The position numbers were made by a program, and so were the translations under genes. From Oscillospiraceae bacterium (GTDB taxonomy: Bacteria; Bacillota; Clostridia; Oscillospirales; Ruminococcaceae), in the NCBI GenBank assembly GCA_022508885.1, contig JAFLUG010000005.1:1-60046 (forward strand): a stretch of DNA of 60,046 bases, in the 5' to 3' direction. The notes under the pieces are model-generated. The model made no database searches. It was not told the DNA's origin and saw only the letters and a program-made list of their open reading frames with translations. Of this stretch, positions 1 through 60,046 are shown one piece after another. Positions within the stretch are counted from its first letter, which is position 1, and each line of letters starts with the position of its first letter.

Positions 1-20
1 AAAAGTTTTGGGAAAGGGTC

Positions 21-54
21 AAGGGAAAACCCTTTTTCAAAAGGGTTTTCCCTT
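21..54. terminator. Perfect stem-loop downstream of the TraB-like gene
   Basis: Arms at 21-36 and 39-54 are perfectly complementary (16 bp) around a 2-nt centre. They lie just beyond the stop of the minus-strand lipoprotein gene. On the plus strand a T-rich run follows (56-66). The design suits a bidirectional terminator and resembles the A/T-G/C blocky hairpins at 7211-7244 and 60011-60044. Confidence 0.6.
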
Positions 55-62
55 GTTTTTAT

Positions 63-956
63 TTATTCAAGAAAATCAAGAATATCCGGCGCCGCGACTA
101 AATGCATCGCCCCCACCGCAACAAAAACCTTTTTTCCCTCCGACAGCCATTCGGATATCCGCTCAGCCATCTTACGCTGACGGTCTGTGTACATCGCGGC
201 GTAATAATCGTCAAAATCTTCGCTCAGCTCATCTGGTATCTCGCTGCCCTCAAGCATTGCCTCAAGCGCAGAAATATCGCCCTCGCTCCATGCCCGATAC
301 AGCTCTCTCATCGCCGAAAGCTGTTCTTCATACGGCGTGTTTACCGAGTCCAGAAGCGCGAAAGCCTGAAGCGCCTCGCTTTCCTCCGAGTTCATTTTAT
401 ACTGCTCATATACGCTTTCAAACTCGAATATCTCCTTGCCGTTTTCCATCGCGTATCTGATAACGGCACGGTCAGTCCCGTTTTCGGAATAATATCCGCA
501 GTCAAAAGCTATCTTGTTTGAAAGCTGAGCGCTCCATAAAGCGGGAATATACCTGTTATAAGACGCGATATAAATTCCTTTTTCAGAGAAAAATCTTTTT
601 ATCGCTTCATAGTCGGAACCGAGGATATCCGCCGTTGTGCCTGATTTGCATTCAAGCAGCTTCATCGCCTCGTTAAGTTTCGCGGTGTTTTTGTCAAGCG
701 CGATAAGGTCGACCTCCACCGCCACTATCGAGCACTCGTCGATAGCCCTGTAGATCTCTTCGGGATATTCGACTCCGTTTTCCGCAACGTGCATTGTTCC
801 AAGCAGATAAACAACGCCGCCCGTGCTTTCGTCGCTTATGGTGAAAAACGGCGGATCTACGGGCTTTACCCCGTGTTTATCCTCAAAATACTCACAGCCT
901 CCGAGCAAAAGGGAAAACAGTAAAAGAGCCGCAAAAATAAACGTTTTTTTCTTCAT
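63..956 (-). CDS. TraB/GumN family lipoprotein
   Basis: A 297-residue protein with a lipoprotein signal peptide: a lysine-rich start, a hydrophobic stretch, and lipobox LLGGC with Cys21. It is therefore probably anchored on the outer face of the membrane. The TraB/GumN fold is indicated by the N-terminal motif LLGTMH (residues 51-56) and the C-terminal motif VGAMH (281-285), the paired conserved segments of this family. Members are thought to be metal-dependent peptidase-like proteins, but the substrate is unknown. The ATG overlaps the stop of the upstream phosphodiesterase gene as ATGA, so the two are translationally coupled. It is the last gene of the thiN operon and ends before the hairpin at 21-54. 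The family call is good; the function is unknown. Confidence 0.85.
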   Translation of the reverse strand: MKKKTFIFAALLLFSLLLGGCEYFEDKHGVKPVDPPFFTISDESTGGVVYLLGTMHVAENGVEYPEEIYRAIDECSIVAVEVDLIALDKNTAKLNEAMKLLECKSGTTADILGSDYEAIKRFFSEKGIYIASYNRYIPALWSAQLSNKIAFDCGYYSENGTDRAVIRYAMENGKEIFEFESVYEQYKMNSEESEALQAFALLDSVNTPYEEQLSAMRELYRAWSEGDISALEAMLEGSEIPDELSEDFDDYYAAMYTDRQRKMAERISEWLSEGKKVFVAVGAMHLVAAPDILDFLE

Positions 957-1498
957 GTTATCTCAAATTTTTTAAAAGTTTCGCCCTCAAAATCCTTCCA
1001 CAGAAAACAACCGCCTTCAAGCGTCATATAGCCGTTTGCGCTGCCGTTTTTCGGTATTGAGACAGAACCCGGGTTCATATAAACATAGTTTTCGTGAATA
1101 TTGCAGGCCGGAATGTGCGTGTGTCCGCAAAGCAGAACATCACCCTTTTTCAAAGGCGGCAGGTTTTCCTCGCCCCACTTATGTCCGTGCGTCGCGAAAA
1201 TTTCCGCGCCCTCTGCGCTTATAAGTGCGTATTCTGCCAAAACAGGGAACTCCAATACCATCTGGTCGACCTCCGCCTCGCAGTTTCCGCGAACGCACAG
1301 AATTTCATCTTTGTGCGGGTTAAGCATTTCAATTACTTTTTTCGGCGCGTAGTCTTTCGGCAGATCGTTGCGCGGCCCGTGATAAAGCAAGTCTCCGAGC
1401 AGAATAAGGCGCTCGGCTTTTTCATTTTCAAACGCCCCGAGCATTTTCTCACACCAGAACGCCGAGCCGTGTATATCCGACGCGATCATCAGTTTCAT
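953..1498 (-). CDS. YfcE/MJ0936-type metallophosphoesterase
   Basis: About 181 residues, a calcineurin-like phosphodiesterase of the small YfcE class. Metal-binding motifs appear in the usual order: SDIHG near the N-terminus, LGDLLYHGPRND, RGNCE, THGH and CGHTHIP, followed by the family signature NPGS. Proteins of this class hydrolyse simple phosphodiesters with Mn2+ or similar metals in the cytoplasm; the physiological substrate is not known. The ATG at 1498 is chosen because GAGGTG lies just upstream. A TTG at 1510 would add four residues and overlap thiN. It sits 8 bp after thiN and overlaps the TraB-like gene by ATGA. Confidence 0.9.
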   Translation of the reverse strand: MKLMIASDIHGSAFWCEKMLGAFENEKAERLILLGDLLYHGPRNDLPKDYAPKKVIEMLNPHKDEILCVRGNCEAEVDQMVLEFPVLAEYALISAEGAEIFATHGHKWGEENLPPLKKGDVLLCGHTHIPACNIHENYVYMNPGSVSIPKNGSANGYMTLEGGCFLWKDFEGETFKKFEIT

Positions 1499-1506
1499 AA
1501 GACACC

Positions 1507-2115
1507 TCAATTATATTCTTCAACTACTACCGCGCAGCCTTTAACGGTTATTTCGGCAAAGTCCTCAACGATTTCATTGCTTACGCCAAGTGGGAAATCA
1601 TTTGTGAAAACGCGGTTTTCGACCGCGTATTTTACTCCTCGCTCGGTAATCTCAGCTTTTCTGTCATACGCGAAAACAGAAAGATACCCGTCAAAACGCG
1701 GAATTGTTACTGTTTCATCTAAAATCAACTCAACACGCTCGTGCTCACCGAAAAGCTCGGCTGAAATCCCGCGTTTTTTAAGTCCGTAAAGCATCTGGAT
1801 ATTTGCCAGCGTATGCCCGAGCCGTCCGCCCGCCGCGCACAAGAACCTCAGCCGAGAATATCCGCGTTCAACCGCGATATTCGCCGCCAAAAGCGCGTCT
1901 GTCTCGTCCTTTTCGGGAAGCGCTCTTATGCATTCCGTTCCGCTCGGAACAGGACTTTTCGCGCTGTCGAAATCCCCGACGCAGATATCGGGAGTAATTC
2001 CCGCGCCGAGCGCGTAGTCAAGCCCCCCGTCCGCGCAGATGACAAAGCCTTCAATAAGCTTTTTGTCAAACAAAGAACAGGGCGCCCCGCAGACGATAGT
2101 ACAATCAACGGTCAT
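1507..2115 (-). CDS. thiN: Thiamine diphosphokinase
   Basis: 202 residues. It transfers a pyrophosphoryl group from ATP to thiamine to form thiamine diphosphate, a cytoplasmic salvage step. Family motifs are clear: CADGGLDYAL with PDICVGDFDS (catalytic-domain Asp-rich loop), KDETDALLA (substrate-binding acidic motif), and GGRLGHTLANIQ. The C-terminal beta-rich thiamine-binding half follows. The ATG has a strong GAGGTGAG site upstream. It is the first gene of a three-gene minus-strand operon driven by the consensus promoter at 2144-2172. No TPP riboswitch was seen in the very short leader. Confidence 0.93.
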   Translation of the reverse strand: MTVDCTIVCGAPCSLFDKKLIEGFVICADGGLDYALGAGITPDICVGDFDSAKSPVPSGTECIRALPEKDETDALLAANIAVERGYSRLRFLCAAGGRLGHTLANIQMLYGLKKRGISAELFGEHERVELILDETVTIPRFDGYLSVFAYDRKAEITERGVKYAVENRVFTNDFPLGVSNEIVEDFAEITVKGCAVVVEEYN

Positions 2116-2143
2116 TTTCTCACCTCTTTGTTGTCACAGAATA

Positions 2144-2172
2144 ATTATAGCACAACAAGTCCGTAATGTCAA
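2144..2172 (-). promoter_or_regulatory. Sigma-A promoter of the thiN operon
   Basis: Read on the minus strand: -35 TTGACA (2167-2172), 17-bp spacer, -10 TATAAT (2144-2149). Both boxes match the consensus perfectly. The leader to the thiN ATG is only about 25 nt. Confidence 0.85.
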
Positions 2173-2204
2173 TAATACTAATTTTACTGTTTACTGTCAG
2201 CTGA

Positions 2205-2232
2205 AAAAAGAGGGCTGTCTTACAGACAGCCC
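2205..2232 (-). terminator. Intrinsic terminator of glnN
   Basis: GGGCTGTC (2212-2219) pairs with GACAGCCC (2225-2232). On the minus strand the hairpin is followed by a T-rich run (2203-2211). A second hairpin with 9-bp arms (2260-2268/2274-2282, loop GAAAA) lies between it and the glnN stop. Confidence 0.88.
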
Positions 2233-2291
2233 GAATTAAAAGGGAGCGGGATTATTATTCAGATTACAGAAAATGTAATCTGCAATCTGCT

Positions 2292-4382
2292 TTAAACGTT
2301 GAACAACAGCTCGTCGTATGTCGGATAAGGCCAGTATTCTTCGCCGACGATCGTTTCAAGCTCGTCTGCTACGGCTCTCAGCGACTGCATTGTGCTGAAG
2401 ACCTCGTCGTGATAGCAGCGCGCCTTTTCAGCCTCGCCCTCAATTGCCTGAGCCTTTACAATAGCGTCGGAAAGCTCGGCTGCCTTGTCGGAAAGTGAGA
2501 TCGTAAGCTCGTTTACCTTCTTTGCAAGAGCGGACTCGACAGTCGGCTCAATTCCTGCCGACTTTTTGCTTACGGCGATATCGCATACGTCCTTCGCAAA
2601 CTTCATGACCGCGGGCAATATCTCGGTCTTTACCATATCCGCGGCGGTAAGCGCCTCGATGTTTATTACCTTAGAGTAGTTTTCAAAGAGTATCTCCTGT
2701 CTTGAGTGCAGCTCTATCTCACTGTAAACCTTGAACTTCTTGAACAGCGCGACATTCTTCGCTTCCGTAATGCATGAAAGAGCGTCAACTGTAGACTTGA
2801 GATTGGGCAGACCGCGCTTTTCGGCTTCTGCCTGCCATTCCGCGCCGTATCCGTTACCGTTGAAAATAACCCTCTTGTGCTCGCTTATCGTTTTTACAAG
2901 CAGGTCGTGGAGCGCCTCGTTAAAGCTCTGCGCACCCTCGAGCGCGTCCGCGAATTCTGTCAGCGAGTTTGCAACTATTGTATTGAGAATCGTATTAGGA
3001 CCCGCGATGTTTAGGTTAGAACCAACCATTCTGAACTCAAACTTATTTCCGGTAAACGCAAACGGCGAGGTCCTGTTTCTGTCCGTGCTGTCCTTCGGGA
3101 AGTCCGGAAGGGAGGAAACGCCCACATTGAACATCTGCTTGCCGTTAGAGGTGTATTCCTTGCCCTCTACAAGCGCGTCTACAACTCCCTGAAGCTCTTC
3201 TCCGAGGAATATCGAGATGATAGCGGGAGGCGCCTCGTTAGCACCCAGACGGTGGTCGTTTCCGGGAGAAGCGACCGACATTCTAAGAAGGTCGGAGTAT
3301 TCGTCAACCGCCTTGATTATAGCCGCAAGGAAGGTAAGGAACTGCGCGTTTTCCATCGGCGAATTTCCCGGGTCGAGAAGATTCTGTCCGTCGTCTGTGG
3401 ACAGGCTCCAGTTGTCGTGCTTTCCCGAGCCGTTTATGCCCGCAAAGGGCTTTTCATGAAGCAGACAGACAAGCCCGTGCTCGAGCGCTACCTTTTTCAT
3501 AAGCTCCATTGTAAGCTGGTTCTGGTCTGTCGCGAGATTTGCGGGAGCAAAGATAGGCGCGTTTTCGTGCTGTGCGGGAGCAACCTCGTTGTGCTTTGTT
3601 TTCGAGGTGATCCCAAGCTTCCAAAGACGCTCGTCGAGATCCTTCATATATTCCGCGATCCTGTCCTTGATAACTCCGAAATAGTGATCCTCAAGCTCCT
3701 GACCCTTGGGCGCGGGAGCGCCGAAGAGCGTTCTTCCCGTGAAAATAAGGTCCTTGCGCTTGTCGTAGTTCTTCTTATCAACAAGGAAGTATTCCTGCTC
3801 GGCGCCTACCGTCGCCACAACGCGCTTGGTAGTCGTATTTCCGAACAGCTTTAAAACTCTCAGCGCCGCGTCGGACACAGCGTCCATCGAGCGCAGAAGA
3901 GGCGTTTTCTTGTCAAGAGCTTCTCCCGAGTACGAATAAAACGCCGTGGGAATATAAAGCGAGCCGCCCTTTACAAACGCGTAAGAGGTAGGATCCCACG
4001 CGGTATATCCGCGCGCCTCAAATGTAGCTCTCAGTCCTCCCGAGGGGAAGCTCGACGCGTCGGGCTCGCCCTTTATAAGCTCCTTTCCCGAAAACTCCAT
4101 TATCACCGAGCCGTCGTTTGTAGGAGAGATAAAGCTGTCGTGCTTTTCGGCGGTGATTCCCGTCATCGGCTGAAACCAGTGAGTGTAGTGCGTTGCTCCT
4201 TTTTCGATCGCCCAGTCCTTCATGGCGTTTGCCACAATGTCCGCAATAGAGCTGTCAAGCTCCTTTCCCTCGGCAATCGTTTTCTTCAGCGTCTTGAAAA
4301 CATTTTTCGGCAAGCGCTGTCTCATTGTTTCCTCGTTGAACACGTCGATGCCGAACTGCTCAACAACATTGAAGTTTTCCAT
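2292..4382 (-). CDS. glnN: Type III glutamine synthetase
   Basis: 696 residues, the usual length of GSIII (about 700), much longer than GSI. It makes glutamine from glutamate, ammonium and ATP. The N-terminal region with [17 protein letters not shown] and the central segments [35 protein letters not shown] and [15 protein letters not shown] are diagnostic for GSIII and contain the catalytic Glu/His/Arg residues. A helical C-terminal extension follows. GSIII is typical of Bacteroidetes and of ruminal or gut Clostridia. It is monocistronic, with promoter 4489-4517, an attenuator-like leader (4424-4474) and a terminator at 2205-2232. The ATG follows an AGGAGG-type site. Confidence 0.97.
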
Positions 4383-4423
4383 AGTCCCGTTCCTCCTGAA
4401 TACTGAATATAGAATTACTAAAC

Positions 4424-4474
4424 AAAAAACGGCGCCAAGACACGGTTATCCCGCCCTCGAAACGCCGTCGTTTC
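4424..4474 (-). promoter_or_regulatory. Terminator/anti-terminator-like leader of glnN
   Basis: Between the glnN promoter and its ribosome site, the minus-strand RNA can form ACGGCG...CGCCGT (plus 4463-4468 with 4429-4434). Two inner helices (CGAG/CTTG and CGG/CCG) support it, and it runs directly into a T run (plus 4424-4429 are A), as an intrinsic terminator would. An alternative hairpin GAAACG-ACGG-CGTTTC (4459-4474) places the terminator's 5' arm in its loop, so the two cannot coexist. This suggests regulated attenuation; the ligand or protein is unknown. Confidence 0.7.
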
Positions 4475-4488
4475 TTTGTTACGTTCAT

Positions 4489-4517
4489 ATTATACACTAT
4501 TTTCTTGCATTTGTCTA
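4489..4517 (-). promoter_or_regulatory. Sigma-A promoter of glnN
   Basis: Minus strand: -35 TAGACA (4512-4517), 17-bp spacer, -10 TATAAT (4489-4494). The expected start near 4482 gives a leader of about 100 nt that contains the terminator-like element. Confidence 0.82.
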
Positions 4518-4769
4518 TCGGGATTTCAAACAAATAATACTAACTTAAAAACTTTTTGTTGTCGCTTTTATACAAAAACCATGCAGGCAAGCCTTTTCAA
4601 AAATTCTAAAATGGGCGTTAAATCCCCTGAACCAGCGTTATTTTGCAAGAAAATCAATTTCAGCTTTCATATTTGCCGGCGAATTTTGAAAAATAGGGAT
4701 GCTAATAAATTAAAGCCGGCTTGGTTTTCACTAAATTATTCCTAAAACATATAGTGTAGAAAATGTGAA
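4518..4769. other. Divergent glnN-feoA intergenic region, feoA side
   Basis: AT-rich non-coding DNA; together with the glnN leader it makes a 387-bp gap. Two GCCGGC-centred palindromes are visible (around 4670-4681 and 4713-4722). A possible feoA promoter reads TTCACT (4727-4732), 17 bp, TATAGT (4750-4755). I found no clear Fur box or gene. Confidence 0.4.
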
Positions 4770-5024
4770 ATGGGTGATTTTGTGTTGGATTTTCCGCTTT
4801 GCTGCCTTGGTGTGGGAAAAAGCGCCGTTGTAAAAAGCCTCTCGGCTCACGGCGCGCTCAGACGGCGGCTTTCTGATATAGGAGTAGTAGAGGGCGCGAC
4901 GGTAAAATGCGTCGGCAGAAGCCCTTTGGGAGACCCCGCAGCGTACTTGGTGCGCGGTGCGGTCATTGCGATCCGCGACTGCGACAGCAGAAGCGTTACG
5001 GTAGAAGTATGTTCTGTATTATGA
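4770..5024 (+). CDS. feoA: Ferrous iron transport protein A
   Basis: 84 residues, a typical FeoA length. It forms an SH3-like beta barrel that works with FeoB in cytoplasmic membrane Fe2+ uptake. Supporting segments are the opening PLCCLGVGKSAVV, the conserved LRRRLSDIGVVEGATV (the FeoA L..LG(I/V).G..(V/I) pattern) and the closing beta strands AAYLVRGAVIAIRD. The ATG at 4770 has no convincing Shine-Dalgarno site and would lie only about 8 nt from the start predicted for the promoter at 4727-4755. A GTG at 4782 is an alternative. feoB follows after 34 bp, so the two form an operon. Confidence 0.88.
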   Translation: MGDFVLDFPLCCLGVGKSAVVKSLSAHGALRRRLSDIGVVEGATVKCVGRSPLGDPAAYLVRGAVIAIRDCDSRSVTVEVCSVL

Positions 5025-5058
5025 TACTGAACATGCTGTATGGAGGATACAGATGTAG

Positions 5059-7161
5059 ATGAATAATAATTCTTTTGATAAAACCATTGCCCTTGCGGGA
5101 AACCCGAATGTCGGCAAAAGCACGGTTTTTAACGCTCTGACGGGGCTTCACCAGCACACCGGAAACTGGGCGGGAAAAACCGTAGAGACCGCGAGCGGCT
5201 TTTTCAAGACCAAAGCATTTTCATATCGCTTGGTTGATATTCCGGGTACATATTCGCTTATAGCACATTCGGCCGAAGAAGAAGCCGCACGCGATTATAT
5301 CTGCTTTGGAAAAGCGGACGCGGCGGTTGTGGTCTGCGACGCTACCTGCCTCGAGCGCGGACTTAACCTTGTGCTTCAGGTAATGGAGATCTGCCCGAAA
5401 ACTCTGGTTTGCGTAAATATGCTCGACGAGGCAAAGCGCGCGGGAATAAAAATAGACCTGAAGCTCCTCGAAAAAGAGCTTGGCGTACCTGTCGCGGGAA
5501 TTACCGCGCATAAAAAGCGCACGCTTAAAATTCTCACTGACAGACTTGACGAGCTTTGCTTTTCCGAAGCTCCTAAACATCCAAGAAAGCTAAAGTACAT
5601 AAAGCCTCTTGAAGCCGCGGTCCGGATAACCGCGAAAGTCATAGAGCACGAGCTTTCTCTTGAGCTTCCCGAAATAGGCATTCCCGCGGAATGGGCAGCT
5701 TTAAGGCTAATAGACGGCACGATGATAAACGAAATAAGCGAGCGCTGTAAAAGATCGGGCAGGAACATTCTCGAAAACTCGGCGATCTCCGAAGCTCTGG
5801 CACAGTCAAAAAAACTGCTTTCGGACAATGGGATAACCGAGGATATTTTGCAGGATAAGATCGTCGGATGTATTTATGAAAACGCCGAGGAGATATGTAA
5901 AAAGACGGTAACAATGCCGCCGCGCGAAGCATCTAAGGCAGACAGGATCCTTACAAGCCGGGCGTTTGGCTTTCCGATAATGATATTGATGTTGCTTGTG
6001 GTTTTCTGGATAACCATTATCGGCGCGAACTACCCGTCGGAATATCTGGGGATAGCGCTGTTCTGGCTCGGAGACAGGATAGGCGAGCTGTTTGAAATGA
6101 TAAACGCTCCCGATTGGCTATCGGGTATAATCGTAGACGGCGCGTATCGGGTGCTTGCGTGGGTGGTTTCGGTAATGCTGCCCCCTATGGCGATCTTCTT
6201 TCCGCTGTTTACACTGCTTGAGGACTTAGGATATCTTCCGAGGGTCGCGTACAATCTCGACAAGCCGTTTCATAAGTGCAGCGCGTGCGGAAAACAGGCG
6301 CTTTGTATGTGCATGGGCTTTGGCTGTAACGCCGCGGGAGTAACGGGCGCAAGAATAATCGACAGCCGCCGCGAACGTCTTATCGCGATACTCACAAATT
6401 CTCTCGTCCCGTGCAACGGCCGTTTCCCGATGATATTAGCGCTTATCTCGGCGTTCTTTGTAAGCGGCGCAAAGGGCAGCGGTATTCTTGAAAGCCTGCT
6501 GTCGGCGGTCATTTTTACCGCTGTTATCGTGCTGGGGATAATGATGACGTTTCTGACTTCAAAAATACTCGCAAAGACGCTGCTTAAAGGAGAACCGTCG
6601 TCGTTTACGCTTGAGCTCCCGCCGTTCCGCAAGCCTCAGATAGGGAAAATTCTTATTCGCTCCTGCCTTGACAGAACGGTTTTCGTGCTTGGAAGAGCGG
6701 TGGCGGTCGCGGCTCCAGCGGGCGCGGTGATATGGCTTTTGGCTAACATAAGCGTTTTCGGAAACACCTTGCTTTCGTACATCACCGGCTTTTTTGAGCC
6801 GTTCGGTCAGCTTATCGGAATGGACGGCGCTATCATAACGGCATTCTTGCTCGGTATTCCCGCAAACGAGATAGTCATTCCGCTTATAGTAATGATCTAC
6901 GAGCAGAGCGGCGTAATTGCCGAAATTTCCACCGAACAGCTTTATGAGCTGTTCACGCAAAACGGCTGGACGGTAATAACGGCGATATGCGTTATTATTT
7001 TTACACTTTTTCATTTCCCGTGCTCGACAACGCTTCTTACGATAAAAAAAGAAGCGGGAGGCTGGAAATGGGCGGCGCTCGCGTTTTTTATCCCCCTGAT
7101 AATAGGCGTCGCTTTTTGTCTGGTCATCAATTTGTTTTCGATGATGTTTACAATGGCATAA
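5059..7161 (+). CDS. feoB: Ferrous iron transporter B
   Basis: 700 residues. The N-terminal G domain has GNPNVGKST (G1), VDIPGTYSL (G3) and NMLDEAKRAG (G4). A GDI-like helical linker follows, then the membrane domain with two Gate motifs and the conserved segment CSACGKQALCMCMGFGCNAAG (quoted in part: CMCMGFGCNAAG) that carries the cysteines of the translocation path. The C-terminal half has many hydrophobic helices, ending with HFPCSTTLLTIKKE. It imports Fe2+ in a GTP-dependent way under anaerobic conditions. It follows feoA directly, and hairpins at 7211-7244 and 7306-7332 follow. Confidence 0.96.
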   Translation: MNNNSFDKTIALAGNPNVGKSTVFNALTGLHQHTGNWAGKTVETASGFFKTKAFSYRLVDIPGTYSLIAHSAEEEAARDYICFGKADAAVVVCDATCLERGLNLVLQVMEICPKTLVCVNMLDEAKRAGIKIDLKLLEKELGVPVAGITAHKKRTLKILTDRLDELCFSEAPKHPRKLKYIKPLEAAVRITAKVIEHELSLELPEIGIPAEWAALRLIDGTMINEISERCKRSGRNILENSAISEALAQSKKLLSDNGITEDILQDKIVGCIYENAEEICKKTVTMPPREASKADRILTSRAFGFPIMILMLLVVFWITIIGANYPSEYLGIALFWLGDRIGELFEMINAPDWLSGIIVDGAYRVLAWVVSVMLPPMAIFFPLFTLLEDLGYLPRVAYNLDKPFHKCSACGKQALCMCMGFGCNAAGVTGARIIDSRRERLIAILTNSLVPCNGRFPMILALISAFFVSGAKGSGILESLLSAVIFTAVIVLGIMMTFLTSKILAKTLLKGEPSSFTLELPPFRKPQIGKILIRSCLDRTVFVLGRAVAVAAPAGAVIWLLANISVFGNTLLSYITGFFEPFGQLIGMDGAIITAFLLGIPANEIVIPLIVMIYEQSGVIAEISTEQLYELFTQNGWTVITAICVIIFTLFHFPCSTTLLTIKKEAGGWKWAALAFFIPLIIGVAFCLVINLFSMMFTMA

Positions 7162-7183
7162 CGGGATAAGTTATAAGGAAGCA

Positions 7184-7244
7184 TACAAAAAGTCTTTGAA
7201 AAAGGGGTTTGGGGAAAAAACTTTCTACAGAAAGTTTTTTCCCC
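7184..7244. repeat. Dispersed intergenic repeat, copy 1 (hairpin)
   Basis: An 18-bp conserved block (7184-7201) is followed by a perfect 15-bp stem, 7211-7225 with 7230-7244, around the loop TACA. The same block and the same TACA-loop hairpin recur at 24155-24232. Both copies lie right after the stop of a plus-strand gene in a convergent gap. It probably terminates feoAB transcription, though no T-run follows. Confidence 0.7.
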
Positions 7245-7305
7245 AAAAATAATAAGTAGCTGAACACATTTTGACAGTATGAAATCAGGTGTTTTATACG
7301 TTTTT

Positions 7306-7336
7306 AGCTCTCCGAAGGCGTTTCGGGGAGCTGTTT
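7306..7336 (+). terminator. Hairpin in the feoB/XRE convergent gap
   Basis: An 11-bp stem with one G-T pair, 7306-7316 with 7322-7332, is followed on the plus strand by TTTT. This is a weak rho-independent terminator candidate for feoAB or read-through from it. Confidence 0.45.
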
Positions 7337-7346
7337 TGCGATAAAC

Positions 7347-7784
7347 CTATTTCCAATGATTAAGCGTCGGAAGCATCTCGCTTAAGTAAGCCCTCATCTT
7401 TTCGGGTGGGAATTGGTCGTTCGACATATGTCCCACGAGAAAATCGGTCAGTTCATCAAGACTTGTATAAACGAATTTCCCGTCTGTGTAGCACCATTTG
7501 CAGTACTCCTCGTTATATGTACCGTCGGGTTCCTTGCTGATCGAGGAATCTTCAAGCGGCATTCCGCAGCACTGACATATCAGCTTTCTCGGAGAACCGA
7601 GCAGCGTATTGATAGAAACGTCAAACAGCTTTGACAATAGCTTCAGTGTTTCGGTGTTCGGAACGGTTTCGCCCGTTTCCCAGCGCGACACAGCCTGTCT
7701 TGTTACAAATACCTTTTCAGCGAGCTGTTCCTGAGATAATCCGCTTTTTGTTCGGAGTTCAAGAATAACATCTTTAGTGTTCAT
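7347..7784 (-). CDS. XRE-family regulator with C-terminal zinc ribbon
   Basis: 145 residues in two parts. Residues 1-63 are a Cro/CI-type helix-turn-helix with the recognition segment LAEKVFVTRQAVSRWETG. Residues 67-100 carry a treble-cysteine zinc-ribbon-like module: CQCCGMPLED then YCKWCYTDGKF. The C-terminal helix region (LDELTDFLVGHM) is common in the putative zinc-ribbon family found in Firmicutes. It is probably a cytoplasmic DNA-binding regulator that senses metal or redox state through its cysteines; that is an inference. It has its own promoter at 7805-7833 and a GAGGTG ribosome site. Confidence 0.85.
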   Translation of the reverse strand: MNTKDVILELRTKSGLSQEQLAEKVFVTRQAVSRWETGETVPNTETLKLLSKLFDVSINTLLGSPRKLICQCCGMPLEDSSISKEPDGTYNEEYCKWCYTDGKFVYTSLDELTDFLVGHMSNDQFPPEKMRAYLSEMLPTLNHWK

Positions 7785-7804
7785 ATATTTATCACCTCAA
7801 TATT

Positions 7805-7833
7805 ATTATACCATTGCTGTTTGAAAAAGACAA
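7805..7833 (-). promoter_or_regulatory. Promoter of the XRE/zinc-ribbon gene
   Basis: Minus strand: TTGTCT (7828-7833), 17-bp spacer, TATAAT (7805-7810). It is close to the gene, with a short leader that contains GAGGTGATAA. Confidence 0.72.
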
Positions 7834-7870
7834 GCAACCCGCTGTTGCTGTATTGTAACATCATATTTTA

Positions 7871-8500
7871 TCAAGGATTGATATTTCCGCTGAGAGTAAG
7901 CCTGTTTGTAATTTCAAACGTCGGACCCTTCTGCCAGAGAAACGGCGTAAGCGATATCTCAAAGCCTTCTCCCGGCGCGCACATAAAGTCCGCCGGCTGT
8001 CCTTTGGGCAGCCCATAGCCGCACAGCAGATTTGTGATAACTCCCGCGTGAGTAATTACAGCGCCGTATTGCAGGTCGTTTTTCATCATATCGCTGAAAA
8101 CGCTGTCAAGTCCGTTTATACAGCGCAGCATAAAGTCGCCGTATTTCTCGCCGTTCGGCGGCGCGGAATCAACCCCGCCCTTCAGCCAGTCCTTGTATTC
8201 GCGAAGATCACGGAGCTGTTCGGCGGATTTGTTCTCAAAATCCCCGAAATTCATCTCAATAAGCTCGTCTATTATCATCAGTCTTTGCTCGGGATAAATT
8301 ATCTCCGCGGTCTCAAGACAGCGCGAAAGGGGAGAAGAGTACACCTTTTCAACTTCGGGGTAAAGCTCGTTCGCGCATAGCTCCTCTATCGTTTTCCTGC
8401 CCTCGGGACAAAGCGACAGGTCGGTTTGTCCTATATATTTGCCGTCAAGATTTCCCTGGGTTATCCCGTGGCGGATAAGATATAAATAGTAGTTTCTCAT
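7871..8500 (-). CDS. Histidine phosphatase family protein
   Basis: 209 residues of the phosphoglycerate mutase-like (branch 1) superfamily. The catalytic RHG motif is in LIRHGITQGN near the N-terminus. SSPLSRCLETAEII supplies the second phosphate-binding Arg, the acidic residue lies in EMNFGDFENK, and the second catalytic His is in VITHAGVI. It is a cytoplasmic phosphatase or mutase; related proteins include CobC-type alpha-ribazole phosphatases, but no cobalamin genes are nearby, so no substrate is assigned. A strong AGGAGGGC ribosome site precedes the ATG. Confidence 0.9.
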   Translation of the reverse strand: MRNYYLYLIRHGITQGNLDGKYIGQTDLSLCPEGRKTIEELCANELYPEVEKVYSSPLSRCLETAEIIYPEQRLMIIDELIEMNFGDFENKSAEQLRDLREYKDWLKGGVDSAPPNGEKYGDFMLRCINGLDSVFSDMMKNDLQYGAVITHAGVITNLLCGYGLPKGQPADFMCAPGEGFEISLTPFLWQKGPTFEITNRLTLSGNINP

Positions 8501-8574
8501 TTGTGCCCTCCTATATATCGTACAGTTAGGAATAATATCCTATGAAATTGTCGAAATTTTGGTAAATATGACGC

Positions 8575-8603
8575 TTTACAAATCGGAATAAATGTAATAT
8601 AAT
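8575..8603 (+). promoter_or_regulatory. Promoter of the 220-residue XRE gene
   Basis: TTTACA (8575-8580), 17-bp spacer, TATAAT (8598-8603), about 50 bp before the ATG at 8653. Confidence 0.78.
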
Positions 8604-8652
8604 ATACATTGCGATAAAACTATTATGTGTAATATTTGGAGTTTTAACGGTC

Positions 8653-9315
8653 ATGAATAAAGATTTTCCGAGAATACTAAAGCTGCTTCGAAAGGAACGC
8701 GGATTGAGACAAAAAGAGGCCGCGGACAAGCTTGGCGTCGCACAGGCGCTTTTGTCGCATTATGAAAACGGAAAGCGCGAATGCGGGCTTGATTTTCTTG
8801 TTCAGGCGGCGGATTTCTACAACGTTTCCGTGGACTACATACTCGGCAGAAGCAACTCGCGAAACGGAGCGGTCGTCACCGAAAACGAGCTCCTTGACAG
8901 CACGGTTTCCGAGGGCGCGAGCGAAAACGCGGAGTCAGCGGGCATTCTGCTGAGGAAAAAGCTCGCGACAAACGCGCTTGAAATAGTGTTTTCATTGCTT
9001 ATAAAAACAAAGAACCACAAGCTTGCCAAATCGGTAGGAAATTATATGCTCACTGCTGTTTACCGCGCGTTCAGAATGGTATACAGCGCCGGCGGTGAAA
9101 ACGATGAAAACCTGTTTTCGATACCGCGCGAAAGTCTTTCGGGAATTACGCTTGCTCAACTCAGCCTTGAAGACGTCGCTGCGAACACCGCCGAAAAAGA
9201 CGGCACAGCCGACGCAAAGATCACCAACTCCCGCATAGAGCAGGAATATCCTAAGCAGAGCACAGCGCTGTTTTCGGTTATCAATAATGTTGAAAAGGAG
9301 CTTAAAAAGCTGTAA
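8653..9315 (+). CDS. XRE-family transcriptional regulator
   Basis: 220 residues. Residues 5-62 form a Cro/CI helix-turn-helix (LRKERGLRQKEAADKLGVAQ, then LLSHYENGKRECGLDFL) followed by the usual YNVSVDYILGRS. The remaining roughly 150 residues are helical and have no family I recognise; this may be an oligomerisation or sensor region. The stop codon directly abuts the stop of era on the other strand, leaving no room for a terminator. The target genes are unknown. Confidence 0.82.
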   Translation: MNKDFPRILKLLRKERGLRQKEAADKLGVAQALLSHYENGKRECGLDFLVQAADFYNVSVDYILGRSNSRNGAVVTENELLDSTVSEGASENAESAGILLRKKLATNALEIVFSLLIKTKNHKLAKSVGNYMLTAVYRAFRMVYSAGGENDENLFSIPRESLSGITLAQLSLEDVAANTAEKDGTADAKITNSRIEQEYPKQSTALFSVINNVEKELKKL

Positions 9316-10218
9316 TTATTTGTCTACAATGTTATTGCTGAGTATAAAGCTTTCGTTGTCGCGCCAGTTTTCTCTTACCTTTACGAAAATCTGGAGATTT
9401 ACCTTTGTATCAAGCAGGTCTTCTATGTCCTTTCGCGCGAGAGAGCCTATCTGTTTGAGGCGCTCGCCGCCCTTTCCGATTATCATTCCCTTGTGGGAGT
9501 TTTTTTCGCAGATTATGACTGCGCCGATGTCGATTATCTCGGCGCCGTTTTTGTTTAAGTGAGAAGAAAAGCTTTCGATATCTACCGCCGTTCCGTGGGG
9601 AATTTCCTGCTGCATTGTCCAGAGCAGCTTTTCACGGATTATCTCGCTGCACAAAAAGCGCTCGGTGCGGTCTGTCGCTATATCGTCGGGGAAGAAGTGC
9701 TCTCCCTCCACCGCGTATTTTTCAAGCGCCGGCATGATAAGCTCGGTATTTACACGTTTTTTAACGCTTATAGGTATAATTTCCGCAAAATTATACAGTT
9801 CGTTATATTCATTTATCATCGGCAAAAGCTCTTCTTTTGATTTAACGAGGTCGATCTTGTTCAAAAGCAGAATTACCTTTGTTTCATGCGACTTGAATGA
9901 CTTCAGCAGTTCGCGCTCGATAGCGGATATTTTTTTCGTCGCGTCAGCCATTAAGATCGCGCAGTCAACGTCGTCTACGCTTGTCCTGACGGCTCTCACC
10001 ATATGCTCTCCGAGCTTTGTTTTCGGCTTTAAAAAGCCCGGAGTATCAATAAACACATATTGAGTGTCTCCTTGTGTCAGAACGCCGTTTATGCGGTTTC
10101 GCGTGGTCTGCGGCTTTTCGCTTACAATGGATATCTTCTCTCCGACAAGCAGATTTGTAAGCGAGCTTTTTCCCGCGTTCGGTCTGCCTGTAATTGCGAT
10201 AAATGCGTTTTTAGTCAT
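9316..10218 (-). CDS. era: GTPase Era
   Basis: 300 residues, standard for Era. G1 is GRPNAGKSSL, G3 is DTPGF, G4 is NKID. The C-terminal KH domain has the RNA-binding loop IIGKGGERLKQIG and the family ending VKVRENWRDNE. It binds the 3' end of 16S rRNA and helps mature the 30S subunit. It is the last gene of the rlmB-to-era operon and overlaps trmD by 8 bp. Confidence 0.97.
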   Translation of the reverse strand: MTKNAFIAITGRPNAGKSSLTNLLVGEKISIVSEKPQTTRNRINGVLTQGDTQYVFIDTPGFLKPKTKLGEHMVRAVRTSVDDVDCAILMADATKKISAIERELLKSFKSHETKVILLLNKIDLVKSKEELLPMINEYNELYNFAEIIPISVKKRVNTELIMPALEKYAVEGEHFFPDDIATDRTERFLCSEIIREKLLWTMQQEIPHGTAVDIESFSSHLNKNGAEIIDIGAVIICEKNSHKGMIIGKGGERLKQIGSLARKDIEDLLDTKVNLQIFVKVRENWRDNESFILSNNIVDK

Positions 10219-11185
10219 TGCTTTCTTCCTTTTTCGGTTTGTATATCAGTCTGAACTGAACGGAATCTTCAAGCCGTTTTGTAATCGTTACGACAAATTT
10301 CGGTATCCCGAGAATATCCGTGAGAATAACATAAGCTCCTTTTTCAAGCCTGCTGCTTTTGGCAATTTCAATACTGCGCGCTTTTCCTCTTTTTATAAGC
10401 TTCAAAAGCTCGTCCGAAAGCGCAAGCGTTGAAAAGTCCACATTTTCCGAAATCTCAGCAGAAGCCTTGAAGTCGCTTATAAATTTTTCGGTAAGTGTTT
10501 TTATATGCGCCCTGTACATATCCGGGCGCTTTTTTTTCGTCACCTCAAGCGACATCTTTTCGCGCCACTGCATGACCTGAGCGTGGTTTCCCGAAAGCAA
10601 TACCTCGGGAACTTTTCTTTCTTTCCATACTTCGGGGCGCGAATACTGAGGATATTCCAAAAGCCCGTCATAGTGGCTTTCAATGCTGTAAGCGTCCTCG
10701 TTGGGAAGAACCCCCGGCTGAAGCCTTGCGACAGCGTCGGTCAATATAAGCGCGGGAAGCTCCCCGCCCGTAAGCACATAATCGCCCACGGAAATTTCCT
10801 CGGCGTTGAGTTCTTCTATGACCCTCTCGTCCACACCCTCATAATGGCCGCATATAAGAATAAGCCCGCTTTCCTCAGCAAGCTCGCGAACCTTATTCTG
10901 CGTAAGCGTTTCGCCCTGCGGCGACAGATATATAACGCGCGGCGGCGATTTATGCTGCGCGGAAATTTCCTTTACACAGTCGTATATCGGCTGCGCCTGC
11001 ATAACCATTCCCGTGCCGCCGCCGAAAGGTTTGTCGTCTACGTTTCTGTGCTTGTCCTCGGTGTAGCTTCGGATATTATGTGCGTAAACTTCGATAAATC
11101 CGTTTTTTATGCCGCGCCCGACAATACTCTCGTTAAACACTCTTTCGCACATCTCGGGAAACAGCGTCGCTATGTCGATCCTCAT
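10211..11185 (-). CDS. trmD: tRNA (guanine37-N1)-methyltransferase with C-terminal extension
   Basis: 324 residues. The SPOUT methyltransferase part is complete: DIATLFPEMCERVF, KPFGGGTGMVMQAQPI, YLSPQGETLTQ, ICGHYEGVDERV and ISVGDYVLTGGELPA form the trefoil-knot SAM site. It methylates G37 of tRNAs with SAM to prevent frameshifting. Most TrmD proteins end near residue 240-255; this one has about 85 more residues, with a predicted mixed alpha/beta segment (DELLKLIKRGKARSIEI ... GIPKFVVTITKRLE) that looks ASCH-like to me. The ATG at 11185 overlaps the rimM stop (TGATG); a TTG three bases upstream is less likely. Confidence 0.95.
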   Translation of the reverse strand: MRIDIATLFPEMCERVFNESIVGRGIKNGFIEVYAHNIRSYTEDKHRNVDDKPFGGGTGMVMQAQPIYDCVKEISAQHKSPPRVIYLSPQGETLTQNKVRELAEESGLILICGHYEGVDERVIEELNAEEISVGDYVLTGGELPALILTDAVARLQPGVLPNEDAYSIESHYDGLLEYPQYSRPEVWKERKVPEVLLSGNHAQVMQWREKMSLEVTKKKRPDMYRAHIKTLTEKFISDFKASAEISENVDFSTLALSDELLKLIKRGKARSIEIAKSSRLEKGAYVILTDILGIPKFVVTITKRLEDSVQFRLIYKPKKEESND

Positions 11186-11697
11186 CAATTATCCTCATCA
11201 AATAAGCCCTCAAGCGGGATTATCAGCATTTCTCCCGCTTCTGTGTCGATTTTCTTTACGACCTCGTCTATCCGCGGAAACATAAGCTCTTTTCCGTTTT
11301 CCTTTTTTATCGAGTAAACGTCCGTCGCGCCGTTCTGGTAAACGTCCGATATCTGCCCATATATCTCTCCCGTGTCCGCGTTTTTTACCGTAAGTCCTAT
11401 TATGTCCTGGATAAAATAAACTCCCTCGGGCAGTTCCATATCGTCGCGGTCAATGTAAAGCATTTTTCCGATATACTTCTGCGCGTCCTCGATAGAGTCA
11501 ATTCCTTTTATTTTCAATATTACCACATTTTTGTGAACATATGCTCTTGTGATCTCAACGGGTTCTTTACCTTTGTTAAGATACAGCGTTTCAAACTCGC
11601 AGAGAATCTCGGGCTCGTCGCAGTAATACTGACAGCGCACTTCTCCGCGGATCCCCTGTGTTGATACAATTTTAGCGATCTCAAGAAACTGTTTCAT
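11185..11697 (-). CDS. rimM: Ribosome maturation factor RimM
   Basis: 170 residues, the usual size. The N-terminal beta-barrel opens with LEIAKIVSTQGIRGEVRCQY, the family hallmark G.RGEV. The C-terminal PRC-barrel carries YFIQDIIGLTV and ATDVYSIKKENGKELMFPRI. It binds ribosomal protein S19 and assists 30S head assembly. It sits between a flippase gene (17-bp overlap) and trmD (1-bp overlap), the common rimM-trmD pair. Confidence 0.96.
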   Translation of the reverse strand: MKQFLEIAKIVSTQGIRGEVRCQYYCDEPEILCEFETLYLNKGKEPVEITRAYVHKNVVILKIKGIDSIEDAQKYIGKMLYIDRDDMELPEGVYFIQDIIGLTVKNADTGEIYGQISDVYQNGATDVYSIKKENGKELMFPRIDEVVKKIDTEAGEMLIIPLEGLFDEDN

Positions 11698-13138
11698 TTG
11701 TATTGTCTTTCTTTTCCTTTTTCTTGTTTAAGATAAGCTTTACCGCCTGAACGCAGGTCTTAAAGTTTATCGCGGCGATAACAATGAAGATAACCGCGTT
11801 TATCACGTTCTGCCACAGCCCGTACTCAAGCAACATGATAGACAGCGACATTCCCGCAAGAAGAATTATGTTTACAACTACCTTTACCCAGTAAATAGTC
11901 ATGTACAACAGCTTTTTCGTATCTATAACACGGTAAATAAACACGATAAGATAGCTTGCCAGCGTTGCGAGCGCCGCGCCTAAGATTCCCATAACCGGTA
12001 TCATCAGAAAATTAAGACCGATATTCGCCGCAGCGCCTATCGCCGAAGATATAAGCGCGTGTGTGGTTTTTCTCGAAGCCTCGTATATGCTTGAGAGAAA
12101 GTTGTTGAAGCACTGGAATATGACAGCCCCCAGCAACACCGGAACGTAAAAATACGCCGGAGCGAAGGCTTCCGTTCCGAAAAACGGCATGATAAAAGGT
12201 CTTAATATCAGCATGATTCCCGCGCAGGCAATAAACACCACCGTCTGCATCATGCTGAAAATGTTGGAGTAGAAATTGGAGACCGTCCGCGAGTTTCTCT
12301 CGGTGATAGCGGACATATGCCATGCCTGAGCGAATATACCCACCACGACTGCCGCAAGGTTGGGAAATTTATACGCAAAGCCGTAGATTCCGTTTGAGTC
12401 GCTTCCGAGAAAATATGTCACCATAAATCCGTCGGACATATTTATTATCCACCACATTATTGTGGTAGGCATAAGCGGGATGCTGTAGCTCATCATTGAA
12501 ACGCACAGCGATTTGTCGTTTTTTAGCGGTCTGTACTGCTTATACAGCTTTGCGACGATGTTCAGAAAAACGATAGAGGTGAGGTTGCTCAGAATGACCG
12601 ACCAGAGATAACCGTTTATCCCGAAGTTGAAAACGCCCAACAGCAGGAGATTGAAAATTATCATCGAAACGGTGGTTATGATACCGTCTACCGCGAACAG
12701 CTTTACCGAAACGCGCGCTCTTACGAAGATACCGCAGACCTCTTTTATCGCTCCCGCAAGGACGTAGATAAACAGCATCCACTCATAGCCCGCAAGCATC
12801 GGAATAAGACCCACCAGCGGCACAAACGCCGCAAATACAACGCATCCGCAGACCGCGATGTTTATTCCGATAGAAAACACCATTCTGCCGTCGTTGTTTT
12901 TTTCGAGAGCAAAGCGCAGCACGCCCTCCGCAATGGACAGCGAAAAAACGGATATAAGAAGCGACCCCGCGTTTATGAGATTCGTCATGTCTCCATAGCC
13001 CGAAGTCCCGAGCATACTTGTGTAAAATTTCAGCATTACATACACAAGCAGCTTTGAGCTGAACTGACCTATGCCCAATATGACGATATTTCCCGCGAGG
13101 GTTCGGTATCTGTTTTGCGAATCAGGCTTGTTACTCAT
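11681..13138 (-). CDS. Polysaccharide/lipid flippase (MATE/Wzx-like)
   Basis: About 485 residues with around 14 hydrophobic segments, starting with YRTLAGNIVILGIGQFSSKL, the typical opening of oligosaccharide flippases of the MOP superfamily. Such proteins move lipid-linked sugars across the cytoplasmic membrane. A lysine-rich C-terminus ends the protein. The ATG at 13138 (MSNKPDSQ) is preferred over an upstream in-frame start at 13222, which would lie inside tadA. It begins 17 bp after tadA and overlaps rimM by 17 bp, so an envelope gene is embedded in a translation operon. No glycosyltransferases lie nearby, so the substrate is unknown. Confidence 0.88.
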   Translation of the reverse strand: MSNKPDSQNRYRTLAGNIVILGIGQFSSKLLVYVMLKFYTSMLGTSGYGDMTNLINAGSLLISVFSLSIAEGVLRFALEKNNDGRMVFSIGINIAVCGCVVFAAFVPLVGLIPMLAGYEWMLFIYVLAGAIKEVCGIFVRARVSVKLFAVDGIITTVSMIIFNLLLLGVFNFGINGYLWSVILSNLTSIVFLNIVAKLYKQYRPLKNDKSLCVSMMSYSIPLMPTTIMWWIINMSDGFMVTYFLGSDSNGIYGFAYKFPNLAAVVVGIFAQAWHMSAITERNSRTVSNFYSNIFSMMQTVVFIACAGIMLILRPFIMPFFGTEAFAPAYFYVPVLLGAVIFQCFNNFLSSIYEASRKTTHALISSAIGAAANIGLNFLMIPVMGILGAALATLASYLIVFIYRVIDTKKLLYMTIYWVKVVVNIILLAGMSLSIMLLEYGLWQNVINAVIFIVIAAINFKTCVQAVKLILNKKKEKKDNTNETVS

Positions 13139-13154
13139 TTTTTCCCCGATTATG

Positions 13155-13622
13155 TCATTTGTCTTTTTTGTCGCGTAAATTCCCGAAAAATCCGGAAAGT
13201 ATCTTTGCGCATTTTTCCTCAAGCACTCTGCTTCTCACTCTCGGAATATGCGTAAATTTCTCGTCAAACAGCGCTGCCACAGAAGCGCACGCGCCGTTTT
13301 TTTCGTCAAACGCCCCGTAGACAAGCCGCTTTATCTGCGCGTTTATGACCGCCCCCGCGCACATGGGACACGGCTCAAGCGTTACATAAAGCGTACAGTC
13401 CGAAAGCCTTCTGTTTTTGAGAGCCTTCGCGGCGCGTTCTATTGCCAAGACCTCCGCGTGAGCGGTGGGAGACTGCAGAGCCTCGCGCTCGTTATACGCT
13501 TCGGAGATTATCTCACCGTTATTATCAACAACTATCGCGCCTACGGGTATCTCACCCGCCTGCGCCGCCTTTTCGGCAAGCGCGAGAGCCTTTTGCATAT
13601 ACTCTTCGTCGGTTAATATCAT
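13155..13622 (-). CDS. tadA: tRNA-specific adenosine deaminase
   Basis: About 155 residues. Zinc-binding and catalytic motifs are HAEVLAIERA (His ligand and Glu proton shuttle) and PCPMCAGAV (two Cys ligands), with the family segment IPVGAIVVD. It deaminates A34 to inosine in tRNA-Arg(ACG). The ATG at 13622 overlaps the stop of the upstream 970-residue gene as ATGA, which fixes the start better than in-frame codons further upstream. The C-terminal part EKFTHIPRVRSRVLEEKCA matches bacterial TadA. Confidence 0.95.
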   Translation of the reverse strand: MILTDEEYMQKALALAEKAAQAGEIPVGAIVVDNNGEIISEAYNEREALQSPTAHAEVLAIERAAKALKNRRLSDCTLYVTLEPCPMCAGAVINAQIKRLVYGAFDEKNGACASVAALFDEKFTHIPRVRSRVLEEKCAKILSGFFGNLRDKKDK

Positions 13623-16531
13623 AAGCGTTTGAAAAACGGAACACCCACGGTAATGACCGCGCTTATCAGTCCGTAAATCAGTATCCACAGACCGTTGAAC
13701 ATATCATACAGCTTAAACAGCATGAATATCACCGCCAGCAAAACGCCCAGACCCGCCGTAAAGATCTGGATTATGGAGCCGATAGTAATTTTCATGCGTA
13801 GTTTTTTCGCGGTCGAAATTCCCTCCGCAAGCGACGAAAACGTTCCCGAAAGAGAAAGTCCCGCGTTGCCGCTTGAAACAAATTTTGTCGACTCGTTGAA
13901 TTCCTCGTGGCAATCAAACGGGATAACCTTGATCACACGGTCTTTTATTCCGAAAGTGTTCTTTATGAAAGAGTTTGTAATAATTCCGTCTACTGTCTTT
14001 ACTATAATCGAAACGTTCTGAGAAACCAGTTTGTTTACCTTTTCCATTACCTGTTTGTCAGCGGAAACCGAAACGAAAAACAAAAGACAGACCTCTCCGC
14101 CCACGGCGAGATAAATAACGTTGTCGTTCTTGGGATTTGCCGCGGCTTCCTTTTTATTGCTCGGCACGGATATCTCGTGAGCTATCATGTGCTCGCGCGT
14201 TCCGAGCAGGACTCTGCGCCTGTCTATCCATCCCATAACGCCGAGATTGTTTTCATATACGATGCCGTTTACGTCCTTCAGAAGTTCTTTTTTATAGTCG
14301 AGCATATTGAACAGCGCGTCCGAGAGAATGCTTCCCGTAGCATAAGCAAGGCTTGCTCCGAGAATGATAGCCTCGTCGATGTTTACCTTTCCGTCGCCGC
14401 GGTTTGAGGGCTTGTCATAGCCGCATATGTTGTCGATCACAACGGTCTGCGGCGGGAAAAGCGCGGACGCCTCCGCCAAAACAGAATTTGTCTCGCTGAA
14501 GCTTTCAACGGCTTCATATCCCAAGATCGCAAAGTTGTTTTTTCTGCCCTTAAACGAAGCAAGCAGAAGCGGTATCGTGACCGTCATAGAGCAGGACAGT
14601 GCCGCGCCCAGACAGCAGATAGCCGAAAGCACCGTAAACGCCCACGAAAGGTTGTTAAGAAACAGCTCGTCGCCGTTTGTGAAAAACGCGATGATCGCAC
14701 CGATAACTGCGGCGATAATAGTAGAAACGGAGACCTTTCCGGATATTCTGTCATAAGCGTCCTCGCAGTAGGCCGAAATGATAAAATCCTTAAGCATTTC
14801 GGTCTTTCTCGCGGCCGCCGTTATGGGCACTCCCGAAACCACGCCCTTGGCAAGCTTTTCCGCGCTTGATTTCCTGCAGAAATCCGCGAAATATTTGGCG
14901 CCGTCTTTTGAAACAAACTCAAAGTTCTTTTTCGCCGTTTTCACCGCTATAAGCTTTGAGAGCGTGTTAAAGCACAGAATACCCAGCGAGACCATGAGAT
15001 AAACATGTGACATCGAGCGCTGGACATATTCTATCCTTAAAAGATAGGGGACAATAGAAGCTATCGCCGCTCCGTGAGCAAACGCGCACAGCGTGTCTCC
15101 GTCGGGACGCAGTTTAAAAAGCCGTGAAAAGCCGTTTGCTATTACCGACGAACAGGTCGCGAACGACAAAACGCCGATAGTCAGCATACAGTAAAGATAA
15201 TTTTCCGTAGCGGAGCGCAAATTTATTATCGTACCGAGCGTTCCCATAACCTGAACATTAGCGGTGTTCAAAATACCGATAACAAGCGTTGCCGCAAACA
15301 GGATACCCGTGATTATAAGTCTCCAGAAAAGTCCCGTTGAAGAACGGCTGAGACGGTCGCGGATAACATTTTCGTCGTCGAGGTCTATCGGCTCGTCGAT
15401 ATCCTCGTCTTCAGGATCGTCCTCGGATTTGTATTCCTCCTCCTCGCTCGGGTTTTCAAGGATAAAGTTTGCTATTCTGCGCTTGCGCTTCTGGGCAAGC
15501 TCGTTGGCTCTGCGTACCTTCTCGATTTCCTCCGGCTCATTTGTCTGTTCTTGTGCTGAGGCGATAACATTTATATTTCCCGAGCTTGTGTCCTCCGTCG
15601 GATATTCCATATCCGGGGGAATTTTCATGGTATATGATTTCTGGCCGTTATCCTCGGCAATCTTCTTGTTCAGGGCGTCTACGATAGACTCGCCGACATT
15701 TCGGCTTATCTGCTTTCCGGTGATAACGGGATTTTCAACTTCCGCGTCCTTGCGGCGGGTGGAAGGCTTATACTCTATGACGTGCTCTTCCTTGCCGATA
15801 TTCTTAAAATCGTTTCCCGCTATCGCGAGCGTGTCGGTCGTGTCATCCTCGGATCTCAGCATATCCGCGACCTTTTCGCGTTTTGCGGCTGGATTTATCA
15901 GATCGAGCATTTCCTCCGGGCTTTGCGCTTCGTTGTCCGCTTTGAGCAGCGCTTTGTTTATTTCGTCAATGCGCTTTTGCTTGCGCATTTTCATAGTATC
16001 CGTCGTCACAAGGTCGCCGCGCGTATGGAAGATGATATCGTCTTCGTCTTCCTCGCTGTCGGACGAATAAACACCCTCGGAGGTATTGTATCCGGCGACG
16101 TATACATCTTCCGCCGTATCGGCAAGCCGTGTATTCTCACCAGCTGCGGCGCCGTTGTTTGAATATTCCTTTACCGTTTCTCCCTCGGCCGTATCGTCAA
16201 AAAGACGTTTTCTTCTCTCCGCCTCTATGGCGTCAGATATCTCCTTCGAGCGACGCTCGTCGGTCTGCTGCTCGGTAAACTGTTTCGCGGCGGCCGTGTC
16301 GCGGCGCTTGTCGGAATACTGATTTATCAGTTGTGTAACGCTCAGATCGGGCTTTGGCTTTTTATCCGTATCGTTCTTTTTCTTCTGCGAGCCCGCGCGT
16401 AAGATCTTATCAAGGTCGTTGTCGTTTATGATATCGGTAACGCTTCCGTCATAAGCGCTTTTCTCAACGTCAAAGCGCGAGTTGTCAACTTCTTTGAGAA
16501 TATTGTCAATATCGTAGTTCTTGTCTGCCAT
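13619..16531 (-). CDS. Degenerate P-type ATPase-like membrane protein with long acidic N-terminus
   Basis: 970 residues. Residues 1-400 are highly charged, low-complexity and probably disordered, with clusters of Asp/Glu (157-166, 363-388). The rest follows the order of a P1B-type ATPase: four membrane segments (about 401-425, 444-467, 480-498, 509-530), a shortened actuator-like stretch (531-600), two membrane segments (602-618, 628-660), a cytoplasmic P/N region, and two last segments (915-938, 950-967). At the DKTGT position there is VVIDNICGYD (Asp700). LLGTREHMIAHEISVP (775-790) aligns by eye with the GxRxLMxxxxIxVP nucleotide-domain segment. The TGE loop, a CPC-type metal motif and GDGxND are absent. 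It is probably catalytically dead; the role is unknown. It starts 26 bp after rlmB and overlaps tadA. Confidence 0.72.
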   Translation of the reverse strand: MADKNYDIDNILKEVDNSRFDVEKSAYDGSVTDIINDNDLDKILRAGSQKKKNDTDKKPKPDLSVTQLINQYSDKRRDTAAAKQFTEQQTDERRSKEISDAIEAERRKRLFDDTAEGETVKEYSNNGAAAGENTRLADTAEDVYVAGYNTSEGVYSSDSEEDEDDIIFHTRGDLVTTDTMKMRKQKRIDEINKALLKADNEAQSPEEMLDLINPAAKREKVADMLRSEDDTTDTLAIAGNDFKNIGKEEHVIEYKPSTRRKDAEVENPVITGKQISRNVGESIVDALNKKIAEDNGQKSYTMKIPPDMEYPTEDTSSGNINVIASAQEQTNEPEEIEKVRRANELAQKRKRRIANFILENPSEEEEYKSEDDPEDEDIDEPIDLDDENVIRDRLSRSSTGLFWRLIITGILFAATLVIGILNTANVQVMGTLGTIINLRSATENYLYCMLTIGVLSFATCSSVIANGFSRLFKLRPDGDTLCAFAHGAAIASIVPYLLRIEYVQRSMSHVYLMVSLGILCFNTLSKLIAVKTAKKNFEFVSKDGAKYFADFCRKSSAEKLAKGVVSGVPITAAARKTEMLKDFIISAYCEDAYDRISGKVSVSTIIAAVIGAIIAFFTNGDELFLNNLSWAFTVLSAICCLGAALSCSMTVTIPLLLASFKGRKNNFAILGYEAVESFSETNSVLAEASALFPPQTVVIDNICGYDKPSNRGDGKVNIDEAIILGASLAYATGSILSDALFNMLDYKKELLKDVNGIVYENNLGVMGWIDRRRVLLGTREHMIAHEISVPSNKKEAAANPKNDNVIYLAVGGEVCLLFFVSVSADKQVMEKVNKLVSQNVSIIVKTVDGIITNSFIKNTFGIKDRVIKVIPFDCHEEFNESTKFVSSGNAGLSLSGTFSSLAEGISTAKKLRMKITIGSIIQIFTAGLGVLLAVIFMLFKLYDMFNGLWILIYGLISAVITVGVPFFKRL

Positions 16532-16557
16532 AAAAATGCACTTCCCCTTATATTATT

Positions 16558-17292
16558 TCATAACCGCTGTTTAACTATTTCGTACATGAGTATTCCCGCT
16601 GAAACAGAGGCGTTGAGTGAATTTACCCTGCCGTTCATCGGAAGCGACACCACCGCGTCGCAGTTTTTCCTTACCAGCCTTGAAAGACCGAAGCCCTCCG
16701 AGCCGACAACGATTGCCGTGCCGCCCGAAAAATCGACCTTGTCATAAGGCTCACCGTCGGCTTCCATTCCGTATACCCAAACGTTGTGTTTTTTCAGAGT
16801 TTTTATCGCGTCCGTGAGATTAGGCACTCTCGCCACCTTTATCCACGCCGCCGCGCCAGCGGAGGTCTTGAACACCGTAGAATTAAGCCCCGCCGAGCGT
16901 CTTTTCGGGATTATAACACCGTCCGCTCCCGCCGCCTCTGCCGTTCTTATTATCGCGCCGAGGTTGTGAGGGTCGGCTATCTCGTCCGCAATGACGATAA
17001 ACGGCGGCTTTCCTCTTTTTTCCGAGACCTCAAGAATATCAGAAAGCTCGGCGTATTCTGCCGCGGCAAGCTCAGCGCAGACACCGCCGTGCTTTTGCGT
17101 TTTGCAAAGTGAGGCAATCTTTTCCGCGCCGACGATCTTAACGACCGCGCCGCGTTCTTTTGCCAAAGCCGAGACCCCGTCTATCTTCAGGTCTTTTTGT
17201 ATAAAGACCGTGTCTATCTCTTTATCCGAGCGCAGCGCTTCTGTCACGGCGTTGCGTCCGAAGATGATTTGTGTTTCGCTGTCTTTTCCCAT
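16558..17292 (-). CDS. rlmB: 23S rRNA 2'-O-methyltransferase RlmB (SpoU family)
   Basis: 244 residues. The N-terminal L30e-like substrate-binding domain opens with QIIFGRNAVTEAL. The SPOUT domain shows ADEIADPHNLGAIIRTAEAA (motif 1), VVGSEGFGLSRLV (motif 2) and SLPMNGRVNSLNASVSAGI (motif 3), which together form the SAM-binding knot. It methylates the ribose of a guanosine in 23S rRNA. It is the first gene of the seven-gene minus operon and has a consensus promoter at 17334-17362. Confidence 0.94.
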   Translation of the reverse strand: MGKDSETQIIFGRNAVTEALRSDKEIDTVFIQKDLKIDGVSALAKERGAVVKIVGAEKIASLCKTQKHGGVCAELAAAEYAELSDILEVSEKRGKPPFIVIADEIADPHNLGAIIRTAEAAGADGVIIPKRRSAGLNSTVFKTSAGAAAWIKVARVPNLTDAIKTLKKHNVWVYGMEADGEPYDKVDFSGGTAIVVGSEGFGLSRLVRKNCDAVVSLPMNGRVNSLNASVSAGILMYEIVKQRL

Positions 17293-17333
17293 AATTTTCC
17301 TCTAAGCTGTCAAATCACAATAATACATTATCT

Positions 17334-17362
17334 ATTATAACACAAGTGTAATAAAATTTCAA
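17334..17362 (-). promoter_or_regulatory. Promoter of the rlmB-era operon
   Basis: Minus strand: TTGAAA (17357-17362), 17-bp spacer, TATAAT (17334-17339). It drives a tightly packed operon of seven genes. Confidence 0.82.
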
Positions 17363-17414
17363 TAATAAAAACACAACATTATGATAAATTTTCGCAAAAA
17401 AAACGCTATAACCG

Positions 17415-17443
17415 TTGCAATTCATACAAAAATATGGTAAAAT
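17415..17443 (+). promoter_or_regulatory. Promoter of the comM-malQ-pulA-pepP run
   Basis: TTGCAA (17415-17420), 17-bp spacer, TAAAAT (17438-17443), about 50 bp before the comM ATG. Confidence 0.78.
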
Positions 17444-17493
17444 ACTTTTTGGAAATGCTTTTTACGGAGAAATTTGTAAAACAGGGGTAATTT

Positions 17494-19020
17494 ATGTTCA
17501 GTAAAATCAACAGCGTGGGGCTTTTCGGACTAAACGCTTTTCCCGTATCGGTAGAGGCGAGTATCTCCCGCGGACAGCCGATTTTCGACGTTGTGGGTCT
17601 GCCGGACGCGGCTGTTCAGGAAAGCAAGGCGAGAATACGCGCGGTTTTGGGTCAGCTTGATTTGAAGCTCCTCAACGGCCGCGTTACCGTAAATTTAGCT
17701 CCCGCGAGCGTTAAGAAGATCGGCTCGATGTTTGATCTGCCCATAACAATAGCTCTTATGAAGCTCGGCGGGGTGATCGACTGCGAGCTTTCGGACGCGG
17801 CGTTTATCGGGGAGATGTCGCTCGACGGAAAAATAGCTCACATAAACGGCGCGCTGAGCATGACAATAACCGCCGCGCAAAACGGTATCAAACGGCTTTT
17901 CCTGCCTAAATCAAACGCGAAAGAGGCCTCCGCCGCGGACGGTATTGAGATTTACGGAATAGAACATATCACAGAAATTATAGATTTTCTGAACGGAAGG
18001 ACTGTGCTTACTCCCGAGCCGCGCTATATACCGAGCGCGGAAAAGCTGATATGCCGCGAGGATTTCGCCGACGTAATGGGACAGACCGCCGCGAAAAAAG
18101 CCATCGAGGTCGCGGCGGCAGGCTCGCACAATATCCTAATGCTCGGGCCGCCCGGCTCGGGAAAGTCTATGCTCGCAAAGCGGATACCCTCGATACTTCC
18201 GAAAATAACCTTTGAGGAGAGCATTGAGACCACTCAGATACATTCGATAGCGGGTATGATAAATCCCAAAGAGCCGCTTGTGACGGCACGCCCCTTTCGA
18301 CCGGTAAGTCATACGATAAGCGGCGCGGGACTTGTCGGAGGAGGCACCGTTCCGCGTCCGGGTGAGATATCGCTCGCACACAACGGCGTGCTGTTTTTAG
18401 ACGAGCTTCCCGAGTTTGACAGAAGGGCGCTCGAAACACTCAGACAGCCGATCGAAAACGGGGAGATAGTAATTTCCCGCGCAAGCGGCTCGGTCAGTTA
18501 TCCGTGCGACGTTATGCTTGTCGCGGCGATGAACCCGTGTCCGTGCGGAAATTTCGGAAATCCCAGGAAAAAATGCACCTGCTCGGAAAAAGCGGTGACG
18601 ATGTATCTCAACAAAATTTCTCAGCCCGTGCTTGACAGGATAGACATACAGATCGAGATAAAGCCGGTCGAGTATGACGACCTGTCGGCTCGGCGCGCGC
18701 AGGAAAGCTCGGCGCAGATAGCCGAAAGGGTACAGCGCGCCCGCGATATTCAGGCAAAGCGCTTTAAGGGCACGGGCATAAAATCAAACAGCCGGATAAC
18801 GTCGGATATAATTGCCGAGGTGTGCCGACTTACGCCCGACGCCGATGAAATGCTGAAAGCCGCGTTTGACAAGCTTGGGCTTTCGGCGCGCGCGTATGAC
18901 AGGATACTTAAGGTTGCGAGAACCTGCGCCGATTTAGCGGGGCTTGAGGACATCGACAAGTCCTGTATTTCTCAAGCGATAAGCTTCAGGAGTCTGGACA
19001 GAAAGTACTGGAACAGGTAA
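17494..19020 (+). CDS. comM: YifB/ComM-family Mg-chelatase-like AAA+ ATPase
   Basis: 508 residues. An N-terminal ChlI-fold domain is followed by an AAA+ module with Walker A GPPGSGKSMLAKRIPSILP, Walker B VLFLDELPEF and a C-terminal Mg-chelatase subunit domain. The cysteine cluster NPCPCGN...CTCSE between the walls of the AAA domain is typical. ComM in naturally competent bacteria is a hexameric helicase promoting branch migration during transformation; in Clostridia the role is less clear. It is the first gene of a plus-strand group, with malQ 26 bp downstream. Confidence 0.93.
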   Translation: MFSKINSVGLFGLNAFPVSVEASISRGQPIFDVVGLPDAAVQESKARIRAVLGQLDLKLLNGRVTVNLAPASVKKIGSMFDLPITIALMKLGGVIDCELSDAAFIGEMSLDGKIAHINGALSMTITAAQNGIKRLFLPKSNAKEASAADGIEIYGIEHITEIIDFLNGRTVLTPEPRYIPSAEKLICREDFADVMGQTAAKKAIEVAAAGSHNILMLGPPGSGKSMLAKRIPSILPKITFEESIETTQIHSIAGMINPKEPLVTARPFRPVSHTISGAGLVGGGTVPRPGEISLAHNGVLFLDELPEFDRRALETLRQPIENGEIVISRASGSVSYPCDVMLVAAMNPCPCGNFGNPRKKCTCSEKAVTMYLNKISQPVLDRIDIQIEIKPVEYDDLSARRAQESSAQIAERVQRARDIQAKRFKGTGIKSNSRITSDIIAEVCRLTPDADEMLKAAFDKLGLSARAYDRILKVARTCADLAGLEDIDKSCISQAISFRSLDRKYWNR

Positions 19021-19046
19021 ATTACATAATTTCAAGGAGATTTTTT

Positions 19047-20525
19047 ATGAATAAAAGAAGCTGCGGAGTTTTGATGCACATAACGTCGCTTCCGTCAAGG
19101 TACGGAATAGGGACGCTCGGCGAGGAAGCCGAGAAATTTGCCGGGTGGCTGAAAAGCGCGGGGCAGAGCTATTGGCAGGTTTTGCCTATAGGACCGACGG
19201 GCTACGGAGATTCGCCCTATCAGCCGTTTTCATCTTTCGCGGGAAATCCGCTTTTAATTGACCTTGACGAGCTTTGCGAGCAGGGCTTGCTTTCACAAAG
19301 CGACTGCGAGAGCGCCGATTTCGGGGCGGATCCGCTTATCGTTGATTACGAAAAGGTGACGAAAACACGCTCTGAGCTTTTGCATAAGGCCTTTGATAAT
19401 TTCACCGACGACGTTGGCTTTACGGGCTTTATGCTCGAGCAAAAGGAGTGGCTGGACGATTACGCGCTGTTTATGGCGCTTAAAAACGAGTTTGGCGGAA
19501 AACCGTGGACAATGTGGGACGACGACATTAAATTCCGCCGCAAGGACGCGGTAGCGAAATATTCCGAAAAGCTTTCGCGCGAGATACGCTATAACAAATT
19601 TTGTCAGTATATTTTCTTCCGTCAGTGGACGCGTTTTCATGATTTCTGCTCGAAAAACGGGATAAAAATAATCGGGGATATTCCTATTTACGTTTCTCCC
19701 GACAGCTCCGACGTGTGGGCAAACACACAGTTGTTCGAGCTTGACGAACGGCTTAACCCGAAGCGCGTCGCGGGAGTTCCGCCAGATTATTTCTCAAAGA
19801 CCGGACAGCTCTGGGGAAATCCTCTTTACGATTGGGCGGCTATGAAGATGAACGACTACGCGTGGTGGGTCGCGCGCGTTAAGAAATCCGCCGAGCTTTT
19901 CGATATGCTGAGAATAGACCATTTCCGCGCGTTTGACACCTATTACGCCATTCCGTTCGGTGAAAAGACCGCCGAGCACGGAAATTGGGAAAAGGGTCCC
20001 GGGATGAATTTGTTCAACGTTATCGCGAATGCGGTCCCGAACGCCGATATAATCGCCGAGGATCTGGGCGATATTTTCGACAGTGTAAAGCAGCTGCTTT
20101 CGGACAGCGGCTTTCCGGGAATGCGCGTGCTCCAGTTCGGCTTTAATCCCGAGAATGCCGACAACGACCACCTTCCGCACAATTACCCGAAAAACTGCGT
20201 TTGCTATACCGGAACTCACGACAACGCCACCTTTATGCAGTGGTATCGCGAGGCGGATCTGAAAACGAGATCCATGTGCAGAAAATATCTCGGAAAGATA
20301 TTCTCCATACCGCTTTATGAATACGCCATACGCGCGGCGTACGCCTCTCCCGCTGACCTTACTATAATCCCCATGCAGGATATCCTCGGGCTCGGCAAAG
20401 AGGGAAGAATGAACGTACCCTCGACGCTTGGCGGAAACTGGAATTGGAGAATGAAGAAAAAAGCCCTTAAGAAAAAACACACGAAAATGCTGCACAGCTT
20501 TTCCGAAACATATTTGAGACTTTGA
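19047..20525 (+). CDS. malQ: 4-alpha-glucanotransferase (amylomaltase)
   Basis: 492 residues, GH77. Catalytic segments are RIDHFRAFDTYYAIP (nucleophile Asp), IIAEDLGDI (acid/base Glu) and YTGTHDNATFMQWY (third Asp). The opening GVLMHITSLPSRYGIGTLG is the family signature. It moves glucan segments between maltodextrins in the cytoplasm. A strong AAGGAGA site precedes the ATG. A debranching-type gene follows after 15 bp, so the pair probably handles glycogen or imported maltodextrins. Confidence 0.96.
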   Translation: MNKRSCGVLMHITSLPSRYGIGTLGEEAEKFAGWLKSAGQSYWQVLPIGPTGYGDSPYQPFSSFAGNPLLIDLDELCEQGLLSQSDCESADFGADPLIVDYEKVTKTRSELLHKAFDNFTDDVGFTGFMLEQKEWLDDYALFMALKNEFGGKPWTMWDDDIKFRRKDAVAKYSEKLSREIRYNKFCQYIFFRQWTRFHDFCSKNGIKIIGDIPIYVSPDSSDVWANTQLFELDERLNPKRVAGVPPDYFSKTGQLWGNPLYDWAAMKMNDYAWWVARVKKSAELFDMLRIDHFRAFDTYYAIPFGEKTAEHGNWEKGPGMNLFNVIANAVPNADIIAEDLGDIFDSVKQLLSDSGFPGMRVLQFGFNPENADNDHLPHNYPKNCVCYTGTHDNATFMQWYREADLKTRSMCRKYLGKIFSIPLYEYAIRAAYASPADLTIIPMQDILGLGKEGRMNVPSTLGGNWNWRMKKKALKKKHTKMLHSFSETYLRL

Positions 20526-20540
20526 TTCGGGCATGAAAGT

Positions 20541-22334
20541 ATGATAACGAAAGAAAAGCTTAGCAAAGCGGAAAAGAGTTATTTCTGTGGAAATTTAGGC
20601 GCGGTATATTCGCCGGAGAAAACTCTGTTCAGGCTGTGGCAGCCGTTTGCCGAAAAGGCGTTTCTCAGGCTTTACAATACGGAAAACGAGCTTGTTTCCT
20701 CAACGGAGATGAGGCGAAACAACAGTGTTTTCGAGCTTGAGGTCTCAGGTGATTTAGAGGGAACTCAATACGACTTCGCGGTTTTGGAAAATGGCGGACT
20801 GCGCGAGTTTGCGGACTGCTATTCCCGCCTCGTCGACAAAACCGCAAAGCGCGGGATAGTGGTTGACATGCGAAAAAACGCGCCCGACGGCTGGGAGAGC
20901 GACAAGCCGATAGTTGTTGAAAACCCCGTGATCTACGAGCTTTCCGTGCGCGATTTTTCCATGGACGAAAGCGCGGATTTTAAAAACCGCGGGAAATTCT
21001 CGGCTTTCTGTGAGAAAAACGTAAAGAACAAATACGGCGGTCTGTGCGGACTTGAATATATCAAATCCCTCGGCGTTACGCATATTCAGCTTATGCCGAT
21101 ATTCGACTTTGACAGCGATAAAAGCGAATACAACTGGGGCTATAATCCTCGGTTTTATAACGCGCCAAGCGGATATTACTCGCGGAACAACCCTGTTCTT
21201 GAACTGCGCGAGCTGGTTCTCAGCGCCCATAGAGCGGGGCTTGGGGTTATAGCCGACGTCGTTTACAATCACGTTTATGATGCGGAAAGCTCCTCGTTTG
21301 AACGTCAGCTTCCGGGATATTTCTTCCGCGGCGATAAAGAGTTTTCCAACGGCTCGGGCTGTGGAAACGAGTTTGCGAGCGAGCGTATCATGGCGCGGAA
21401 ATTCATTTCGGACAGTGTTGAATTTCTGGCCCGTGAGTATCATTTAGACGGATTTCGGTTCGATCTTATGGGTCTTATGGATATAAAAACCATGCGCCGG
21501 ACAGAGCGAAGACTGCGTAAAATAAACCCATCGGTATTGCTTTACGGCGAGGGGTGGACAGGCGGTTTAAGTCCGCTTTCCGAACGGTTTCGCGCTGTTC
21601 AGAACAACGCGCGCGGGCTTTCGGGCTTTGCGTTTTTCAACGACAGCTTTCGTGACGCTGTACGCGGAAGTGTTTTCGACGTAAACGACCGCGGATTTAT
21701 AAGCGGAGACTCTCAGAAATCCGAGCCTGTCTTGCGTGCAATTTCGGGGAATTATCCCAAGACCTTCTGGACAGAAAACCCCGCACAGACGGTAAATTAT
21801 GTCGAATGCCACGACAACCACACTCTGTATGACAGGTTGGAAATTGCGCTTAACGGCACGGACTCGCAGGAAATAATGCGCGCTGAAAAAATGGCGGCGG
21901 CACTGTTATTGCTTTCATCGGGAATTGTGTTCTTGCATGCGGGACAGGAGTTTATGCGTACAAAAAACGGCAGCGCAAACAGCTATAATCTCCCCGACAG
22001 CATAAACTCGATAAAGTGGGAGCTGACTTGCGAAAACCGAGAGCTGGTCGAGTATTACCGCGGACTCATCGCATTTCGTAAACGATTTATAAATGATATT
22101 CGCGGCGGAGAATTTTCGGAAATTAACGGCGGCTTTGTGATAAAAAGCGAACGGTTTGTAATAATAATCAATCCCGCAAACGAAACCATAACGCTGAATT
22201 TTGACGATGAATGCGAGGTTTTCATTGATAATAATTCCGCTTCTGACAGCCCGCTTTATACTTCAAAACAGCTTTGCTGCGAGAGATTCAGCGTATTAAT
22301 GGCGAGGTGTAAAAACGGTGAAAAAGGAAATTGA
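20541..22334 (+). CDS. pulA: Type I pullulanase-like GH13 enzyme
   Basis: 597 residues, a little shorter than most type I pullulanases (about 650-720). An N-terminal CBM48-like beta domain (LFRLWQPFAEKAFLRLY) is followed by the GH13 barrel. The pullulanase signature YNWGYNPRFYNAPSGYYS is present. Catalytic residues lie in DGFRFDLMGLMD (nucleophile), LLYGEGWTGG (acid/base) and VECHDNHTLYDRL (transition-state Asp). No signal peptide is present, so it should debranch alpha-1,6 links in cytoplasmic glucans. It follows malQ and overlaps the aminopeptidase gene by 17 bp. Confidence 0.92.
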   Translation: MITKEKLSKAEKSYFCGNLGAVYSPEKTLFRLWQPFAEKAFLRLYNTENELVSSTEMRRNNSVFELEVSGDLEGTQYDFAVLENGGLREFADCYSRLVDKTAKRGIVVDMRKNAPDGWESDKPIVVENPVIYELSVRDFSMDESADFKNRGKFSAFCEKNVKNKYGGLCGLEYIKSLGVTHIQLMPIFDFDSDKSEYNWGYNPRFYNAPSGYYSRNNPVLELRELVLSAHRAGLGVIADVVYNHVYDAESSSFERQLPGYFFRGDKEFSNGSGCGNEFASERIMARKFISDSVEFLAREYHLDGFRFDLMGLMDIKTMRRTERRLRKINPSVLLYGEGWTGGLSPLSERFRAVQNNARGLSGFAFFNDSFRDAVRGSVFDVNDRGFISGDSQKSEPVLRAISGNYPKTFWTENPAQTVNYVECHDNHTLYDRLEIALNGTDSQEIMRAEKMAAALLLLSSGIVFLHAGQEFMRTKNGSANSYNLPDSINSIKWELTCENRELVEYYRGLIAFRKRFINDIRGGEFSEINGGFVIKSERFVIIINPANETITLNFDDECEVFIDNNSASDSPLYTSKQLCCERFSVLMARCKNGEKGN

Positions 22335-24135
22335 AGAGCTCAGGCAAATAATGCGCCGCGAAAAAGTATACGCGGTTATTGTACCGACAAGCGACTACCA
22401 CGGCTCGGAATATGTCGGAGAGTATTTTAAGCTGCGCGAATATCTCAGCGGCTTTACGGGCTCGGCGGGTACGCTTGTAGTAACGCTCGAAGAAGCGGCG
22501 CTGTGGACGGACAGCCGATATTTTTTGCAGGCAGAGTGCGAGCTTTCCGGCAGCGGAACTGAACTTATGAAAATGGGCGAAAGCTCAACGCCGAAAATCG
22601 AAAAGTTTCTGCTTGAAAAAATGCCCGAAAATTCCACGCTCGGCTTTGACGGAAGAACGCTTTCACAGGAGTTTGTAAGCCGTCTTAGTAAAACGCTTTC
22701 CGAAAAAAATATCGGTATTTCTTCGGAAACGGATTTCGCAGAACTTGTCTGGAAAGACCGGCCGCCGCTTTCGGCAGAGCCTGTTTTCGAGCTTCCCGAG
22801 CAGATTTGCGGCGTTTCCCGCGCGGAAAAGTTTTCACGGATACGCGAAAAAATGAAAGCTGAACACGCGGATTGTCTTGTAATTTCAGCGCTTGATGAAA
22901 TCGCGTGGACGCTTAATCTTCGCGGAAACGACATAGAATTTTGCCCGCTGTTTTTAGGCTTTATGATGATCTTCAGCGGCGGCAGTCAGACGAAATTGTT
23001 TGCTAATAAAGAAATTTTCAGCGATGAAATTATTGAAAAGCTGAAAGCGGACGGCGTTGAAATTTACGGCTACGGTGAGGTTTACAGTGCGCTGGGAGAC
23101 CTTTCCTGCAATGTCTGGGCAGACCCGAGAGCTGTTAACCACCGCTTTCTGACGTCGCTTGAAGACGCAAAGCTGATTGAAAAATCAAGCCCGATAGAAG
23201 CTATGAAGGCGGTGAAAAATCAGACCGAGATCCTCTGCGTAAAAAACGCGCATCTCAAAGACGGCGTTGCCGTAACGCGCTTTATGAAGTGGCTTAAAAC
23301 GTCGGTTTCAAGCGAAAAAATAACCGAGCTTTCCGCAGCCGAAAAGCTCGAAGAATTCAGAAAACTCGGCGAAAATTATATGGGACAGAGCTTTGCGCCT
23401 ATCATGGCATACGGCGCGCACGGGGCTATAGTGCATTATTCCGCCTCGGAGGAGACCAACGCCGTTATAGAGCCGCGCGGGATGCTGCTTTCGGATACCG
23501 GCGGGCATTATCTCGACGGAACGACCGATATCACGCGCACTATCGTTCTCGGAGAGATATCCGAAGAGGAAAAGCGCGCGTTTACGCTTGTTCTGGCGGG
23601 ACATTTAAACTTGCTTGCGGCAAGATTTCCCGAGGGAACGCGCGGAAGCACCCTTGATTATGCCGCGCGCGAGCCGCTGTGGCAAAACGGTCTTGATTTC
23701 GGACACGGCACGGGACACGGAGTCGGTTTTCTGCTGAATGTTCACGAGGGACCCCAGCGCATAAGCTTTCGCGCGCAGAATGACGCTCCAATGCAGGCGG
23801 GTATGATAACCTCCGACGAGCCGGGGCTTTATGTCGAGGAAAAGTTCGGTATTCGTCACGAAAGCCTTTTGCTTTGCGAAAAGGACGAAAATGATGAAAA
23901 TGATGAAAATGATGAAAATGATGAAAATGATGAAAATGATGAAAACATGGGCTTTCTTCGTTTCAGTCCGCTTACGCTTGTGCCTTTTGACCGCGACGGA
24001 ATTGACGTGAAATATCTTACCTCGCGTCAACTCGAGCTGCTTAATGATTATCACAGGCTTGTTTTTGAAAAGCTCTCGCCGCTGCTCAGCGGGGAAGAAA
24101 AAAAGTGGCTGGAAAAAGCCACGGAGCCGATATGA
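22318..24135 (+). CDS. pepP: Xaa-Pro aminopeptidase, M24B family, with DEN repeat
   Basis: 605 residues. Two N-terminal creatinase-like domains precede the C-terminal pita-bread domain. Metal ligands are visible in DTGGHYLDGTTDITRT (two Asp), HGTGHGVGF (His), ITSDEPGLYVEEKFGIRHES (two Glu). It removes N-terminal residues before proline and probably uses two Mn2+ or similar ions. The start is GTG with GAGGTG upstream; it overlaps pulA by 17 bp. Between the metal-site Glu and the conserved C-terminal tail FLRFSPLTLVPFD there are seven Asp-Glu-Asn units, encoded by a 9-bp tandem repeat (23884-23946). This linker is not part of the usual family sequence. Confidence 0.93.
   Translation: MKKEIEELRQIMRREKVYAVIVPTSDYHGSEYVGEYFKLREYLSGFTGSAGTLVVTLEEAALWTDSRYFLQAECELSGSGTELMKMGESSTPKIEKFLLEKMPENSTLGFDGRTLSQEFVSRLSKTLSEKNIGISSETDFAELVWKDRPPLSAEPVFELPEQICGVSRAEKFSRIREKMKAEHADCLVISALDEIAWTLNLRGNDIEFCPLFLGFMMIFSGGSQTKLFANKEIFSDEIIEKLKADGVEIYGYGEVYSALGDLSCNVWADPRAVNHRFLTSLEDAKLIEKSSPIEAMKAVKNQTEILCVKNAHLKDGVAVTRFMKWLKTSVSSEKITELSAAEKLEEFRKLGENYMGQSFAPIMAYGAHGAIVHYSASEETNAVIEPRGMLLSDTGGHYLDGTTDITRTIVLGEISEEEKRAFTLVLAGHLNLLAARFPEGTRGSTLDYAAREPLWQNGLDFGHGTGHGVGFLLNVHEGPQRISFRAQNDAPMQAGMITSDEPGLYVEEKFGIRHESLLLCEKDENDENDENDENDENDENDENMGFLRFSPLTLVPFDRDGIDVKYLTSRQLELLNDYHRLVFEKLSPLLSGEEKKWLEKATEPI
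23884..23946 (+). repeat. Seven-copy 9-bp coding tandem repeat (Asp-Glu-Asn)
   Basis: Seven in-frame copies of GATGAAAAT (first copy GACGAAAAT, last GATGAAAAC) inside the aminopeptidase gene. Unit size is a multiple of three, so copy-number change keeps the frame. Confidence 0.95.
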
Positions 24136-24154
24136 AAAAAGTTATAGGCAAACG

Positions 24155-24232
24155 TACAAAAAGTCTTTGAAAGGGAGTCTGAGGGCGCGTTATGCGCCAA
24201 AGGCGCATAACGCTAACTTTCTACAGAAAGTT
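24155..24232. repeat. Dispersed intergenic repeat, copy 2 (two hairpins)
   Basis: The 18-bp block at 24155-24172 is identical to 7184-7201. A 12-bp perfect stem (24187-24198 with 24202-24213, loop AAA) comes next, then AACTTTC-TACA-GAAAGTT (24215-24232), the same TACA-loop hairpin as copy 1. It lies in the convergent gap between the aminopeptidase and telA genes and probably acts as a two-way terminator. Confidence 0.7.
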
Positions 24233-24245
24233 TCCCCTCAGTTAA

Positions 24246-25409
24246 TTATGCTTTCATTTTTGCTTTGTATTCTGCCTTTATCTGTTCAAGCGCGACCGCG
24301 TCCGCTTTGCGCTTTTCGCGTGCCTGATCCTGAATTGCCTGAACCTCGTCGATTCCGTTTACGATAGTCTCCCATGTCTTCTGGAGAGTTTCTACCTGGA
24401 TGGAGGAGGTCGCGGACATGGAGGCAATCATCTTGGACTGCTCAACGGTATTCTGAGCGTTTTTGAGGAGCATTTCGTTGGTTTTCTCGTCGAGCGCCGC
24501 GAGGCTTTCAGCCTGTATCTTCTGCCTTTTCAGCATGATAGCCTGCGCGAGAGCCTGCTTGAAGATAGGCATGGTGATAATGAACGCGGAGTTTATCTTG
24601 CGGACGAGGTTGAGGTTGGAGTATTCCATTGTCTTAAGCATAGGAACAGATTGGAGCGCAACGTTCTCCGCGATTTTCAAGTCCATGACTCTCTGGTCGA
24701 GTATCTCGCGCATCTGCTGGAGGTTTGACAGATCCATGCGGATAGTTCCGTCATCGGGATTTTCCGCAACCTTTTTCTGATAGTCAGCGATAAACGCGTC
24801 AAGCTCCTTTACGCCCTGTTCGCCCGCCATGATATACTTAACCAACTGCTGATAGTAGCCGATATTAGCGTCGTACATTGCGTCAAGCTTGGTGTTTGCC
24901 TGCTGTATTTCATTTTCGTACTGCTTGAGCTGAACGTAGATTTTGTCAATCTCCTTGCCCATTGTGTCATATTTGCTGAGGATCTTTTCAATCTTCTTCT
25001 TGAGATTTCCGAAAAACCCGGGCTTATCGTCCTGAATTTCCTTTATATCAAACTGATCCATTATCGCCGCAAGATTTTTAAGCATAACGCCCGTGTCGTT
25101 TATCTGCGAGATGCTCATGGAATTAAGCACCTGGTCGGACGCCTTGGAAATTTCGTCAGCCGCCTCAGCTCCGAACTTTACGATAGTGTTGCTGTCGTTT
25201 ACGTTAATAGTAGAAACGAGCTTGTCTATTTCGTCGCTTGTAGCGAGCTGCTGCTTGATCTCATCGGTCTTTACAACGATGTTAAAGTTTTTTACTTCCT
25301 CGATCTTTGCTTCGAGTGCCGCGTCTGATACAGCGGTAACAGTTGCGGTTGTTGCAACCTCTGTCTGAGGCTGTGCCTGTGCCGAACCCGGAGTAAACTG
25401 AAGTCCCAT
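24246..25409 (-). CDS. telA: TelA-family toxic anion resistance protein
   Basis: About 387 residues, the TelA (PF05816-type) family. It is almost entirely helical with long heptad-like stretches, for example KKIEKILSKYDTMGKEIDKI and the region around IRMDLSNLQQMREILDQRV. The C-terminal part (TMEYSNLNLVRKINSAFIIT, ALAQAIMLKRQ) matches the conserved family core. TelA proteins give tellurite or toxic-anion tolerance and are recurrent partners of TerD; the biochemical activity is not known. ATG 25409 with GAAAGGA upstream is preferred to a TTG at 25433. It is the last gene of the Ter operon, 65 bp after yceG. Confidence 0.92.
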   Translation of the reverse strand: MGLQFTPGSAQAQPQTEVATTATVTAVSDAALEAKIEEVKNFNIVVKTDEIKQQLATSDEIDKLVSTINVNDSNTIVKFGAEAADEISKASDQVLNSMSISQINDTGVMLKNLAAIMDQFDIKEIQDDKPGFFGNLKKKIEKILSKYDTMGKEIDKIYVQLKQYENEIQQANTKLDAMYDANIGYYQQLVKYIMAGEQGVKELDAFIADYQKKVAENPDDGTIRMDLSNLQQMREILDQRVMDLKIAENVALQSVPMLKTMEYSNLNLVRKINSAFIITMPIFKQALAQAIMLKRQKIQAESLAALDEKTNEMLLKNAQNTVEQSKMIASMSATSSIQVETLQKTWETIVNGIDEVQAIQDQAREKRKADAVALEQIKAEYKAKMKA

Positions 25410-25474
25410 AATATTTTTCCTTTCAATTTTCAATCAGAGCTTGTTGCATTATCCGAAAAGGCTTGCAGGCAAGC

Positions 25475-27649
25475 TCAGTGTTTTCCAAACAGCTTTCCGA
25501 AAAAACCGCTGCTTTTTTCCTCGGAGGGTATTTTGAATTTCGGAACCTCCGTTGCGTACAAAAATTGGTTCATTATATGCTCCTCGAAGGCATCGTTTTT
25601 AACGTAGGTCTCGAGGTTTTTATAGCCCGAGGGCGTATATACCAGCACGTCAAAGCCGATAAGATTGCAAAGCACGATCTGTATGCATTCTTCAAGCGTA
25701 AACGTGTCTTCAATAGCGTCGATGTATATAAGCTTGGGGATTTTCTTTGTAAAGTCAAACCGCTGGATTATCTGTGAAAATTCCTTGCTTAAATTCATTC
25801 CGAAGTGCAATACCGAGCACATAAGCTCGTCTCCCTCAAGCCTCAGAAATCCGCTCGAGCAGGTCTCCTGAAGCTTATAGAACAGCATATCCTGTATCCT
25901 GTCCGGAAGATAGCTGTACTTGTTGAGCGTGCTGTTTTTCAGCCTTTCCGCGTCAATTTCGCCGTTTCTGTAAAACTGTCTGTAGGCGGAAAGGTCCGTC
26001 GCGGTATTGCTGTTATTGTTCGGCTTTTTTACAACGAGAATTGTTTCGGGCGTGAGCTTGTCACGGACGTCGTCCCAGTATCTCCCCGTATCTCCGTCCT
26101 GAACGCCGCTTATCTTGGCGAAAATATTCGGCACCGAAACAAGATTTCCCGCCGTTGAAAATCCCGGCCTAAAGCGCGCCTCCTGCTTCCAGAGAATAGC
26201 TATTTCTTCAAAGGTAGTCTTAAGCGTAACGCTCTGGCTGTTCGGAAACTGAAAGCTTCTGTATATTCCCGTGTCGCCGCCGTACAGCATCGTGTCGAGA
26301 TCGCGCTCGGCGTTGTACGCGACTGTCGAGACCTTCATCTTTACCGCTTTTTTCGGAAATTCTCCGCTTTCCTTGCTTTGCGGAAGGGCGAATATCTGGA
26401 TTCTTCCGCCGACGTTTTTATCGACCGCCGTCTGTTGGTTGCTTAGATCGGGCGAAATATAAATAACGTCAAATCCGCACATTGACATAAATATCAGAAA
26501 GTAAACCTCCGACTGCGAGATATCACCGTAGTACAGCACCACCGGGATATCCTCATAAACCACCGAGTATTTTCGCGCCTGTGTACAGCGGTAAAGCCAC
26601 GTTACAAATTTCATCGCGTAGTTGAACACGACCGTCTGGTTTGCCGTGGACATTTCCGAAAGCAGGTCCTTGAGCGCCTTTCTCGCGAGGGCGGTTCGGG
26701 TCTTGTCGCCCGGGAGATTTATCTGCATTGCCATCGCGTCTATCATTTCCGCGGTGCTGGCTCTTGTCACCGAGCCGAGCGCCTTTACCTCGTCGGCATT
26801 CGGATTTGATAAAGGCTTTTCGATGAAAATAAGCTGTTTTTTCAGCCCCGCAAAGCTTTCCTTAAACTTTACGAGCATATTGGTATAAACGTCGTCGTTG
26901 TCATATCCGAGCAGCGCCGCGCAGTATACGGGGATATCCCCGTCCTCTGTATAAACACCGCCGCCTTTTATAACGCGCGTCCTGCGCTCGACAAGTATAT
27001 CCTCGAAAACGCCCGCCGCTGTGGTAGAAAGCTTTTTCACCAGCCCCTCCACGCGTTCTCCCTCTGCTCTCATCTGCGCGAGAGCCGCCTCCCTGGAAAG
27101 GTCTATCTTGCTGAAATCTATCTGAAGGGGAGAGTTGTGCTGTCCGCTTTTTACGGTTATTTTGTCCTTGAATTTAAGCTTAACATACTCCGTATCGAGT
27201 CCGTAGCTTACGAGCGTTACCTTAACGCCCGCCGCGCTCATCATAAGCAGAAAGTACAGCTCTTTGAGAGAAGCGCTTCCGATGTAAAACAGCGTCTGAG
27301 GCCTTGCCCCGAGATATTTCATCAGCCAGCAGAAAAATACAAAATAGTTGTTTTTCTTGTTTGCTCCGCATTCTTCAACAGCCGCCGCCATGACCTCCGC
27401 CACAGCCGCGCTGTCGCACGGGATATTCGCGTCATGAAGCCACATATCTATGCTTTTCTTTATGTCGTCCGCATTATTGAAGCTTGCCGCGGTATAAGCC
27501 GAGGCTTTTGTAATTTCGTCCATCGAGGCCATCGGCAGTTTTTCTTTAAAGAACAGCCCGTTTTTCTGCGAAGCCGCAAATAATTCGATCAGGATACCCC
27601 GAAAGCTGTCGGGATTGTCATATCCCACATATCTCGTAAATTCCTGCAT
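25475..27649 (-). CDS. yceG: YceG-family Ter-operon protein with three internal repeats
   Basis: 724 residues, similar to the YceG family that accompanies TerD and TelA in Bacillus; those are nearer 540 residues. I see three copies of a beta-alpha-beta unit: 118-160 (LFYIGSASLKELYFLLMMS, then AGVKVTLVSYGLD), 368-412 (VLYYGDISQSEVYFLIFMS, then GFDVIYISPDLS) and 637-685 (LIYIDAIEDTFTLEECIQIV, then GFDVLVYTPSGY). The C-terminus SSGFFGKLFGKH is short, basic and amphipathic. No catalytic motif is recognised. It is presumably cytoplasmic and part of the Ter complex. Confidence 0.8.
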   Translation of the reverse strand: MQEFTRYVGYDNPDSFRGILIELFAASQKNGLFFKEKLPMASMDEITKASAYTAASFNNADDIKKSIDMWLHDANIPCDSAAVAEVMAAAVEECGANKKNNYFVFFCWLMKYLGARPQTLFYIGSASLKELYFLLMMSAAGVKVTLVSYGLDTEYVKLKFKDKITVKSGQHNSPLQIDFSKIDLSREAALAQMRAEGERVEGLVKKLSTTAAGVFEDILVERRTRVIKGGGVYTEDGDIPVYCAALLGYDNDDVYTNMLVKFKESFAGLKKQLIFIEKPLSNPNADEVKALGSVTRASTAEMIDAMAMQINLPGDKTRTALARKALKDLLSEMSTANQTVVFNYAMKFVTWLYRCTQARKYSVVYEDIPVVLYYGDISQSEVYFLIFMSMCGFDVIYISPDLSNQQTAVDKNVGGRIQIFALPQSKESGEFPKKAVKMKVSTVAYNAERDLDTMLYGGDTGIYRSFQFPNSQSVTLKTTFEEIAILWKQEARFRPGFSTAGNLVSVPNIFAKISGVQDGDTGRYWDDVRDKLTPETILVVKKPNNNSNTATDLSAYRQFYRNGEIDAERLKNSTLNKYSYLPDRIQDMLFYKLQETCSSGFLRLEGDELMCSVLHFGMNLSKEFSQIIQRFDFTKKIPKLIYIDAIEDTFTLEECIQIVLCNLIGFDVLVYTPSGYKNLETYVKNDAFEEHIMNQFLYATEVPKFKIPSEEKSSGFFGKLFGKH

Positions 27650-27700
27650 ATCAAACGACCATCCTTTAGCACTTAATTAAATCTATTGAAACCCGCCTTA

Positions 27701-27759
27701 AGACTGTTGAGAAGCCCTCAGTACGGCTGACAAAGCAGATGAGGTTTTATCAACAGTCT
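27701..27759 (-). other. Long-range inverted repeat between terD2 and yceG
   Basis: AGACTGTTGA (27701-27710) and TCAACAGTCT (27750-27759) are perfect 10-bp inverted arms around 39 nt, just after the stop of the TerD-fusion gene. No T-run follows, so it may be an mRNA processing or stability element rather than a terminator. Confidence 0.5.
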
Positions 27760-27763
27760 GAAA

Positions 27764-29011
27764 TCACTCTTCAACCTCGATACCGCATGACTCGCACAGT
27801 CTTGCCATGCCGTCGCGGTATCCCGCTCCTATGGCGGAGATCTTCCATTCGCCTTTATAGATGTAAAATTCAAAAGAAACCGCCGTCGTGACGTCCGAAA
27901 GCTCATTCATGACGAACGAAACGCGCTCGCGGTCTGTCCACAGGCTCACACGCGGGCTTTTCACCATTGAAAAGTTCATTGCGGCTCCGCCCGCGTAGAT
28001 CGAATAAGCAAGCGTGATCTTCTTTACCCGATAGTCGATTTTCGCGAGGTCTATCTCAACATGCCCGTCCCTCTGGGAGTAAACCGCCTCTCCGTTTTCC
28101 GAGCGCTCGTTTCCGAAAAAGACCAGACTGCTGTCAGCCAGCGCTTTACCGTTTTCATCAAGGAGAAAAACATAAGGGTCTATATCCATTTCTCTCGGCA
28201 TTTCCTTACAGCTGAAGAAAACCGTAAACCTTGTGCCTAAGTATTTCGTCAGCGGGACTCTCATTCCGCGTGTAAGCACAAGCGCCTCAAGCGACAAGTC
28301 AGCCTTGTCCGACATTGAAACAACGTCGCTTTTCACTTCCGGCTCAGCTTTCGGAAGTGCCCCGGCGTTTTTCGCCGCGGAAAAATCTCTTTCGGGTGCT
28401 TCGTAAACGTGCTTGTTTACCGCTCTTTCCGCAATTACGGACGGTTTTCCGAAAAGGTAAATTCTCCGGATAAATCCGGTCTTGAACAAAACCTCGGTGT
28501 ACAGATAGGTCTGCGCCGAAATTCCGCTTACCCTTATTGTTATCTCGTTTCTGCCGCGCGTGAGTATCTTCGGCTCGAAGACAACATTTCTCATATCGCA
28601 CTGTATCTCGGTCTTATCGGGAACATTCACCGTCATTTTAAACGAGTTTTCCTCTTCCGGCAGAAACTCTCCGAGCTGAATTGTCCGCGGAACGTCGAAA
28701 AAGCCGTCCTCTTTGCCAAAGCCCGAAACCGCGCCCAATATCTCAACATTTTTCACATCGCACGGAAATTCCGTTTGTATGACTGCGTCCTCGGGGCTTG
28801 CTTCCGTAAGTTCCGCCCTGATGTTTACAAGCTTTACTCCCGCCGATCTTATCTCCAGCGCGGGAGATTTTTTCGCCCATATCGTGGTTGTCGCGCCGAT
28901 TATTTTAAGCGGCTTTGATATAACGACAGGACCCTCAAACTCGCCCGCGGGCAGTGTTATTTCCGTATTGGGGCGCGCTCGGTCGATCATCATGTTCAAA
29001 TTATCGTCCAA
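27764..29011 (-). CDS. Beta-helix-like domain fused to a TerD domain
   Basis: 415 residues. Residues 1-75 resemble coils of a right-handed beta-helix (GEFEGPVVISKPLKIIG, then PALEIRSAGVKLVNI); up to about residue 200 the protein stays beta-rich. Residues 230-415 are a TerD domain: RGMRVPLTK, DPYVFLLDENGKAL, SLVFFGN, then KGEWKISAIGAGYRDGMARL near the end. Where the neighbouring TerD has the acidic calcium loop, this copy has only QRDGHVEIDL, so calcium binding may be weak or lost. The start is probably the TTG at 29011 behind GGGGGTGG; an ATG at 28993 is an alternative. It follows terD by 55 bp in the Ter operon. Confidence 0.8.
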   Translation of the reverse strand: MDDNLNMMIDRARPNTEITLPAGEFEGPVVISKPLKIIGATTTIWAKKSPALEIRSAGVKLVNIRAELTEASPEDAVIQTEFPCDVKNVEILGAVSGFGKEDGFFDVPRTIQLGEFLPEEENSFKMTVNVPDKTEIQCDMRNVVFEPKILTRGRNEITIRVSGISAQTYLYTEVLFKTGFIRRIYLFGKPSVIAERAVNKHVYEAPERDFSAAKNAGALPKAEPEVKSDVVSMSDKADLSLEALVLTRGMRVPLTKYLGTRFTVFFSCKEMPREMDIDPYVFLLDENGKALADSSLVFFGNERSENGEAVYSQRDGHVEIDLAKIDYRVKKITLAYSIYAGGAAMNFSMVKSPRVSLWTDRERVSFVMNELSDVTTAVSFEFYIYKGEWKISAIGAGYRDGMARLCESCGIEVEE

Positions 29012-29066
29012 AGCGCCACCCCCGATTAGTTGTTAGTTTTTAGAGATCAGTGATTAGTGATACGAA

Positions 29067-29651
29067 TTATACGTTTACGCCGTAGCTTTTGCAAAGCGCT
29101 TCGAGACCGCCCTGATATCCCGCGGCAACCGCGTTGAACTTCCAGTCGCCGTTATAGCGGTAGATCTCGCATACAACAAGCGCCGTCTCGATTGAAAATT
29201 CCTCTACGAGGTCAAAGCGCAGGACCTCTTCGCCGTTTACATCGTCGGCGTTGTCTATCTTGAGAACACGAACATAAGAGTTTGAGACCTGACCGAAATT
29301 CTGATTTCTCTGCGGAGCCTCAAAAATAGTAACAGTTACCGCGATTTTTTCTATCTCAGCGGGTATCTTAGAAAAATCTATGATGATAGCCTCGTCGTCT
29401 CCGTCGCCGTCGCCCGTGCGGTTGTCGCCGGTGTGAACCACAGCTCCGTTTCTTCCGTTCAGGTTGTTGTAGAATACAAAGTCCTCGTCCCTTAAGACCT
29501 TGCCATTTGCTCCGAGCAGGAAAACGCAGGCGTCGAGGTCGAAATCCTGTCCGCCGTCATAGCGGTTTGTGTCCCAGCCCAAGCCTATTCTTGCCATTGT
29601 AACGGATTTGTCAAGAGATACTCTCTGACCCTTTGAAAGATTAACAGCCAT
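29067..29651 (-). CDS. terD: TerD-family calcium-binding stress protein
   Basis: 194 residues, a standard TerD. Conserved segments: [13 protein letters not shown] at the start, [38 protein letters not shown], the acidic calcium loop TGDGDGDDE, and the C-terminal [21 protein letters not shown]. TerD proteins bind Ca2+ through these acidic residues and sit at the heart of Ter stress systems, where they protect against tellurite, some phages and colicins in known cases. A strong AAGGAGG site precedes the ATG. It lies between the calcium ATPase gene and the TerD fusion. Confidence 0.95.
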
Positions 29652-29680
29652 AATGATTAAACCTCCTTAAAATTCGTTGT

Positions 29681-32413
29681 TCAGTTATTTTTGGAAACCG
29701 CTTTCGCGATCGCCTTTCTGATAAGGTCAACGGGGATTATCGAGATCGCGGGGATAAGCACTACAAGCCACTCCGTCGCATTAAGTCCCCAGCCGGAGAG
29801 AATGCCCTGTCCGAGGTAGGTCATAAGCACCTGGACCACCGTGATTATGCCGAATACCGCCAAAAAGCCCTTGTTCTTGCTTAAGTTGTCGAAAAGGTTC
29901 ATCTTGTCGGTTCTCGCGTTAAACGCGTTGAATACCGCGATAAAGATGAAGAACGCGAAGTACGCCGTGTGAAGAATGGCGTGAGTCTCATTCTCGATAT
30001 GAACGTCGCGCAAAAATCCCCAGCTTTCGAGATAGCTTGTCGGGTCGCCGCTCGGGAAAGAACCTAAAATCAGCATCGCCAGCGACAGCACAAACGACCA
30101 GCCCGCGCCGACTATTATCTCCGACATCATATATCTGCTGATGATAGGCTCGTTTCTGCGTTTGGGCTTTTCGTGCATAAAGCGCTCCAGCGGCGGCTCT
30201 CCGCCGAACGCAAGCGCCGCGAGGGTGTCCATTACAAGGTTTACCCAGAGTATCTGGATGACCGACAGAGGGTTTGCCACGCCGATAAGCGGACAGATAA
30301 ACGAGATAAGAACAGCCGCGACGTTTATCGTAAGCTGGAATACGATGAATTTTCTGATAGAGTTGAAGATCGTGCGTCCGTAGAGTATCGCGCGGTCAAT
30401 AGAGTTGAAGTTGTCATCGAGTATAACGATATCCGAAGCTTCCTTCGCAACCTCGGTGCCTCCGCCCATTGCAAAACCGACGTCGGCTTTTTTCAGGGCA
30501 GGGGAGTCGTTTACACCGTCGCCTGTCATACCGGCCACAAGGTCAAGCTCCTGCGCAAGCCTTACGAGGCGGCTCTTGTCGGACGGAAGCGCGCGCGCTA
30601 TTACGCGGATATCCTTCAGCTTTGCCTTTATCTCGTCGTCGGACATTTTTGAAAGCTCGTCGGAGGTGAGCATGAGGTTTGAGTCATCGTCAATAAGTCC
30701 TGCTTCCTTTGCTATCGCGACAGCCGTCTCCTTGCGGTCGCCGGTAATCATAACTACCTGAACTCCCGCGCCCTTAACTTCCTTGATGGCGGTAACGGAC
30801 TCGGGACGGACTTCGTCGCGGATTCCCAAGCAGCCCACCAGCGTCCAGTTGTTTCCGTCGGGAAGAGCTTCCTCGCCGAGCGCGTCCGCGCTTGTAGCGA
30901 GCGCCAGCACGCGTATCGCGCGGTTTGCCAGCTCGTCTATCTTGGCGTTGAGCGCCTTCATATCAAACGGCTGTTTGCTTCCGTTTTCGTCATAGTAGTG
31001 CGAGCATCTCTGAAGGATCTTCTCGGGAGCGCCCTTGATGAGCGTAAGCTCGTATTCGCCGTCTATCTGCGTAGCGGAATATTTGTTCGTGGAGTTGAAG
31101 GGAATGTTGTTCACCGCGACAATTTCCGCGTTTGAGGGATTGTCAATACCGTAGCCTAAGATAGCGCGCTCTGTCGCGTTTCCGCCGATAACGCGCCTTT
31201 CGCTGCCCTCGCCGCTTATCATTGACAGCGTGTTTTTGTGAATGGAAAGCGCAAGCAGTTCCTTAAGCTTTCCGTTTACGTCGTTCATTGTCTTGTATTC
31301 ATTGACCGCTCCGTCGATAAAGTCTATCGCCTCAAGCTTGCCCTTTGTGATAGTACCCGTCTTGTCGGAAAACAGAATGTTGAGCGAGCCTGCGGTCTCG
31401 ATTCCCGCGACTTTGCGCACAAGAACGTTGTCCTTTAACATTTTGCCCATATTTTGCGCGGATACTATCGCTATCATCAGCGGCAGACCCTCGGGCACCG
31501 CCATAACTATGATGATGACCGCAAGCATTACCGCCTGGATCACCGCTTCGACTATCGCCATCCACGCGACCTCTCCCGCGGGAGCTAAAAACGCCATGGG
31601 GTCAAAGCCTGTGTCGAAGAAGATCGTTTTCGCAAGCATTGCGATAGCTATCGCGATACCGCCGATATAGCCGAATTTCGAAATACCGTCCGCAAGGTTT
31701 CCGAGCTTGAGTTTAAGAGGAGTTTCTCTGTCGTCGTCTGTCTGAAGCTCGCTTGCTATCTTACCGTAAACCGACTTGTCGCCTACGACCGTGACCTGCA
31801 TTACGGCGTTTCCCGAGCACACCACCGCACCTCTGAAAACCTTGTATTCGTTGTCGAAATTCGTGTTTTCGTCAGTATCCGTCCAGCCCTCGGGGACAGC
31901 TTTTTTCTTTGCCTCGCGGCTTTCGCCGTTAAGGACCGACTGGTCTACCTTTATGTCGCCGTCGATGATGATACCGTCCGCGGGGATCTTATCTCCCGAT
32001 TGAAGCAATATCGCGTCGCCGATAACGATATCGTTTATCGCAACCTCGGAGATAACGCCGTTGCGGTAGGTTTTCACCATTATCCTCGAGGCTTCTTCCT
32101 GAAGCTTCTGAAAAGCGTTTTCGTTTCTGTATTCGGAGAATGTCGAAACAAGCGTCGCCAGACAAATAGCGATAAATATTCCGAGCGGCTCATACCATTC
32201 GGGCGCGCCCTCTTTTATTACTCCTGTAATTCCGAGAACCGCCAGCACAACGTTTATCAGAAGCGCGACGATAAGGATCTTTATCATCGGGTCGCCAAGG
32301 TTTCCCTTTAGTTTATCCCAGAAGCTTTCGCTTGCCTGTTCTGTCATGGAGTTGTCGCCGTATTTTGCTTTGCTTTCGGCAGCCTCCTGATCTGTTAAAC
32401 CGAATTTCTTCAT
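29681..32413 (-). CDS. PMCA-type calcium-translocating P-type ATPase
   Basis: 910 residues, P2-type. An N-terminal cation-ATPase domain is followed by two membrane helices, the actuator domain, the M4 calcium-site motif VPEGLPL (306-312), the phosphorylation motif SDKTGTIT (Asp350), MITGDRKETA, and the hinge MTGDGVNDSPALKKAD. The C-terminal six-helix region includes LWVNLVMDTLAALAFGGEPP. The actuator loop reads NGES (162-165) rather than TGES. It should export Ca2+ from the cytoplasm with ATP. It sits inside the Ter operon, 29 bp before terD; no TerC gene is seen, so it may supply the ion transport part of this system. Confidence 0.92.
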   Translation of the reverse strand: MKKFGLTDQEAAESKAKYGDNSMTEQASESFWDKLKGNLGDPMIKILIVALLINVVLAVLGITGVIKEGAPEWYEPLGIFIAICLATLVSTFSEYRNENAFQKLQEEASRIMVKTYRNGVISEVAINDIVIGDAILLQSGDKIPADGIIIDGDIKVDQSVLNGESREAKKKAVPEGWTDTDENTNFDNEYKVFRGAVVCSGNAVMQVTVVGDKSVYGKIASELQTDDDRETPLKLKLGNLADGISKFGYIGGIAIAIAMLAKTIFFDTGFDPMAFLAPAGEVAWMAIVEAVIQAVMLAVIIIVMAVPEGLPLMIAIVSAQNMGKMLKDNVLVRKVAGIETAGSLNILFSDKTGTITKGKLEAIDFIDGAVNEYKTMNDVNGKLKELLALSIHKNTLSMISGEGSERRVIGGNATERAILGYGIDNPSNAEIVAVNNIPFNSTNKYSATQIDGEYELTLIKGAPEKILQRCSHYYDENGSKQPFDMKALNAKIDELANRAIRVLALATSADALGEEALPDGNNWTLVGCLGIRDEVRPESVTAIKEVKGAGVQVVMITGDRKETAVAIAKEAGLIDDDSNLMLTSDELSKMSDDEIKAKLKDIRVIARALPSDKSRLVRLAQELDLVAGMTGDGVNDSPALKKADVGFAMGGGTEVAKEASDIVILDDNFNSIDRAILYGRTIFNSIRKFIVFQLTINVAAVLISFICPLIGVANPLSVIQILWVNLVMDTLAALAFGGEPPLERFMHEKPKRRNEPIISRYMMSEIIVGAGWSFVLSLAMLILGSFPSGDPTSYLESWGFLRDVHIENETHAILHTAYFAFFIFIAVFNAFNARTDKMNLFDNLSKNKGFLAVFGIITVVQVLMTYLGQGILSGWGLNATEWLVVLIPAISIIPVDLIRKAIAKAVSKNN

Positions 32414-32493
32414 TTCAGAGTTCCTTTCTAAAAGTAACTTAAAATTATGTCACGCGCACAGCGCATTAACTAACAACTGTTGACCAATTGCCA

Positions 32494-33969
32494 TCAGCCG
32501 ATCATTACTTCGCACAGCAGTCCGTTTTCCTTCGCGGACATTCTGAAAACCGCCCTGTCCTTAAGCTCTATAGCGCTTCCTTTCGGAACAAGCCTTCCAG
32601 ACGGCGACATCATTCCCTCCGCGCCGTTGTTCACCAAAAGCCACATTCCGTTGTGATACGCTATATACGCGCGCATCTGCGGGTCGGCCTTTTCGTCGTT
32701 GTGGACATTCGAGAATATATGCCAGTCGAAGACGGGCATTCTGTCGAATACGGCTATCTCGCTCTTATCGCGGTAAACGCCTTTTCTTCCGGGCATTTCG
32801 CGCTTGAGGTTAAGAAGTATTATCCTATCCGCCGCCTTTGTTCCGCAGAACGGGCAGACGGGGTTGTTTTCGTCACGCAGTATAAACCACTTTTTCTCAC
32901 AGTCCGGATTGGCGCACGGAATGAGTTTGTCCCAGGCGCTTAACAGCTCGCGCTCCCATTCCATAGCGGTAGGACGCTCGGAGGGATTATGCAGCCCGTC
33001 CACAAACGCTCTGAGAAACAGCCTTTCCAGACCCTTTGAAAGCGAGCTTATCGTTATTTTCAGGTCGGGAGGTCTGTTTGACGTATCGTTCGGGTCTTCG
33101 ATAAAGGTCGCCATCGAGCCAAGCCCGAGAAAATCGTCTTCTTCGGCGCTCGTATTGCTGTAAATTTTCGGCCCTATAAGCGGATGACGGCAGAAAAGGT
33201 ATTCGTAAATAAGCACGGGCAGCGCGTGCAGATCGGTCTGCACGCACGGAAGCGCCCTGTTGGGGTTTCCGAAGTCAAGCGCCATGGTAGCCAAAACCTC
33301 GGGAGCTATATATCCGCGCGTTCCCACTACCTCGGGCGCGTACTTGTTCGGCACGACCAGACTGTCAATGTCGATAACCACAGCCGAGCCCGACTTCGGG
33401 TCTATAAGCACGTTGTTGCAGGAAAGGTCCGAGTGCGCTAAGCCCGCCTGATGCATTCGCCTTATCGAGCGGGAAAGGCTTATCGCCGTACCTAAGATAG
33501 TCCGGAAATCTCCGCGCTCGGCGGGCGTAAGGTATTTTCGGTTCTTTCCCGTAAACCAGTTTGATTTCTTGTCCTTGCCCTTTAAATTGAGCACCATAGA
33601 AGCGTCCGCGCCGAAGAAAAAGTTCTTCGGATAGGTAGGACACACTATCCCGAATTCGGGCTGTCTTACTATCGCCACAGGCCAGCAAAACCGCTGTCTG
33701 AAATATTCCGCGGTTTTTTCGGTGTTTCCTACGGCTCCGCCGTCTGCTTCCGAAAGCGTGGGGTTGTATATTCCCGTAATGGTCCTTATTCTGTCCTGAA
33801 TACGCGGATTTTTCGCGTCCTTCGGGTCGTTGAAAAACTGCACAGCAAATTTCCTGTCGGGAGTAAAAAACGTGTGCTTCATACCGCCGCGCGGCGCGTT
33901 CGCGTCAAAAACAAATTCTATCGCTGCGCCGTTTTCAAGCACGGCGGAAACAATTTCGCCGTTTCGCAT
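32494..33969 (-). CDS. Ter-associated protein kinase-like protein with zinc ribbon
   Basis: About 491 residues. The kinase fold shows AHSDLSCNNVLID (catalytic Asp181 and Asn186), VVIDIDSL in place of DFG, and GTRGYIAPE. The beta3 strand reads RKFAVQFF, so the usual lysine is replaced by Gln44. A zinc ribbon follows (CANPDC, Cys352/357; CPFC, Cys372/375), then a C-terminal beta-rich segment of about 110 residues that could be FHA-like; that is uncertain. ATG 33969 has AAGGACG upstream and lies 1 bp after the PP2C stop, better than a TTG at 33987. It forms a kinase-phosphatase-VWA triad with the next two genes. Confidence 0.85.
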   Translation of the reverse strand: MRNGEIVSAVLENGAAIEFVFDANAPRGGMKHTFFTPDRKFAVQFFNDPKDAKNPRIQDRIRTITGIYNPTLSEADGGAVGNTEKTAEYFRQRFCWPVAIVRQPEFGIVCPTYPKNFFFGADASMVLNLKGKDKKSNWFTGKNRKYLTPAERGDFRTILGTAISLSRSIRRMHQAGLAHSDLSCNNVLIDPKSGSAVVIDIDSLVVPNKYAPEVVGTRGYIAPEVLATMALDFGNPNRALPCVQTDLHALPVLIYEYLFCRHPLIGPKIYSNTSAEEDDFLGLGSMATFIEDPNDTSNRPPDLKITISSLSKGLERLFLRAFVDGLHNPSERPTAMEWERELLSAWDKLIPCANPDCEKKWFILRDENNPVCPFCGTKAADRIILLNLKREMPGRKGVYRDKSEIAVFDRMPVFDWHIFSNVHNDEKADPQMRAYIAYHNGMWLLVNNGAEGMMSPSGRLVPKGSAIELKDRAVFRMSAKENGLLCEVMIG

Positions 33970-33970
33970 T

Positions 33971-35458
33971 TTACACGTCCTTATCAAATTCTGAGAAATC
34001 TATTACGACAAGCGTCCTGTCGTCAAAGCTCGTGCGTTCGTTGTAGTTGTCGAGCCATATTCTCAGACGCTTTTCCGGTGTGTCGCCTATATTTATCCCA
34101 AACGCCTCGAGCGAGTGGCATTTAAGCGAATCGCGCTTATCCCACAGCGCCCTCATGCTTTCGGGAGAACTGTCCGAAAGCAATTGCTTCGCGTATTGCA
34201 GCGCAACGCTCTGCTTGCTCATAGAAACGCTCTTGAATCTTATCGGCGCGGGATCCTCCGCCTGAGAAGCGTCGCCCTTCATGTTGATAACGCCGTTCAG
34301 GCCCAAATCAAGATACAGCCTCTGCATCATCGGCACAGCGGGGAAATAGTCATCCGCAACGCCGTCAGACATAAGCATGATAACGTCCGAAGCGCCCCTG
34401 CTCACGCGCGTTTTCGCGGCAATAGTCGCGTCGGCGGTGTTTTTCGCCGAAAGAAAATCCGTTTCGCTCGAAAACTTTCCGCTGTCCGCTTCGCCCATAA
34501 GCTTTACCGAGTGCTCGCCGTCCTCTTTGCTGTTTACCGCGCAGATACAGCCGTCGCCTATCTGCACGCACACCATAAACCTCTGTTTTGTCCCGCCTAT
34601 GACAAGCGGCACAACGACCGCCGCCAGAAACGTCGTTGACAGATCGGCGAGTATAGGTTTTCTCCCAAGCGCGCTGATATACTTTTCATCGCTTTCGAGC
34701 CTTGAAAGCTCCTCATTCTGCGCTTTAAGAGCCTCTCTCGCGGACTGTTGGACAAGCGACGCGATCTTTCCGCAGGAGCTCATAAACTCCGCCGATTGAA
34801 GATCGGCGCATAGTCCGTCCTTAAGCTTGGGCTCGCCCTTGAACAACTCCGAAAGCTCGCTTTTCAGAAACTCTACCGCGGATTCCGCGCTTACTCTCGA
34901 GCCTATTCTTGAAAGCGGCTTTGAGCCTGCGCCGTCGCAGACTGCCACAGCCGCGAAGTTTTCTCCGTGCGCTGTTTCAAAATAATCGTCACAGTTGGTG
35001 CCGTTATGCTTATGCGCCTTTCCGCGCACCCTCGCTCCGATGATTTTCCCAAACGGCATTTCCGAGAGCTTTTCGTGAAACTCGGTATGCATTTCCGTTC
35101 CGTTGTCGATAATATCCATATACTGCCAGACATTGGCGGTATGCTCCATTACCTGCATATCCGACAGATGCATCGGCGATTCTTTCAGATACGCCGGCGC
35201 TTCTTCCGGAGAATTGCCGCCGTCCTCGGGCTGATCATTACCGTCGGGCATATCGGACACGTTGGGCGAGCCGTTTGCATTTTCATCTGAAGCCTTTGCG
35301 CTGCTATTGTCAGCTTGCTCCGTTTTTTCCTTTTGTGCAATTTTCTGCGCGATCTCTCTGGTATCCTCATCGTCGATCAGAACCGAAAGCTGGGCTTCCG
35401 ATCTGTCAATTACAAGCTCTTCCTCTTCGGAAATATTGCGGGAAAAATCGTTGTCCAT
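33971..35458 (-). CDS. PP2C-family protein phosphatase (Ter triad)
   Basis: 495 residues. About 115 N-terminal residues are acidic and low-complexity. The PP2C domain starts near GARVRGKAHKHNGTNCDDYF and has AAVAVCDGAGSKPLSRIGS, VQIGDGCICAV and IMLMSDGVADDYF, which carry the metal-binding aspartates. It should remove phosphate from Ser/Thr residues, probably in substrates of the adjoining kinase. A GGGAGGA site precedes the ATG; the VWA gene lies 41 bp upstream and the kinase gene starts 1 bp downstream. Confidence 0.88.
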   Translation of the reverse strand: MDNDFSRNISEEEELVIDRSEAQLSVLIDDEDTREIAQKIAQKEKTEQADNSSAKASDENANGSPNVSDMPDGNDQPEDGGNSPEEAPAYLKESPMHLSDMQVMEHTANVWQYMDIIDNGTEMHTEFHEKLSEMPFGKIIGARVRGKAHKHNGTNCDDYFETAHGENFAAVAVCDGAGSKPLSRIGSRVSAESAVEFLKSELSELFKGEPKLKDGLCADLQSAEFMSSCGKIASLVQQSAREALKAQNEELSRLESDEKYISALGRKPILADLSTTFLAAVVVPLVIGGTKQRFMVCVQIGDGCICAVNSKEDGEHSVKLMGEADSGKFSSETDFLSAKNTADATIAAKTRVSRGASDVIMLMSDGVADDYFPAVPMMQRLYLDLGLNGVINMKGDASQAEDPAPIRFKSVSMSKQSVALQYAKQLLSDSSPESMRALWDKRDSLKCHSLEAFGINIGDTPEKRLRIWLDNYNERTSFDDRTLVVIDFSEFDKDV

Positions 35459-35499
35459 TAAAAATCCTCCCGAAAATCAAACGAAAGCGGATAGTTGCC

Positions 35500-36141
35500 T
35501 CAGGGAACAATAACGAATCCCTGAGGAGGCGGAGGAAGCTCGATGGCTTCTCCCGGCTTTGCGTCGATGCTCTTCGACGAGACCTGGATGGAGCTTGATA
35601 CCCACGCGAAAAACTGTGCCATATCTCCCGCCGTAAGATTGTTCATCATAAGCACGTTGTTTGTAATTTTCTTGAGCGCGTTGGCGTTGGCGTTCGCGCC
35701 CGCTCCGCAGGCGATTATGTTGCCTGTCGACACCTGCTTTATCGCGTCGATGCCTTCGTCGAGATTATCTGTCGGCGCGCCGTCCGTCATAAGGAAAACC
35801 AGCGGCTTCCAGTCGCCCTTCTGAGTGTCAGTGGAAGTGCGGACCTCGTTTTTGATACAGTCAGCCAGTACTTTGAGCGCGCCGCCGAGAGCCGTGGCTC
35901 CGCCCGCGCTAAGCTGAGGCTCTTTAAATACCATAAGCTCCGTAAGCGGGCATATCTGCCTCGCAGAGCTGTCAAACGTAATGATCGAGAGATACGCGGT
36001 CTCGAGGGCCTGGGGGTCGCCCTTAAGCTCCGATAAAAGCGTTTTAAGTCCCTGTTTTACGGCTTCAATAGGCTCTCCCGCCATAGAGCCGCTGCAGTCA
36101 AGAAGCAGATATACGGGAAGCCGTCTTATATAGTCAGACAT
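35500..36141 (-). CDS. terY: TerY-like von Willebrand factor A domain protein
   Basis: 213 residues, a single VWA domain. The MIDAS site is complete: DCSGSMAGEP (Asp15, Ser17, Ser19), GGATALGGAL (Thr), and FLMTDGAPTD (Asp). No signal peptide, so cytoplasmic. TerY-like proteins are found with a PP2C phosphatase and a kinase as a three-gene phosphorylation unit within Ter systems. First gene of the operon, behind a GGAGGA site and the promoter at 36225-36253. Confidence 0.92.
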   Translation of the reverse strand: MSDYIRRLPVYLLLDCSGSMAGEPIEAVKQGLKTLLSELKGDPQALETAYLSIITFDSSARQICPLTELMVFKEPQLSAGGATALGGALKVLADCIKNEVRTSTDTQKGDWKPLVFLMTDGAPTDNLDEGIDAIKQVSTGNIIACGAGANANANALKKITNNVLMMNNLTAGDMAQFFAWVSSSIQVSSKSIDAKPGEAIELPPPPQGFVIVP

Positions 36142-36224
36142 TTTGATTCATTCCTCCATCAAAGATCCTCGGCAGGCTGTGTAAGTGTAAAAAAGCAAAA
36201 AAACACCCGCCGGCACACATCTAT

Positions 36225-36253
36225 ATTATAACTCAAAATAATAAACCTGTCAA
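36225..36253 (-). promoter_or_regulatory. Sigma-A promoter of the Ter operon
   Basis: Minus strand: TTGACA (36248-36253), 17-bp spacer, TATAAT (36225-36230), a perfect consensus. It is the only good promoter seen for the eight-gene operon. The leader is about 75 nt and holds T-rich runs. Confidence 0.86.
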
Positions 36254-36264
36254 TAGTTTTGACA
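36248..36264. promoter_or_regulatory. Candidate operator: TGTCAA-N5-TTGACA
   Basis: A perfect 6-bp inverted repeat with a 5-bp spacer. Its left half is the -35 box of the Ter promoter, so a bound dimer would block RNA polymerase. The cognate regulator is unknown. Confidence 0.5.
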
Positions 36265-36392
36265 AATTTTTACCCGTCAGTCAGCTTGTAAAAGGCGAGC
36301 CGCCTTTGGCTGTCTGTCTCATATGTGAAACGTTTTCAAAGGTTGTTGCTCGGATTGTGCGATGCTTATTGCCATACGTTCCTTTAAAGGGG

Positions 36393-36421
36393 TTGATTTT
36401 TCGCTTGATTTGTGATATAAT
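36393..36421 (+). promoter_or_regulatory. Promoter of gtrA
   Basis: TTGATT (36393-36398), 17-bp spacer, TATAAT (36416-36421), 40 bp before the ATG. Confidence 0.8.
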
Positions 36422-36461
36422 ATCCTATTATTTGCTCTTGGACTTTTAGGAAGTGAATTTT

Positions 36462-37004
36462 ATGCAGCGTTTCAAAGAGATCTTTTTCCTGATGAAAACG
36501 AAAGACGGAAGGCGGGAGCTTTTCGGAAAATACCGCGAGATAATTATGTACCTGATTTTCGGAATTGCGACAACGATTGTTTCGATTTTAAGCTATGCCG
36601 TTTTCCGAATGGTCTTTCCAAATGCCGGAAGCGTTCCCAATCGGCTTAAGTGGATATTTACGCTCACCTCGCGGTTTGGTATTGAAAGCGGGACCGTTTT
36701 GCCGAATATTCTGTCTTGGATGATCGCAAGCACATTTGCGTTTGTTACAAACAGGCTTATTGTGTTCGGAAGCGAAAGTAAAACCCCCACAAAAATTATA
36801 CTCGAAGCGCTAAGATTTTACGCCTCGAGAATTTCGACCTTGTTTGTCGACATCGTTCTGATGTTTCTGCTCGTCGATCTTACGGGATTTCACGCTGTAT
36901 GGTATGAGATTTTCGCGAAGATCTTCACCAATATAATTGTAATTATTTTGAACTATATTTTCAGCAAAATATTCGTGTTTAGAAAAACAAAAAAATCCGA
37001 ATAA
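36462..37004 (+). CDS. GtrA family membrane protein
   Basis: 180 residues, with four hydrophobic helices: IIMYLIFGIATTIVSILSYA, a second around LPNILSWMIASTFAFVTN, a third around STLFVDIVLMFLLVD, and a last around NIIVIILNYIFSKIFVF. The NRLIVF and SKIFVFR segments match the GtrA family, whose members help move undecaprenyl-linked sugars or polyprenols in the membrane. Start ATG 36462 lies 8 nt behind AGGAAG; a GTG at 36453 is less likely. It stands alone, with promoter 36393-36421 and terminator 37043-37077. Confidence 0.88.
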   Translation: MQRFKEIFFLMKTKDGRRELFGKYREIIMYLIFGIATTIVSILSYAVFRMVFPNAGSVPNRLKWIFTLTSRFGIESGTVLPNILSWMIASTFAFVTNRLIVFGSESKTPTKIILEALRFYASRISTLFVDIVLMFLLVDLTGFHAVWYEIFAKIFTNIIVIILNYIFSKIFVFRKTKKSE

Positions 37005-37042
37005 ATTTTAAAAAAAATTCAACTCTGAATTTAATATTATTC

Positions 37043-37077
37043 ATCGCCTTTTTCTTGTCGGAAAAGGCGATTTTTAT
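37043..37077 (+). terminator. Terminator of gtrA
   Basis: ATCGCCTTTT pairs with AAAAGGCGAT (10 bp), followed by TTTTATTT. Confidence 0.88.
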
Positions 37078-37325
37078 TTCCTTAATTATGCCCGTAAAAT
37101 CTTATTATAATAAGCTGTCTGCGGTTAAAAAATTATATAAGAAAATTATGCCTGATTCATTTATGAAAACAGATAAAAAATTGCGTAAATAAATACGCAA
37201 AAATTATTAAAAAAATACTCGAAAATTATCGAAAAAACACGCGGATTTAAATATGCGTTTCCGCATAAGTTTTTGACCTTCGGCTCATAATAGAATTATC
37301 CAAAATTTTCAAGCGAGGTGTTTTT
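37078..37325. other. AT-rich region upstream of clpC
   Basis: Very AT-rich non-coding DNA; with the gtrA terminator it makes a 321-bp gap. Small hairpins are seen: TGCGTA/TACGCA around 37174-37191 and TATGCG/CGCATA around 37252-37267. A single TTTGACC half-site (37272-37278) is reminiscent of CtsR, but no second half is present. No convincing sigma-A promoter. Confidence 0.4.
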
Positions 37326-39626
37326 ATGGGAAATTCGGAGATACCCGCGTTTTCTGCGGAGGCGGCGGGCGCTCTTGCGAGCGCTATTGCCATTGCGGGA
37401 CAGATGGGTCATAAATATGTCGGAAGCGAGCATTTGCTGTGCGCGCTGGCGAAAAATCCGGAAAGCGCGGCAGGCGTGGCATTGGCGCGTGAGGGCGTTC
37501 AGTTTCGCTCGCTTATCATGGAGCTAAAAGAACGGGCGGGCTTTTCTCAGGCGGCTCAGCTTTGCGAAAAGGATTTTTCGCCGCGCCTGAAAAAGCTGCT
37601 TTCCTTGGCGCGGAGCAGCGCCTCATCGAGAGGCGACGGCTTTGTCGGAACAGAGCATATTTTGTTGGCTATGCTTTCAGACCGCGACTGCGCGGCGTAT
37701 TCTATCCTGTCCGAGCAGGGGATAAAGCTTGCCGCGGAATCAAACGTGAAAAAATACGAACCGCCCTGCTTCGACCCGCAGGACAGCAAAACCAAAAAAT
37801 CCGACAGGAAAGCGGATTTTCCCGCGCTTAATAAGTACGCGACCGAGCTTACCGCGCTCGCAAAGGACGGAAAGCTCGATCCTGTTGTCGAGCGGGACGC
37901 GGAGATAGAGCGCCTTGTGCAGATATTGCTTAGGCGAAGCAAAAACAACCCCTGTCTTATCGGCGAGGCGGGCGTCGGAAAAACCGCCGTTGTAGAGGGC
38001 TTCGCGCAGAGGATAGTGGCGGGGAGCGTTCCGGACGAGCTTCTGGAAAAACGGGTTTTTGCTCTCGATTTGGCATCCTGCCTTTCGGGGGCGAAATACC
38101 GCGGAGATTTCGAGGAGCGCCTGAAGAGCGTGCTTGACGAGGCGGCAGGGAATTCGAACATTATTCTTTTTATCGACGAGATACACATGATAGTCGGTAC
38201 GGGAGCCGCCGAAGGCGCGATCGACGCGGCGAGCATATTGAAGCCTCAGCTTGCCCGGGGCAAGATAACGCTTATAGGAGCGACCACTACCGACGAATAC
38301 CGTAGGTTTATCGAAAAGGACAGCGCGCTTGAACGGCGTTTTCAGCCGGTCAATGTAGAACAACCCGACGAGCGTCAGGCACTGCGGATTTTAAACGGAC
38401 TAAGACCCCGCTTTGAGGAACACCACCGCGCGATAATAACCGACCGCGCCGTAGAGGCTGCAGTAAGGCTTTCCGAGCGTTTTATAAACGACCGAAAACT
38501 GCCCGATAAGGCCATAGACCTGCTTGACGAGGCGGCGGCGTCCGCGAGGACACACAGGCAAAGCGAAAAAACCACGCTTTTCCGTGCTGTAAAAGAGCAG
38601 ATAAGGCGTGAGCGCGTGGTCGTAGACGAAAGCGACGTCGCGCGCGCGGCGTCGATGATAACGGGAATACCGGCTGAGAAGCTGGGCGTTGATGAGAGCG
38701 AAAAGCTGCAGAATCTTGAGAGTATGCTGTCCGAAAGGGTAATAGGACAGGAGCGCGCCGTGTCGCTTGCCGCAAAGGCGATCCGCCGCGGAAGAGCGGG
38801 GCTTTGCGACCCCAACCGCCCGATAGGCTCGTTTTTCTTTCTCGGTCAGACGGGAGTAGGAAAGACAGAGCTGTGCAAGGCGCTTGCCGAAGCGGTCTTC
38901 GGCGACGGAAAAAGGCTTCTGAGGTTTGATATGTCTGAGTTTGCCGAGCGACATTCGGTGTCAAAGCTTATCGGTTCTCCTCCCGGCTACGCCGGCTGCG
39001 AGCAGGAGGGAAGACTGATAAAGGAAGTGCGCTCAAATCCCTACTCCGTGGTGTTGTTTGACGAGGCGGAAAAAGCCCATCCCGATGTGCTCAATGTCCT
39101 TCTTCAGATACTTGAGGACGGAAAGCTCACCTCAGCCGACGGCAGAAGCGCGGATTTTACAAACACGATAGTCATTCTGACGGGAAACGCCGGCGCGGAA
39201 GAGCTTGGGCGAAAAACGATGGGCTTCGGGAAAAATTCTTCATCTGAAAGCGCCGATGTGATAAAGGCGCTCAAAAAGCAGTTCCGACCGGAATTGCTCA
39301 ACAGAATTGATAATATCATTGTGTTTGAAAAACTGACGTCGGAAAATATGGAAAAGATCTGCCGGAAGCTGCTGAAAGGAGTTTCACAGAGAGCGGAGCT
39401 CTGCGGGATAGAGCTGTCGTTTGATGAAAGCGCGGTAAAGGCGCTTTGCCGAAGCTCTCTCGACGAGGATATGGGCGCAAGGCCTCTCCGGCGTGAGATA
39501 ACCGCGAAAATAGAGGATATGCTCGGCGGAAAAATAATCTCAGGAGAGATACCCGAAAAATCGCGCGCCGAAATCTTCGCGCAGGGCGAGGATTTCGGCG
39601 TGAGGATACTTGCTGAAAGTCTTTAA
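37326..39626 (+). CDS. clpC: ClpC-type AAA+ unfoldase
   Basis: 766 residues, slightly shorter than Bacillus ClpC (about 810). Two Clp-N repeats (KYVGSEHLLCAL and FVGTEHILLAML), AAA-1 with GEAGVGKTAVVEG and IILFIDEIHMIVG, a short middle segment, and AAA-2 with GQTGVGKTELCKALAEA and SVVLFDEAEKAHPDV, ending in a GARPLRR arginine-sensor region. KTMGFG sits where ClpC/ClpA carry the (V/I/L)GF loop that docks ClpP, so it should deliver substrates to ClpP rather than act like ClpB. The ATG follows a GCGAGGTG site. Its stop abuts that of spoIVB with no gap. Confidence 0.9.
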   Translation: MGNSEIPAFSAEAAGALASAIAIAGQMGHKYVGSEHLLCALAKNPESAAGVALAREGVQFRSLIMELKERAGFSQAAQLCEKDFSPRLKKLLSLARSSASSRGDGFVGTEHILLAMLSDRDCAAYSILSEQGIKLAAESNVKKYEPPCFDPQDSKTKKSDRKADFPALNKYATELTALAKDGKLDPVVERDAEIERLVQILLRRSKNNPCLIGEAGVGKTAVVEGFAQRIVAGSVPDELLEKRVFALDLASCLSGAKYRGDFEERLKSVLDEAAGNSNIILFIDEIHMIVGTGAAEGAIDAASILKPQLARGKITLIGATTTDEYRRFIEKDSALERRFQPVNVEQPDERQALRILNGLRPRFEEHHRAIITDRAVEAAVRLSERFINDRKLPDKAIDLLDEAAASARTHRQSEKTTLFRAVKEQIRRERVVVDESDVARAASMITGIPAEKLGVDESEKLQNLESMLSERVIGQERAVSLAAKAIRRGRAGLCDPNRPIGSFFFLGQTGVGKTELCKALAEAVFGDGKRLLRFDMSEFAERHSVSKLIGSPPGYAGCEQEGRLIKEVRSNPYSVVLFDEAEKAHPDVLNVLLQILEDGKLTSADGRSADFTNTIVILTGNAGAEELGRKTMGFGKNSSSESADVIKALKKQFRPELLNRIDNIIVFEKLTSENMEKICRKLLKGVSQRAELCGIELSFDESAVKALCRSSLDEDMGARPLRREITAKIEDMLGGKIISGEIPEKSRAEIFAQGEDFGVRILAESL

Positions 39627-40763
39627 TTATTCAAAAATCTCCGAAAGCATATTTTCCGCGAAAATAGCGTAGCCGCGCGTCGGGTCGTTTACAAGAACGT
39701 GTGTTACGGCGCCCGCGAATTTGCCGTCCTGAATTATAGGAGAGCCGCTCATTCCGCGGACTATCCCGCCGGTTTGCTCAAGCAATTCGGGGTCTGTTAT
39801 CCTGATTATCATACTCTTCGGACCGTCCAGATCAAGAAGGTTTATGCGCTCGATCTCAATTTCATATTGCTTTGCGCAGCCCCCGTCGATCGTTGTAAGC
39901 ACCTTTGCCGGACCCGTTTTGACCTCCTGCCTGAACGCCGCCGGGTAGGCCTCTCCGGATATTTCTCCGCAGAATTCCCCGAAGATGCCCGCCTCGGTGT
40001 TCAGGTTTATTTTTCCGGTCTCACTTTCGGGAAATATCAGTCCGCAAAGCTCTCCGGCAGTTCCGCTGATTCCTTTTACAACGCTGTAAATTTCGGCTTT
40101 GGTTATCTCTCCGCTTAAAAGCGGAACGGTTTCGCCTGTTGAAACATCGCTTACAGAATGCCCGAGTCCCCCGAAGGTACAGCTCTGAGGCTCTACAAAT
40201 GTCAGCGTTCCGACGCCTGCCGCGCTGTCGCGGACGAAAATTCCCATTTTAAGCCCGTCTTCTTCACGTTTGGGCGAAAACGTAAAGCTCATTTCACGTT
40301 CCGCCCGTTCTATAACGACGCATGTTTCCTCGGCATTAAGCTGTACCGCCTGTGAAATATCGCTGTTTGTACGGACAGTCTCTCCGTTTACGGTTTTGAT
40401 AACGTCGCCTTCCTTTATTCCCGCAGATCTCGCGGGCGACTGATCGGCGGTTTTGACTACCATGACTCCGTCGGATTTTATCTTTATTCCAAACGGCGTT
40501 CCGTACAAAACGACCGATCGTCTCTGTTTTTCCACAACCTGCGCGGTTTTTATGGGGATATCCGCGAGATAATAAGCATAGCCGTCGGGCGTTTCACGAA
40601 GCGTTGTTCCCGAAAATCCGCATTCGTACAGCGGACTGTCCGGAGAAGAATTTATAACGCACGGAAGCGCCTCGCGGTAGATGCCGAACGACACCGCCGC
40701 GCATAACAGCAAAGCGGCGAATGCCCCCGAAAATATTTTAGTATAAATGTTTTTAATTTCCAT
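39627..40763 (-). CDS. spoIVB: SpoIVB peptidase (stage IV sporulation protein B)
   Basis: 378 residues. One N-terminal membrane segment (FAALLLCAAVSFGIY), a PDZ domain (VVKTADQSPARSAGIKEGDVI) and an S55 serine-protease domain: FGGLGHSVSD has the catalytic His, GMSGSPIIQDGK the catalytic Ser, and TRGYAIFAENML the typical end. In Bacillus, SpoIVB is made in the forespore and cleaves SpoIVFA to activate sigma-K processing in the mother cell. Its presence supports an endospore-forming lineage. No sigma-A promoter was seen upstream, in line with forespore control; I could not assign a sigma-F or sigma-G site. Confidence 0.93.
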   Translation of the reverse strand: MEIKNIYTKIFSGAFAALLLCAAVSFGIYREALPCVINSSPDSPLYECGFSGTTLRETPDGYAYYLADIPIKTAQVVEKQRRSVVLYGTPFGIKIKSDGVMVVKTADQSPARSAGIKEGDVIKTVNGETVRTNSDISQAVQLNAEETCVVIERAEREMSFTFSPKREEDGLKMGIFVRDSAAGVGTLTFVEPQSCTFGGLGHSVSDVSTGETVPLLSGEITKAEIYSVVKGISGTAGELCGLIFPESETGKINLNTEAGIFGEFCGEISGEAYPAAFRQEVKTGPAKVLTTIDGGCAKQYEIEIERINLLDLDGPKSMIIRITDPELLEQTGGIVRGMSGSPIIQDGKFAGAVTHVLVNDPTRGYAIFAENMLSEIFE

Positions 40764-40838
40764 AATTGTTCACTTAACCTACTTAACCAGAATTATCTGC
40801 TCACAACTTGGTCAGATATATACTTATACACTCATATA

Positions 40839-40962
40839 CCGATACCCGTTTATCCCGATGTCTGATATTGGGGATAAACGAATATCGGTACAATAAAGGC
40901 TTTTTATGCCTTCGGTGTCTGAATTTTTCTGAAAGATCGGCGCGCGAAATTCAACTCGCGCC
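40839..40962. repeat. Cluster of three inverted repeats
   Basis: First: 40839-40856 with 40871-40888 pair at 16 of 18 positions around 14 nt. Second: AAGGC (40896-40900) with GCCTT (40908-40912). Third: GGCGCG (40939-40944) with CGCGCC (40957-40962). None lies after a gene end, so they are not terminators of annotated genes. Confidence 0.75.
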
Positions 40963-41090
40963 GCCGAATATATATTTCGCCAAACCACCGTCAATATCAA
41001 AGGAAAATACAAACGGATAAAACAACTTATGCCGATTTTTCAGGAAACCAAATTTTTTGCTCGGCTGTTATGCGATGGCATAAAATGTAC

Positions 41091-41119
41091 TTGACTTTTT
41101 TTGGAAAATGAGGTATAAT
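41091..41119 (+). promoter_or_regulatory. Sigma-A promoter far upstream of rnjA
   Basis: TTGACT (41091-41096), 17-bp spacer, TATAAT (41114-41119). The start would be about 350 nt before the rnjA ATG, implying a long leader or a separate small RNA. Confidence 0.8.
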
Positions 41120-41478
41120 GATAAAGTATATTTTTGGAATTATGGGCGAATGCCCTTTTTATATCTTTACTGAAATTTGAAAATTCGGTCACTTTCAGAG
41201 CTGATTTTTGAAACAAAGTTCAGTAAAATCAATATTATTTTTTTCCTGAAACCCATATATCTATAAGCCGCGAAACACTTTTTTCCTTATGTAAATTATG
41301 CCTTTCTTTTTTCCAACAAGAGCGTGTTTGCGTTATCCGAAAAGAGCGGTGATGTGAACAGGCTCTGAAATTCGCGGTTACATAATTGTGCGCGTTTTTA
41401 TTTTCTGCGCATATTGCGAACAATCGGGTTTTCGGCGTTTGCGGGGCCTTCGGAGGGCTCTGCGGGAAAGGAATTTTT

Positions 41479-43398
41479 ATGGGATTATTGTCAAATAACA
41501 AGCTTCTCGGAGAATCGGAAAAATTTACGAAAAAAACCGGCTCGGAAAAGCAGAAAAACGCCTCGGCGGTAAAAAAGCCGAGAGCGCCCGAAAGACCGCG
41601 CCGCGGCGCTCCCGTTTTACAGGGAAAGCCCGTACTGCAGGGAAAACAGTCTGTCTTTCAGGGCAAGACACCGGCAAAAGAGCCGGTGTTAGGCAGAAAC
41701 AAAGCCTATGTTCAGAAAAAACCGCGCGATATACCGCGCTCCGCGCCGGTAAAGTTTACGGCGCTCGGAGGACTTAACGAAATAGGAAAAAACCTTTACG
41801 TTTATGAGTGCTCAAACGATATGTTCATTGTTGACTGCGGAATTGCGTTTCCGGACGAGGAAATGCTCGGAGTTGACCTCGTTGTTCCCGATTTCAGCTA
41901 TCTCGAAAAGAACAGGGAAAGATTAAGGGGTATCGTCATAACTCACGGGCATGAGGATCATATCGGAGGACTTCCGTATCTTCTGAAAAAAATAAACGTC
42001 CCCGTATACGGCACCCGTCTCACGCTCGGGCTTGTCGAGGGAAAGCTCAAAGAGCACGGACTGCTGTCTTCCGTTACGCTGAATGTCGTAGAGCCGAGAC
42101 AGAACGTCAGGATGGGCTGTATGAGCGTTGAGTTTATCCGCGTAAACCACTCTATCCCCGACGCCTGCGCGGTGGCGGTCCACACGCCCGCGGGAGTTAT
42201 AGTACACACGGGCGACTTCAAGGTGGATTATACGCCTATCGAGGGCGGGATAATTGACCTCGCGCGCTTCGGAGAGCTTGGAAACAGGGGCGTTCTCGCG
42301 CTTATGAGCGAAAGCACCAACGTAGAGCGTCCGGGCTATACAAAAAGCGAGCGGCTGGTAGGCGAGAGCTTTCACGGGCTGTTTGACAGAGCCGACGGCA
42401 GAAGAATAATCATCGCGACTTTTTCAAGCAATATCCACAGAATACAGCAGATAATAAACGAGGCTGTAAGACACGGGCGAAGAGTAGCAGTTTCCGGAAG
42501 AAGCATGACCAACGTTATCGCAAAGGCTGTGGAGCTTAACTATATCAGGGTTCCCGACAACACTCTCATTGATATCGAGGACGTAAACAAATACGACCCC
42601 GAGGAGCTTGTCATAGCGACTACGGGTAGTCAGGGAGAGCCTCTGTCCGCGCTTTCGAGAATGTCCAGCGGAGACCACAGGCAGGTCACCATTACCCCGA
42701 ACGACTTCATCATAATTTCAGCTACTCCCATTCCCGGAAATGAAAAGCTTGTCACCAAGGTAGTAAACGAGCTTATGAAGCAGGGCGCTGAGGTCATTTA
42801 CGAGAGCATGTACGAGGTGCATGTTTCGGGTCACGCCTGTCAGGAAGAGCTTAAAATGATGATCTCTCTCACCAAGCCAAAGTTTTTCGTGCCTATCCAC
42901 GGAGAATACAAGCATCTCAAAAAGCACGCCGAGCTTGCCAGAGGAATGGGCATTCCCGAAAATAATACCTTTATCGCGGGGCTCGGCGATGTCCTTGAGA
43001 CGGACGGGGTTGACATGAAATTCGCGGGGGCTGTTCCGAGCGGAATGGTCATGGTCGACGGCTCGGGAGTGGGCGATGTGGGAAGTGTTGTTCTGCGTGA
43101 CAGAAAGCACCTCTCAGAGGACGGCGTTATCATCGTTGTCGCAACGATAGACCGCGAGAGCGGAAAGACCGTAGCGGGACCCGACATTGTTTCGCGCGGT
43201 TTTGTGTATGTTCGCGAAAGCGAGGAGCTTCTGGACGAGGCAAAGGAAGTCGTAAAGAATATCATGGACGAACTCGAGACCCGAAACGTGCGCGAATGGG
43301 GCAACATAAAATCAGCTATGCGCGACGGACTTTCGGATTACATCTACTCCAAAACCAAGAGAAGCCCGATGATACTTCCGATAATCATGGAGATCTGA
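41479..43398 (+). CDS. rnjA: Ribonuclease J
   Basis: 639 residues. The metallo-beta-lactamase site is ITHGHEDHIGGLPYLL, followed by the beta-CASP domain and the C-terminal domain of RNase J. It acts as 5'-3' exonuclease and endonuclease in mRNA decay and rRNA processing. About 85-95 residues at the N-terminus are extra, basic and low-complexity, with a repeated LQGK/FQGK unit; the conserved domain starts at VKFTALGGLNEIGKNLYVYE. The ATG at 41479 has GGGAAAGGAA upstream; an in-frame start at 41386 lacks such support. gdpP follows after 40 bp. Confidence 0.94.
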   Translation: MGLLSNNKLLGESEKFTKKTGSEKQKNASAVKKPRAPERPRRGAPVLQGKPVLQGKQSVFQGKTPAKEPVLGRNKAYVQKKPRDIPRSAPVKFTALGGLNEIGKNLYVYECSNDMFIVDCGIAFPDEEMLGVDLVVPDFSYLEKNRERLRGIVITHGHEDHIGGLPYLLKKINVPVYGTRLTLGLVEGKLKEHGLLSSVTLNVVEPRQNVRMGCMSVEFIRVNHSIPDACAVAVHTPAGVIVHTGDFKVDYTPIEGGIIDLARFGELGNRGVLALMSESTNVERPGYTKSERLVGESFHGLFDRADGRRIIIATFSSNIHRIQQIINEAVRHGRRVAVSGRSMTNVIAKAVELNYIRVPDNTLIDIEDVNKYDPEELVIATTGSQGEPLSALSRMSSGDHRQVTITPNDFIIISATPIPGNEKLVTKVVNELMKQGAEVIYESMYEVHVSGHACQEELKMMISLTKPKFFVPIHGEYKHLKKHAELARGMGIPENNTFIAGLGDVLETDGVDMKFAGAVPSGMVMVDGSGVGDVGSVVLRDRKHLSEDGVIIVVATIDRESGKTVAGPDIVSRGFVYVRESEELLDEAKEVVKNIMDELETRNVREWGNIKSAMRDGLSDYIYSKTKRSPMILPIIMEI

Positions 43399-43438
43399 TT
43401 TCGGCTTATGTTTTTGAAATAGAAAAGGCGGTGGTTCT

Positions 43439-45502
43439 ATGAGAAATTTCTATAAGAGCAACGTGCTGTTTACGGCGGTATGCGCGCTTATTGTGGCGGT
43501 AATAGCTATCGACATTTATGTTTTTCAGAACGAGCTGCTTATATTCTGGATCTCTCTGCCTATTTTGCTCGGAGTTTCGGGAATAGCTCTCGGAAAGCTG
43601 TTTCAGATACGCCAGAGCGAGTATTGGTATTTTGAACAGTTGTCCGATGAAATAAAGGGAGTACAAAGAAACTCTCTGATAAATTTTCCTATGCCCATGG
43701 CTATTGTTGACAATGACAGATGCGTTATCTGGAGCAACGAAAGCTTCAACAAGGTTTTCTTTACCCCCGACGAGGAGCATTCTTCAATAGACGACGTGAC
43801 TGAAATGCCGCTTGCGCTTTTCGGAGCCGAGGGAAGAGAGATATCCTTCGAGGACAAGTGGTTCAGGGTATACTCCGAGCCGCACGGCTTTGACATTGAC
43901 AGCAAGATATTAAACAAACAGATCTTTTCCTCCGAACGCTCAGAGCAGGAGAGCGAGACCATAACAATGCTCATTTTCCGCGACATAAGCGAGTTTAAAA
44001 GGCTCAAATCCACCCATGAAAAGTCAAAGCCTGTCGTTATGATAGTTATGGTGGACAACTACGAGGAGCTTCTTTCGGGAGCCAAGGAAAGTGAAAGAGC
44101 ATACGTTACCATTCAGGTAGACAGGCTGATAGAAGAATATTTCGCCGAGAAACACGCGGTCCTGAAGAAGATCACAAGCGATAAATTTCTTATTGTTCTG
44201 GAGCGGCAGTATCTCGACGAGATGATAAGCGAAAAAATGTCGCTTATCAACAAGGCTCACGAGATCATCGTCCGTGAAAGAGCGGCGGTTACATTGTCGA
44301 TCGGCGTGGGAGATACCGCCGAGTCGCTCGCTCAGGGCGAGCGTTTTGCCAGTGAGATGATAGAAAAGGCGCTCGAAAGGGGCGGCGACCAGGCGCTTAT
44401 AAAAACCGCCAACGGCTTTAACGCCTTCGGCGCGGCGTCTCCCGGAAGAGAGCGCACGGGTAAGGTAAAGATCCGTCTCGCGGCGGAGAATATAAGAAGT
44501 CTTATCAGAACCGCCGATACTGTGTACATAATGGGGCACAGCTACGCGGATTTCGACAGCGCCGGCTCGGCGATAGGTCTCACCTGCGCGATAAGGAGAA
44601 TGGGCATACCCGCCTACACGGTCGCGTGGTTCAGAGATGAGAAAAAAACAAACGCCAAGGCGCTTTTCGATATGTTCGCCGATTATGACACGTCGGTGGC
44701 TATCGAGCCGGAAGAGGCGAAAAAGTGGGTCACGGAACGCTCCGTACTTATACTTGTAGACACTCACGTCGAAAAAAAGCTTGAGGATAAAGAGCTTTAC
44801 GCGATGATGAAGAAAAACAGGGTCGTTATCGTCGACCACCACCGCCTCAGCGCGGGAGCTATCACAGAGTTTGGCGTGAGATGTCAGGAAAGCAACGCCT
44901 CGTCCGCCGCCGAGCTTGTGACCGAGCTTATACAGTATTTCAGCCCCGATTCGCTTATAAACGCCCTCGAGGCGCAGGCTCTGCTCGCGGGGATAATGCT
45001 TGACACAAAGGACTTTGTAATGCGCTCGGGCGTTTCGACCTTCGAGGCGGCGGCATACCTCAAAAAGCAGGGAGCTGATACCATTGCCGTGAAAAAGCTG
45101 TTCGACACGTCAATGGAAAATAAAGCCCGAAAAGCGGAAATAATGTCCTCCGCGGAGATATACAGAGGGAAGTGCGCTATCTCAAAGGTAGAGGAGAGCT
45201 TCCCGTCGCTGCGAATCATATGCTCGCAGGCGGCGGACGAAATGCTTTATATCAAGAATGTAGACGCGTCGTTTACGGTTTACCCGATCGAAAACGGCTG
45301 GGGCGTAAGCGCGCGTTCGCTCGGAAAAATAAATGTTCAGGTAATTATGGAAAACCTGGGAGCAAATCCCGACGACGGCGGCGGGCATCAGTCAATGGCG
45401 GGCGCTCAGCTTTACGGGTGTACCGTTGACGAGGCTGTTGACAAGCTCGAAAACGCGATTGACGAATATTTCTCAAATGTACCCGAAGAACCCGTCAAGT
45501 GA
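43439..45502 (+). CDS. gdpP: Cyclic-di-AMP phosphodiesterase GdpP
   Basis: 687 residues. Two N-terminal membrane helices (about 8-27 and 32-52), a PAS-like domain, a degenerate GGDEF domain (VTLSIGVGDTAESL), then DHH (MGHSYADFDSAGSAIG and VVIVDHHRLS) and DHHA1 (DDGGGHQSMAGAQL). It hydrolyses c-di-AMP to pApA and thereby affects osmolyte uptake and cell-wall stress tolerance. It lies upstream of rplI and dnaB, the classic Firmicutes order gdpP-rplI-dnaB. Confidence 0.95.
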   Translation: MRNFYKSNVLFTAVCALIVAVIAIDIYVFQNELLIFWISLPILLGVSGIALGKLFQIRQSEYWYFEQLSDEIKGVQRNSLINFPMPMAIVDNDRCVIWSNESFNKVFFTPDEEHSSIDDVTEMPLALFGAEGREISFEDKWFRVYSEPHGFDIDSKILNKQIFSSERSEQESETITMLIFRDISEFKRLKSTHEKSKPVVMIVMVDNYEELLSGAKESERAYVTIQVDRLIEEYFAEKHAVLKKITSDKFLIVLERQYLDEMISEKMSLINKAHEIIVRERAAVTLSIGVGDTAESLAQGERFASEMIEKALERGGDQALIKTANGFNAFGAASPGRERTGKVKIRLAAENIRSLIRTADTVYIMGHSYADFDSAGSAIGLTCAIRRMGIPAYTVAWFRDEKKTNAKALFDMFADYDTSVAIEPEEAKKWVTERSVLILVDTHVEKKLEDKELYAMMKKNRVVIVDHHRLSAGAITEFGVRCQESNASSAAELVTELIQYFSPDSLINALEAQALLAGIMLDTKDFVMRSGVSTFEAAAYLKKQGADTIAVKKLFDTSMENKARKAEIMSSAEIYRGKCAISKVEESFPSLRIICSQAADEMLYIKNVDASFTVYPIENGWGVSARSLGKINVQVIMENLGANPDDGGGHQSMAGAQLYGCTVDEAVDKLENAIDEYFSNVPEEPVK

Positions 45503-45525
45503 ACAAATGAAAGGAGATAAAAATT

Positions 45526-45978
45526 ATGAAGGTAATATTGCTTGAGGACGTAAAAGGCACAGGAAAAAAGGGCGAGATAAAAGAGGTCAAGGACGGCTAC
45601 GCTATAAACGGGCTTATCCGCAAGGGTCTTGCTCAGGAGGCAAACGCAAAGAATCTCAATCTGCTTCAGGGTCAGAAGGACTCCGCACAGCACAAGATAG
45701 ACGTTGAGATAGCCAACGCCAAGGACATCGCGGGTAAGCTCGAGGGCAAGACCGTTTCGGTAAAGGCAAAGGCAGGACAAAATGACCGTCTTTTCGGAAC
45801 AGTTACATCAAAGGAGGTCTCCGCCGAAATAAAGAAAACGCTCGGACTTGACGTGGACAAAAAGAAAATAAATATCCCCATGAAGATAGAGGGCTTTGGT
45901 ACGTTTTCCGCCGAGGCAAAGCTTTACGCGGGCATAACGGCGAAATTTTCCGTTGAGGTCACAAAGGAGGAAAAATAA
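45526..45978 (+). CDS. rplI: 50S ribosomal protein L9
   Basis: 150 residues. The N-terminal RNA-binding domain [18 protein letters not shown] with [16 protein letters not shown] is diagnostic, followed by the long connecting helix and the C-terminal domain with [14 protein letters not shown]. It binds 23S rRNA at the base of the L1 stalk. A strong AAAGGAGAT site precedes the ATG, and its stop overlaps the dnaB ATG by one base (TAATG). Confidence 0.98.
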
Positions 45979-47345
45979 TGTCCGCCTCTGATTTTGAGGG
46001 TTTAAGTCTCCCCTGCAATATCTCAGCGGAAAAGTCCGTGCTTGGCTGCGTCTTCGCGGATAACAACAGAAAGGGCGTTTTAAGCGAGGTCATAAGCTCG
46101 CTTCGCGCCGAGCATTTCTACGTTGAGCTTCACAGCAGTATTTACAGCGTTATGGCAAGGCTTTATCTCGCGGGAACAAGGCTCGACGCGGTCGTTATCC
46201 TCAACGAGTGCATAAAGGACGGTATCTTTGAGAGCGAAGCCGAGGCGTCGTCATGCGCAAAGGAGCTTATGGACGCCGCGCCGAGCTCTTCGGCTATTTC
46301 GGCTTACGCGAAAATAGTCATCGAGAAATACATGCTCCGAAGCCTTATTTTAGCGGCAAACGACATTATACGTTCCGCGGGGTCTGAGGCGGACGGAGCT
46401 GAAAAAACGCTGGATCTTGCCGAGCGTAAGATATACGACATAAGAGCCGGTGAAGAGGACAAAAGCCTTACGCATGTAAGCGGCGTTGTCTTTGACAGGA
46501 TAAAGGACCTCACGGAGCTTGCCAAGGAGCTTGCGAAAAACGGCGGCAAGCCGGTTTTAAAGGGCTTGGAAACAGGGTTTAAGGACGTTGACAACAAGAT
46601 ATTCGGTCTTAATAGATCAGAGCTTGTTATCTTAGCCGCGAGACCCGGTATGGGAAAAACCTCGTTTGCAATGAACATTGCGGTAAATGTCGCGAAAAGA
46701 TACCGCGACAAGTCAGTGTGCATATTCAGCATCGAGATGAGAAGAGAAGAGCTTGTTTCGCGTATGATATCGTCAGAGGCGCTTCTGCCGTCTGAAGCTA
46801 TGAGGACAGGAGCCGTTTCAAACGACAAGTGGACGAGTATAACCGAGGCGGCGGACGTTTTGTCGCAGCTTCCTATCTATATTGACGACAGCCCCGTGTG
46901 CAACGTTATGTCCATAAAATCAAAGCTGAGAAGAATGAAAAACTTAGGCCTGGTAATTATCGACCACCTCGGACTGATGACCTCCGTAAACGACCACCGC
47001 GGAAATAAGGTAGCCGAGGTCTCGGAGATAACAAGAGACTTAAAGGTTATGGCAAAGGAACTCAACGTGCCTGTTATGGTGCTTTCACAGCTCTCAAGAG
47101 CTGCCGAAAAGCGCGAGAACAAAAGCCCGATGCTGTCCGACCTGAGAGATTCGGGCTCTATCGAGCAGGACGCGGATGTTGTTTTGTTTCTGCACAGAGA
47201 GGCATATTACGATCAGGCTAACCCGAACAAGGAACTGTGCGAATGCAATGTCGCGAAAAACCGTCACGGCGAAACAGGCGTGGCGAAAATAGGCTGGAAG
47301 GCTGAGTACACCAAGTTTGTAAACGTCGAGTTCAAAGGCGGATAA
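45978..47345 (+). CDS. dnaB: Replicative DNA helicase
   Basis: 455 residues. The N-terminal helical domain begins LPCNISAEKSVLGCVF, the linker is followed by the RecA-type domain with Walker A ARPGMGKTSFAMNIA, Walker B LVIIDHLGLM, and later QLSRAAEKRENKSPMLSDLR and the arginine-finger region. It is a hexamer that unwinds the replication fork. It directly follows rplI and precedes tilS by 14 bp. Confidence 0.97.
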   Translation: MSASDFEGLSLPCNISAEKSVLGCVFADNNRKGVLSEVISSLRAEHFYVELHSSIYSVMARLYLAGTRLDAVVILNECIKDGIFESEAEASSCAKELMDAAPSSSAISAYAKIVIEKYMLRSLILAANDIIRSAGSEADGAEKTLDLAERKIYDIRAGEEDKSLTHVSGVVFDRIKDLTELAKELAKNGGKPVLKGLETGFKDVDNKIFGLNRSELVILAARPGMGKTSFAMNIAVNVAKRYRDKSVCIFSIEMRREELVSRMISSEALLPSEAMRTGAVSNDKWTSITEAADVLSQLPIYIDDSPVCNVMSIKSKLRRMKNLGLVIIDHLGLMTSVNDHRGNKVAEVSEITRDLKVMAKELNVPVMVLSQLSRAAEKRENKSPMLSDLRDSGSIEQDADVVLFLHREAYYDQANPNKELCECNVAKNRHGETGVAKIGWKAEYTKFVNVEFKGG

Positions 47346-47359
47346 GGGAATTTTACTGA

Positions 47360-48355
47360 TTGGGAATGGAACTGATTGAGAGTGTAAAAACGGCGATTTT
47401 GGAAAATGCCATGCTCCGCGGTGGCGAAACGGCGGTCTGCGCGCTTTCGGGCGGGGCTGACAGCACGGCGCTCTTGTTGGCGTTAAAGGAGATTTCTGGA
47501 GAGATAGGGTTTGAGCTTAAGGCGTGCCATTTGAACCATGGGCTTCGAGGCAAGGAAAGCGACCGTGACGAGAGCTTTTGCGCAAAGCTGTGCGAAAGCC
47601 TCGGCGTTGAGCTTTACACAAGGAAAATAAACGTAAGAGAGCATACACAAAAGCACGAAAGCCTTGAGGAAACGGCGAGGAAGCTGCGCTACCGTTTCTT
47701 TGAAGAAGCTATGGAGCGATTTGGTGAAAATTCTCTCATCGCCACCGCGCACAACGCAAATGACAGCGCGGAAACGGTTTTGTTGAATCTTGTCAGAGGC
47801 ACGGGACTCAAAGGCTTATGCGGCATCCCTCCCGTCAGGGATAGAATAATACGGCCGCTTATTTACGTTAAAAGAAATGAGATAGAGGAATTCCTAAAAG
47901 AGAGAAACCGGCCGTTTGTTACCGACAGTACAAATTTTTCCGAGGATTATACCAGAAATAAGATAAGACTGAAGCTTCTTCCCGAGATACTTGAAATAAA
48001 TCCGTCCGCGATAGAGGCGTTTTCGAGAATGTCGAAAATTCTGCGCGGCGACAGCGATTATCTTGAAGAGCTTGCCGAAAACGCTCTTGCCGGAGCGAAA
48101 CGTCAGAACGGTTATGACGCGCTTGAGCTTTTCAAGCTCGAAGAACCGATAAAAAGCAGGGCAGTCAGGAAAATTCTGATAAACGGCGGGGTAGAGCCGT
48201 CCGAGCTTAGGATAAAAACCGCGCTTTCACTTCTTTCTAAACGTAGCGCAAGGTATAATCCCTGTAAGAACAAATTCTTTACAATAAGAAAAGGAATTTG
48301 CTTTATAGAAAATATCGAACAAAAATTCGGCGGTTTCAACGAAAAACATGGCTGA
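47360..48355 (+). CDS. tilS: tRNA(Ile)-lysidine synthetase
   Basis: 331 residues. The PP-loop is ALSGGADSTALLLAL; CHLNHGLRGKESDRDE, ETARKLRYRF and ATAHNANDSAETVLLNLVRG are further family segments. It converts C34 to lysidine in tRNA-Ile(CAU), using lysine and ATP. It is shorter than typical TilS (about 430-470) and seems to have little of the C-terminal domain. The start is uncertain: TTG 47360 lies about 11 nt behind AAGGGA, ATG 47366 about 17. hpt and ftsH follow, the usual order. Confidence 0.93.
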   Translation: MGMELIESVKTAILENAMLRGGETAVCALSGGADSTALLLALKEISGEIGFELKACHLNHGLRGKESDRDESFCAKLCESLGVELYTRKINVREHTQKHESLEETARKLRYRFFEEAMERFGENSLIATAHNANDSAETVLLNLVRGTGLKGLCGIPPVRDRIIRPLIYVKRNEIEEFLKERNRPFVTDSTNFSEDYTRNKIRLKLLPEILEINPSAIEAFSRMSKILRGDSDYLEELAENALAGAKRQNGYDALELFKLEEPIKSRAVRKILINGGVEPSELRIKTALSLLSKRSARYNPCKNKFFTIRKGICFIENIEQKFGGFNEKHG

Positions 48356-48412
48356 AAGTTTAAAACTATTGTGGAGAAACAGAGATTTTCAGCAAAAATT
48401 CAGAAAACATGT

Positions 48413-48441
48413 TTGCAAAATGCACCGCCTTGTGGTATAAT
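48413..48441 (+). promoter_or_regulatory. Promoter of hpt
   Basis: TTGCAA (48413-48418), 17-bp spacer, TATAAT (48436-48441), 24 bp before the ATG. It lets hpt-ftsH be transcribed apart from the rnjA-tilS group. Confidence 0.8.
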
Positions 48442-48464
48442 AGACAGTTGAAAGGAAAAATAAA

Positions 48465-48992
48465 ATGTATTTTCCGAATGAGGTTGAAAATATCCTCTTT
48501 ACCGAGGAGCAGATAAAAACACGCGTTAAAGAATTGGGCGCGGAGCTTACAAAGGAATATTCCGGCAAAAATCCGCTGTTTTTGTGCGTTTTGCGCGGGG
48601 CGAGCGTTTTTTTCGCGGATCTGATAAGAAGCGTGGAGTGTCCGCTTGAGATCGACTTTATAAAAGCCTCAAGCTATGTCGGAACGGATTCAAGCGGAGA
48701 AGTCAGGGTCGGCGGCGAGATACCCGATATTTCGGGGCGTGACGTTGTGCTGGTCGAGGACATCGTGGATACGGCGAGAACGCTTTCAAAGCTGAAAACG
48801 CTGTTGCTTGGCCAAGACCCGGGGTCGCTTAAGGTCGCGGCGCTGCTCGACAAGCCGTCAAGGAGGACTGTTGAGGGCTTTAAGGCTGATTATACGGGAT
48901 ATGAGATAGATGATTTGTTTGTGGTGGGATACGGTCTCGACTGCGATATGAAATTCAGAAATCTTCCGTATATCGGAGTTTTAAAGAGCTGA
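48465..48992 (+). CDS. hpt: Hypoxanthine phosphoribosyltransferase
   Basis: 175 residues. The PRPP-binding motif VVLVEDIVDTARTLSKL is clear, and FLCVLRGASVFFADLIR and EIDFIKASSYVGT match the family. It salvages hypoxanthine and guanine to IMP and GMP in the cytoplasm. A GAAAGGA site precedes the ATG; its own promoter is at 48413-48441. It lies between tilS and ftsH as in many Firmicutes. Confidence 0.96.
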   Translation: MYFPNEVENILFTEEQIKTRVKELGAELTKEYSGKNPLFLCVLRGASVFFADLIRSVECPLEIDFIKASSYVGTDSSGEVRVGGEIPDISGRDVVLVEDIVDTARTLSKLKTLLLGQDPGSLKVAALLDKPSRRTVEGFKADYTGYEIDDLFVVGYGLDCDMKFRNLPYIGVLKS

Positions 48993-49130
48993 TTACATAT
49001 AATATAAAATATAAACGCAGATAACTGCGTATTAAAATAATAAACAGTATTAGCAATTTAAATAAACTACGCGTGTACGATACAAATTTTCCGTTTATGG
49101 AAATAAGACACGTCAGGAAAGGCGGTTTAA

Positions 49131-51188
49131 ATGAAGAAGAATAAGCTGACGGGAGTTGTTATTTACTTTTTGATCATTATTCTGCTGATAGTCGGAGTTG
49201 TGTCCGTGCTCAACTTCGCGAGCTCGAGCTCTCAGAAAGCGGCGGTGACCTATTCGGATATTATTTCCGAGTTTGATAAGCTGAATGTTTCGGCTTATGA
49301 GCTTGATTTGGGCAGCGGACTGCTCAAGTATTATATAAAGGGTACGGAAAACGACACTAAGGAAATGAAGACCTACAGTGTCCCAAATGTCAGTATCTTC
49401 ATAAATGACATCAACGCCGGATATACCACCGACGGAAAAGTCGCGAATTACCGTCAGAGGTATAACGAGGCCAATCCCGACAGTCCGCTGACAGAAAACT
49501 ATATCCCTATCTCGGATAATTCGTTCTGGCTCAATCTGCTTCCTTATCTGTTTTTGGTCCTCGTTATGGTAGTATTTACCGTAGTGATATTCAGACAGAC
49601 CACGGGCGGCGGAAAGGTGAGCTCCTTTTCGCGCGCGAATGTCCGCCAGATGTCGGGCAAAAAGGTAACGTTTGCGGACGTAGCGGGCGCTGACGAGGAA
49701 AAGCAGGAGCTTGTAGAGATCGTCGATTATCTTAAAAATCCCGGAAAATACCGTGATATCGGCGCGAGAGTTCCAAAGGGCGTTTTGCTTGTAGGACCTC
49801 CCGGAACGGGTAAAACACTGCTTGCAAAGGCGGTTGCCGGAGAGGCGGGCGCGCCGTTTTTCTCGATCTCAGGTTCGGATTTCGTGGAAATGTACGTCGG
49901 CGTCGGCGCTTCGCGTGTAAGAGATCTGTTTGATCAGGCGAAAAAGCATACCCCGTCGATCATCTTCATAGACGAGATCGACGCGGTCGGACGTCAGCGC
50001 GGTGCCGGTCTCGGCGGCGGTCATGACGAGCGCGAGCAGACCCTGAACCAATTGCTTGTTGAAATGGACGGCTTTACCGAAAACGAGAACATCATCGTTA
50101 TGGCAGCCACCAACAGGCGCGATATTCTTGACCCGGCTCTTATGCGCCCGGGACGCTTTGACAGACAGGTCGTCGTAAGCTATCCCGATATAAAGGGACG
50201 CGAGGAGATACTTGTGGTCCATACAAGAAACAAGAATGTCGGTCCCGATGTTGACCTCAAGACTATCGCCGCCACAACGGCGGGCTTTACCGGCGCGGAC
50301 CTTGAAAACCTCGTAAACGAGGCGGCTCTGCTTGCGGCAAGAAAGAACAAAAAGGCTATAACCAAGGAAGAAATAGAAGAAGCGACGATAAAGGTCGTTG
50401 CGGGTCCCGAGAAAAAGAGCAAGGTCGTTTCCGACGACGAAAAGCGCCTCACCGCTTATCACGAGGCAGGTCACGCCATCACCACCTATTTCTGCCCCAC
50501 ACAGGATAAGGTACACCAGGTGTCCATCGTTCCGCGCGGCTCGGCAGGCGGCTTTACGATGCATCTTCCCGAAAAGGACAGAAGCTTTATCTCAAAGACC
50601 TATATGGAAGAATCCATTGTTGTTCTGCTCGGAGGACGCGTAGCCGAAAAGCTTATTCTCGACGACATCTCCACGGGCGCTTCAAACGACATCGAGCGCG
50701 CTACGAACTGCGCGCGTGATATGGTGACGCGCTACGGCTTTTCGGAAAAATTAGGTCCTATCCTTTACGGAAGCGCAAGCCACGAGGTATTTCTCGGCAG
50801 AGATTATTCTCAGGGTAAGAATTATTCGGAAAACGTCGCTTCCGAGATAGACGCGGAAATTCGCGAGCTTATCGAGACAGGCTATGAAAGGGCAAAGGAT
50901 ATTCTTACACAGCACGGGGATATGCTCGAAAAATGTGCTCAGTATTTGATCAAGCATGAGAAGATCACCGGCGCGGATTTCTACAAGCTTATGGACGGCG
51001 AGATAACCGTTGACGGCGACAGGATAGACCTCTCAAAGCCCGAGGCTTCGGAGGAGCAGTCGCCTTCCGAACAGGCTCCCGCTGATGACAGCACAGAAGA
51101 GCCGAAAACCGACGCAGGCGCCGAAGAGATCAAAACGGACGAAAATACCGAAGAACTAAAAACAGAAGATAATAACAACGAGGAATAA
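49131..51188 (+). CDS. ftsH: ATP-dependent zinc metalloprotease FtsH
   Basis: 685 residues. Two membrane segments (about 8-27 and 136-156) flank an external domain. The AAA domain has [13 protein letters not shown] and [15 protein letters not shown], with the SRH at [20 protein letters not shown]. The zinc site is AYHEAGHAI (HEAGH). The last 50 residues are very acidic and repetitive ([20 protein letters not shown] in part). It degrades membrane and short-lived cytoplasmic proteins. A 138-bp gap with a short ACGCAG/CTGCGT hairpin separates it from hpt. The terminator-like stem 51195-51225 follows. Confidence 0.97.
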
Positions 51189-51194
51189 TTTATT

Positions 51195-51225
51195 CGGAGC
51201 TGACAGGGAAGGCTTGTCAGCTCCG
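51195..51225 (+). terminator. Hairpin after ftsH
   Basis: CGGAGCTGACA (51195-51205) and TGTCAGCTCCG (51215-51225) form an 11-bp perfect stem. The downstream ATAAAAATTTT is a weak tail, so some read-through into the GNAT gene is likely. Confidence 0.65.
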
Positions 51226-51249
51226 ATAAAAATTTTAGAGGTTAATAAT

Positions 51250-51669
51250 ATGATCGAGTACATAGACGAAGCGCCTACGCTTGAAGAATACAAGTCAATG
51301 CGCAAAGCCGTAAACTTTATGAACCTGTCGGACAGGATAGCAAAAAATGCTTTAAACAACGCGTTTCATATCACCACCGTCCGCGATAACGGCAGAGCCA
51401 TAGGGATGATACGCGTACTTTCCGACGGAAGCTACGCGAATTTCATCACCGATGTCATGGTTATCCCCGAGTACCAGAAAAAGGGAATAGGCACCGAGCT
51501 TATGCGAAGAACGGTAGACCATATGCGGAGTACGCTTGAAGAAGGCGAGACTATTGTCCTATACCTTATGTCCGCTACGGGCAAAGAGCCTTTTTATAAG
51601 CAGTTCGGCTTTCGTGAGCGCCCAAACGAGGTCTGGGGAGCGGGCATGAGCCAGTGGATATCCAAATGA
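51250..51669 (+). CDS. GNAT family N-acetyltransferase
   Basis: About 139 residues, a single GNAT domain. Motif A, VMVIPEYQKKGIGTELMRR (acetyl-CoA pyrophosphate loop QKKGIG), and motif B, FYKQFGFRERPNE, are present. The substrate cannot be told from sequence. ATG 51250 has AGAGG upstream; an in-frame TTG at 51214 lies inside the ftsH terminator and is unlikely. Confidence 0.88.
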   Translation: MIEYIDEAPTLEEYKSMRKAVNFMNLSDRIAKNALNNAFHITTVRDNGRAIGMIRVLSDGSYANFITDVMVIPEYQKKGIGTELMRRTVDHMRSTLEEGETIVLYLMSATGKEPFYKQFGFRERPNEVWGAGMSQWISK

Positions 51670-51682
51670 CTTAAAATAACAG

Positions 51683-51711
51683 TTGACAAATCAGTTCTTG
51701 TGTGATATAAT
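51683..51711 (+). promoter_or_regulatory. Consensus sigma-A promoter
   Basis: TTGACA (51683-51688), 17-bp spacer, TATAAT (51706-51711): a perfect match, about 77 bp before the zinc-ribbon gene. Confidence 0.87.
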
Positions 51712-51787
51712 AAAAACGGTATAGTTCGCGGTAAGCTGTGGAATTGTACCTTAATCGTACAGGTAAATTTTATAGGAGAGGTAAATT

Positions 51788-52309
51788 ATGGAAAGATTTT
51801 GCCCTAAATGCGGTTCGCTTGTTGAGGGAACGGGTGCGTTCTGCCCGTCCTGCGGAGAGAGGCTTGAAAGCGCGGTAAGCCTTGAAAAGCCCGATGTTAT
51901 GCCGAGCACTTCTCAGGGTATCATGCCCGGTACTTCGGATCCTATCGTAAACAATACCGCGTCAAATACATACAGTCAGAACAGCCACACCGCACAGATG
52001 CCCAACTACCCGCAGAGCTACAACAGCGTAAGCGCGCCCGCCGAGGAAATGACAGTAGGACAGTGGGTACTTACGATTTTCTTGTCGTCGCTCGGAATTA
52101 TCGGCATCATTTTGCTGTTTGTGTGGGCGTTTGGTTCTTCCGAGCCTACGGCGAAGAAGAATTACGCGCGCGCTATGCTTATCTGGGAGGCTATAGCGCT
52201 GGGAATCGTTATCCTGTTCTACGCAGCGATGTTCGCGTGCAGCTTCGGAATGCTGGGTACACTGTTTGATGATATGTATTATAATTACGCGATGATAGGT
52301 ATGCTGTAA
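51788..52309 (+). CDS. Zinc-ribbon membrane protein
   Basis: 173 residues. An N-terminal zinc ribbon (FCPKCGSLVEGTGAFCPSCG; four Cys) is followed by a Ser/Thr/Asn/Pro-rich linker (about 45-85), and two membrane helices (WVLTIFLSSLGIIGIILLFV; AIALGIVILFYAAMFACSF). This layout is common in Firmicutes and has no assigned function. A second protein of the same general plan is encoded at 58267. It has its own strong promoter and a strong terminator (52355-52395). Confidence 0.82.
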   Translation: MERFCPKCGSLVEGTGAFCPSCGERLESAVSLEKPDVMPSTSQGIMPGTSDPIVNNTASNTYSQNSHTAQMPNYPQSYNSVSAPAEEMTVGQWVLTIFLSSLGIIGIILLFVWAFGSSEPTAKKNYARAMLIWEAIALGIVILFYAAMFACSFGMLGTLFDDMYYNYAMIGML

Positions 52310-52354
52310 TAAGTAGGAGCTTTTCCGACACACTTTGTTTTATCGTAATAATAA

Positions 52355-52395
52355 AAACCACCGTATAGGGCGATAGCCTTACGCGGTGGTTTTTT
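52355..52395 (+). terminator. Terminator of the zinc-ribbon gene
   Basis: AAACCACCG (52355-52363) pairs with CGGTGGTTT (52384-52392), followed by TTTG TTTG. Confidence 0.9.
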
Positions 52396-52402
52396 GTTTG
52401 AA

Positions 52403-52432
52403 TTAACAACTCAGACTGTTGCGGCATAAAAT
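52403..52432 (+). promoter_or_regulatory. Candidate promoter of a structured RNA
   Basis: TTAACA (52403-52408), 18-bp spacer, TAAAAT (52427-52432). Transcription would start close to the outer arm of the structure at 52442-52532. No ORF follows on this strand. Confidence 0.45.
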
Positions 52433-52441
52433 GCTTTTGCA

Positions 52442-52565
52442 GGGTATAAAAACCACAGCCGCGCCAACGGTGGCAAAGCCTGTGCGATGCCCGCGAATAG
52501 CCTGAGGCTTACAACGGCTGTTTTAAATACCCAAAGAGGCGCGGAGGCAGAAGCTTTCGCGCCTC
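52442..52565 (+). ncRNA. Candidate structured non-coding RNA
   Basis: Nested helices: GGGTAT (52442-52447) with ATACCC (52527-52532); ACAGCCG (52455-52461) with CGGCTGT (52515-52521). Inside are a GCCA-ACGG-TGGC hairpin (52463-52474) and a second branch closed by GCCT (52478-52481) and AGGC (52505-52508). An 8-bp hairpin, 52536-52543 with 52558-52565, follows; it could end this RNA or the opposite-strand operon. The sequence did not match any RNA family I recognise. Confidence 0.4.
52536..52565 (-). terminator. Terminator-like hairpin of the ppk1-tag operon
   Basis: GAGGCGCG/CGCGCCTC, 8-bp stem, 16 bp after the small-ORF stop on the minus strand. The T-tail is weak (TTTGGG). Confidence 0.5.
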
Positions 52566-52581
52566 ACACTTTACCGGGCGG

Positions 52582-52713
52582 TTACTGTCGGATATAGATA
52601 CCCTGCTCTTCCATATAGTCCTCAAGCTCCTGCTTCATATCGCGGATCTTTTCCTCGTCCTGCGAGATCTTTTCATTCTGCTTTTGCTCTGCGGTTTTCT
52701 CTTTATCGTCCAT
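52582..52713 (-). CDS. Small charged hypothetical protein (43 aa)
   Basis: 43 residues starting MDDKEKTAEQKQNEKISQ, rich in Lys, Glu, Asp and Gln, predicted to be one amphipathic or coiled-coil helix, ending EEQGIYIRQ. A near-perfect GGAGGTG ribosome site stands 6 nt before the ATG at 52713, which argues that it is really translated. In-frame codons further upstream lie within tag. It is the third gene after ppk1 and tag, 31 bp from tag. No family recognised. Confidence 0.68.
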   Translation of the reverse strand: MDDKEKTAEQKQNEKISQDEEKIRDMKQELEDYMEEQGIYIRQ

Positions 52714-52744
52714 TCTGTTCACCTCCAAGGCTCCCCGAAAAACA

Positions 52745-53305
52745 TTATTTTCCCTTATAACAGTCACAGCCCATTATGTGACCGTTAATTATCCCGATCG
52801 CCTGCAAGTATGAGTATATTATGGTTGAACCAACAAACGCCATTCCGCGCTTTTTCAGGTCTTTGGATATCTCGTCCGAAAGGGGAGAAGTAGTGCGGAT
52901 ATCACAGCTCTCGAAAATCACCTGTCCGTTTGTAAAGCCCCATATATAAGCGTCAAACGAGCCAAACTCCTTTTGAATGCCAAGAAACACGCGGCTGTTT
53001 GTAACGCACGCCTTGATTTTACGCCTGTTTCGGATAATCGGCTGAGAAAGCAGCCATTCGCATTTTTCTTCGTCATATCTGCTTATCTTTTCGGCGTCAA
53101 AATCGTCAAACGCCTTTTTGAAAGCGTCACGCTTATTCAGTACGCATTCCCATGACAGTCCCGCCTGAAAGCCCTCAAGGATAAGCAGCTCGAAAAGCAT
53201 TCGGTCTGAATGCTCCGCAACTCCCCACTCGCTGTCGTGATATTTCACATACAGCGGGTTTTTCATATTTACCCAGAAACAGCGGTTTACTATATTCTCA
53301 GCCAT
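52745..53305 (-). CDS. tag: DNA-3-methyladenine glycosylase I
   Basis: 186 residues. RCFWVNMKNPLYVKYHDSEWG, LEGFQAGLSWECVLNKRDAF and the C-terminal zinc-binding His/Cys segment (INGHIMGCDCY) are family hallmarks; the usual N-terminal Cys is at position 8. It removes 3-methyladenine from alkylated DNA. It overlaps the ppk1 stop by 8 bp. Confidence 0.95.
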   Translation of the reverse strand: MAENIVNRCFWVNMKNPLYVKYHDSEWGVAEHSDRMLFELLILEGFQAGLSWECVLNKRDAFKKAFDDFDAEKISRYDEEKCEWLLSQPIIRNRRKIKACVTNSRVFLGIQKEFGSFDAYIWGFTNGQVIFESCDIRTTSPLSDEISKDLKKRGMAFVGSTIIYSYLQAIGIINGHIMGCDCYKGK

Positions 53306-55424
53306 ATTGCCTTCTTCTTAGCCTGACTTTCCGGACCTTAACTCTTACCGGCTCCGAATCGGCGCTGTCATATGCCTCTTGTTCGTCCGCTGTATTCGAG
53401 GCAATATACGCCTGCTCGTAGAAATAAGCCTGAGCGTTCAGGGCGGGCATACCGTTCGGTTCAACGCGGCGGTACTTCCCGTCGGACATAAGCTCTCTCG
53501 CCTTTACGTTATCCTGCATACAGGTGTTGAAAATGTTGCATACCCTGTCCGCAAGCGCCTTGTCAAGAACAGGCGCCGCTACCTCGACTCTGCGCTCGGT
53601 GTTTCTGGTCATAAAGTCCGCGCTCGAAATATAGACCCTGCGGCGGTCAGTCTTGCCGAAAATATAAATTCTGCTGTGCTCGAGAAAACGCCCTACGATA
53701 GAAATTACACGGATATTTTCAGTTTCTCCCTGAATGCCGGGGATAAGACAGCATATCCCTCTTATCAGCAGCTCTACCTTTACTCCCGCCTTTGAAGCCT
53801 CGACAAGCTTTACGATAAGGTCTTTGTCCGTAAGCGAGTTTATTTTTATCCCGATATAGCCGTCGCTTCCGTATGTTATCTCGTTGTCGATAAGCCCCAC
53901 AAGACGGCTCTTAAGCCCCTTGGGAGCGACAAGCAGCCTGTTTGTGCTTGTGACTGTGCTTTCCTCGGTCAGAGCGTTGAAGACCACCGAAGCGTCCGCG
54001 CCTATTTCTCGGTTCGCCGTCATAAGCGTAAGGTCGGTGTACAGCTTTGAGGTCCGTTCGTTGTAGTTTCCCGTGCCGACCTGCGTGATATAGCTTACGT
54101 CAGATCCGTCGCGCAGGGTTATAAGCAGCAGCTTTGAGTGGACCTTAAGCTCCTCAAGCCCGTATATTACATTAACTCCCGCGTCTTCAAGCTGTTTAGA
54201 CCAGCCGATGTTGTTTTCCTCGTCAAACCTTGCTCTAAGCTCCACAAGAGCCAAAACGTCCTTTCCGTTTTCAGCCGCCTTGTTAAGGGCGTTTATTATC
54301 TTGCTGTCGCGCGCTACGCGATAGAGCGTAATTTTAATTGAAGAAACGTTGGGATTGACCGCCGCCTCGTCAAGCAGTCTGATAAACTGGTTTATGTTCT
54401 CGTACGGGTAGCTCAGCAGTATATCCCTGCGCTTTATCTGCTCGATAAGCGACACGCCCCGCATGACAGAGGACGGCTGACGCGGGGAAAGATGCCCGAA
54501 AAACAGGCTCTCTTCATTTTCGAGCCGCTGTTCAAGCAGGTTCATAAATCCAAGCGAAAGCGGCGTCTTCTGCTTGAAGACAAAGGATTTTTTCACGTCG
54601 AGCACCTTTGTCAGAAGCTCCACGCTGTCGCTGTCGGGATTTCCCCGGAATTCAATGCGCACGGGACGGAGCTTCTTGCGCTTTTTGATAAGCTTTGACA
54701 TTATGTCGCGGAAATCAACGTCGTGGTCAAACAGCGCCTCATCAATGGGAATATCGGCGTTTCGCGTTACCCTGAAAATACAGCGCGACTGAATGACAAA
54801 GTTTGAAAACGCCTGCTTCGCGCAGTGGCTGATTATCTCCTCTATAAGCAGAAACTTTCCGCTTTTCGGCAGGAAAACCGCTCTCGGAAGATTTTCGGGC
54901 ACGGGCAGGATGCCGAAGGTGCTGCGTGTCTCGGTCTTTTTGCGTATCTTGCAGCCGATGTATACCTCTCCGTTTTTGAAAAACGGAACGGGATGTTTTT
55001 TATCCACAAGTCCCGTAAACAAAAGCGGCAGCACCTCGCGCATGAAATACGCCCTGAAAAACGCGTCCTCCTGGGGCGTAAGAGCGCTTTCGGAAAGATG
55101 CTCGATGCCGTATTCCAAAAGCCCGTTCATTATATTTTCATACGCTTTGTCCTTTTCCGGAATAAGCTTTCTTACGCTCTGAGCTATCGCCGAAAGCTGT
55201 TCCTTGGCGGTCATATTCGTCTTGTTGTCGCGGTCCTTGGGGTCGTAGTTCATCTTGTCAAAAAGACTGCCGACTCTTATCATAAAAAACTCGTCGAGAT
55301 TAGAGCAGAAAATGCTTACAAATCTCAGACGCTCGAAAAGCGGAGTGCTTTCGTCAAACGCCTCTTCAAGCACCCTCTCGTTAAATTTCAGCCACGAAAG
55401 CTCGCGGTTTTCGTAAAAGCTCAT
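53298..55424 (-). CDS. ppk1: Polyphosphate kinase 1
   Basis: 708 residues. The opening FYENRELSWLKFNERVLEEA is diagnostic. Two phospholipase-D-like domains hold the catalytic histidines: KVHSKLLLI (the phosphorylated His) and the later LEHSRIYIFG. The segments YTDLTLMTAN and IRGICCLIPG match the family. It makes polyphosphate from ATP reversibly. A GGAGG site precedes the ATG. It heads the ppk1-tag-small ORF operon; upstream is the palindromic element at 55471-55618. The C-terminus is basic (VRVKVRKVRLRRRQYG). Confidence 0.96.
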   Translation of the reverse strand: MSFYENRELSWLKFNERVLEEAFDESTPLFERLRFVSIFCSNLDEFFMIRVGSLFDKMNYDPKDRDNKTNMTAKEQLSAIAQSVRKLIPEKDKAYENIMNGLLEYGIEHLSESALTPQEDAFFRAYFMREVLPLLFTGLVDKKHPVPFFKNGEVYIGCKIRKKTETRSTFGILPVPENLPRAVFLPKSGKFLLIEEIISHCAKQAFSNFVIQSRCIFRVTRNADIPIDEALFDHDVDFRDIMSKLIKKRKKLRPVRIEFRGNPDSDSVELLTKVLDVKKSFVFKQKTPLSLGFMNLLEQRLENEESLFFGHLSPRQPSSVMRGVSLIEQIKRRDILLSYPYENINQFIRLLDEAAVNPNVSSIKITLYRVARDSKIINALNKAAENGKDVLALVELRARFDEENNIGWSKQLEDAGVNVIYGLEELKVHSKLLLITLRDGSDVSYITQVGTGNYNERTSKLYTDLTLMTANREIGADASVVFNALTEESTVTSTNRLLVAPKGLKSRLVGLIDNEITYGSDGYIGIKINSLTDKDLIVKLVEASKAGVKVELLIRGICCLIPGIQGETENIRVISIVGRFLEHSRIYIFGKTDRRRVYISSADFMTRNTERRVEVAAPVLDKALADRVCNIFNTCMQDNVKARELMSDGKYRRVEPNGMPALNAQAYFYEQAYIASNTADEQEAYDSADSEPVRVKVRKVRLRRRQYG

Positions 55425-55470
55425 TTTCCTGACCTCCGATTATTTTATTAGTAGTTTGTTTTGCGGATAT

Positions 55471-55618
55471 AGCGTTGTTTTAAGCGGAGTTATTTAAATA
55501 GAAATTTCAAAACCGCACACCGCTGTGCAGTGTGCTATCCAATCGGCGCTTCTCACTTCGCTTCGCTTCGTGCTCAGTGCCGATTGATTTTTGAAATTTC
55601 ATGCTTCGTTATAACGCT
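55471..55618. repeat. 148-bp nested palindromic element
   Basis: Outer arms AGCGTT (55471-55476)/AACGCT (55613-55618); middle arms of 12 bp (55501-55512/55589-55600, GAAATTTCAAAA and its complement); inner arms AATCGGC (55541-55547)/GCCGATT (55579-55585); and a side hairpin GCACAC (55515-55520)/GTGTGC (55530-55535). A TTCGC-type short repeat fills the tip. It lies between prfB and ppk1, both on the minus strand. It looks like a MITE-like or structured RNA element. Confidence 0.7.
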
Positions 55619-55642
55619 GTCTGAAAAATATGCTTAACACGT

Positions 55643-56755
55643 TCAGCCGCTTTTCTGACTCTGCATCTTAAGGAAAGCGTTTATAAATCCGTCCAGATCT
55701 CCGTCCATTACCGCATTTATATTTCCGCTCTCAAAGCTTGTGCGGTGATCTTTGGCGAGTGTGTAGGGCATAAACACATACGAGCGTATCTGGCTGCCCC
55801 ATTCGATCTTGAGCTGTTCGCCCTTTATGTCGCTTATCTTGTCGAGATGCTCCTGCTCTTTTATCTGCACGAGCTTACTCATCAGCATCTTCATCGCGAA
55901 ATCACGGTTCTGTACCTGCGAGCGCTGCGTCTGACACGCCGCGACAAGCCCCGTCGGCTTGTGGATAAGGCGCACCGCCGAGCTTGTCTTGTTTATGTGC
56001 TGACCGCCCGCTCCGCTCGAGCGGAACACTTCCATTTCGATGTCCTCTGGTCTTATCTCGACCGAAACATCCTTTTCAAGCTCGGGCATCACCTCTACCG
56101 AAGCGAAGCTCGTATGGCGTCTTCCCGCCGCGTCAAAAGGCGAAACTCTCACCAGACGGTGAACTCCGTGCTCGCTTTTTAGAAAACCGTATGCGTTATA
56201 GCCCTCGATGTGGATAGAGGCGCTTTTAATTCCCGCCTCGTCGCCGTCGAGAATGTCGAGTATCTCGGTCTTAAAGCCGTGAGAATCCGCCCACTTGGTG
56301 TACATTCTCACCAGCATCGACACCCAGTCCTGAGCCTCCGTGCCTCCCGCGCCCGCGTGGAAGGAAAGAATGGCGTTTGAGCTGTCGTATTCGCCCGTAA
56401 GCAGCGTAGACAGCCTCATCTCGTCAAGCGAGGTCTTTACCGTTTCCGCCAGCTCTTTTACCTCAGGGAGCATGCTCTCGTCGTTTTCTTCTTCCGCAAG
56501 CTCTATCATCGCCAAAACGTCGTCTCTGTTCGTGCAGAGCCTGTTGAACTGCTCGATAGTCTGCTTATAGCGCCCTATCTGCTGTAGGATAGCGCTTGAT
56601 TTTTCGGCGTCGTCCCAGAAATTCGGCTCGGTAGTCTTCATTTCAAGCTCGTCGAGCTTTATCTTTACCGCGTCTAAGTTAAGAGCCGAGCGAAGCTCTT
56701 TAAGCTCGTTTTCAAGCCCTTCCATTTCAAGACGCGTTTCATCGTACTGTATCAT
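55643..56755 (-). CDS. prfB: Peptide chain release factor 2
   Basis: 370 residues, full length. The GGQ motif is in RSSGAGGQHINKTSSAVRL, and the stop-codon recognition region lies in the preceding domain. It releases peptides at UAA and UGA. In many bacteria prfB needs a programmed +1 frameshift near codon 26; here the N-terminal region (LENELKELRSALNLDAVKIK) is read straight through without an in-frame UGA. The ATG follows AAAGGATAA. The promoter is at 56884-56912 and the leader holds an inverted repeat. Confidence 0.96.
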   Translation of the reverse strand: MIQYDETRLEMEGLENELKELRSALNLDAVKIKLDELEMKTTEPNFWDDAEKSSAILQQIGRYKQTIEQFNRLCTNRDDVLAMIELAEEENDESMLPEVKELAETVKTSLDEMRLSTLLTGEYDSSNAILSFHAGAGGTEAQDWVSMLVRMYTKWADSHGFKTEILDILDGDEAGIKSASIHIEGYNAYGFLKSEHGVHRLVRVSPFDAAGRRHTSFASVEVMPELEKDVSVEIRPEDIEMEVFRSSGAGGQHINKTSSAVRLIHKPTGLVAACQTQRSQVQNRDFAMKMLMSKLVQIKEQEHLDKISDIKGEQLKIEWGSQIRSYVFMPYTLAKDHRTSFESGNINAVMDGDLDGFINAFLKMQSQKSG

Positions 56756-56883
56756 AAATTATCCTTTCGTTACTGTGGTTTAGTGTTCTGTCCGAATAAA
56801 GACAAGCCCCGTCAGTAACGTCTGTGTATCGAATAAGTTCGCATATAATTCAGCCTTTCGGTTATTTTTCGGTCAATATATAT

Positions 56884-56912
56884 ATTATACAACTTTCAGC
56901 CGAAAATGTCAA
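56884..56912 (-). promoter_or_regulatory. Promoter of prfB
   Basis: Minus strand: TTGACA (56907-56912), 17-bp spacer, TATAAT (56884-56889), a perfect consensus. The leader is about 120 nt. Confidence 0.86.
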
Positions 56913-57020
56913 GACAAGAAGTAATGAGTAAGCTTACGTCAGATTATTTCTCACTCACGCCCACGTCCGCGCACAAGCGCGGAAGAGAGCGTATATGTAT
57001 ATGTGCATGCGTTTGCATGA

Positions 57021-57051
57021 AAAAACGCGCCCGAAAAGCTCCAAGCGCGTT
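57021..57051 (-). terminator. Terminator of the aldolase gene
   Basis: AACGCGC (57024-57030) with GCGCGTT (57045-57051); on the minus strand it runs into TTTTTT. Confidence 0.85.
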
Positions 57052-57078
57052 TAATATCTTTAATATCTGCCCGCCTTA

Positions 57079-58056
57079 TCAGTAATTCTCAAGCAGCTGC
57101 TTGTAAAACTCGCTGTAGTCTCCGCGCTTTTCGGCGGTAAACTGCATTGCCTCGCGCGGGTGTCGGTTGAGCTGTCCCGTCATCATGTACTGCAGGTCAA
57201 AGCCCCAGACAACGCCCGATTCCCTGAGCGGGACCATATACTTTTCGATAAATCCGAGCGTCGGGAAAATGCTGTATTTAGGATTCTTGAGGAAGCCGAG
57301 CAAAAGCTCCATAGCGCAGTTTCCCGCGCCGCGTCCCATCGCGAGCGCCGTTGCGTCGAGATATGAAACTCCCAGAGACAGCGTTTCGATAGTGTTCGCA
57401 AATGCCAGATTCTGGTTGTTGTGACCGTGAAATCCCACCTTTTTCCCGTTTGCCTCGGCATATTCGAGATATTTTGAAGCAAGCTCTCCCGCGTTTTCGG
57501 GAAACAGCGAGCCGTAGCTGTCCACAAGGTAAATTACGTCGACCGAGCTTTTGGCTATCATGTCGAGCGCCTCGTTTATCTGATTCATGCTCGCCTGAGA
57601 AACAGCCATTATGTTGCAGCAGGTCTCATAGCCGAGCTTGTGAAAATGTTCTACCATCTCTACCGCCGCGGGGATCTGGTGTATGTAGCAGGCCACGCGA
57701 ACCATATCAATAACGCTTTCGGACTTTGGAAGAAAATCCTCTTTATAATCACAGCGTCCCACGTCCGCCATGACCGAAATTTTCATATCGGAAATATTAT
57801 CGCCGACAATAGCGCGGATATCCTCTTCATCGCAGAATTTCCACTTTCCGAATTCCTCTTTTTTAAACATGTTTTTGCTTGCTTTATAACCGAATTCCAT
57901 ATAGTCTATACCGCTCTTTATATTTGCCTTGTAAAGCGCGGTCACAAACTCGTCGGTAAATTCAAAATTATTGCACAGTCCGCCGTCGCGGATAGTCGCG
58001 TCAAGAACCTTTACGTCTGTTCTTACGCTCATCAGATTACCTTTTCTGTCCGGCAT
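57079..58056 (-). CDS. DRE-TIM metallolyase (HMGL-like) aldolase-family protein
   Basis: About 325 residues. The superfamily start VKVLDATIRDGGLCNNFEF holds the catalytic Arg-Asp; VDSYGSLFPE and KVGFHGHNNQNLAFANT (HxH metal ligands) follow, and LDATALAMGRGAGNC is the G-rich signature. It resembles 4-hydroxy-2-oxovalerate aldolase and isopropylmalate synthase-type enzymes but has no partner gene nearby, so the substrate is open. Two starts are plausible: ATG 58056 behind AAGAGGTG and ATG 58032 behind AAAGG. The promoter and an inverted repeat lie upstream. Confidence 0.87.
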   Translation of the reverse strand: MPDRKGNLMSVRTDVKVLDATIRDGGLCNNFEFTDEFVTALYKANIKSGIDYMEFGYKASKNMFKKEEFGKWKFCDEEDIRAIVGDNISDMKISVMADVGRCDYKEDFLPKSESVIDMVRVACYIHQIPAAVEMVEHFHKLGYETCCNIMAVSQASMNQINEALDMIAKSSVDVIYLVDSYGSLFPENAGELASKYLEYAEANGKKVGFHGHNNQNLAFANTIETLSLGVSYLDATALAMGRGAGNCAMELLLGFLKNPKYSIFPTLGFIEKYMVPLRESGVVWGFDLQYMMTGQLNRHPREAMQFTAEKRGDYSEFYKQLLENY

Positions 58057-58098
58057 TTTTCGCACCTCTTAGATCAAATTTTTAGATTATTTCACGCA

Positions 58099-58121
58099 TT
58101 GTCTAATATCTTTTTAGACAA
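58099..58121. promoter_or_regulatory. Inverted repeat just downstream of the aldolase promoter
   Basis: TTGTCTAA (58099-58106) and TTAGACAA (58114-58121), 8-bp arms, 7-bp spacer. It covers about +5 to +28 of the minus-strand transcript predicted from TATAAT at 58133-58138. Operator or leader hairpin. Confidence 0.5.
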
Positions 58122-58132
58122 CACCCATATAC

Positions 58133-58160
58133 ATTATACCACGAATTTTGAAAAAATCAA
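58133..58160 (-). promoter_or_regulatory. Promoter of the aldolase gene
   Basis: Minus strand: TTGATT, 16-bp spacer, TATAAT (58133-58138). Confidence 0.7.
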
Positions 58161-58202
58161 GTACCGAATTTTACGAATACAAGAACTTTTTATAAAAATC
58201 CC

Positions 58203-58231
58203 TTGCAATTAGCGGGGAAATATTGTATAAT
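58203..58231 (+). promoter_or_regulatory. Promoter of the large zinc-ribbon gene
   Basis: TTGCAA (58203-58208), 17-bp spacer, TATAAT (58226-58231), 35 bp before the ATG. Confidence 0.82.
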
Positions 58232-58266
58232 TGTTAAAGAAAGATTTTGAGTTTGAGGTGGTCTGT

Positions 58267-59799
58267 ATGATTTGTTCCAAATGCCAGCATGAAATTCCCG
58301 ACGGTTCAAAGTTCTGCGAGTATTGCGGAAGCCCCGTTGTGACTGAAGCTCCCGCCGGGCAGGCCGCAGAGGAGCCCGCGTTTATTGCCGAAGAACCCGC
58401 GGTCACCGCACAAGCGCCGTCGGTTGTTACTCGGGAGCCCTTGGATAATTCCCCGACAAGCGCGGACTCAAATACAGCAGAGCCGGAAAACGCTTCTGAA
58501 AACAGTGTAGACGCGATCTTGGCGGAGACGTTCACTTCTCATTCCGCAACGGCTGTTCTTGATAAAAACAGTCAGGACCCTCAGAATCCCGAAAGCGGCT
58601 ATTCCGGGCCGCAGAGCGCGGAAAAGATCGAGAGGACCAAGAGCGTAAAAAAGCTCAACTTTCCCGCTTCGGTCGCGGTCTGCGTCGCGTTCGGGCTGCT
58701 TATGACAGCGTTTTCGGCGGCTTCGGTGGCGGTATCCTCCGTTAGAAAAACACTCGTGAGGGGCGCGGTCTCCGAGCAGATAGAAGAACTTGATATCGGA
58801 GATATCGTTATCGGCGATACCGATCTTGCCGATGAGATAGTTGATAAAAGAAAACTTTCCGATGATTCGACGATAAGCGACGTTGTGAAAATAACCCTCG
58901 AGGATTACGAAAAATACATACTGAGAGGAATGTTTGAGGAAAACAGCGTCACCGTCGCGGATATCCAGAACATTGATAATGTCGATCTTAACGGTCTTGT
59001 CGGAAGGATCGACGGCGTAAACAGCATAAACGACCTTGATATCGACGTTATAGTCGAAAATCTGTCAAAGCTTGATAAAAACGAGCTGAACGCTATTGTC
59101 AACAAGTACTCAAAAGAGGATTTCCCCGAGCTTACCTTTGAGATCGATAAAAGAAAAGTTGAGGATCTGCTTAATAAAAGCAACTCTCCCGCTAAGGCAT
59201 ATATCAGCGATGTTGTAAAGGCTTATGAAAACTATATGCTTACGGGTGAGGACACAAAGCCGTTTACCGTATCAAAGCTGAATACGTTTGCGCAGGAAAG
59301 CGTAGGCTATATTCTCGAGGGCATGGACAGCTCGTATGTTGATGAGATAAACAAAGAGATGTCACAGGTAGTCAGCGAAAACAAGGCTATGCTTAATTCC
59401 TACAACCCGTCCTCTTTTTTCGGAGTTTTCGGAAGCATTCTGCCCATGTCGCTTTCGACAGTCACGGTCTTTGTTTCTCTGGGGCTTGCGGTCGTTTTCG
59501 CGGCAGTTGCGGCGCTTATCACCAAGCGTATCGACGCGGCGGGAATTACTCTCGGAGTTTCGTTTATCATTACGGGCGGCGCGGCGTTCGCGGTAAACGC
59601 TCTTCCCGCAAATCTCGCGCAGTTTACGGGGCTTGACTATCGGATAGTAAGCAAAACGGCAGCTAACATCGTAAAGGAAACGTTTGTCGGGGACTTTACC
59701 GTTATGGGAATACGCTCTCTGGTTGTCGGAGTTGTTATTATCGCGGGAGTTGTCGCGACAAAGTTCGTTATGCGCGCCGTAAAGAACAAAAAAGGCTGA
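58267..59799 (+). CDS. Zinc-ribbon membrane protein with large external domain
   Basis: About 510 residues. An N-terminal zinc ribbon (MICSKCQHEIPDGSKFCEYC; four Cys) and an acidic low-complexity linker (to about 125) face the cytoplasm. One membrane helix (SVAVCVAFGLLMTAFSAASV) leads to an external region of about 230 residues rich in Asp/Ile/Val (DIGDIVIGDTDLADEIV), then three C-terminal helices. No known domain is recognised in the external part. ATG 58267 lies 6-7 nt behind GAGGTGG; an in-frame codon at 58231 overlaps the promoter. It resembles sensor or cell-envelope proteins of Clostridia with unknown role. Confidence 0.8.
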   Translation: MICSKCQHEIPDGSKFCEYCGSPVVTEAPAGQAAEEPAFIAEEPAVTAQAPSVVTREPLDNSPTSADSNTAEPENASENSVDAILAETFTSHSATAVLDKNSQDPQNPESGYSGPQSAEKIERTKSVKKLNFPASVAVCVAFGLLMTAFSAASVAVSSVRKTLVRGAVSEQIEELDIGDIVIGDTDLADEIVDKRKLSDDSTISDVVKITLEDYEKYILRGMFEENSVTVADIQNIDNVDLNGLVGRIDGVNSINDLDIDVIVENLSKLDKNELNAIVNKYSKEDFPELTFEIDKRKVEDLLNKSNSPAKAYISDVVKAYENYMLTGEDTKPFTVSKLNTFAQESVGYILEGMDSSYVDEINKEMSQVVSENKAMLNSYNPSSFFGVFGSILPMSLSTVTVFVSLGLAVVFAAVAALITKRIDAAGITLGVSFIITGGAAFAVNALPANLAQFTGLDYRIVSKTAANIVKETFVGDFTVMGIRSLVVGVVIIAGVVATKFVMRAVKNKKG

Positions 59800-59865
59800 G
59801 AAATGACTAAAAATCGTTGAATCGAAATAGTCTTGAACTATTTGTTTTCGTTGCTGAAATAGATT

Positions 59866-59891
59866 GCGAGAGAACCTGCCGGTTCTCTCGC
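59866..59891 (+). terminator. Terminator-like hairpin of the zinc-ribbon gene
   Basis: GCGAGAGAACC (59866-59876) with GGTTCTCTCGC (59881-59891), loop TGCC; tail GCTCTTT is only moderately T-rich. Confidence 0.65.
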
Positions 59892-59905
59892 GCTCTTTCC
59901 AGCGG

Positions 59906-60044
59906 ATTTGCTTTTCTCAGCAAAGCCGAGAAAAGCAAATGTGGGGAAAACTCTTGTTTTCCCCACACCCTTTAGCGCCTTGCTTCGCTTGTTTCGCCGC
60001 TTTGCGGCGACCAAAGGGGACTTTTTGAAAAAAGTCCCCTTTGG
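59906..60044. repeat. Array of four further stem-loops
   Basis: Stems: 13 bp (59906-59918/59928-59940), 12 bp (59940-59951/59956-59967), 6 bp (59995-60000/60004-60009) and 16 bp (60011-60026/60029-60044). All are perfect. The last resembles the 21-54 hairpin at the window start. Confidence 0.75.
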
Positions 60045-60046
60045 AA

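Follow-up and report, generated by a model that had tools for sequence, protein, structure and literature searches.

The window, by which we mean the whole stretch of DNA analyzed, is 60,046 nt from an Oscillospiraceae bacterium (positions 1–60,046 of contig JAFLUG010000005.1 in assembly GCA_022508885.1; GTDB lineage Bacteria; Bacillota; Clostridia; Oscillospirales; Ruminococcaceae). A preliminary description had identified a 970-residue pseudo-P-type ATPase within a tRNA/rRNA modification operon. The gene is a single open reading frame of that length, and it lies on the minus strand, which the description had not said (Table 1). We found eight hydrophobic segments by hydropathy (residues 405–423, 446–464, 480–498 and 512–530; 600–618 and 638–656; 920–938 and 948–966), in the 4+2+2 order that had been proposed. 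There is also a ninth hydrophobic stretch, at residues 805–823, within the cytosolic domain. From the coordinates, the start of tadA overlaps the stop of the pseudo-ATPase gene as ATGA (13622–13619), as described.

Table 1. Genes and protein features at the pseudo-P1B-ATPase locus, in coordinates of the window.
Feature	Position	Strand	Basis or remark
Pseudo-P1B-ATPase gene (P0001), 970 aa	13619..16531	-	ORF; CopA model and 3rfu CopA matches
Residues 1–396, acidic N-terminal tail	15344..16531	-	Disordered by charge-hydropathy
Residues 6–15, YDIDNILKEV, recurrent N-tail motif (FSLDDILAEF type)	16487..16516	-	
Residues 405–530, membrane segments 1–4	14942..15319	-	Hydropathy
Residues 531–599, short loop at the position of the P1B actuator domain, without TGE	14735..14941	-	
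Residues 600–656, membrane segments 5–6; CPC of true P1B pumps lost	14564..14734	-	Hydropathy and profile alignment
Residues 657–919, P and N domain remnant	13775..14563	-	Profile alignments
Residues 687–694, EASALFPP, true equivalent of the DKTGT segment	14450..14473	-	hhalign, hmmsearch, MAFFT merge
Residues 700–704, DNICG, previously taken as DKTGT; the true column lies 13 residues earlier	14420..14434	-	
Residues 846–848, TVD, equivalent of TGD	13988..13996	-	Asp848 kept in 109/112
Residues 920–966, membrane segments 7–8	13634..13774	-	Hydropathy
rlmB, 23S rRNA (guanosine 2251) 2'-O-methyltransferase, upstream partner	16558..17292	-	TIGR00186, 236.7 bits (cut-off 160.15)
tadA, tRNA adenosine(34) deaminase, genus-level neighbor	13155..13622	-	NF008113, 156.6 bits (cut-off 150)

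The protein is homologous to P1B ATPases across the membrane domain and the P and N domains. A profile-profile comparison (hhalign) of the pseudo-ATPase family with 28 intact P1B pumps gave E = 1e-40 over 599 columns, a length that reflects the low mact setting. By itself, the protein matched the NCBIfam CopA model with E = 1.9e-8, at 33 bits versus a cut-off of 1316. It also matched PDB entry 3rfu, CopA from L. pneumophila, with E = 4.4e-9 as a single sequence and 1.2e-32 with the family profile. The CopA model was matched at E values up to 1 by 35 of 38 members (best 4.6e-17). In a phylogenetic tree, the 28 pumps split from 112 members of the family with support of 1.0; with midpoint rooting the root falls among the 112, so they do not form one clade, and the unrooted tree has the same split. 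The 28 pumps came from 29 comparison loci, all with the three motifs by selection; one locus (L115, with a TAG inside) was left out because it had no single open frame with all three. The similarity is beyond chance, and judging from these matches the 970-residue protein descends from P1B (CopA-like) ATPases. This agrees with the ancestry and the nucleotide-domain-like segments given in the preliminary description.

With P1B pumps such as the 3rfu protein, the family shares the eight-segment plan, the order of the domains, P and N domains that can be aligned, a conserved pair of glycines in the N domain (G764 in 108/112 members and G777 in 111/112), and the aspartate of TGD. It differs in lacking DKTGT and GDGxND, in that TGE, the P-domain lysine, and CPC are not conserved, and in having an acidic tail and a short loop at the actuator position (median 62.5 residues, range 52–87 across the 112 members). 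We found no heavy-metal-binding domain in the acidic tail using Pfam.

Because the eight membrane segments are kept, the protein might still transport something without ATP pumping, with the P-type membrane domain now working as a channel, a passive carrier, or a flippase. Several positions in or near the membrane are conserved, including Trp at column 957 (105/112), Pro at column 960 (83/112), G467 (91/112), and P654 (79/112). But the metal site is not. At the CPx positions this protein has A-A-L (643–645). The first Cys column is Cys in just 4/112 members, Cys is not among the commonest residues at the second, and the intervening column is Pro in 80/112 and Ala here. A [CST]P[CHS] string occurs somewhere in 19/112 cores, though the corresponding columns are not conserved. 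Also, passive transport would leave the large cytosolic remnant and the tail in need of a separate reason, so we consider this explanation unlikely.

P-type ATPases are defined by a phosphorylated aspartate. The preliminary description placed the equivalent of DKTGT at DNICG, with Asp700 as the former acceptor, but hhalign, hmmsearch against 3rfu, and a MAFFT merge agree on a single register, in which the phospho-Asp column is Glu687, 13 residues earlier, within E-A-S-A-L-F-P-P. Four alignments speak against Asp700, and the variability of this position rules it out as well: in the alignment of orthologs that had been proposed as a check on its invariance, this residue is Asp only in L001–L004 (4 of the 30 genus members) and is N, T, K, V, S, or R elsewhere. 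Across the 112 members, the true column has Ser (26), Asp (21), Thr (21), Arg (9), Glu (7), Asn (6), and others. Orthologs with intact DKTGT and GDGxND motifs had been named as evidence against a dead pump; neither motif is intact in any of the 112 cores from the order. The other losses that had been reported are also real. In the profile alignment, the GDGxND loop falls within a deletion. The protein contains no TGE, and the TGES columns are gaps or unconserved in the profile alignment (a TGE string is present somewhere in 21/112 cores, though the corresponding columns are unconserved). In the N domain, the His of His-Pro is kept in 0/112 members and its Pro in 52/112, while the first Gly of GxG is kept in 21/112 and the second in 108/112. 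In other words, none of the motifs of a functional P1B pump that we checked (DKTGT, TGE, GDGxND, CPx, and His-Pro/GxG) is intact in this protein. As far as its sequence tells, a pump cycle is impossible without a phospho-acceptor consensus, GDGxND, a conserved TGE, the lysine, or CPC.

In most members, the old active-site loops are not eroded but rebuilt, one as D-x-[DE]-L-F-P and the other as T-x-D-x-N-[IV]-T. The first of these motifs, which replaces the DKTGT segment, is present in loose form in 81/112 members; by column, the first position is D in 87, the third is D or E in 101, and F and P are kept in 96 and 91. This protein lacks D-x-D (it has A688 and A690) and has Ile850 where Asn is expected, so neither D-x-D nor the Asn is essential in every member.

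The acidic residues in the rebuilt loop could indicate residual catalysis, such as a HAD-like phosphatase with D-x-D in place of DKTGT, or a nucleotide-binding sensor. The near-invariance of Asp848 would fit with this, as would the 21 members with Asp at the exact phospho-Asp column (L031 and L158, for instance). However, the hallmark of HAD phosphatases is a DxDx[TV] motif I together with later motifs, and GDGxND and the lysine are both needed for catalysis. Here, motif I reads E-A-S-A, the GDGxND-type acidic motif is absent, and the lysine column is unconserved across the 112 members. With the N-domain His kept in none of the 112 members and its Pro in 52 as well, residual catalysis seems improbable.

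The acidic, disordered region of about 400 residues that had been noted ahead of the membrane domain is supported by both charge and hydropathy: residues 1–396 contain 96 D+E versus 61 K+R, and the charge-hydropathy line places all eight windows tested on its disordered side. Tails of at least 80 amino acids are found in 100/112 members (the median is 281 amino acids). In family f10, the tail is just 12–20 amino acids long in all nine members, so not every member depends on it. A relaxed form of the N-tail motif is present in 42 of the 100 tails, where 200 shuffles gave 0.17 on average, although the pattern was written after looking at the tails and the sequences are related. The strict form is found in 27/112 members and in 2 of 1,946 other ORFs (of at least 100 amino acids) at the 112 loci; one of those two is the first fragment of the gene that is split at L032. 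A DDILxE pattern, which is stricter and does not cover the DIDNILKE of this protein, occurs at nine places in the DNA of the organism's own genome, none of them in an obvious membrane-protein tail. At one of these places (L150), FNLDDILNEL lies close to the start of a 239-residue frame.

The most consistent neighbor of the gene is rlmB, which lies upstream at 105 of the 106 loci from the order that could be evaluated. This count includes 102 of the 112 loci with a gap between the ORFs of -200 to 1000 bases, as well as L032, L167, and L168, where rlmB ends within 3200 bases before the start of the core. Downstream neighbors vary while the linkage to rlmB holds: the commonest downstream gene is found in just 22/101 loci (58 of these 101 proteins were run against Pfam). 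The description of a tRNA/rRNA modification operon thus stands for rlmB across the order, but for tadA only within the genus, where it is the next gene in 29/30 loci and the remaining locus stops at the end of its contig. Across the order sample, tadA is downstream at 1/112 loci, the window's own, so we rejected it as a conserved partner. None of the ORFs at the 112 loci is a fusion of RlmB to the pseudo-ATPase. The conserved linkage suggests that the protein is tied to the maturation of ribosomes, or at the very least that the two genes are strictly co-expressed.

To describe the distribution of the family, we used 117 genomes from the order, whose members are gut bacteria, each at least 90% complete, and a threshold of E = 1e-40. 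There was a single match in each of 112 genomes. The search profile (A1) itself includes 18 of these members (L001 and 17 others), whose matches are therefore given by construction; L036 comes from a genome of 86% completeness that is not one of the 117, and it was not counted with the 112. In a draw from the class, 9 of 196 genomes had matches, and all nine belong to the order. The five absences in the order compare to 4.2 expected from genome incompleteness. Four of these five genomes also lack a match to rlmB at E = 1e-20 (the fifth, G358, has one), but with absences this close to expectation we do not claim co-loss.

Since nearly the whole order sporulates (spoIVA was matched in 108/117 genomes), the gene might be kept for sporulation. 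But nine genomes had no spoIVA match and eight of them still have the gene, although some of these nine may lack spoIVA only because their assemblies are incomplete; moreover, its linkage is to rlmB. A role in sporulation only is weakened by these observations, and we doubt that this explains the gene's retention.

The core is under purifying selection, with dN/dS of 0.04–0.11 across 11 pairs within the genus (0.057–0.085 for the four pairs with core dS below 0.5). Of the matches, 111/112 have no internal stop; there is one stop, in G058. Broken copies are present in G047 and in one genus member (G013). Decay of a metal-pump gene into a pseudogene would account for the lost motifs, this stop, and these broken copies, but not for the low dN/dS, the distribution across 112/117 genomes, or the conserved motif that has newly replaced DKTGT, and we reject it. 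Instead, catalytic residues are lost while the protein is selected for, as in a pseudoenzyme, and the idea of a dead pump kept at full length is supported. The P1B-derived protein appears to be a non-enzymatic, single-copy core gene of the order.

The loss of the ATP-burning parts from a protein that is kept in nearly every sampled member of the order suggests a second, non-pumping job. We propose, with a probability of roughly 50%, that it is a membrane scaffold or sensor, non-enzymatic and derived from a CopA-like pump, with a cytosolic partner; a scaffold or regulatory role had been suggested in the preliminary description. On this view, the change from a CopA-like P1B pump to a membrane protein without enzymatic activity would predate the diversification of the order. 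All eight membrane segments remain, as does a small P/N remnant in the cytosol, in which the active-site loops were rebuilt in most members. This remnant may be what binds the cytosolic partner at the membrane, and in most families the acidic tail and the motif at its N terminus may take part in the binding.

A more specific and rather doubtful version of the scaffold is that the dead core and the disordered tail hold RlmB, or the assembling 50S subunit, at the membrane, as a dedicated adaptor. If the protein tethers the methyltransferase or the subunit, this would explain why rlmB and the pseudo-ATPase gene stay together while their flanks reshuffle. Partners in an operon need not be physical partners, which we counted against the scaffold proposal as a whole.

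Pseudoenzymes such as dead kinases and dead proteases are full-length, conserved descendants that are catalytically dead and are kept for binding or regulation; those known cases have other folds than that of P-type ATPases. We found no paper that combines pseudoenzymes with P-type ATPases, and none of the further matches that we judged by title and the start of the abstract was on this subject. CtpH and CtpI of M. tuberculosis are likewise isolated bacterial P-type proteins, and the passage on them in a review (PMC10654040) does not state a loss of catalytic motifs.

A family that spans an order and is under strong selection, without the catalytic motifs yet with the architecture kept, would show that the P-type fold has another use in bacteria. 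The linkage to rlmB gives a concrete and testable handle on its role. We know of no link between a membrane protein and rRNA modification from elsewhere; if the adaptor hypothesis is correct, this protein would join the two.

The window protein's family descends, on solid sequence grounds, from P1B pumps, because models, a PDB structure, profile-profile comparisons and a reverse profile search all give matches. The window protein itself has no match above the cut-off in Pfam or NCBIfam; its best NCBIfam models, CopA (1.9e-8) and a heavy-metal ATPase subfamily (3.6e-7), fall far below their cut-offs. CopA is matched by 35/38 family members at E ≤1 (best 4.6e-17). A PDB search found the copper efflux ATPase 3rfu; E was 4.4e-9 when the query was the single sequence and 1.2e-32 when it was the family profile. 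Profile-profile comparison gave E = 4.9e-23 against two intact P1B pumps from the same genome and 1e-40 against 28 P1B pumps. In reverse, the family profile picks up P-type pumps across the phylum, at 136 bits or below. Hydropathy analysis agrees with the 4+2+2 helix plan of the preliminary description: there are eight membrane segments in this order, plus an extra hydrophobic stretch (805-823) inside the cytosolic domain.

The profile-profile, PDB-profile and merged alignments share a single register, which places E687-A-S-A-L-F-P of the window protein under D-K-T-G-T-I-T. Asp700 of DNICG, which had been taken for the catalytic aspartate, lies 13 residues beyond the true column and is Asp in just 4 of 30 rows from the genus, so that assignment was wrong. 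Among the 112 family members from the order, the phospho-Asp column holds Ser (26), Asp (21), Thr (21), Arg (9), Glu (7), Asn (6) or others. The Lys column of DKTGT is mostly Asp (87; Ala 12, Glu 7, Ser 6), and the Gly column is Asp in 78 and Glu in 23, with others in the remainder. The positions that follow are mostly Leu, Val or Ile, then Phe (96) and Pro (91). A loose D-x-[DE]-hydrophobic-F-P pattern matches 81/112 cores (the membrane and cytosolic parts). These alignments indicate that the old active-site loop has been rebuilt.

The reported loss of DKTGT and GDGxND is shared by the 112 order members: we looked for orthologs with intact motifs and found each motif in 0/112 cores. Two DKTG strings are far out in N-terminal tails (L031 and L216), and the GDGxND loop is a deletion in the profile alignment. 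TGE was also described as gone. Its columns are indeed gapped or unconserved across the 112 members, but a TGE string occurs somewhere in 21/112 cores. The first cysteine column of CPC is Cys in 4/112 members (a [CST]P[CHS] string occurs somewhere in 19/112 cores), and the P-domain Lys column is unconserved. Retained residues are Gly777 (111/112), Asp848 of TGD (109/112) and Gly764 (108/112). The window protein differs from the rest of the order at the well-conserved sites A688, A690, V822, I850 and S957, and is therefore a divergent member.

With the single sequence as the query (E = 1e-3), 55/61 near genomes had a match, and some of the weak ones are possibly true pumps. With the profile (E = 1e-40), exactly one match was found in 112/117 genomes of the order that are at least 90% complete. 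In the other five, the best hits (about 110 bits or less) are at the level of true pumps; incompleteness alone would account for about 4.2 misses, versus the 5 observed. In a draw from the class, 9/196 genomes matched, all nine from the order (the rest may include unmatched order genomes). In a draw from the phylum (n = 299), the three genomes from the order scored 473-780 bits, and the others scored 136 or less among the matches listed. We infer that the order is Oscillospirales in GTDB.

The pseudo-ATPase gene is a working gene. Across 11 genus pairs, dN/dS was 0.04-0.11 for the core and 0.06-0.19 for the tail, ratios that are rough where dS exceeds 1; core dN/dS was 0.057-0.085 for the four pairs whose core dS was below 0.5. 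The match is free of stops in 111/112 members. In two relatives (L032 and G047:C45:25787-27441) the gene is broken across two frames, by assembly error or a true break.

About 400 acidic, disordered residues had been described before the core, and residues 1-396 bear this out (96 D+E, 61 K+R; charge-hydropathy values in the disordered range). The window protein begins with YDIDNILKEV, which reappears in distant families as FSLDDILAEF, FNLDDILAEV and similar strings. A strict motif is present in 27/112 members. A relaxed pattern, chosen post hoc, matches 42/100 tails of at least 80 residues, 41 of them in the first 90 residues (shuffle mean 0.17, n = 200); given this post hoc choice and the relatedness of the sequences, these counts indicate conservation rather than a probability. 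A similar string, FNLDDILNEL, is near the start of a 239-residue frame elsewhere in the window's own genome (locus L150, C91:8488). In family f10, tails are just 12-20 residues in 9/9 members, leaving a core with almost no tail (L038, L172, L185, L196, L208, L218, L227, L237 and L245). Four f10 genomes, from genus g243, lack a spoIVA match, which is found in another g243 genome.

Features of the window
Feature	Position	Strand	Remarks
Pseudo-P1B-ATPase gene	13619-16531	minus	ORF, 970 aa
rlmB	16558-17292	minus	upstream of pseudo-ATPase gene; TIGR00186 match above cut-off
tadA	directly downstream of pseudo-ATPase gene	minus	start overlaps pseudo-ATPase stop as ATGA
Polysaccharide-flippase-like gene	downstream, after tadA		weak NCBIfam match to HfsF, below cut-off
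Aminopeptidase P-like protein	22318-24135	plus	presumed identity
Tellurite/stress-type cluster	24246-36141	minus	
PMCA-type Ca2+ P-type ATPase	29681-32413	minus	within the cluster
SpoIVB-like PDZ serine peptidase	39627-40763	minus	presumed identity

The neighbor shared across the order is rlmB, which is upstream on the same strand at 105/112 loci. Six other loci stop at a contig edge, and L046 is the sole remaining locus, with rlmB not found in the retrieved stretch. The two ORFs are close together at 102 of the 105 loci (median gap 21.5 bases); of the other three, one has a split gene and two have ORFs that extend too far at the start. The ATGA overlap with tadA is as described, and tadA is the next gene at 29/30 loci in the genus (the 30th stops there), but across the order this linkage is found at 1/112 loci, the window's own. 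Farther downstream, beyond tadA and the flippase-like gene, are rimM, trmD and era. Conservation of the other neighbors is much lower than that of rlmB: the largest cluster of downstream proteins, which contains EF-G-like proteins, covers 22/101 loci, and the largest cluster 5' of rlmB covers 5/96. EF-G domain IV (Pfam) was found in 21 of 58 downstream proteins submitted. The EF-G-like protein (about 690 aa) lies 3' of the pseudo-ATPase gene at about 22/101 loci, including L040, L047 and L157.

Elsewhere in the window, what we take to be an aminopeptidase P-like protein has an in-frame ENDENDENDENDEN run close to its C-terminus. The tellurite/stress-type cluster also includes TelA, a YceG_bac protein, two TerD-domain proteins, a protein-kinase-like protein, a PP2C phosphatase and a VWA protein. 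The presumed SpoIVB-like peptidase fits the spoIVA match in this genome.

Among the papers listed by our searches of a mainly open-access library, none dealt with this family. A 2023 review (PMC10654040) describes CtpH and CtpI as uncharacterised and expects further families in prokaryotes.

The protein may have a role in passive transport. A role in sporulation is possible, although the gene is present in 8/9 genomes without a spoIVA match. As judged from its sequences, the family appears to be a pseudoenzyme clade of the P1B ATPases: descendants that lack the pump-cycle residues yet are retained as one copy across the order under purifying selection, and are linked to rlmB. We suggest that the pseudo-ATPase would be a membrane scaffold or sensor that acts through binding, and that the tail and the remnant of the P and N domains would be its contact surfaces. 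We speculate that it binds RlmB or the ribosome.
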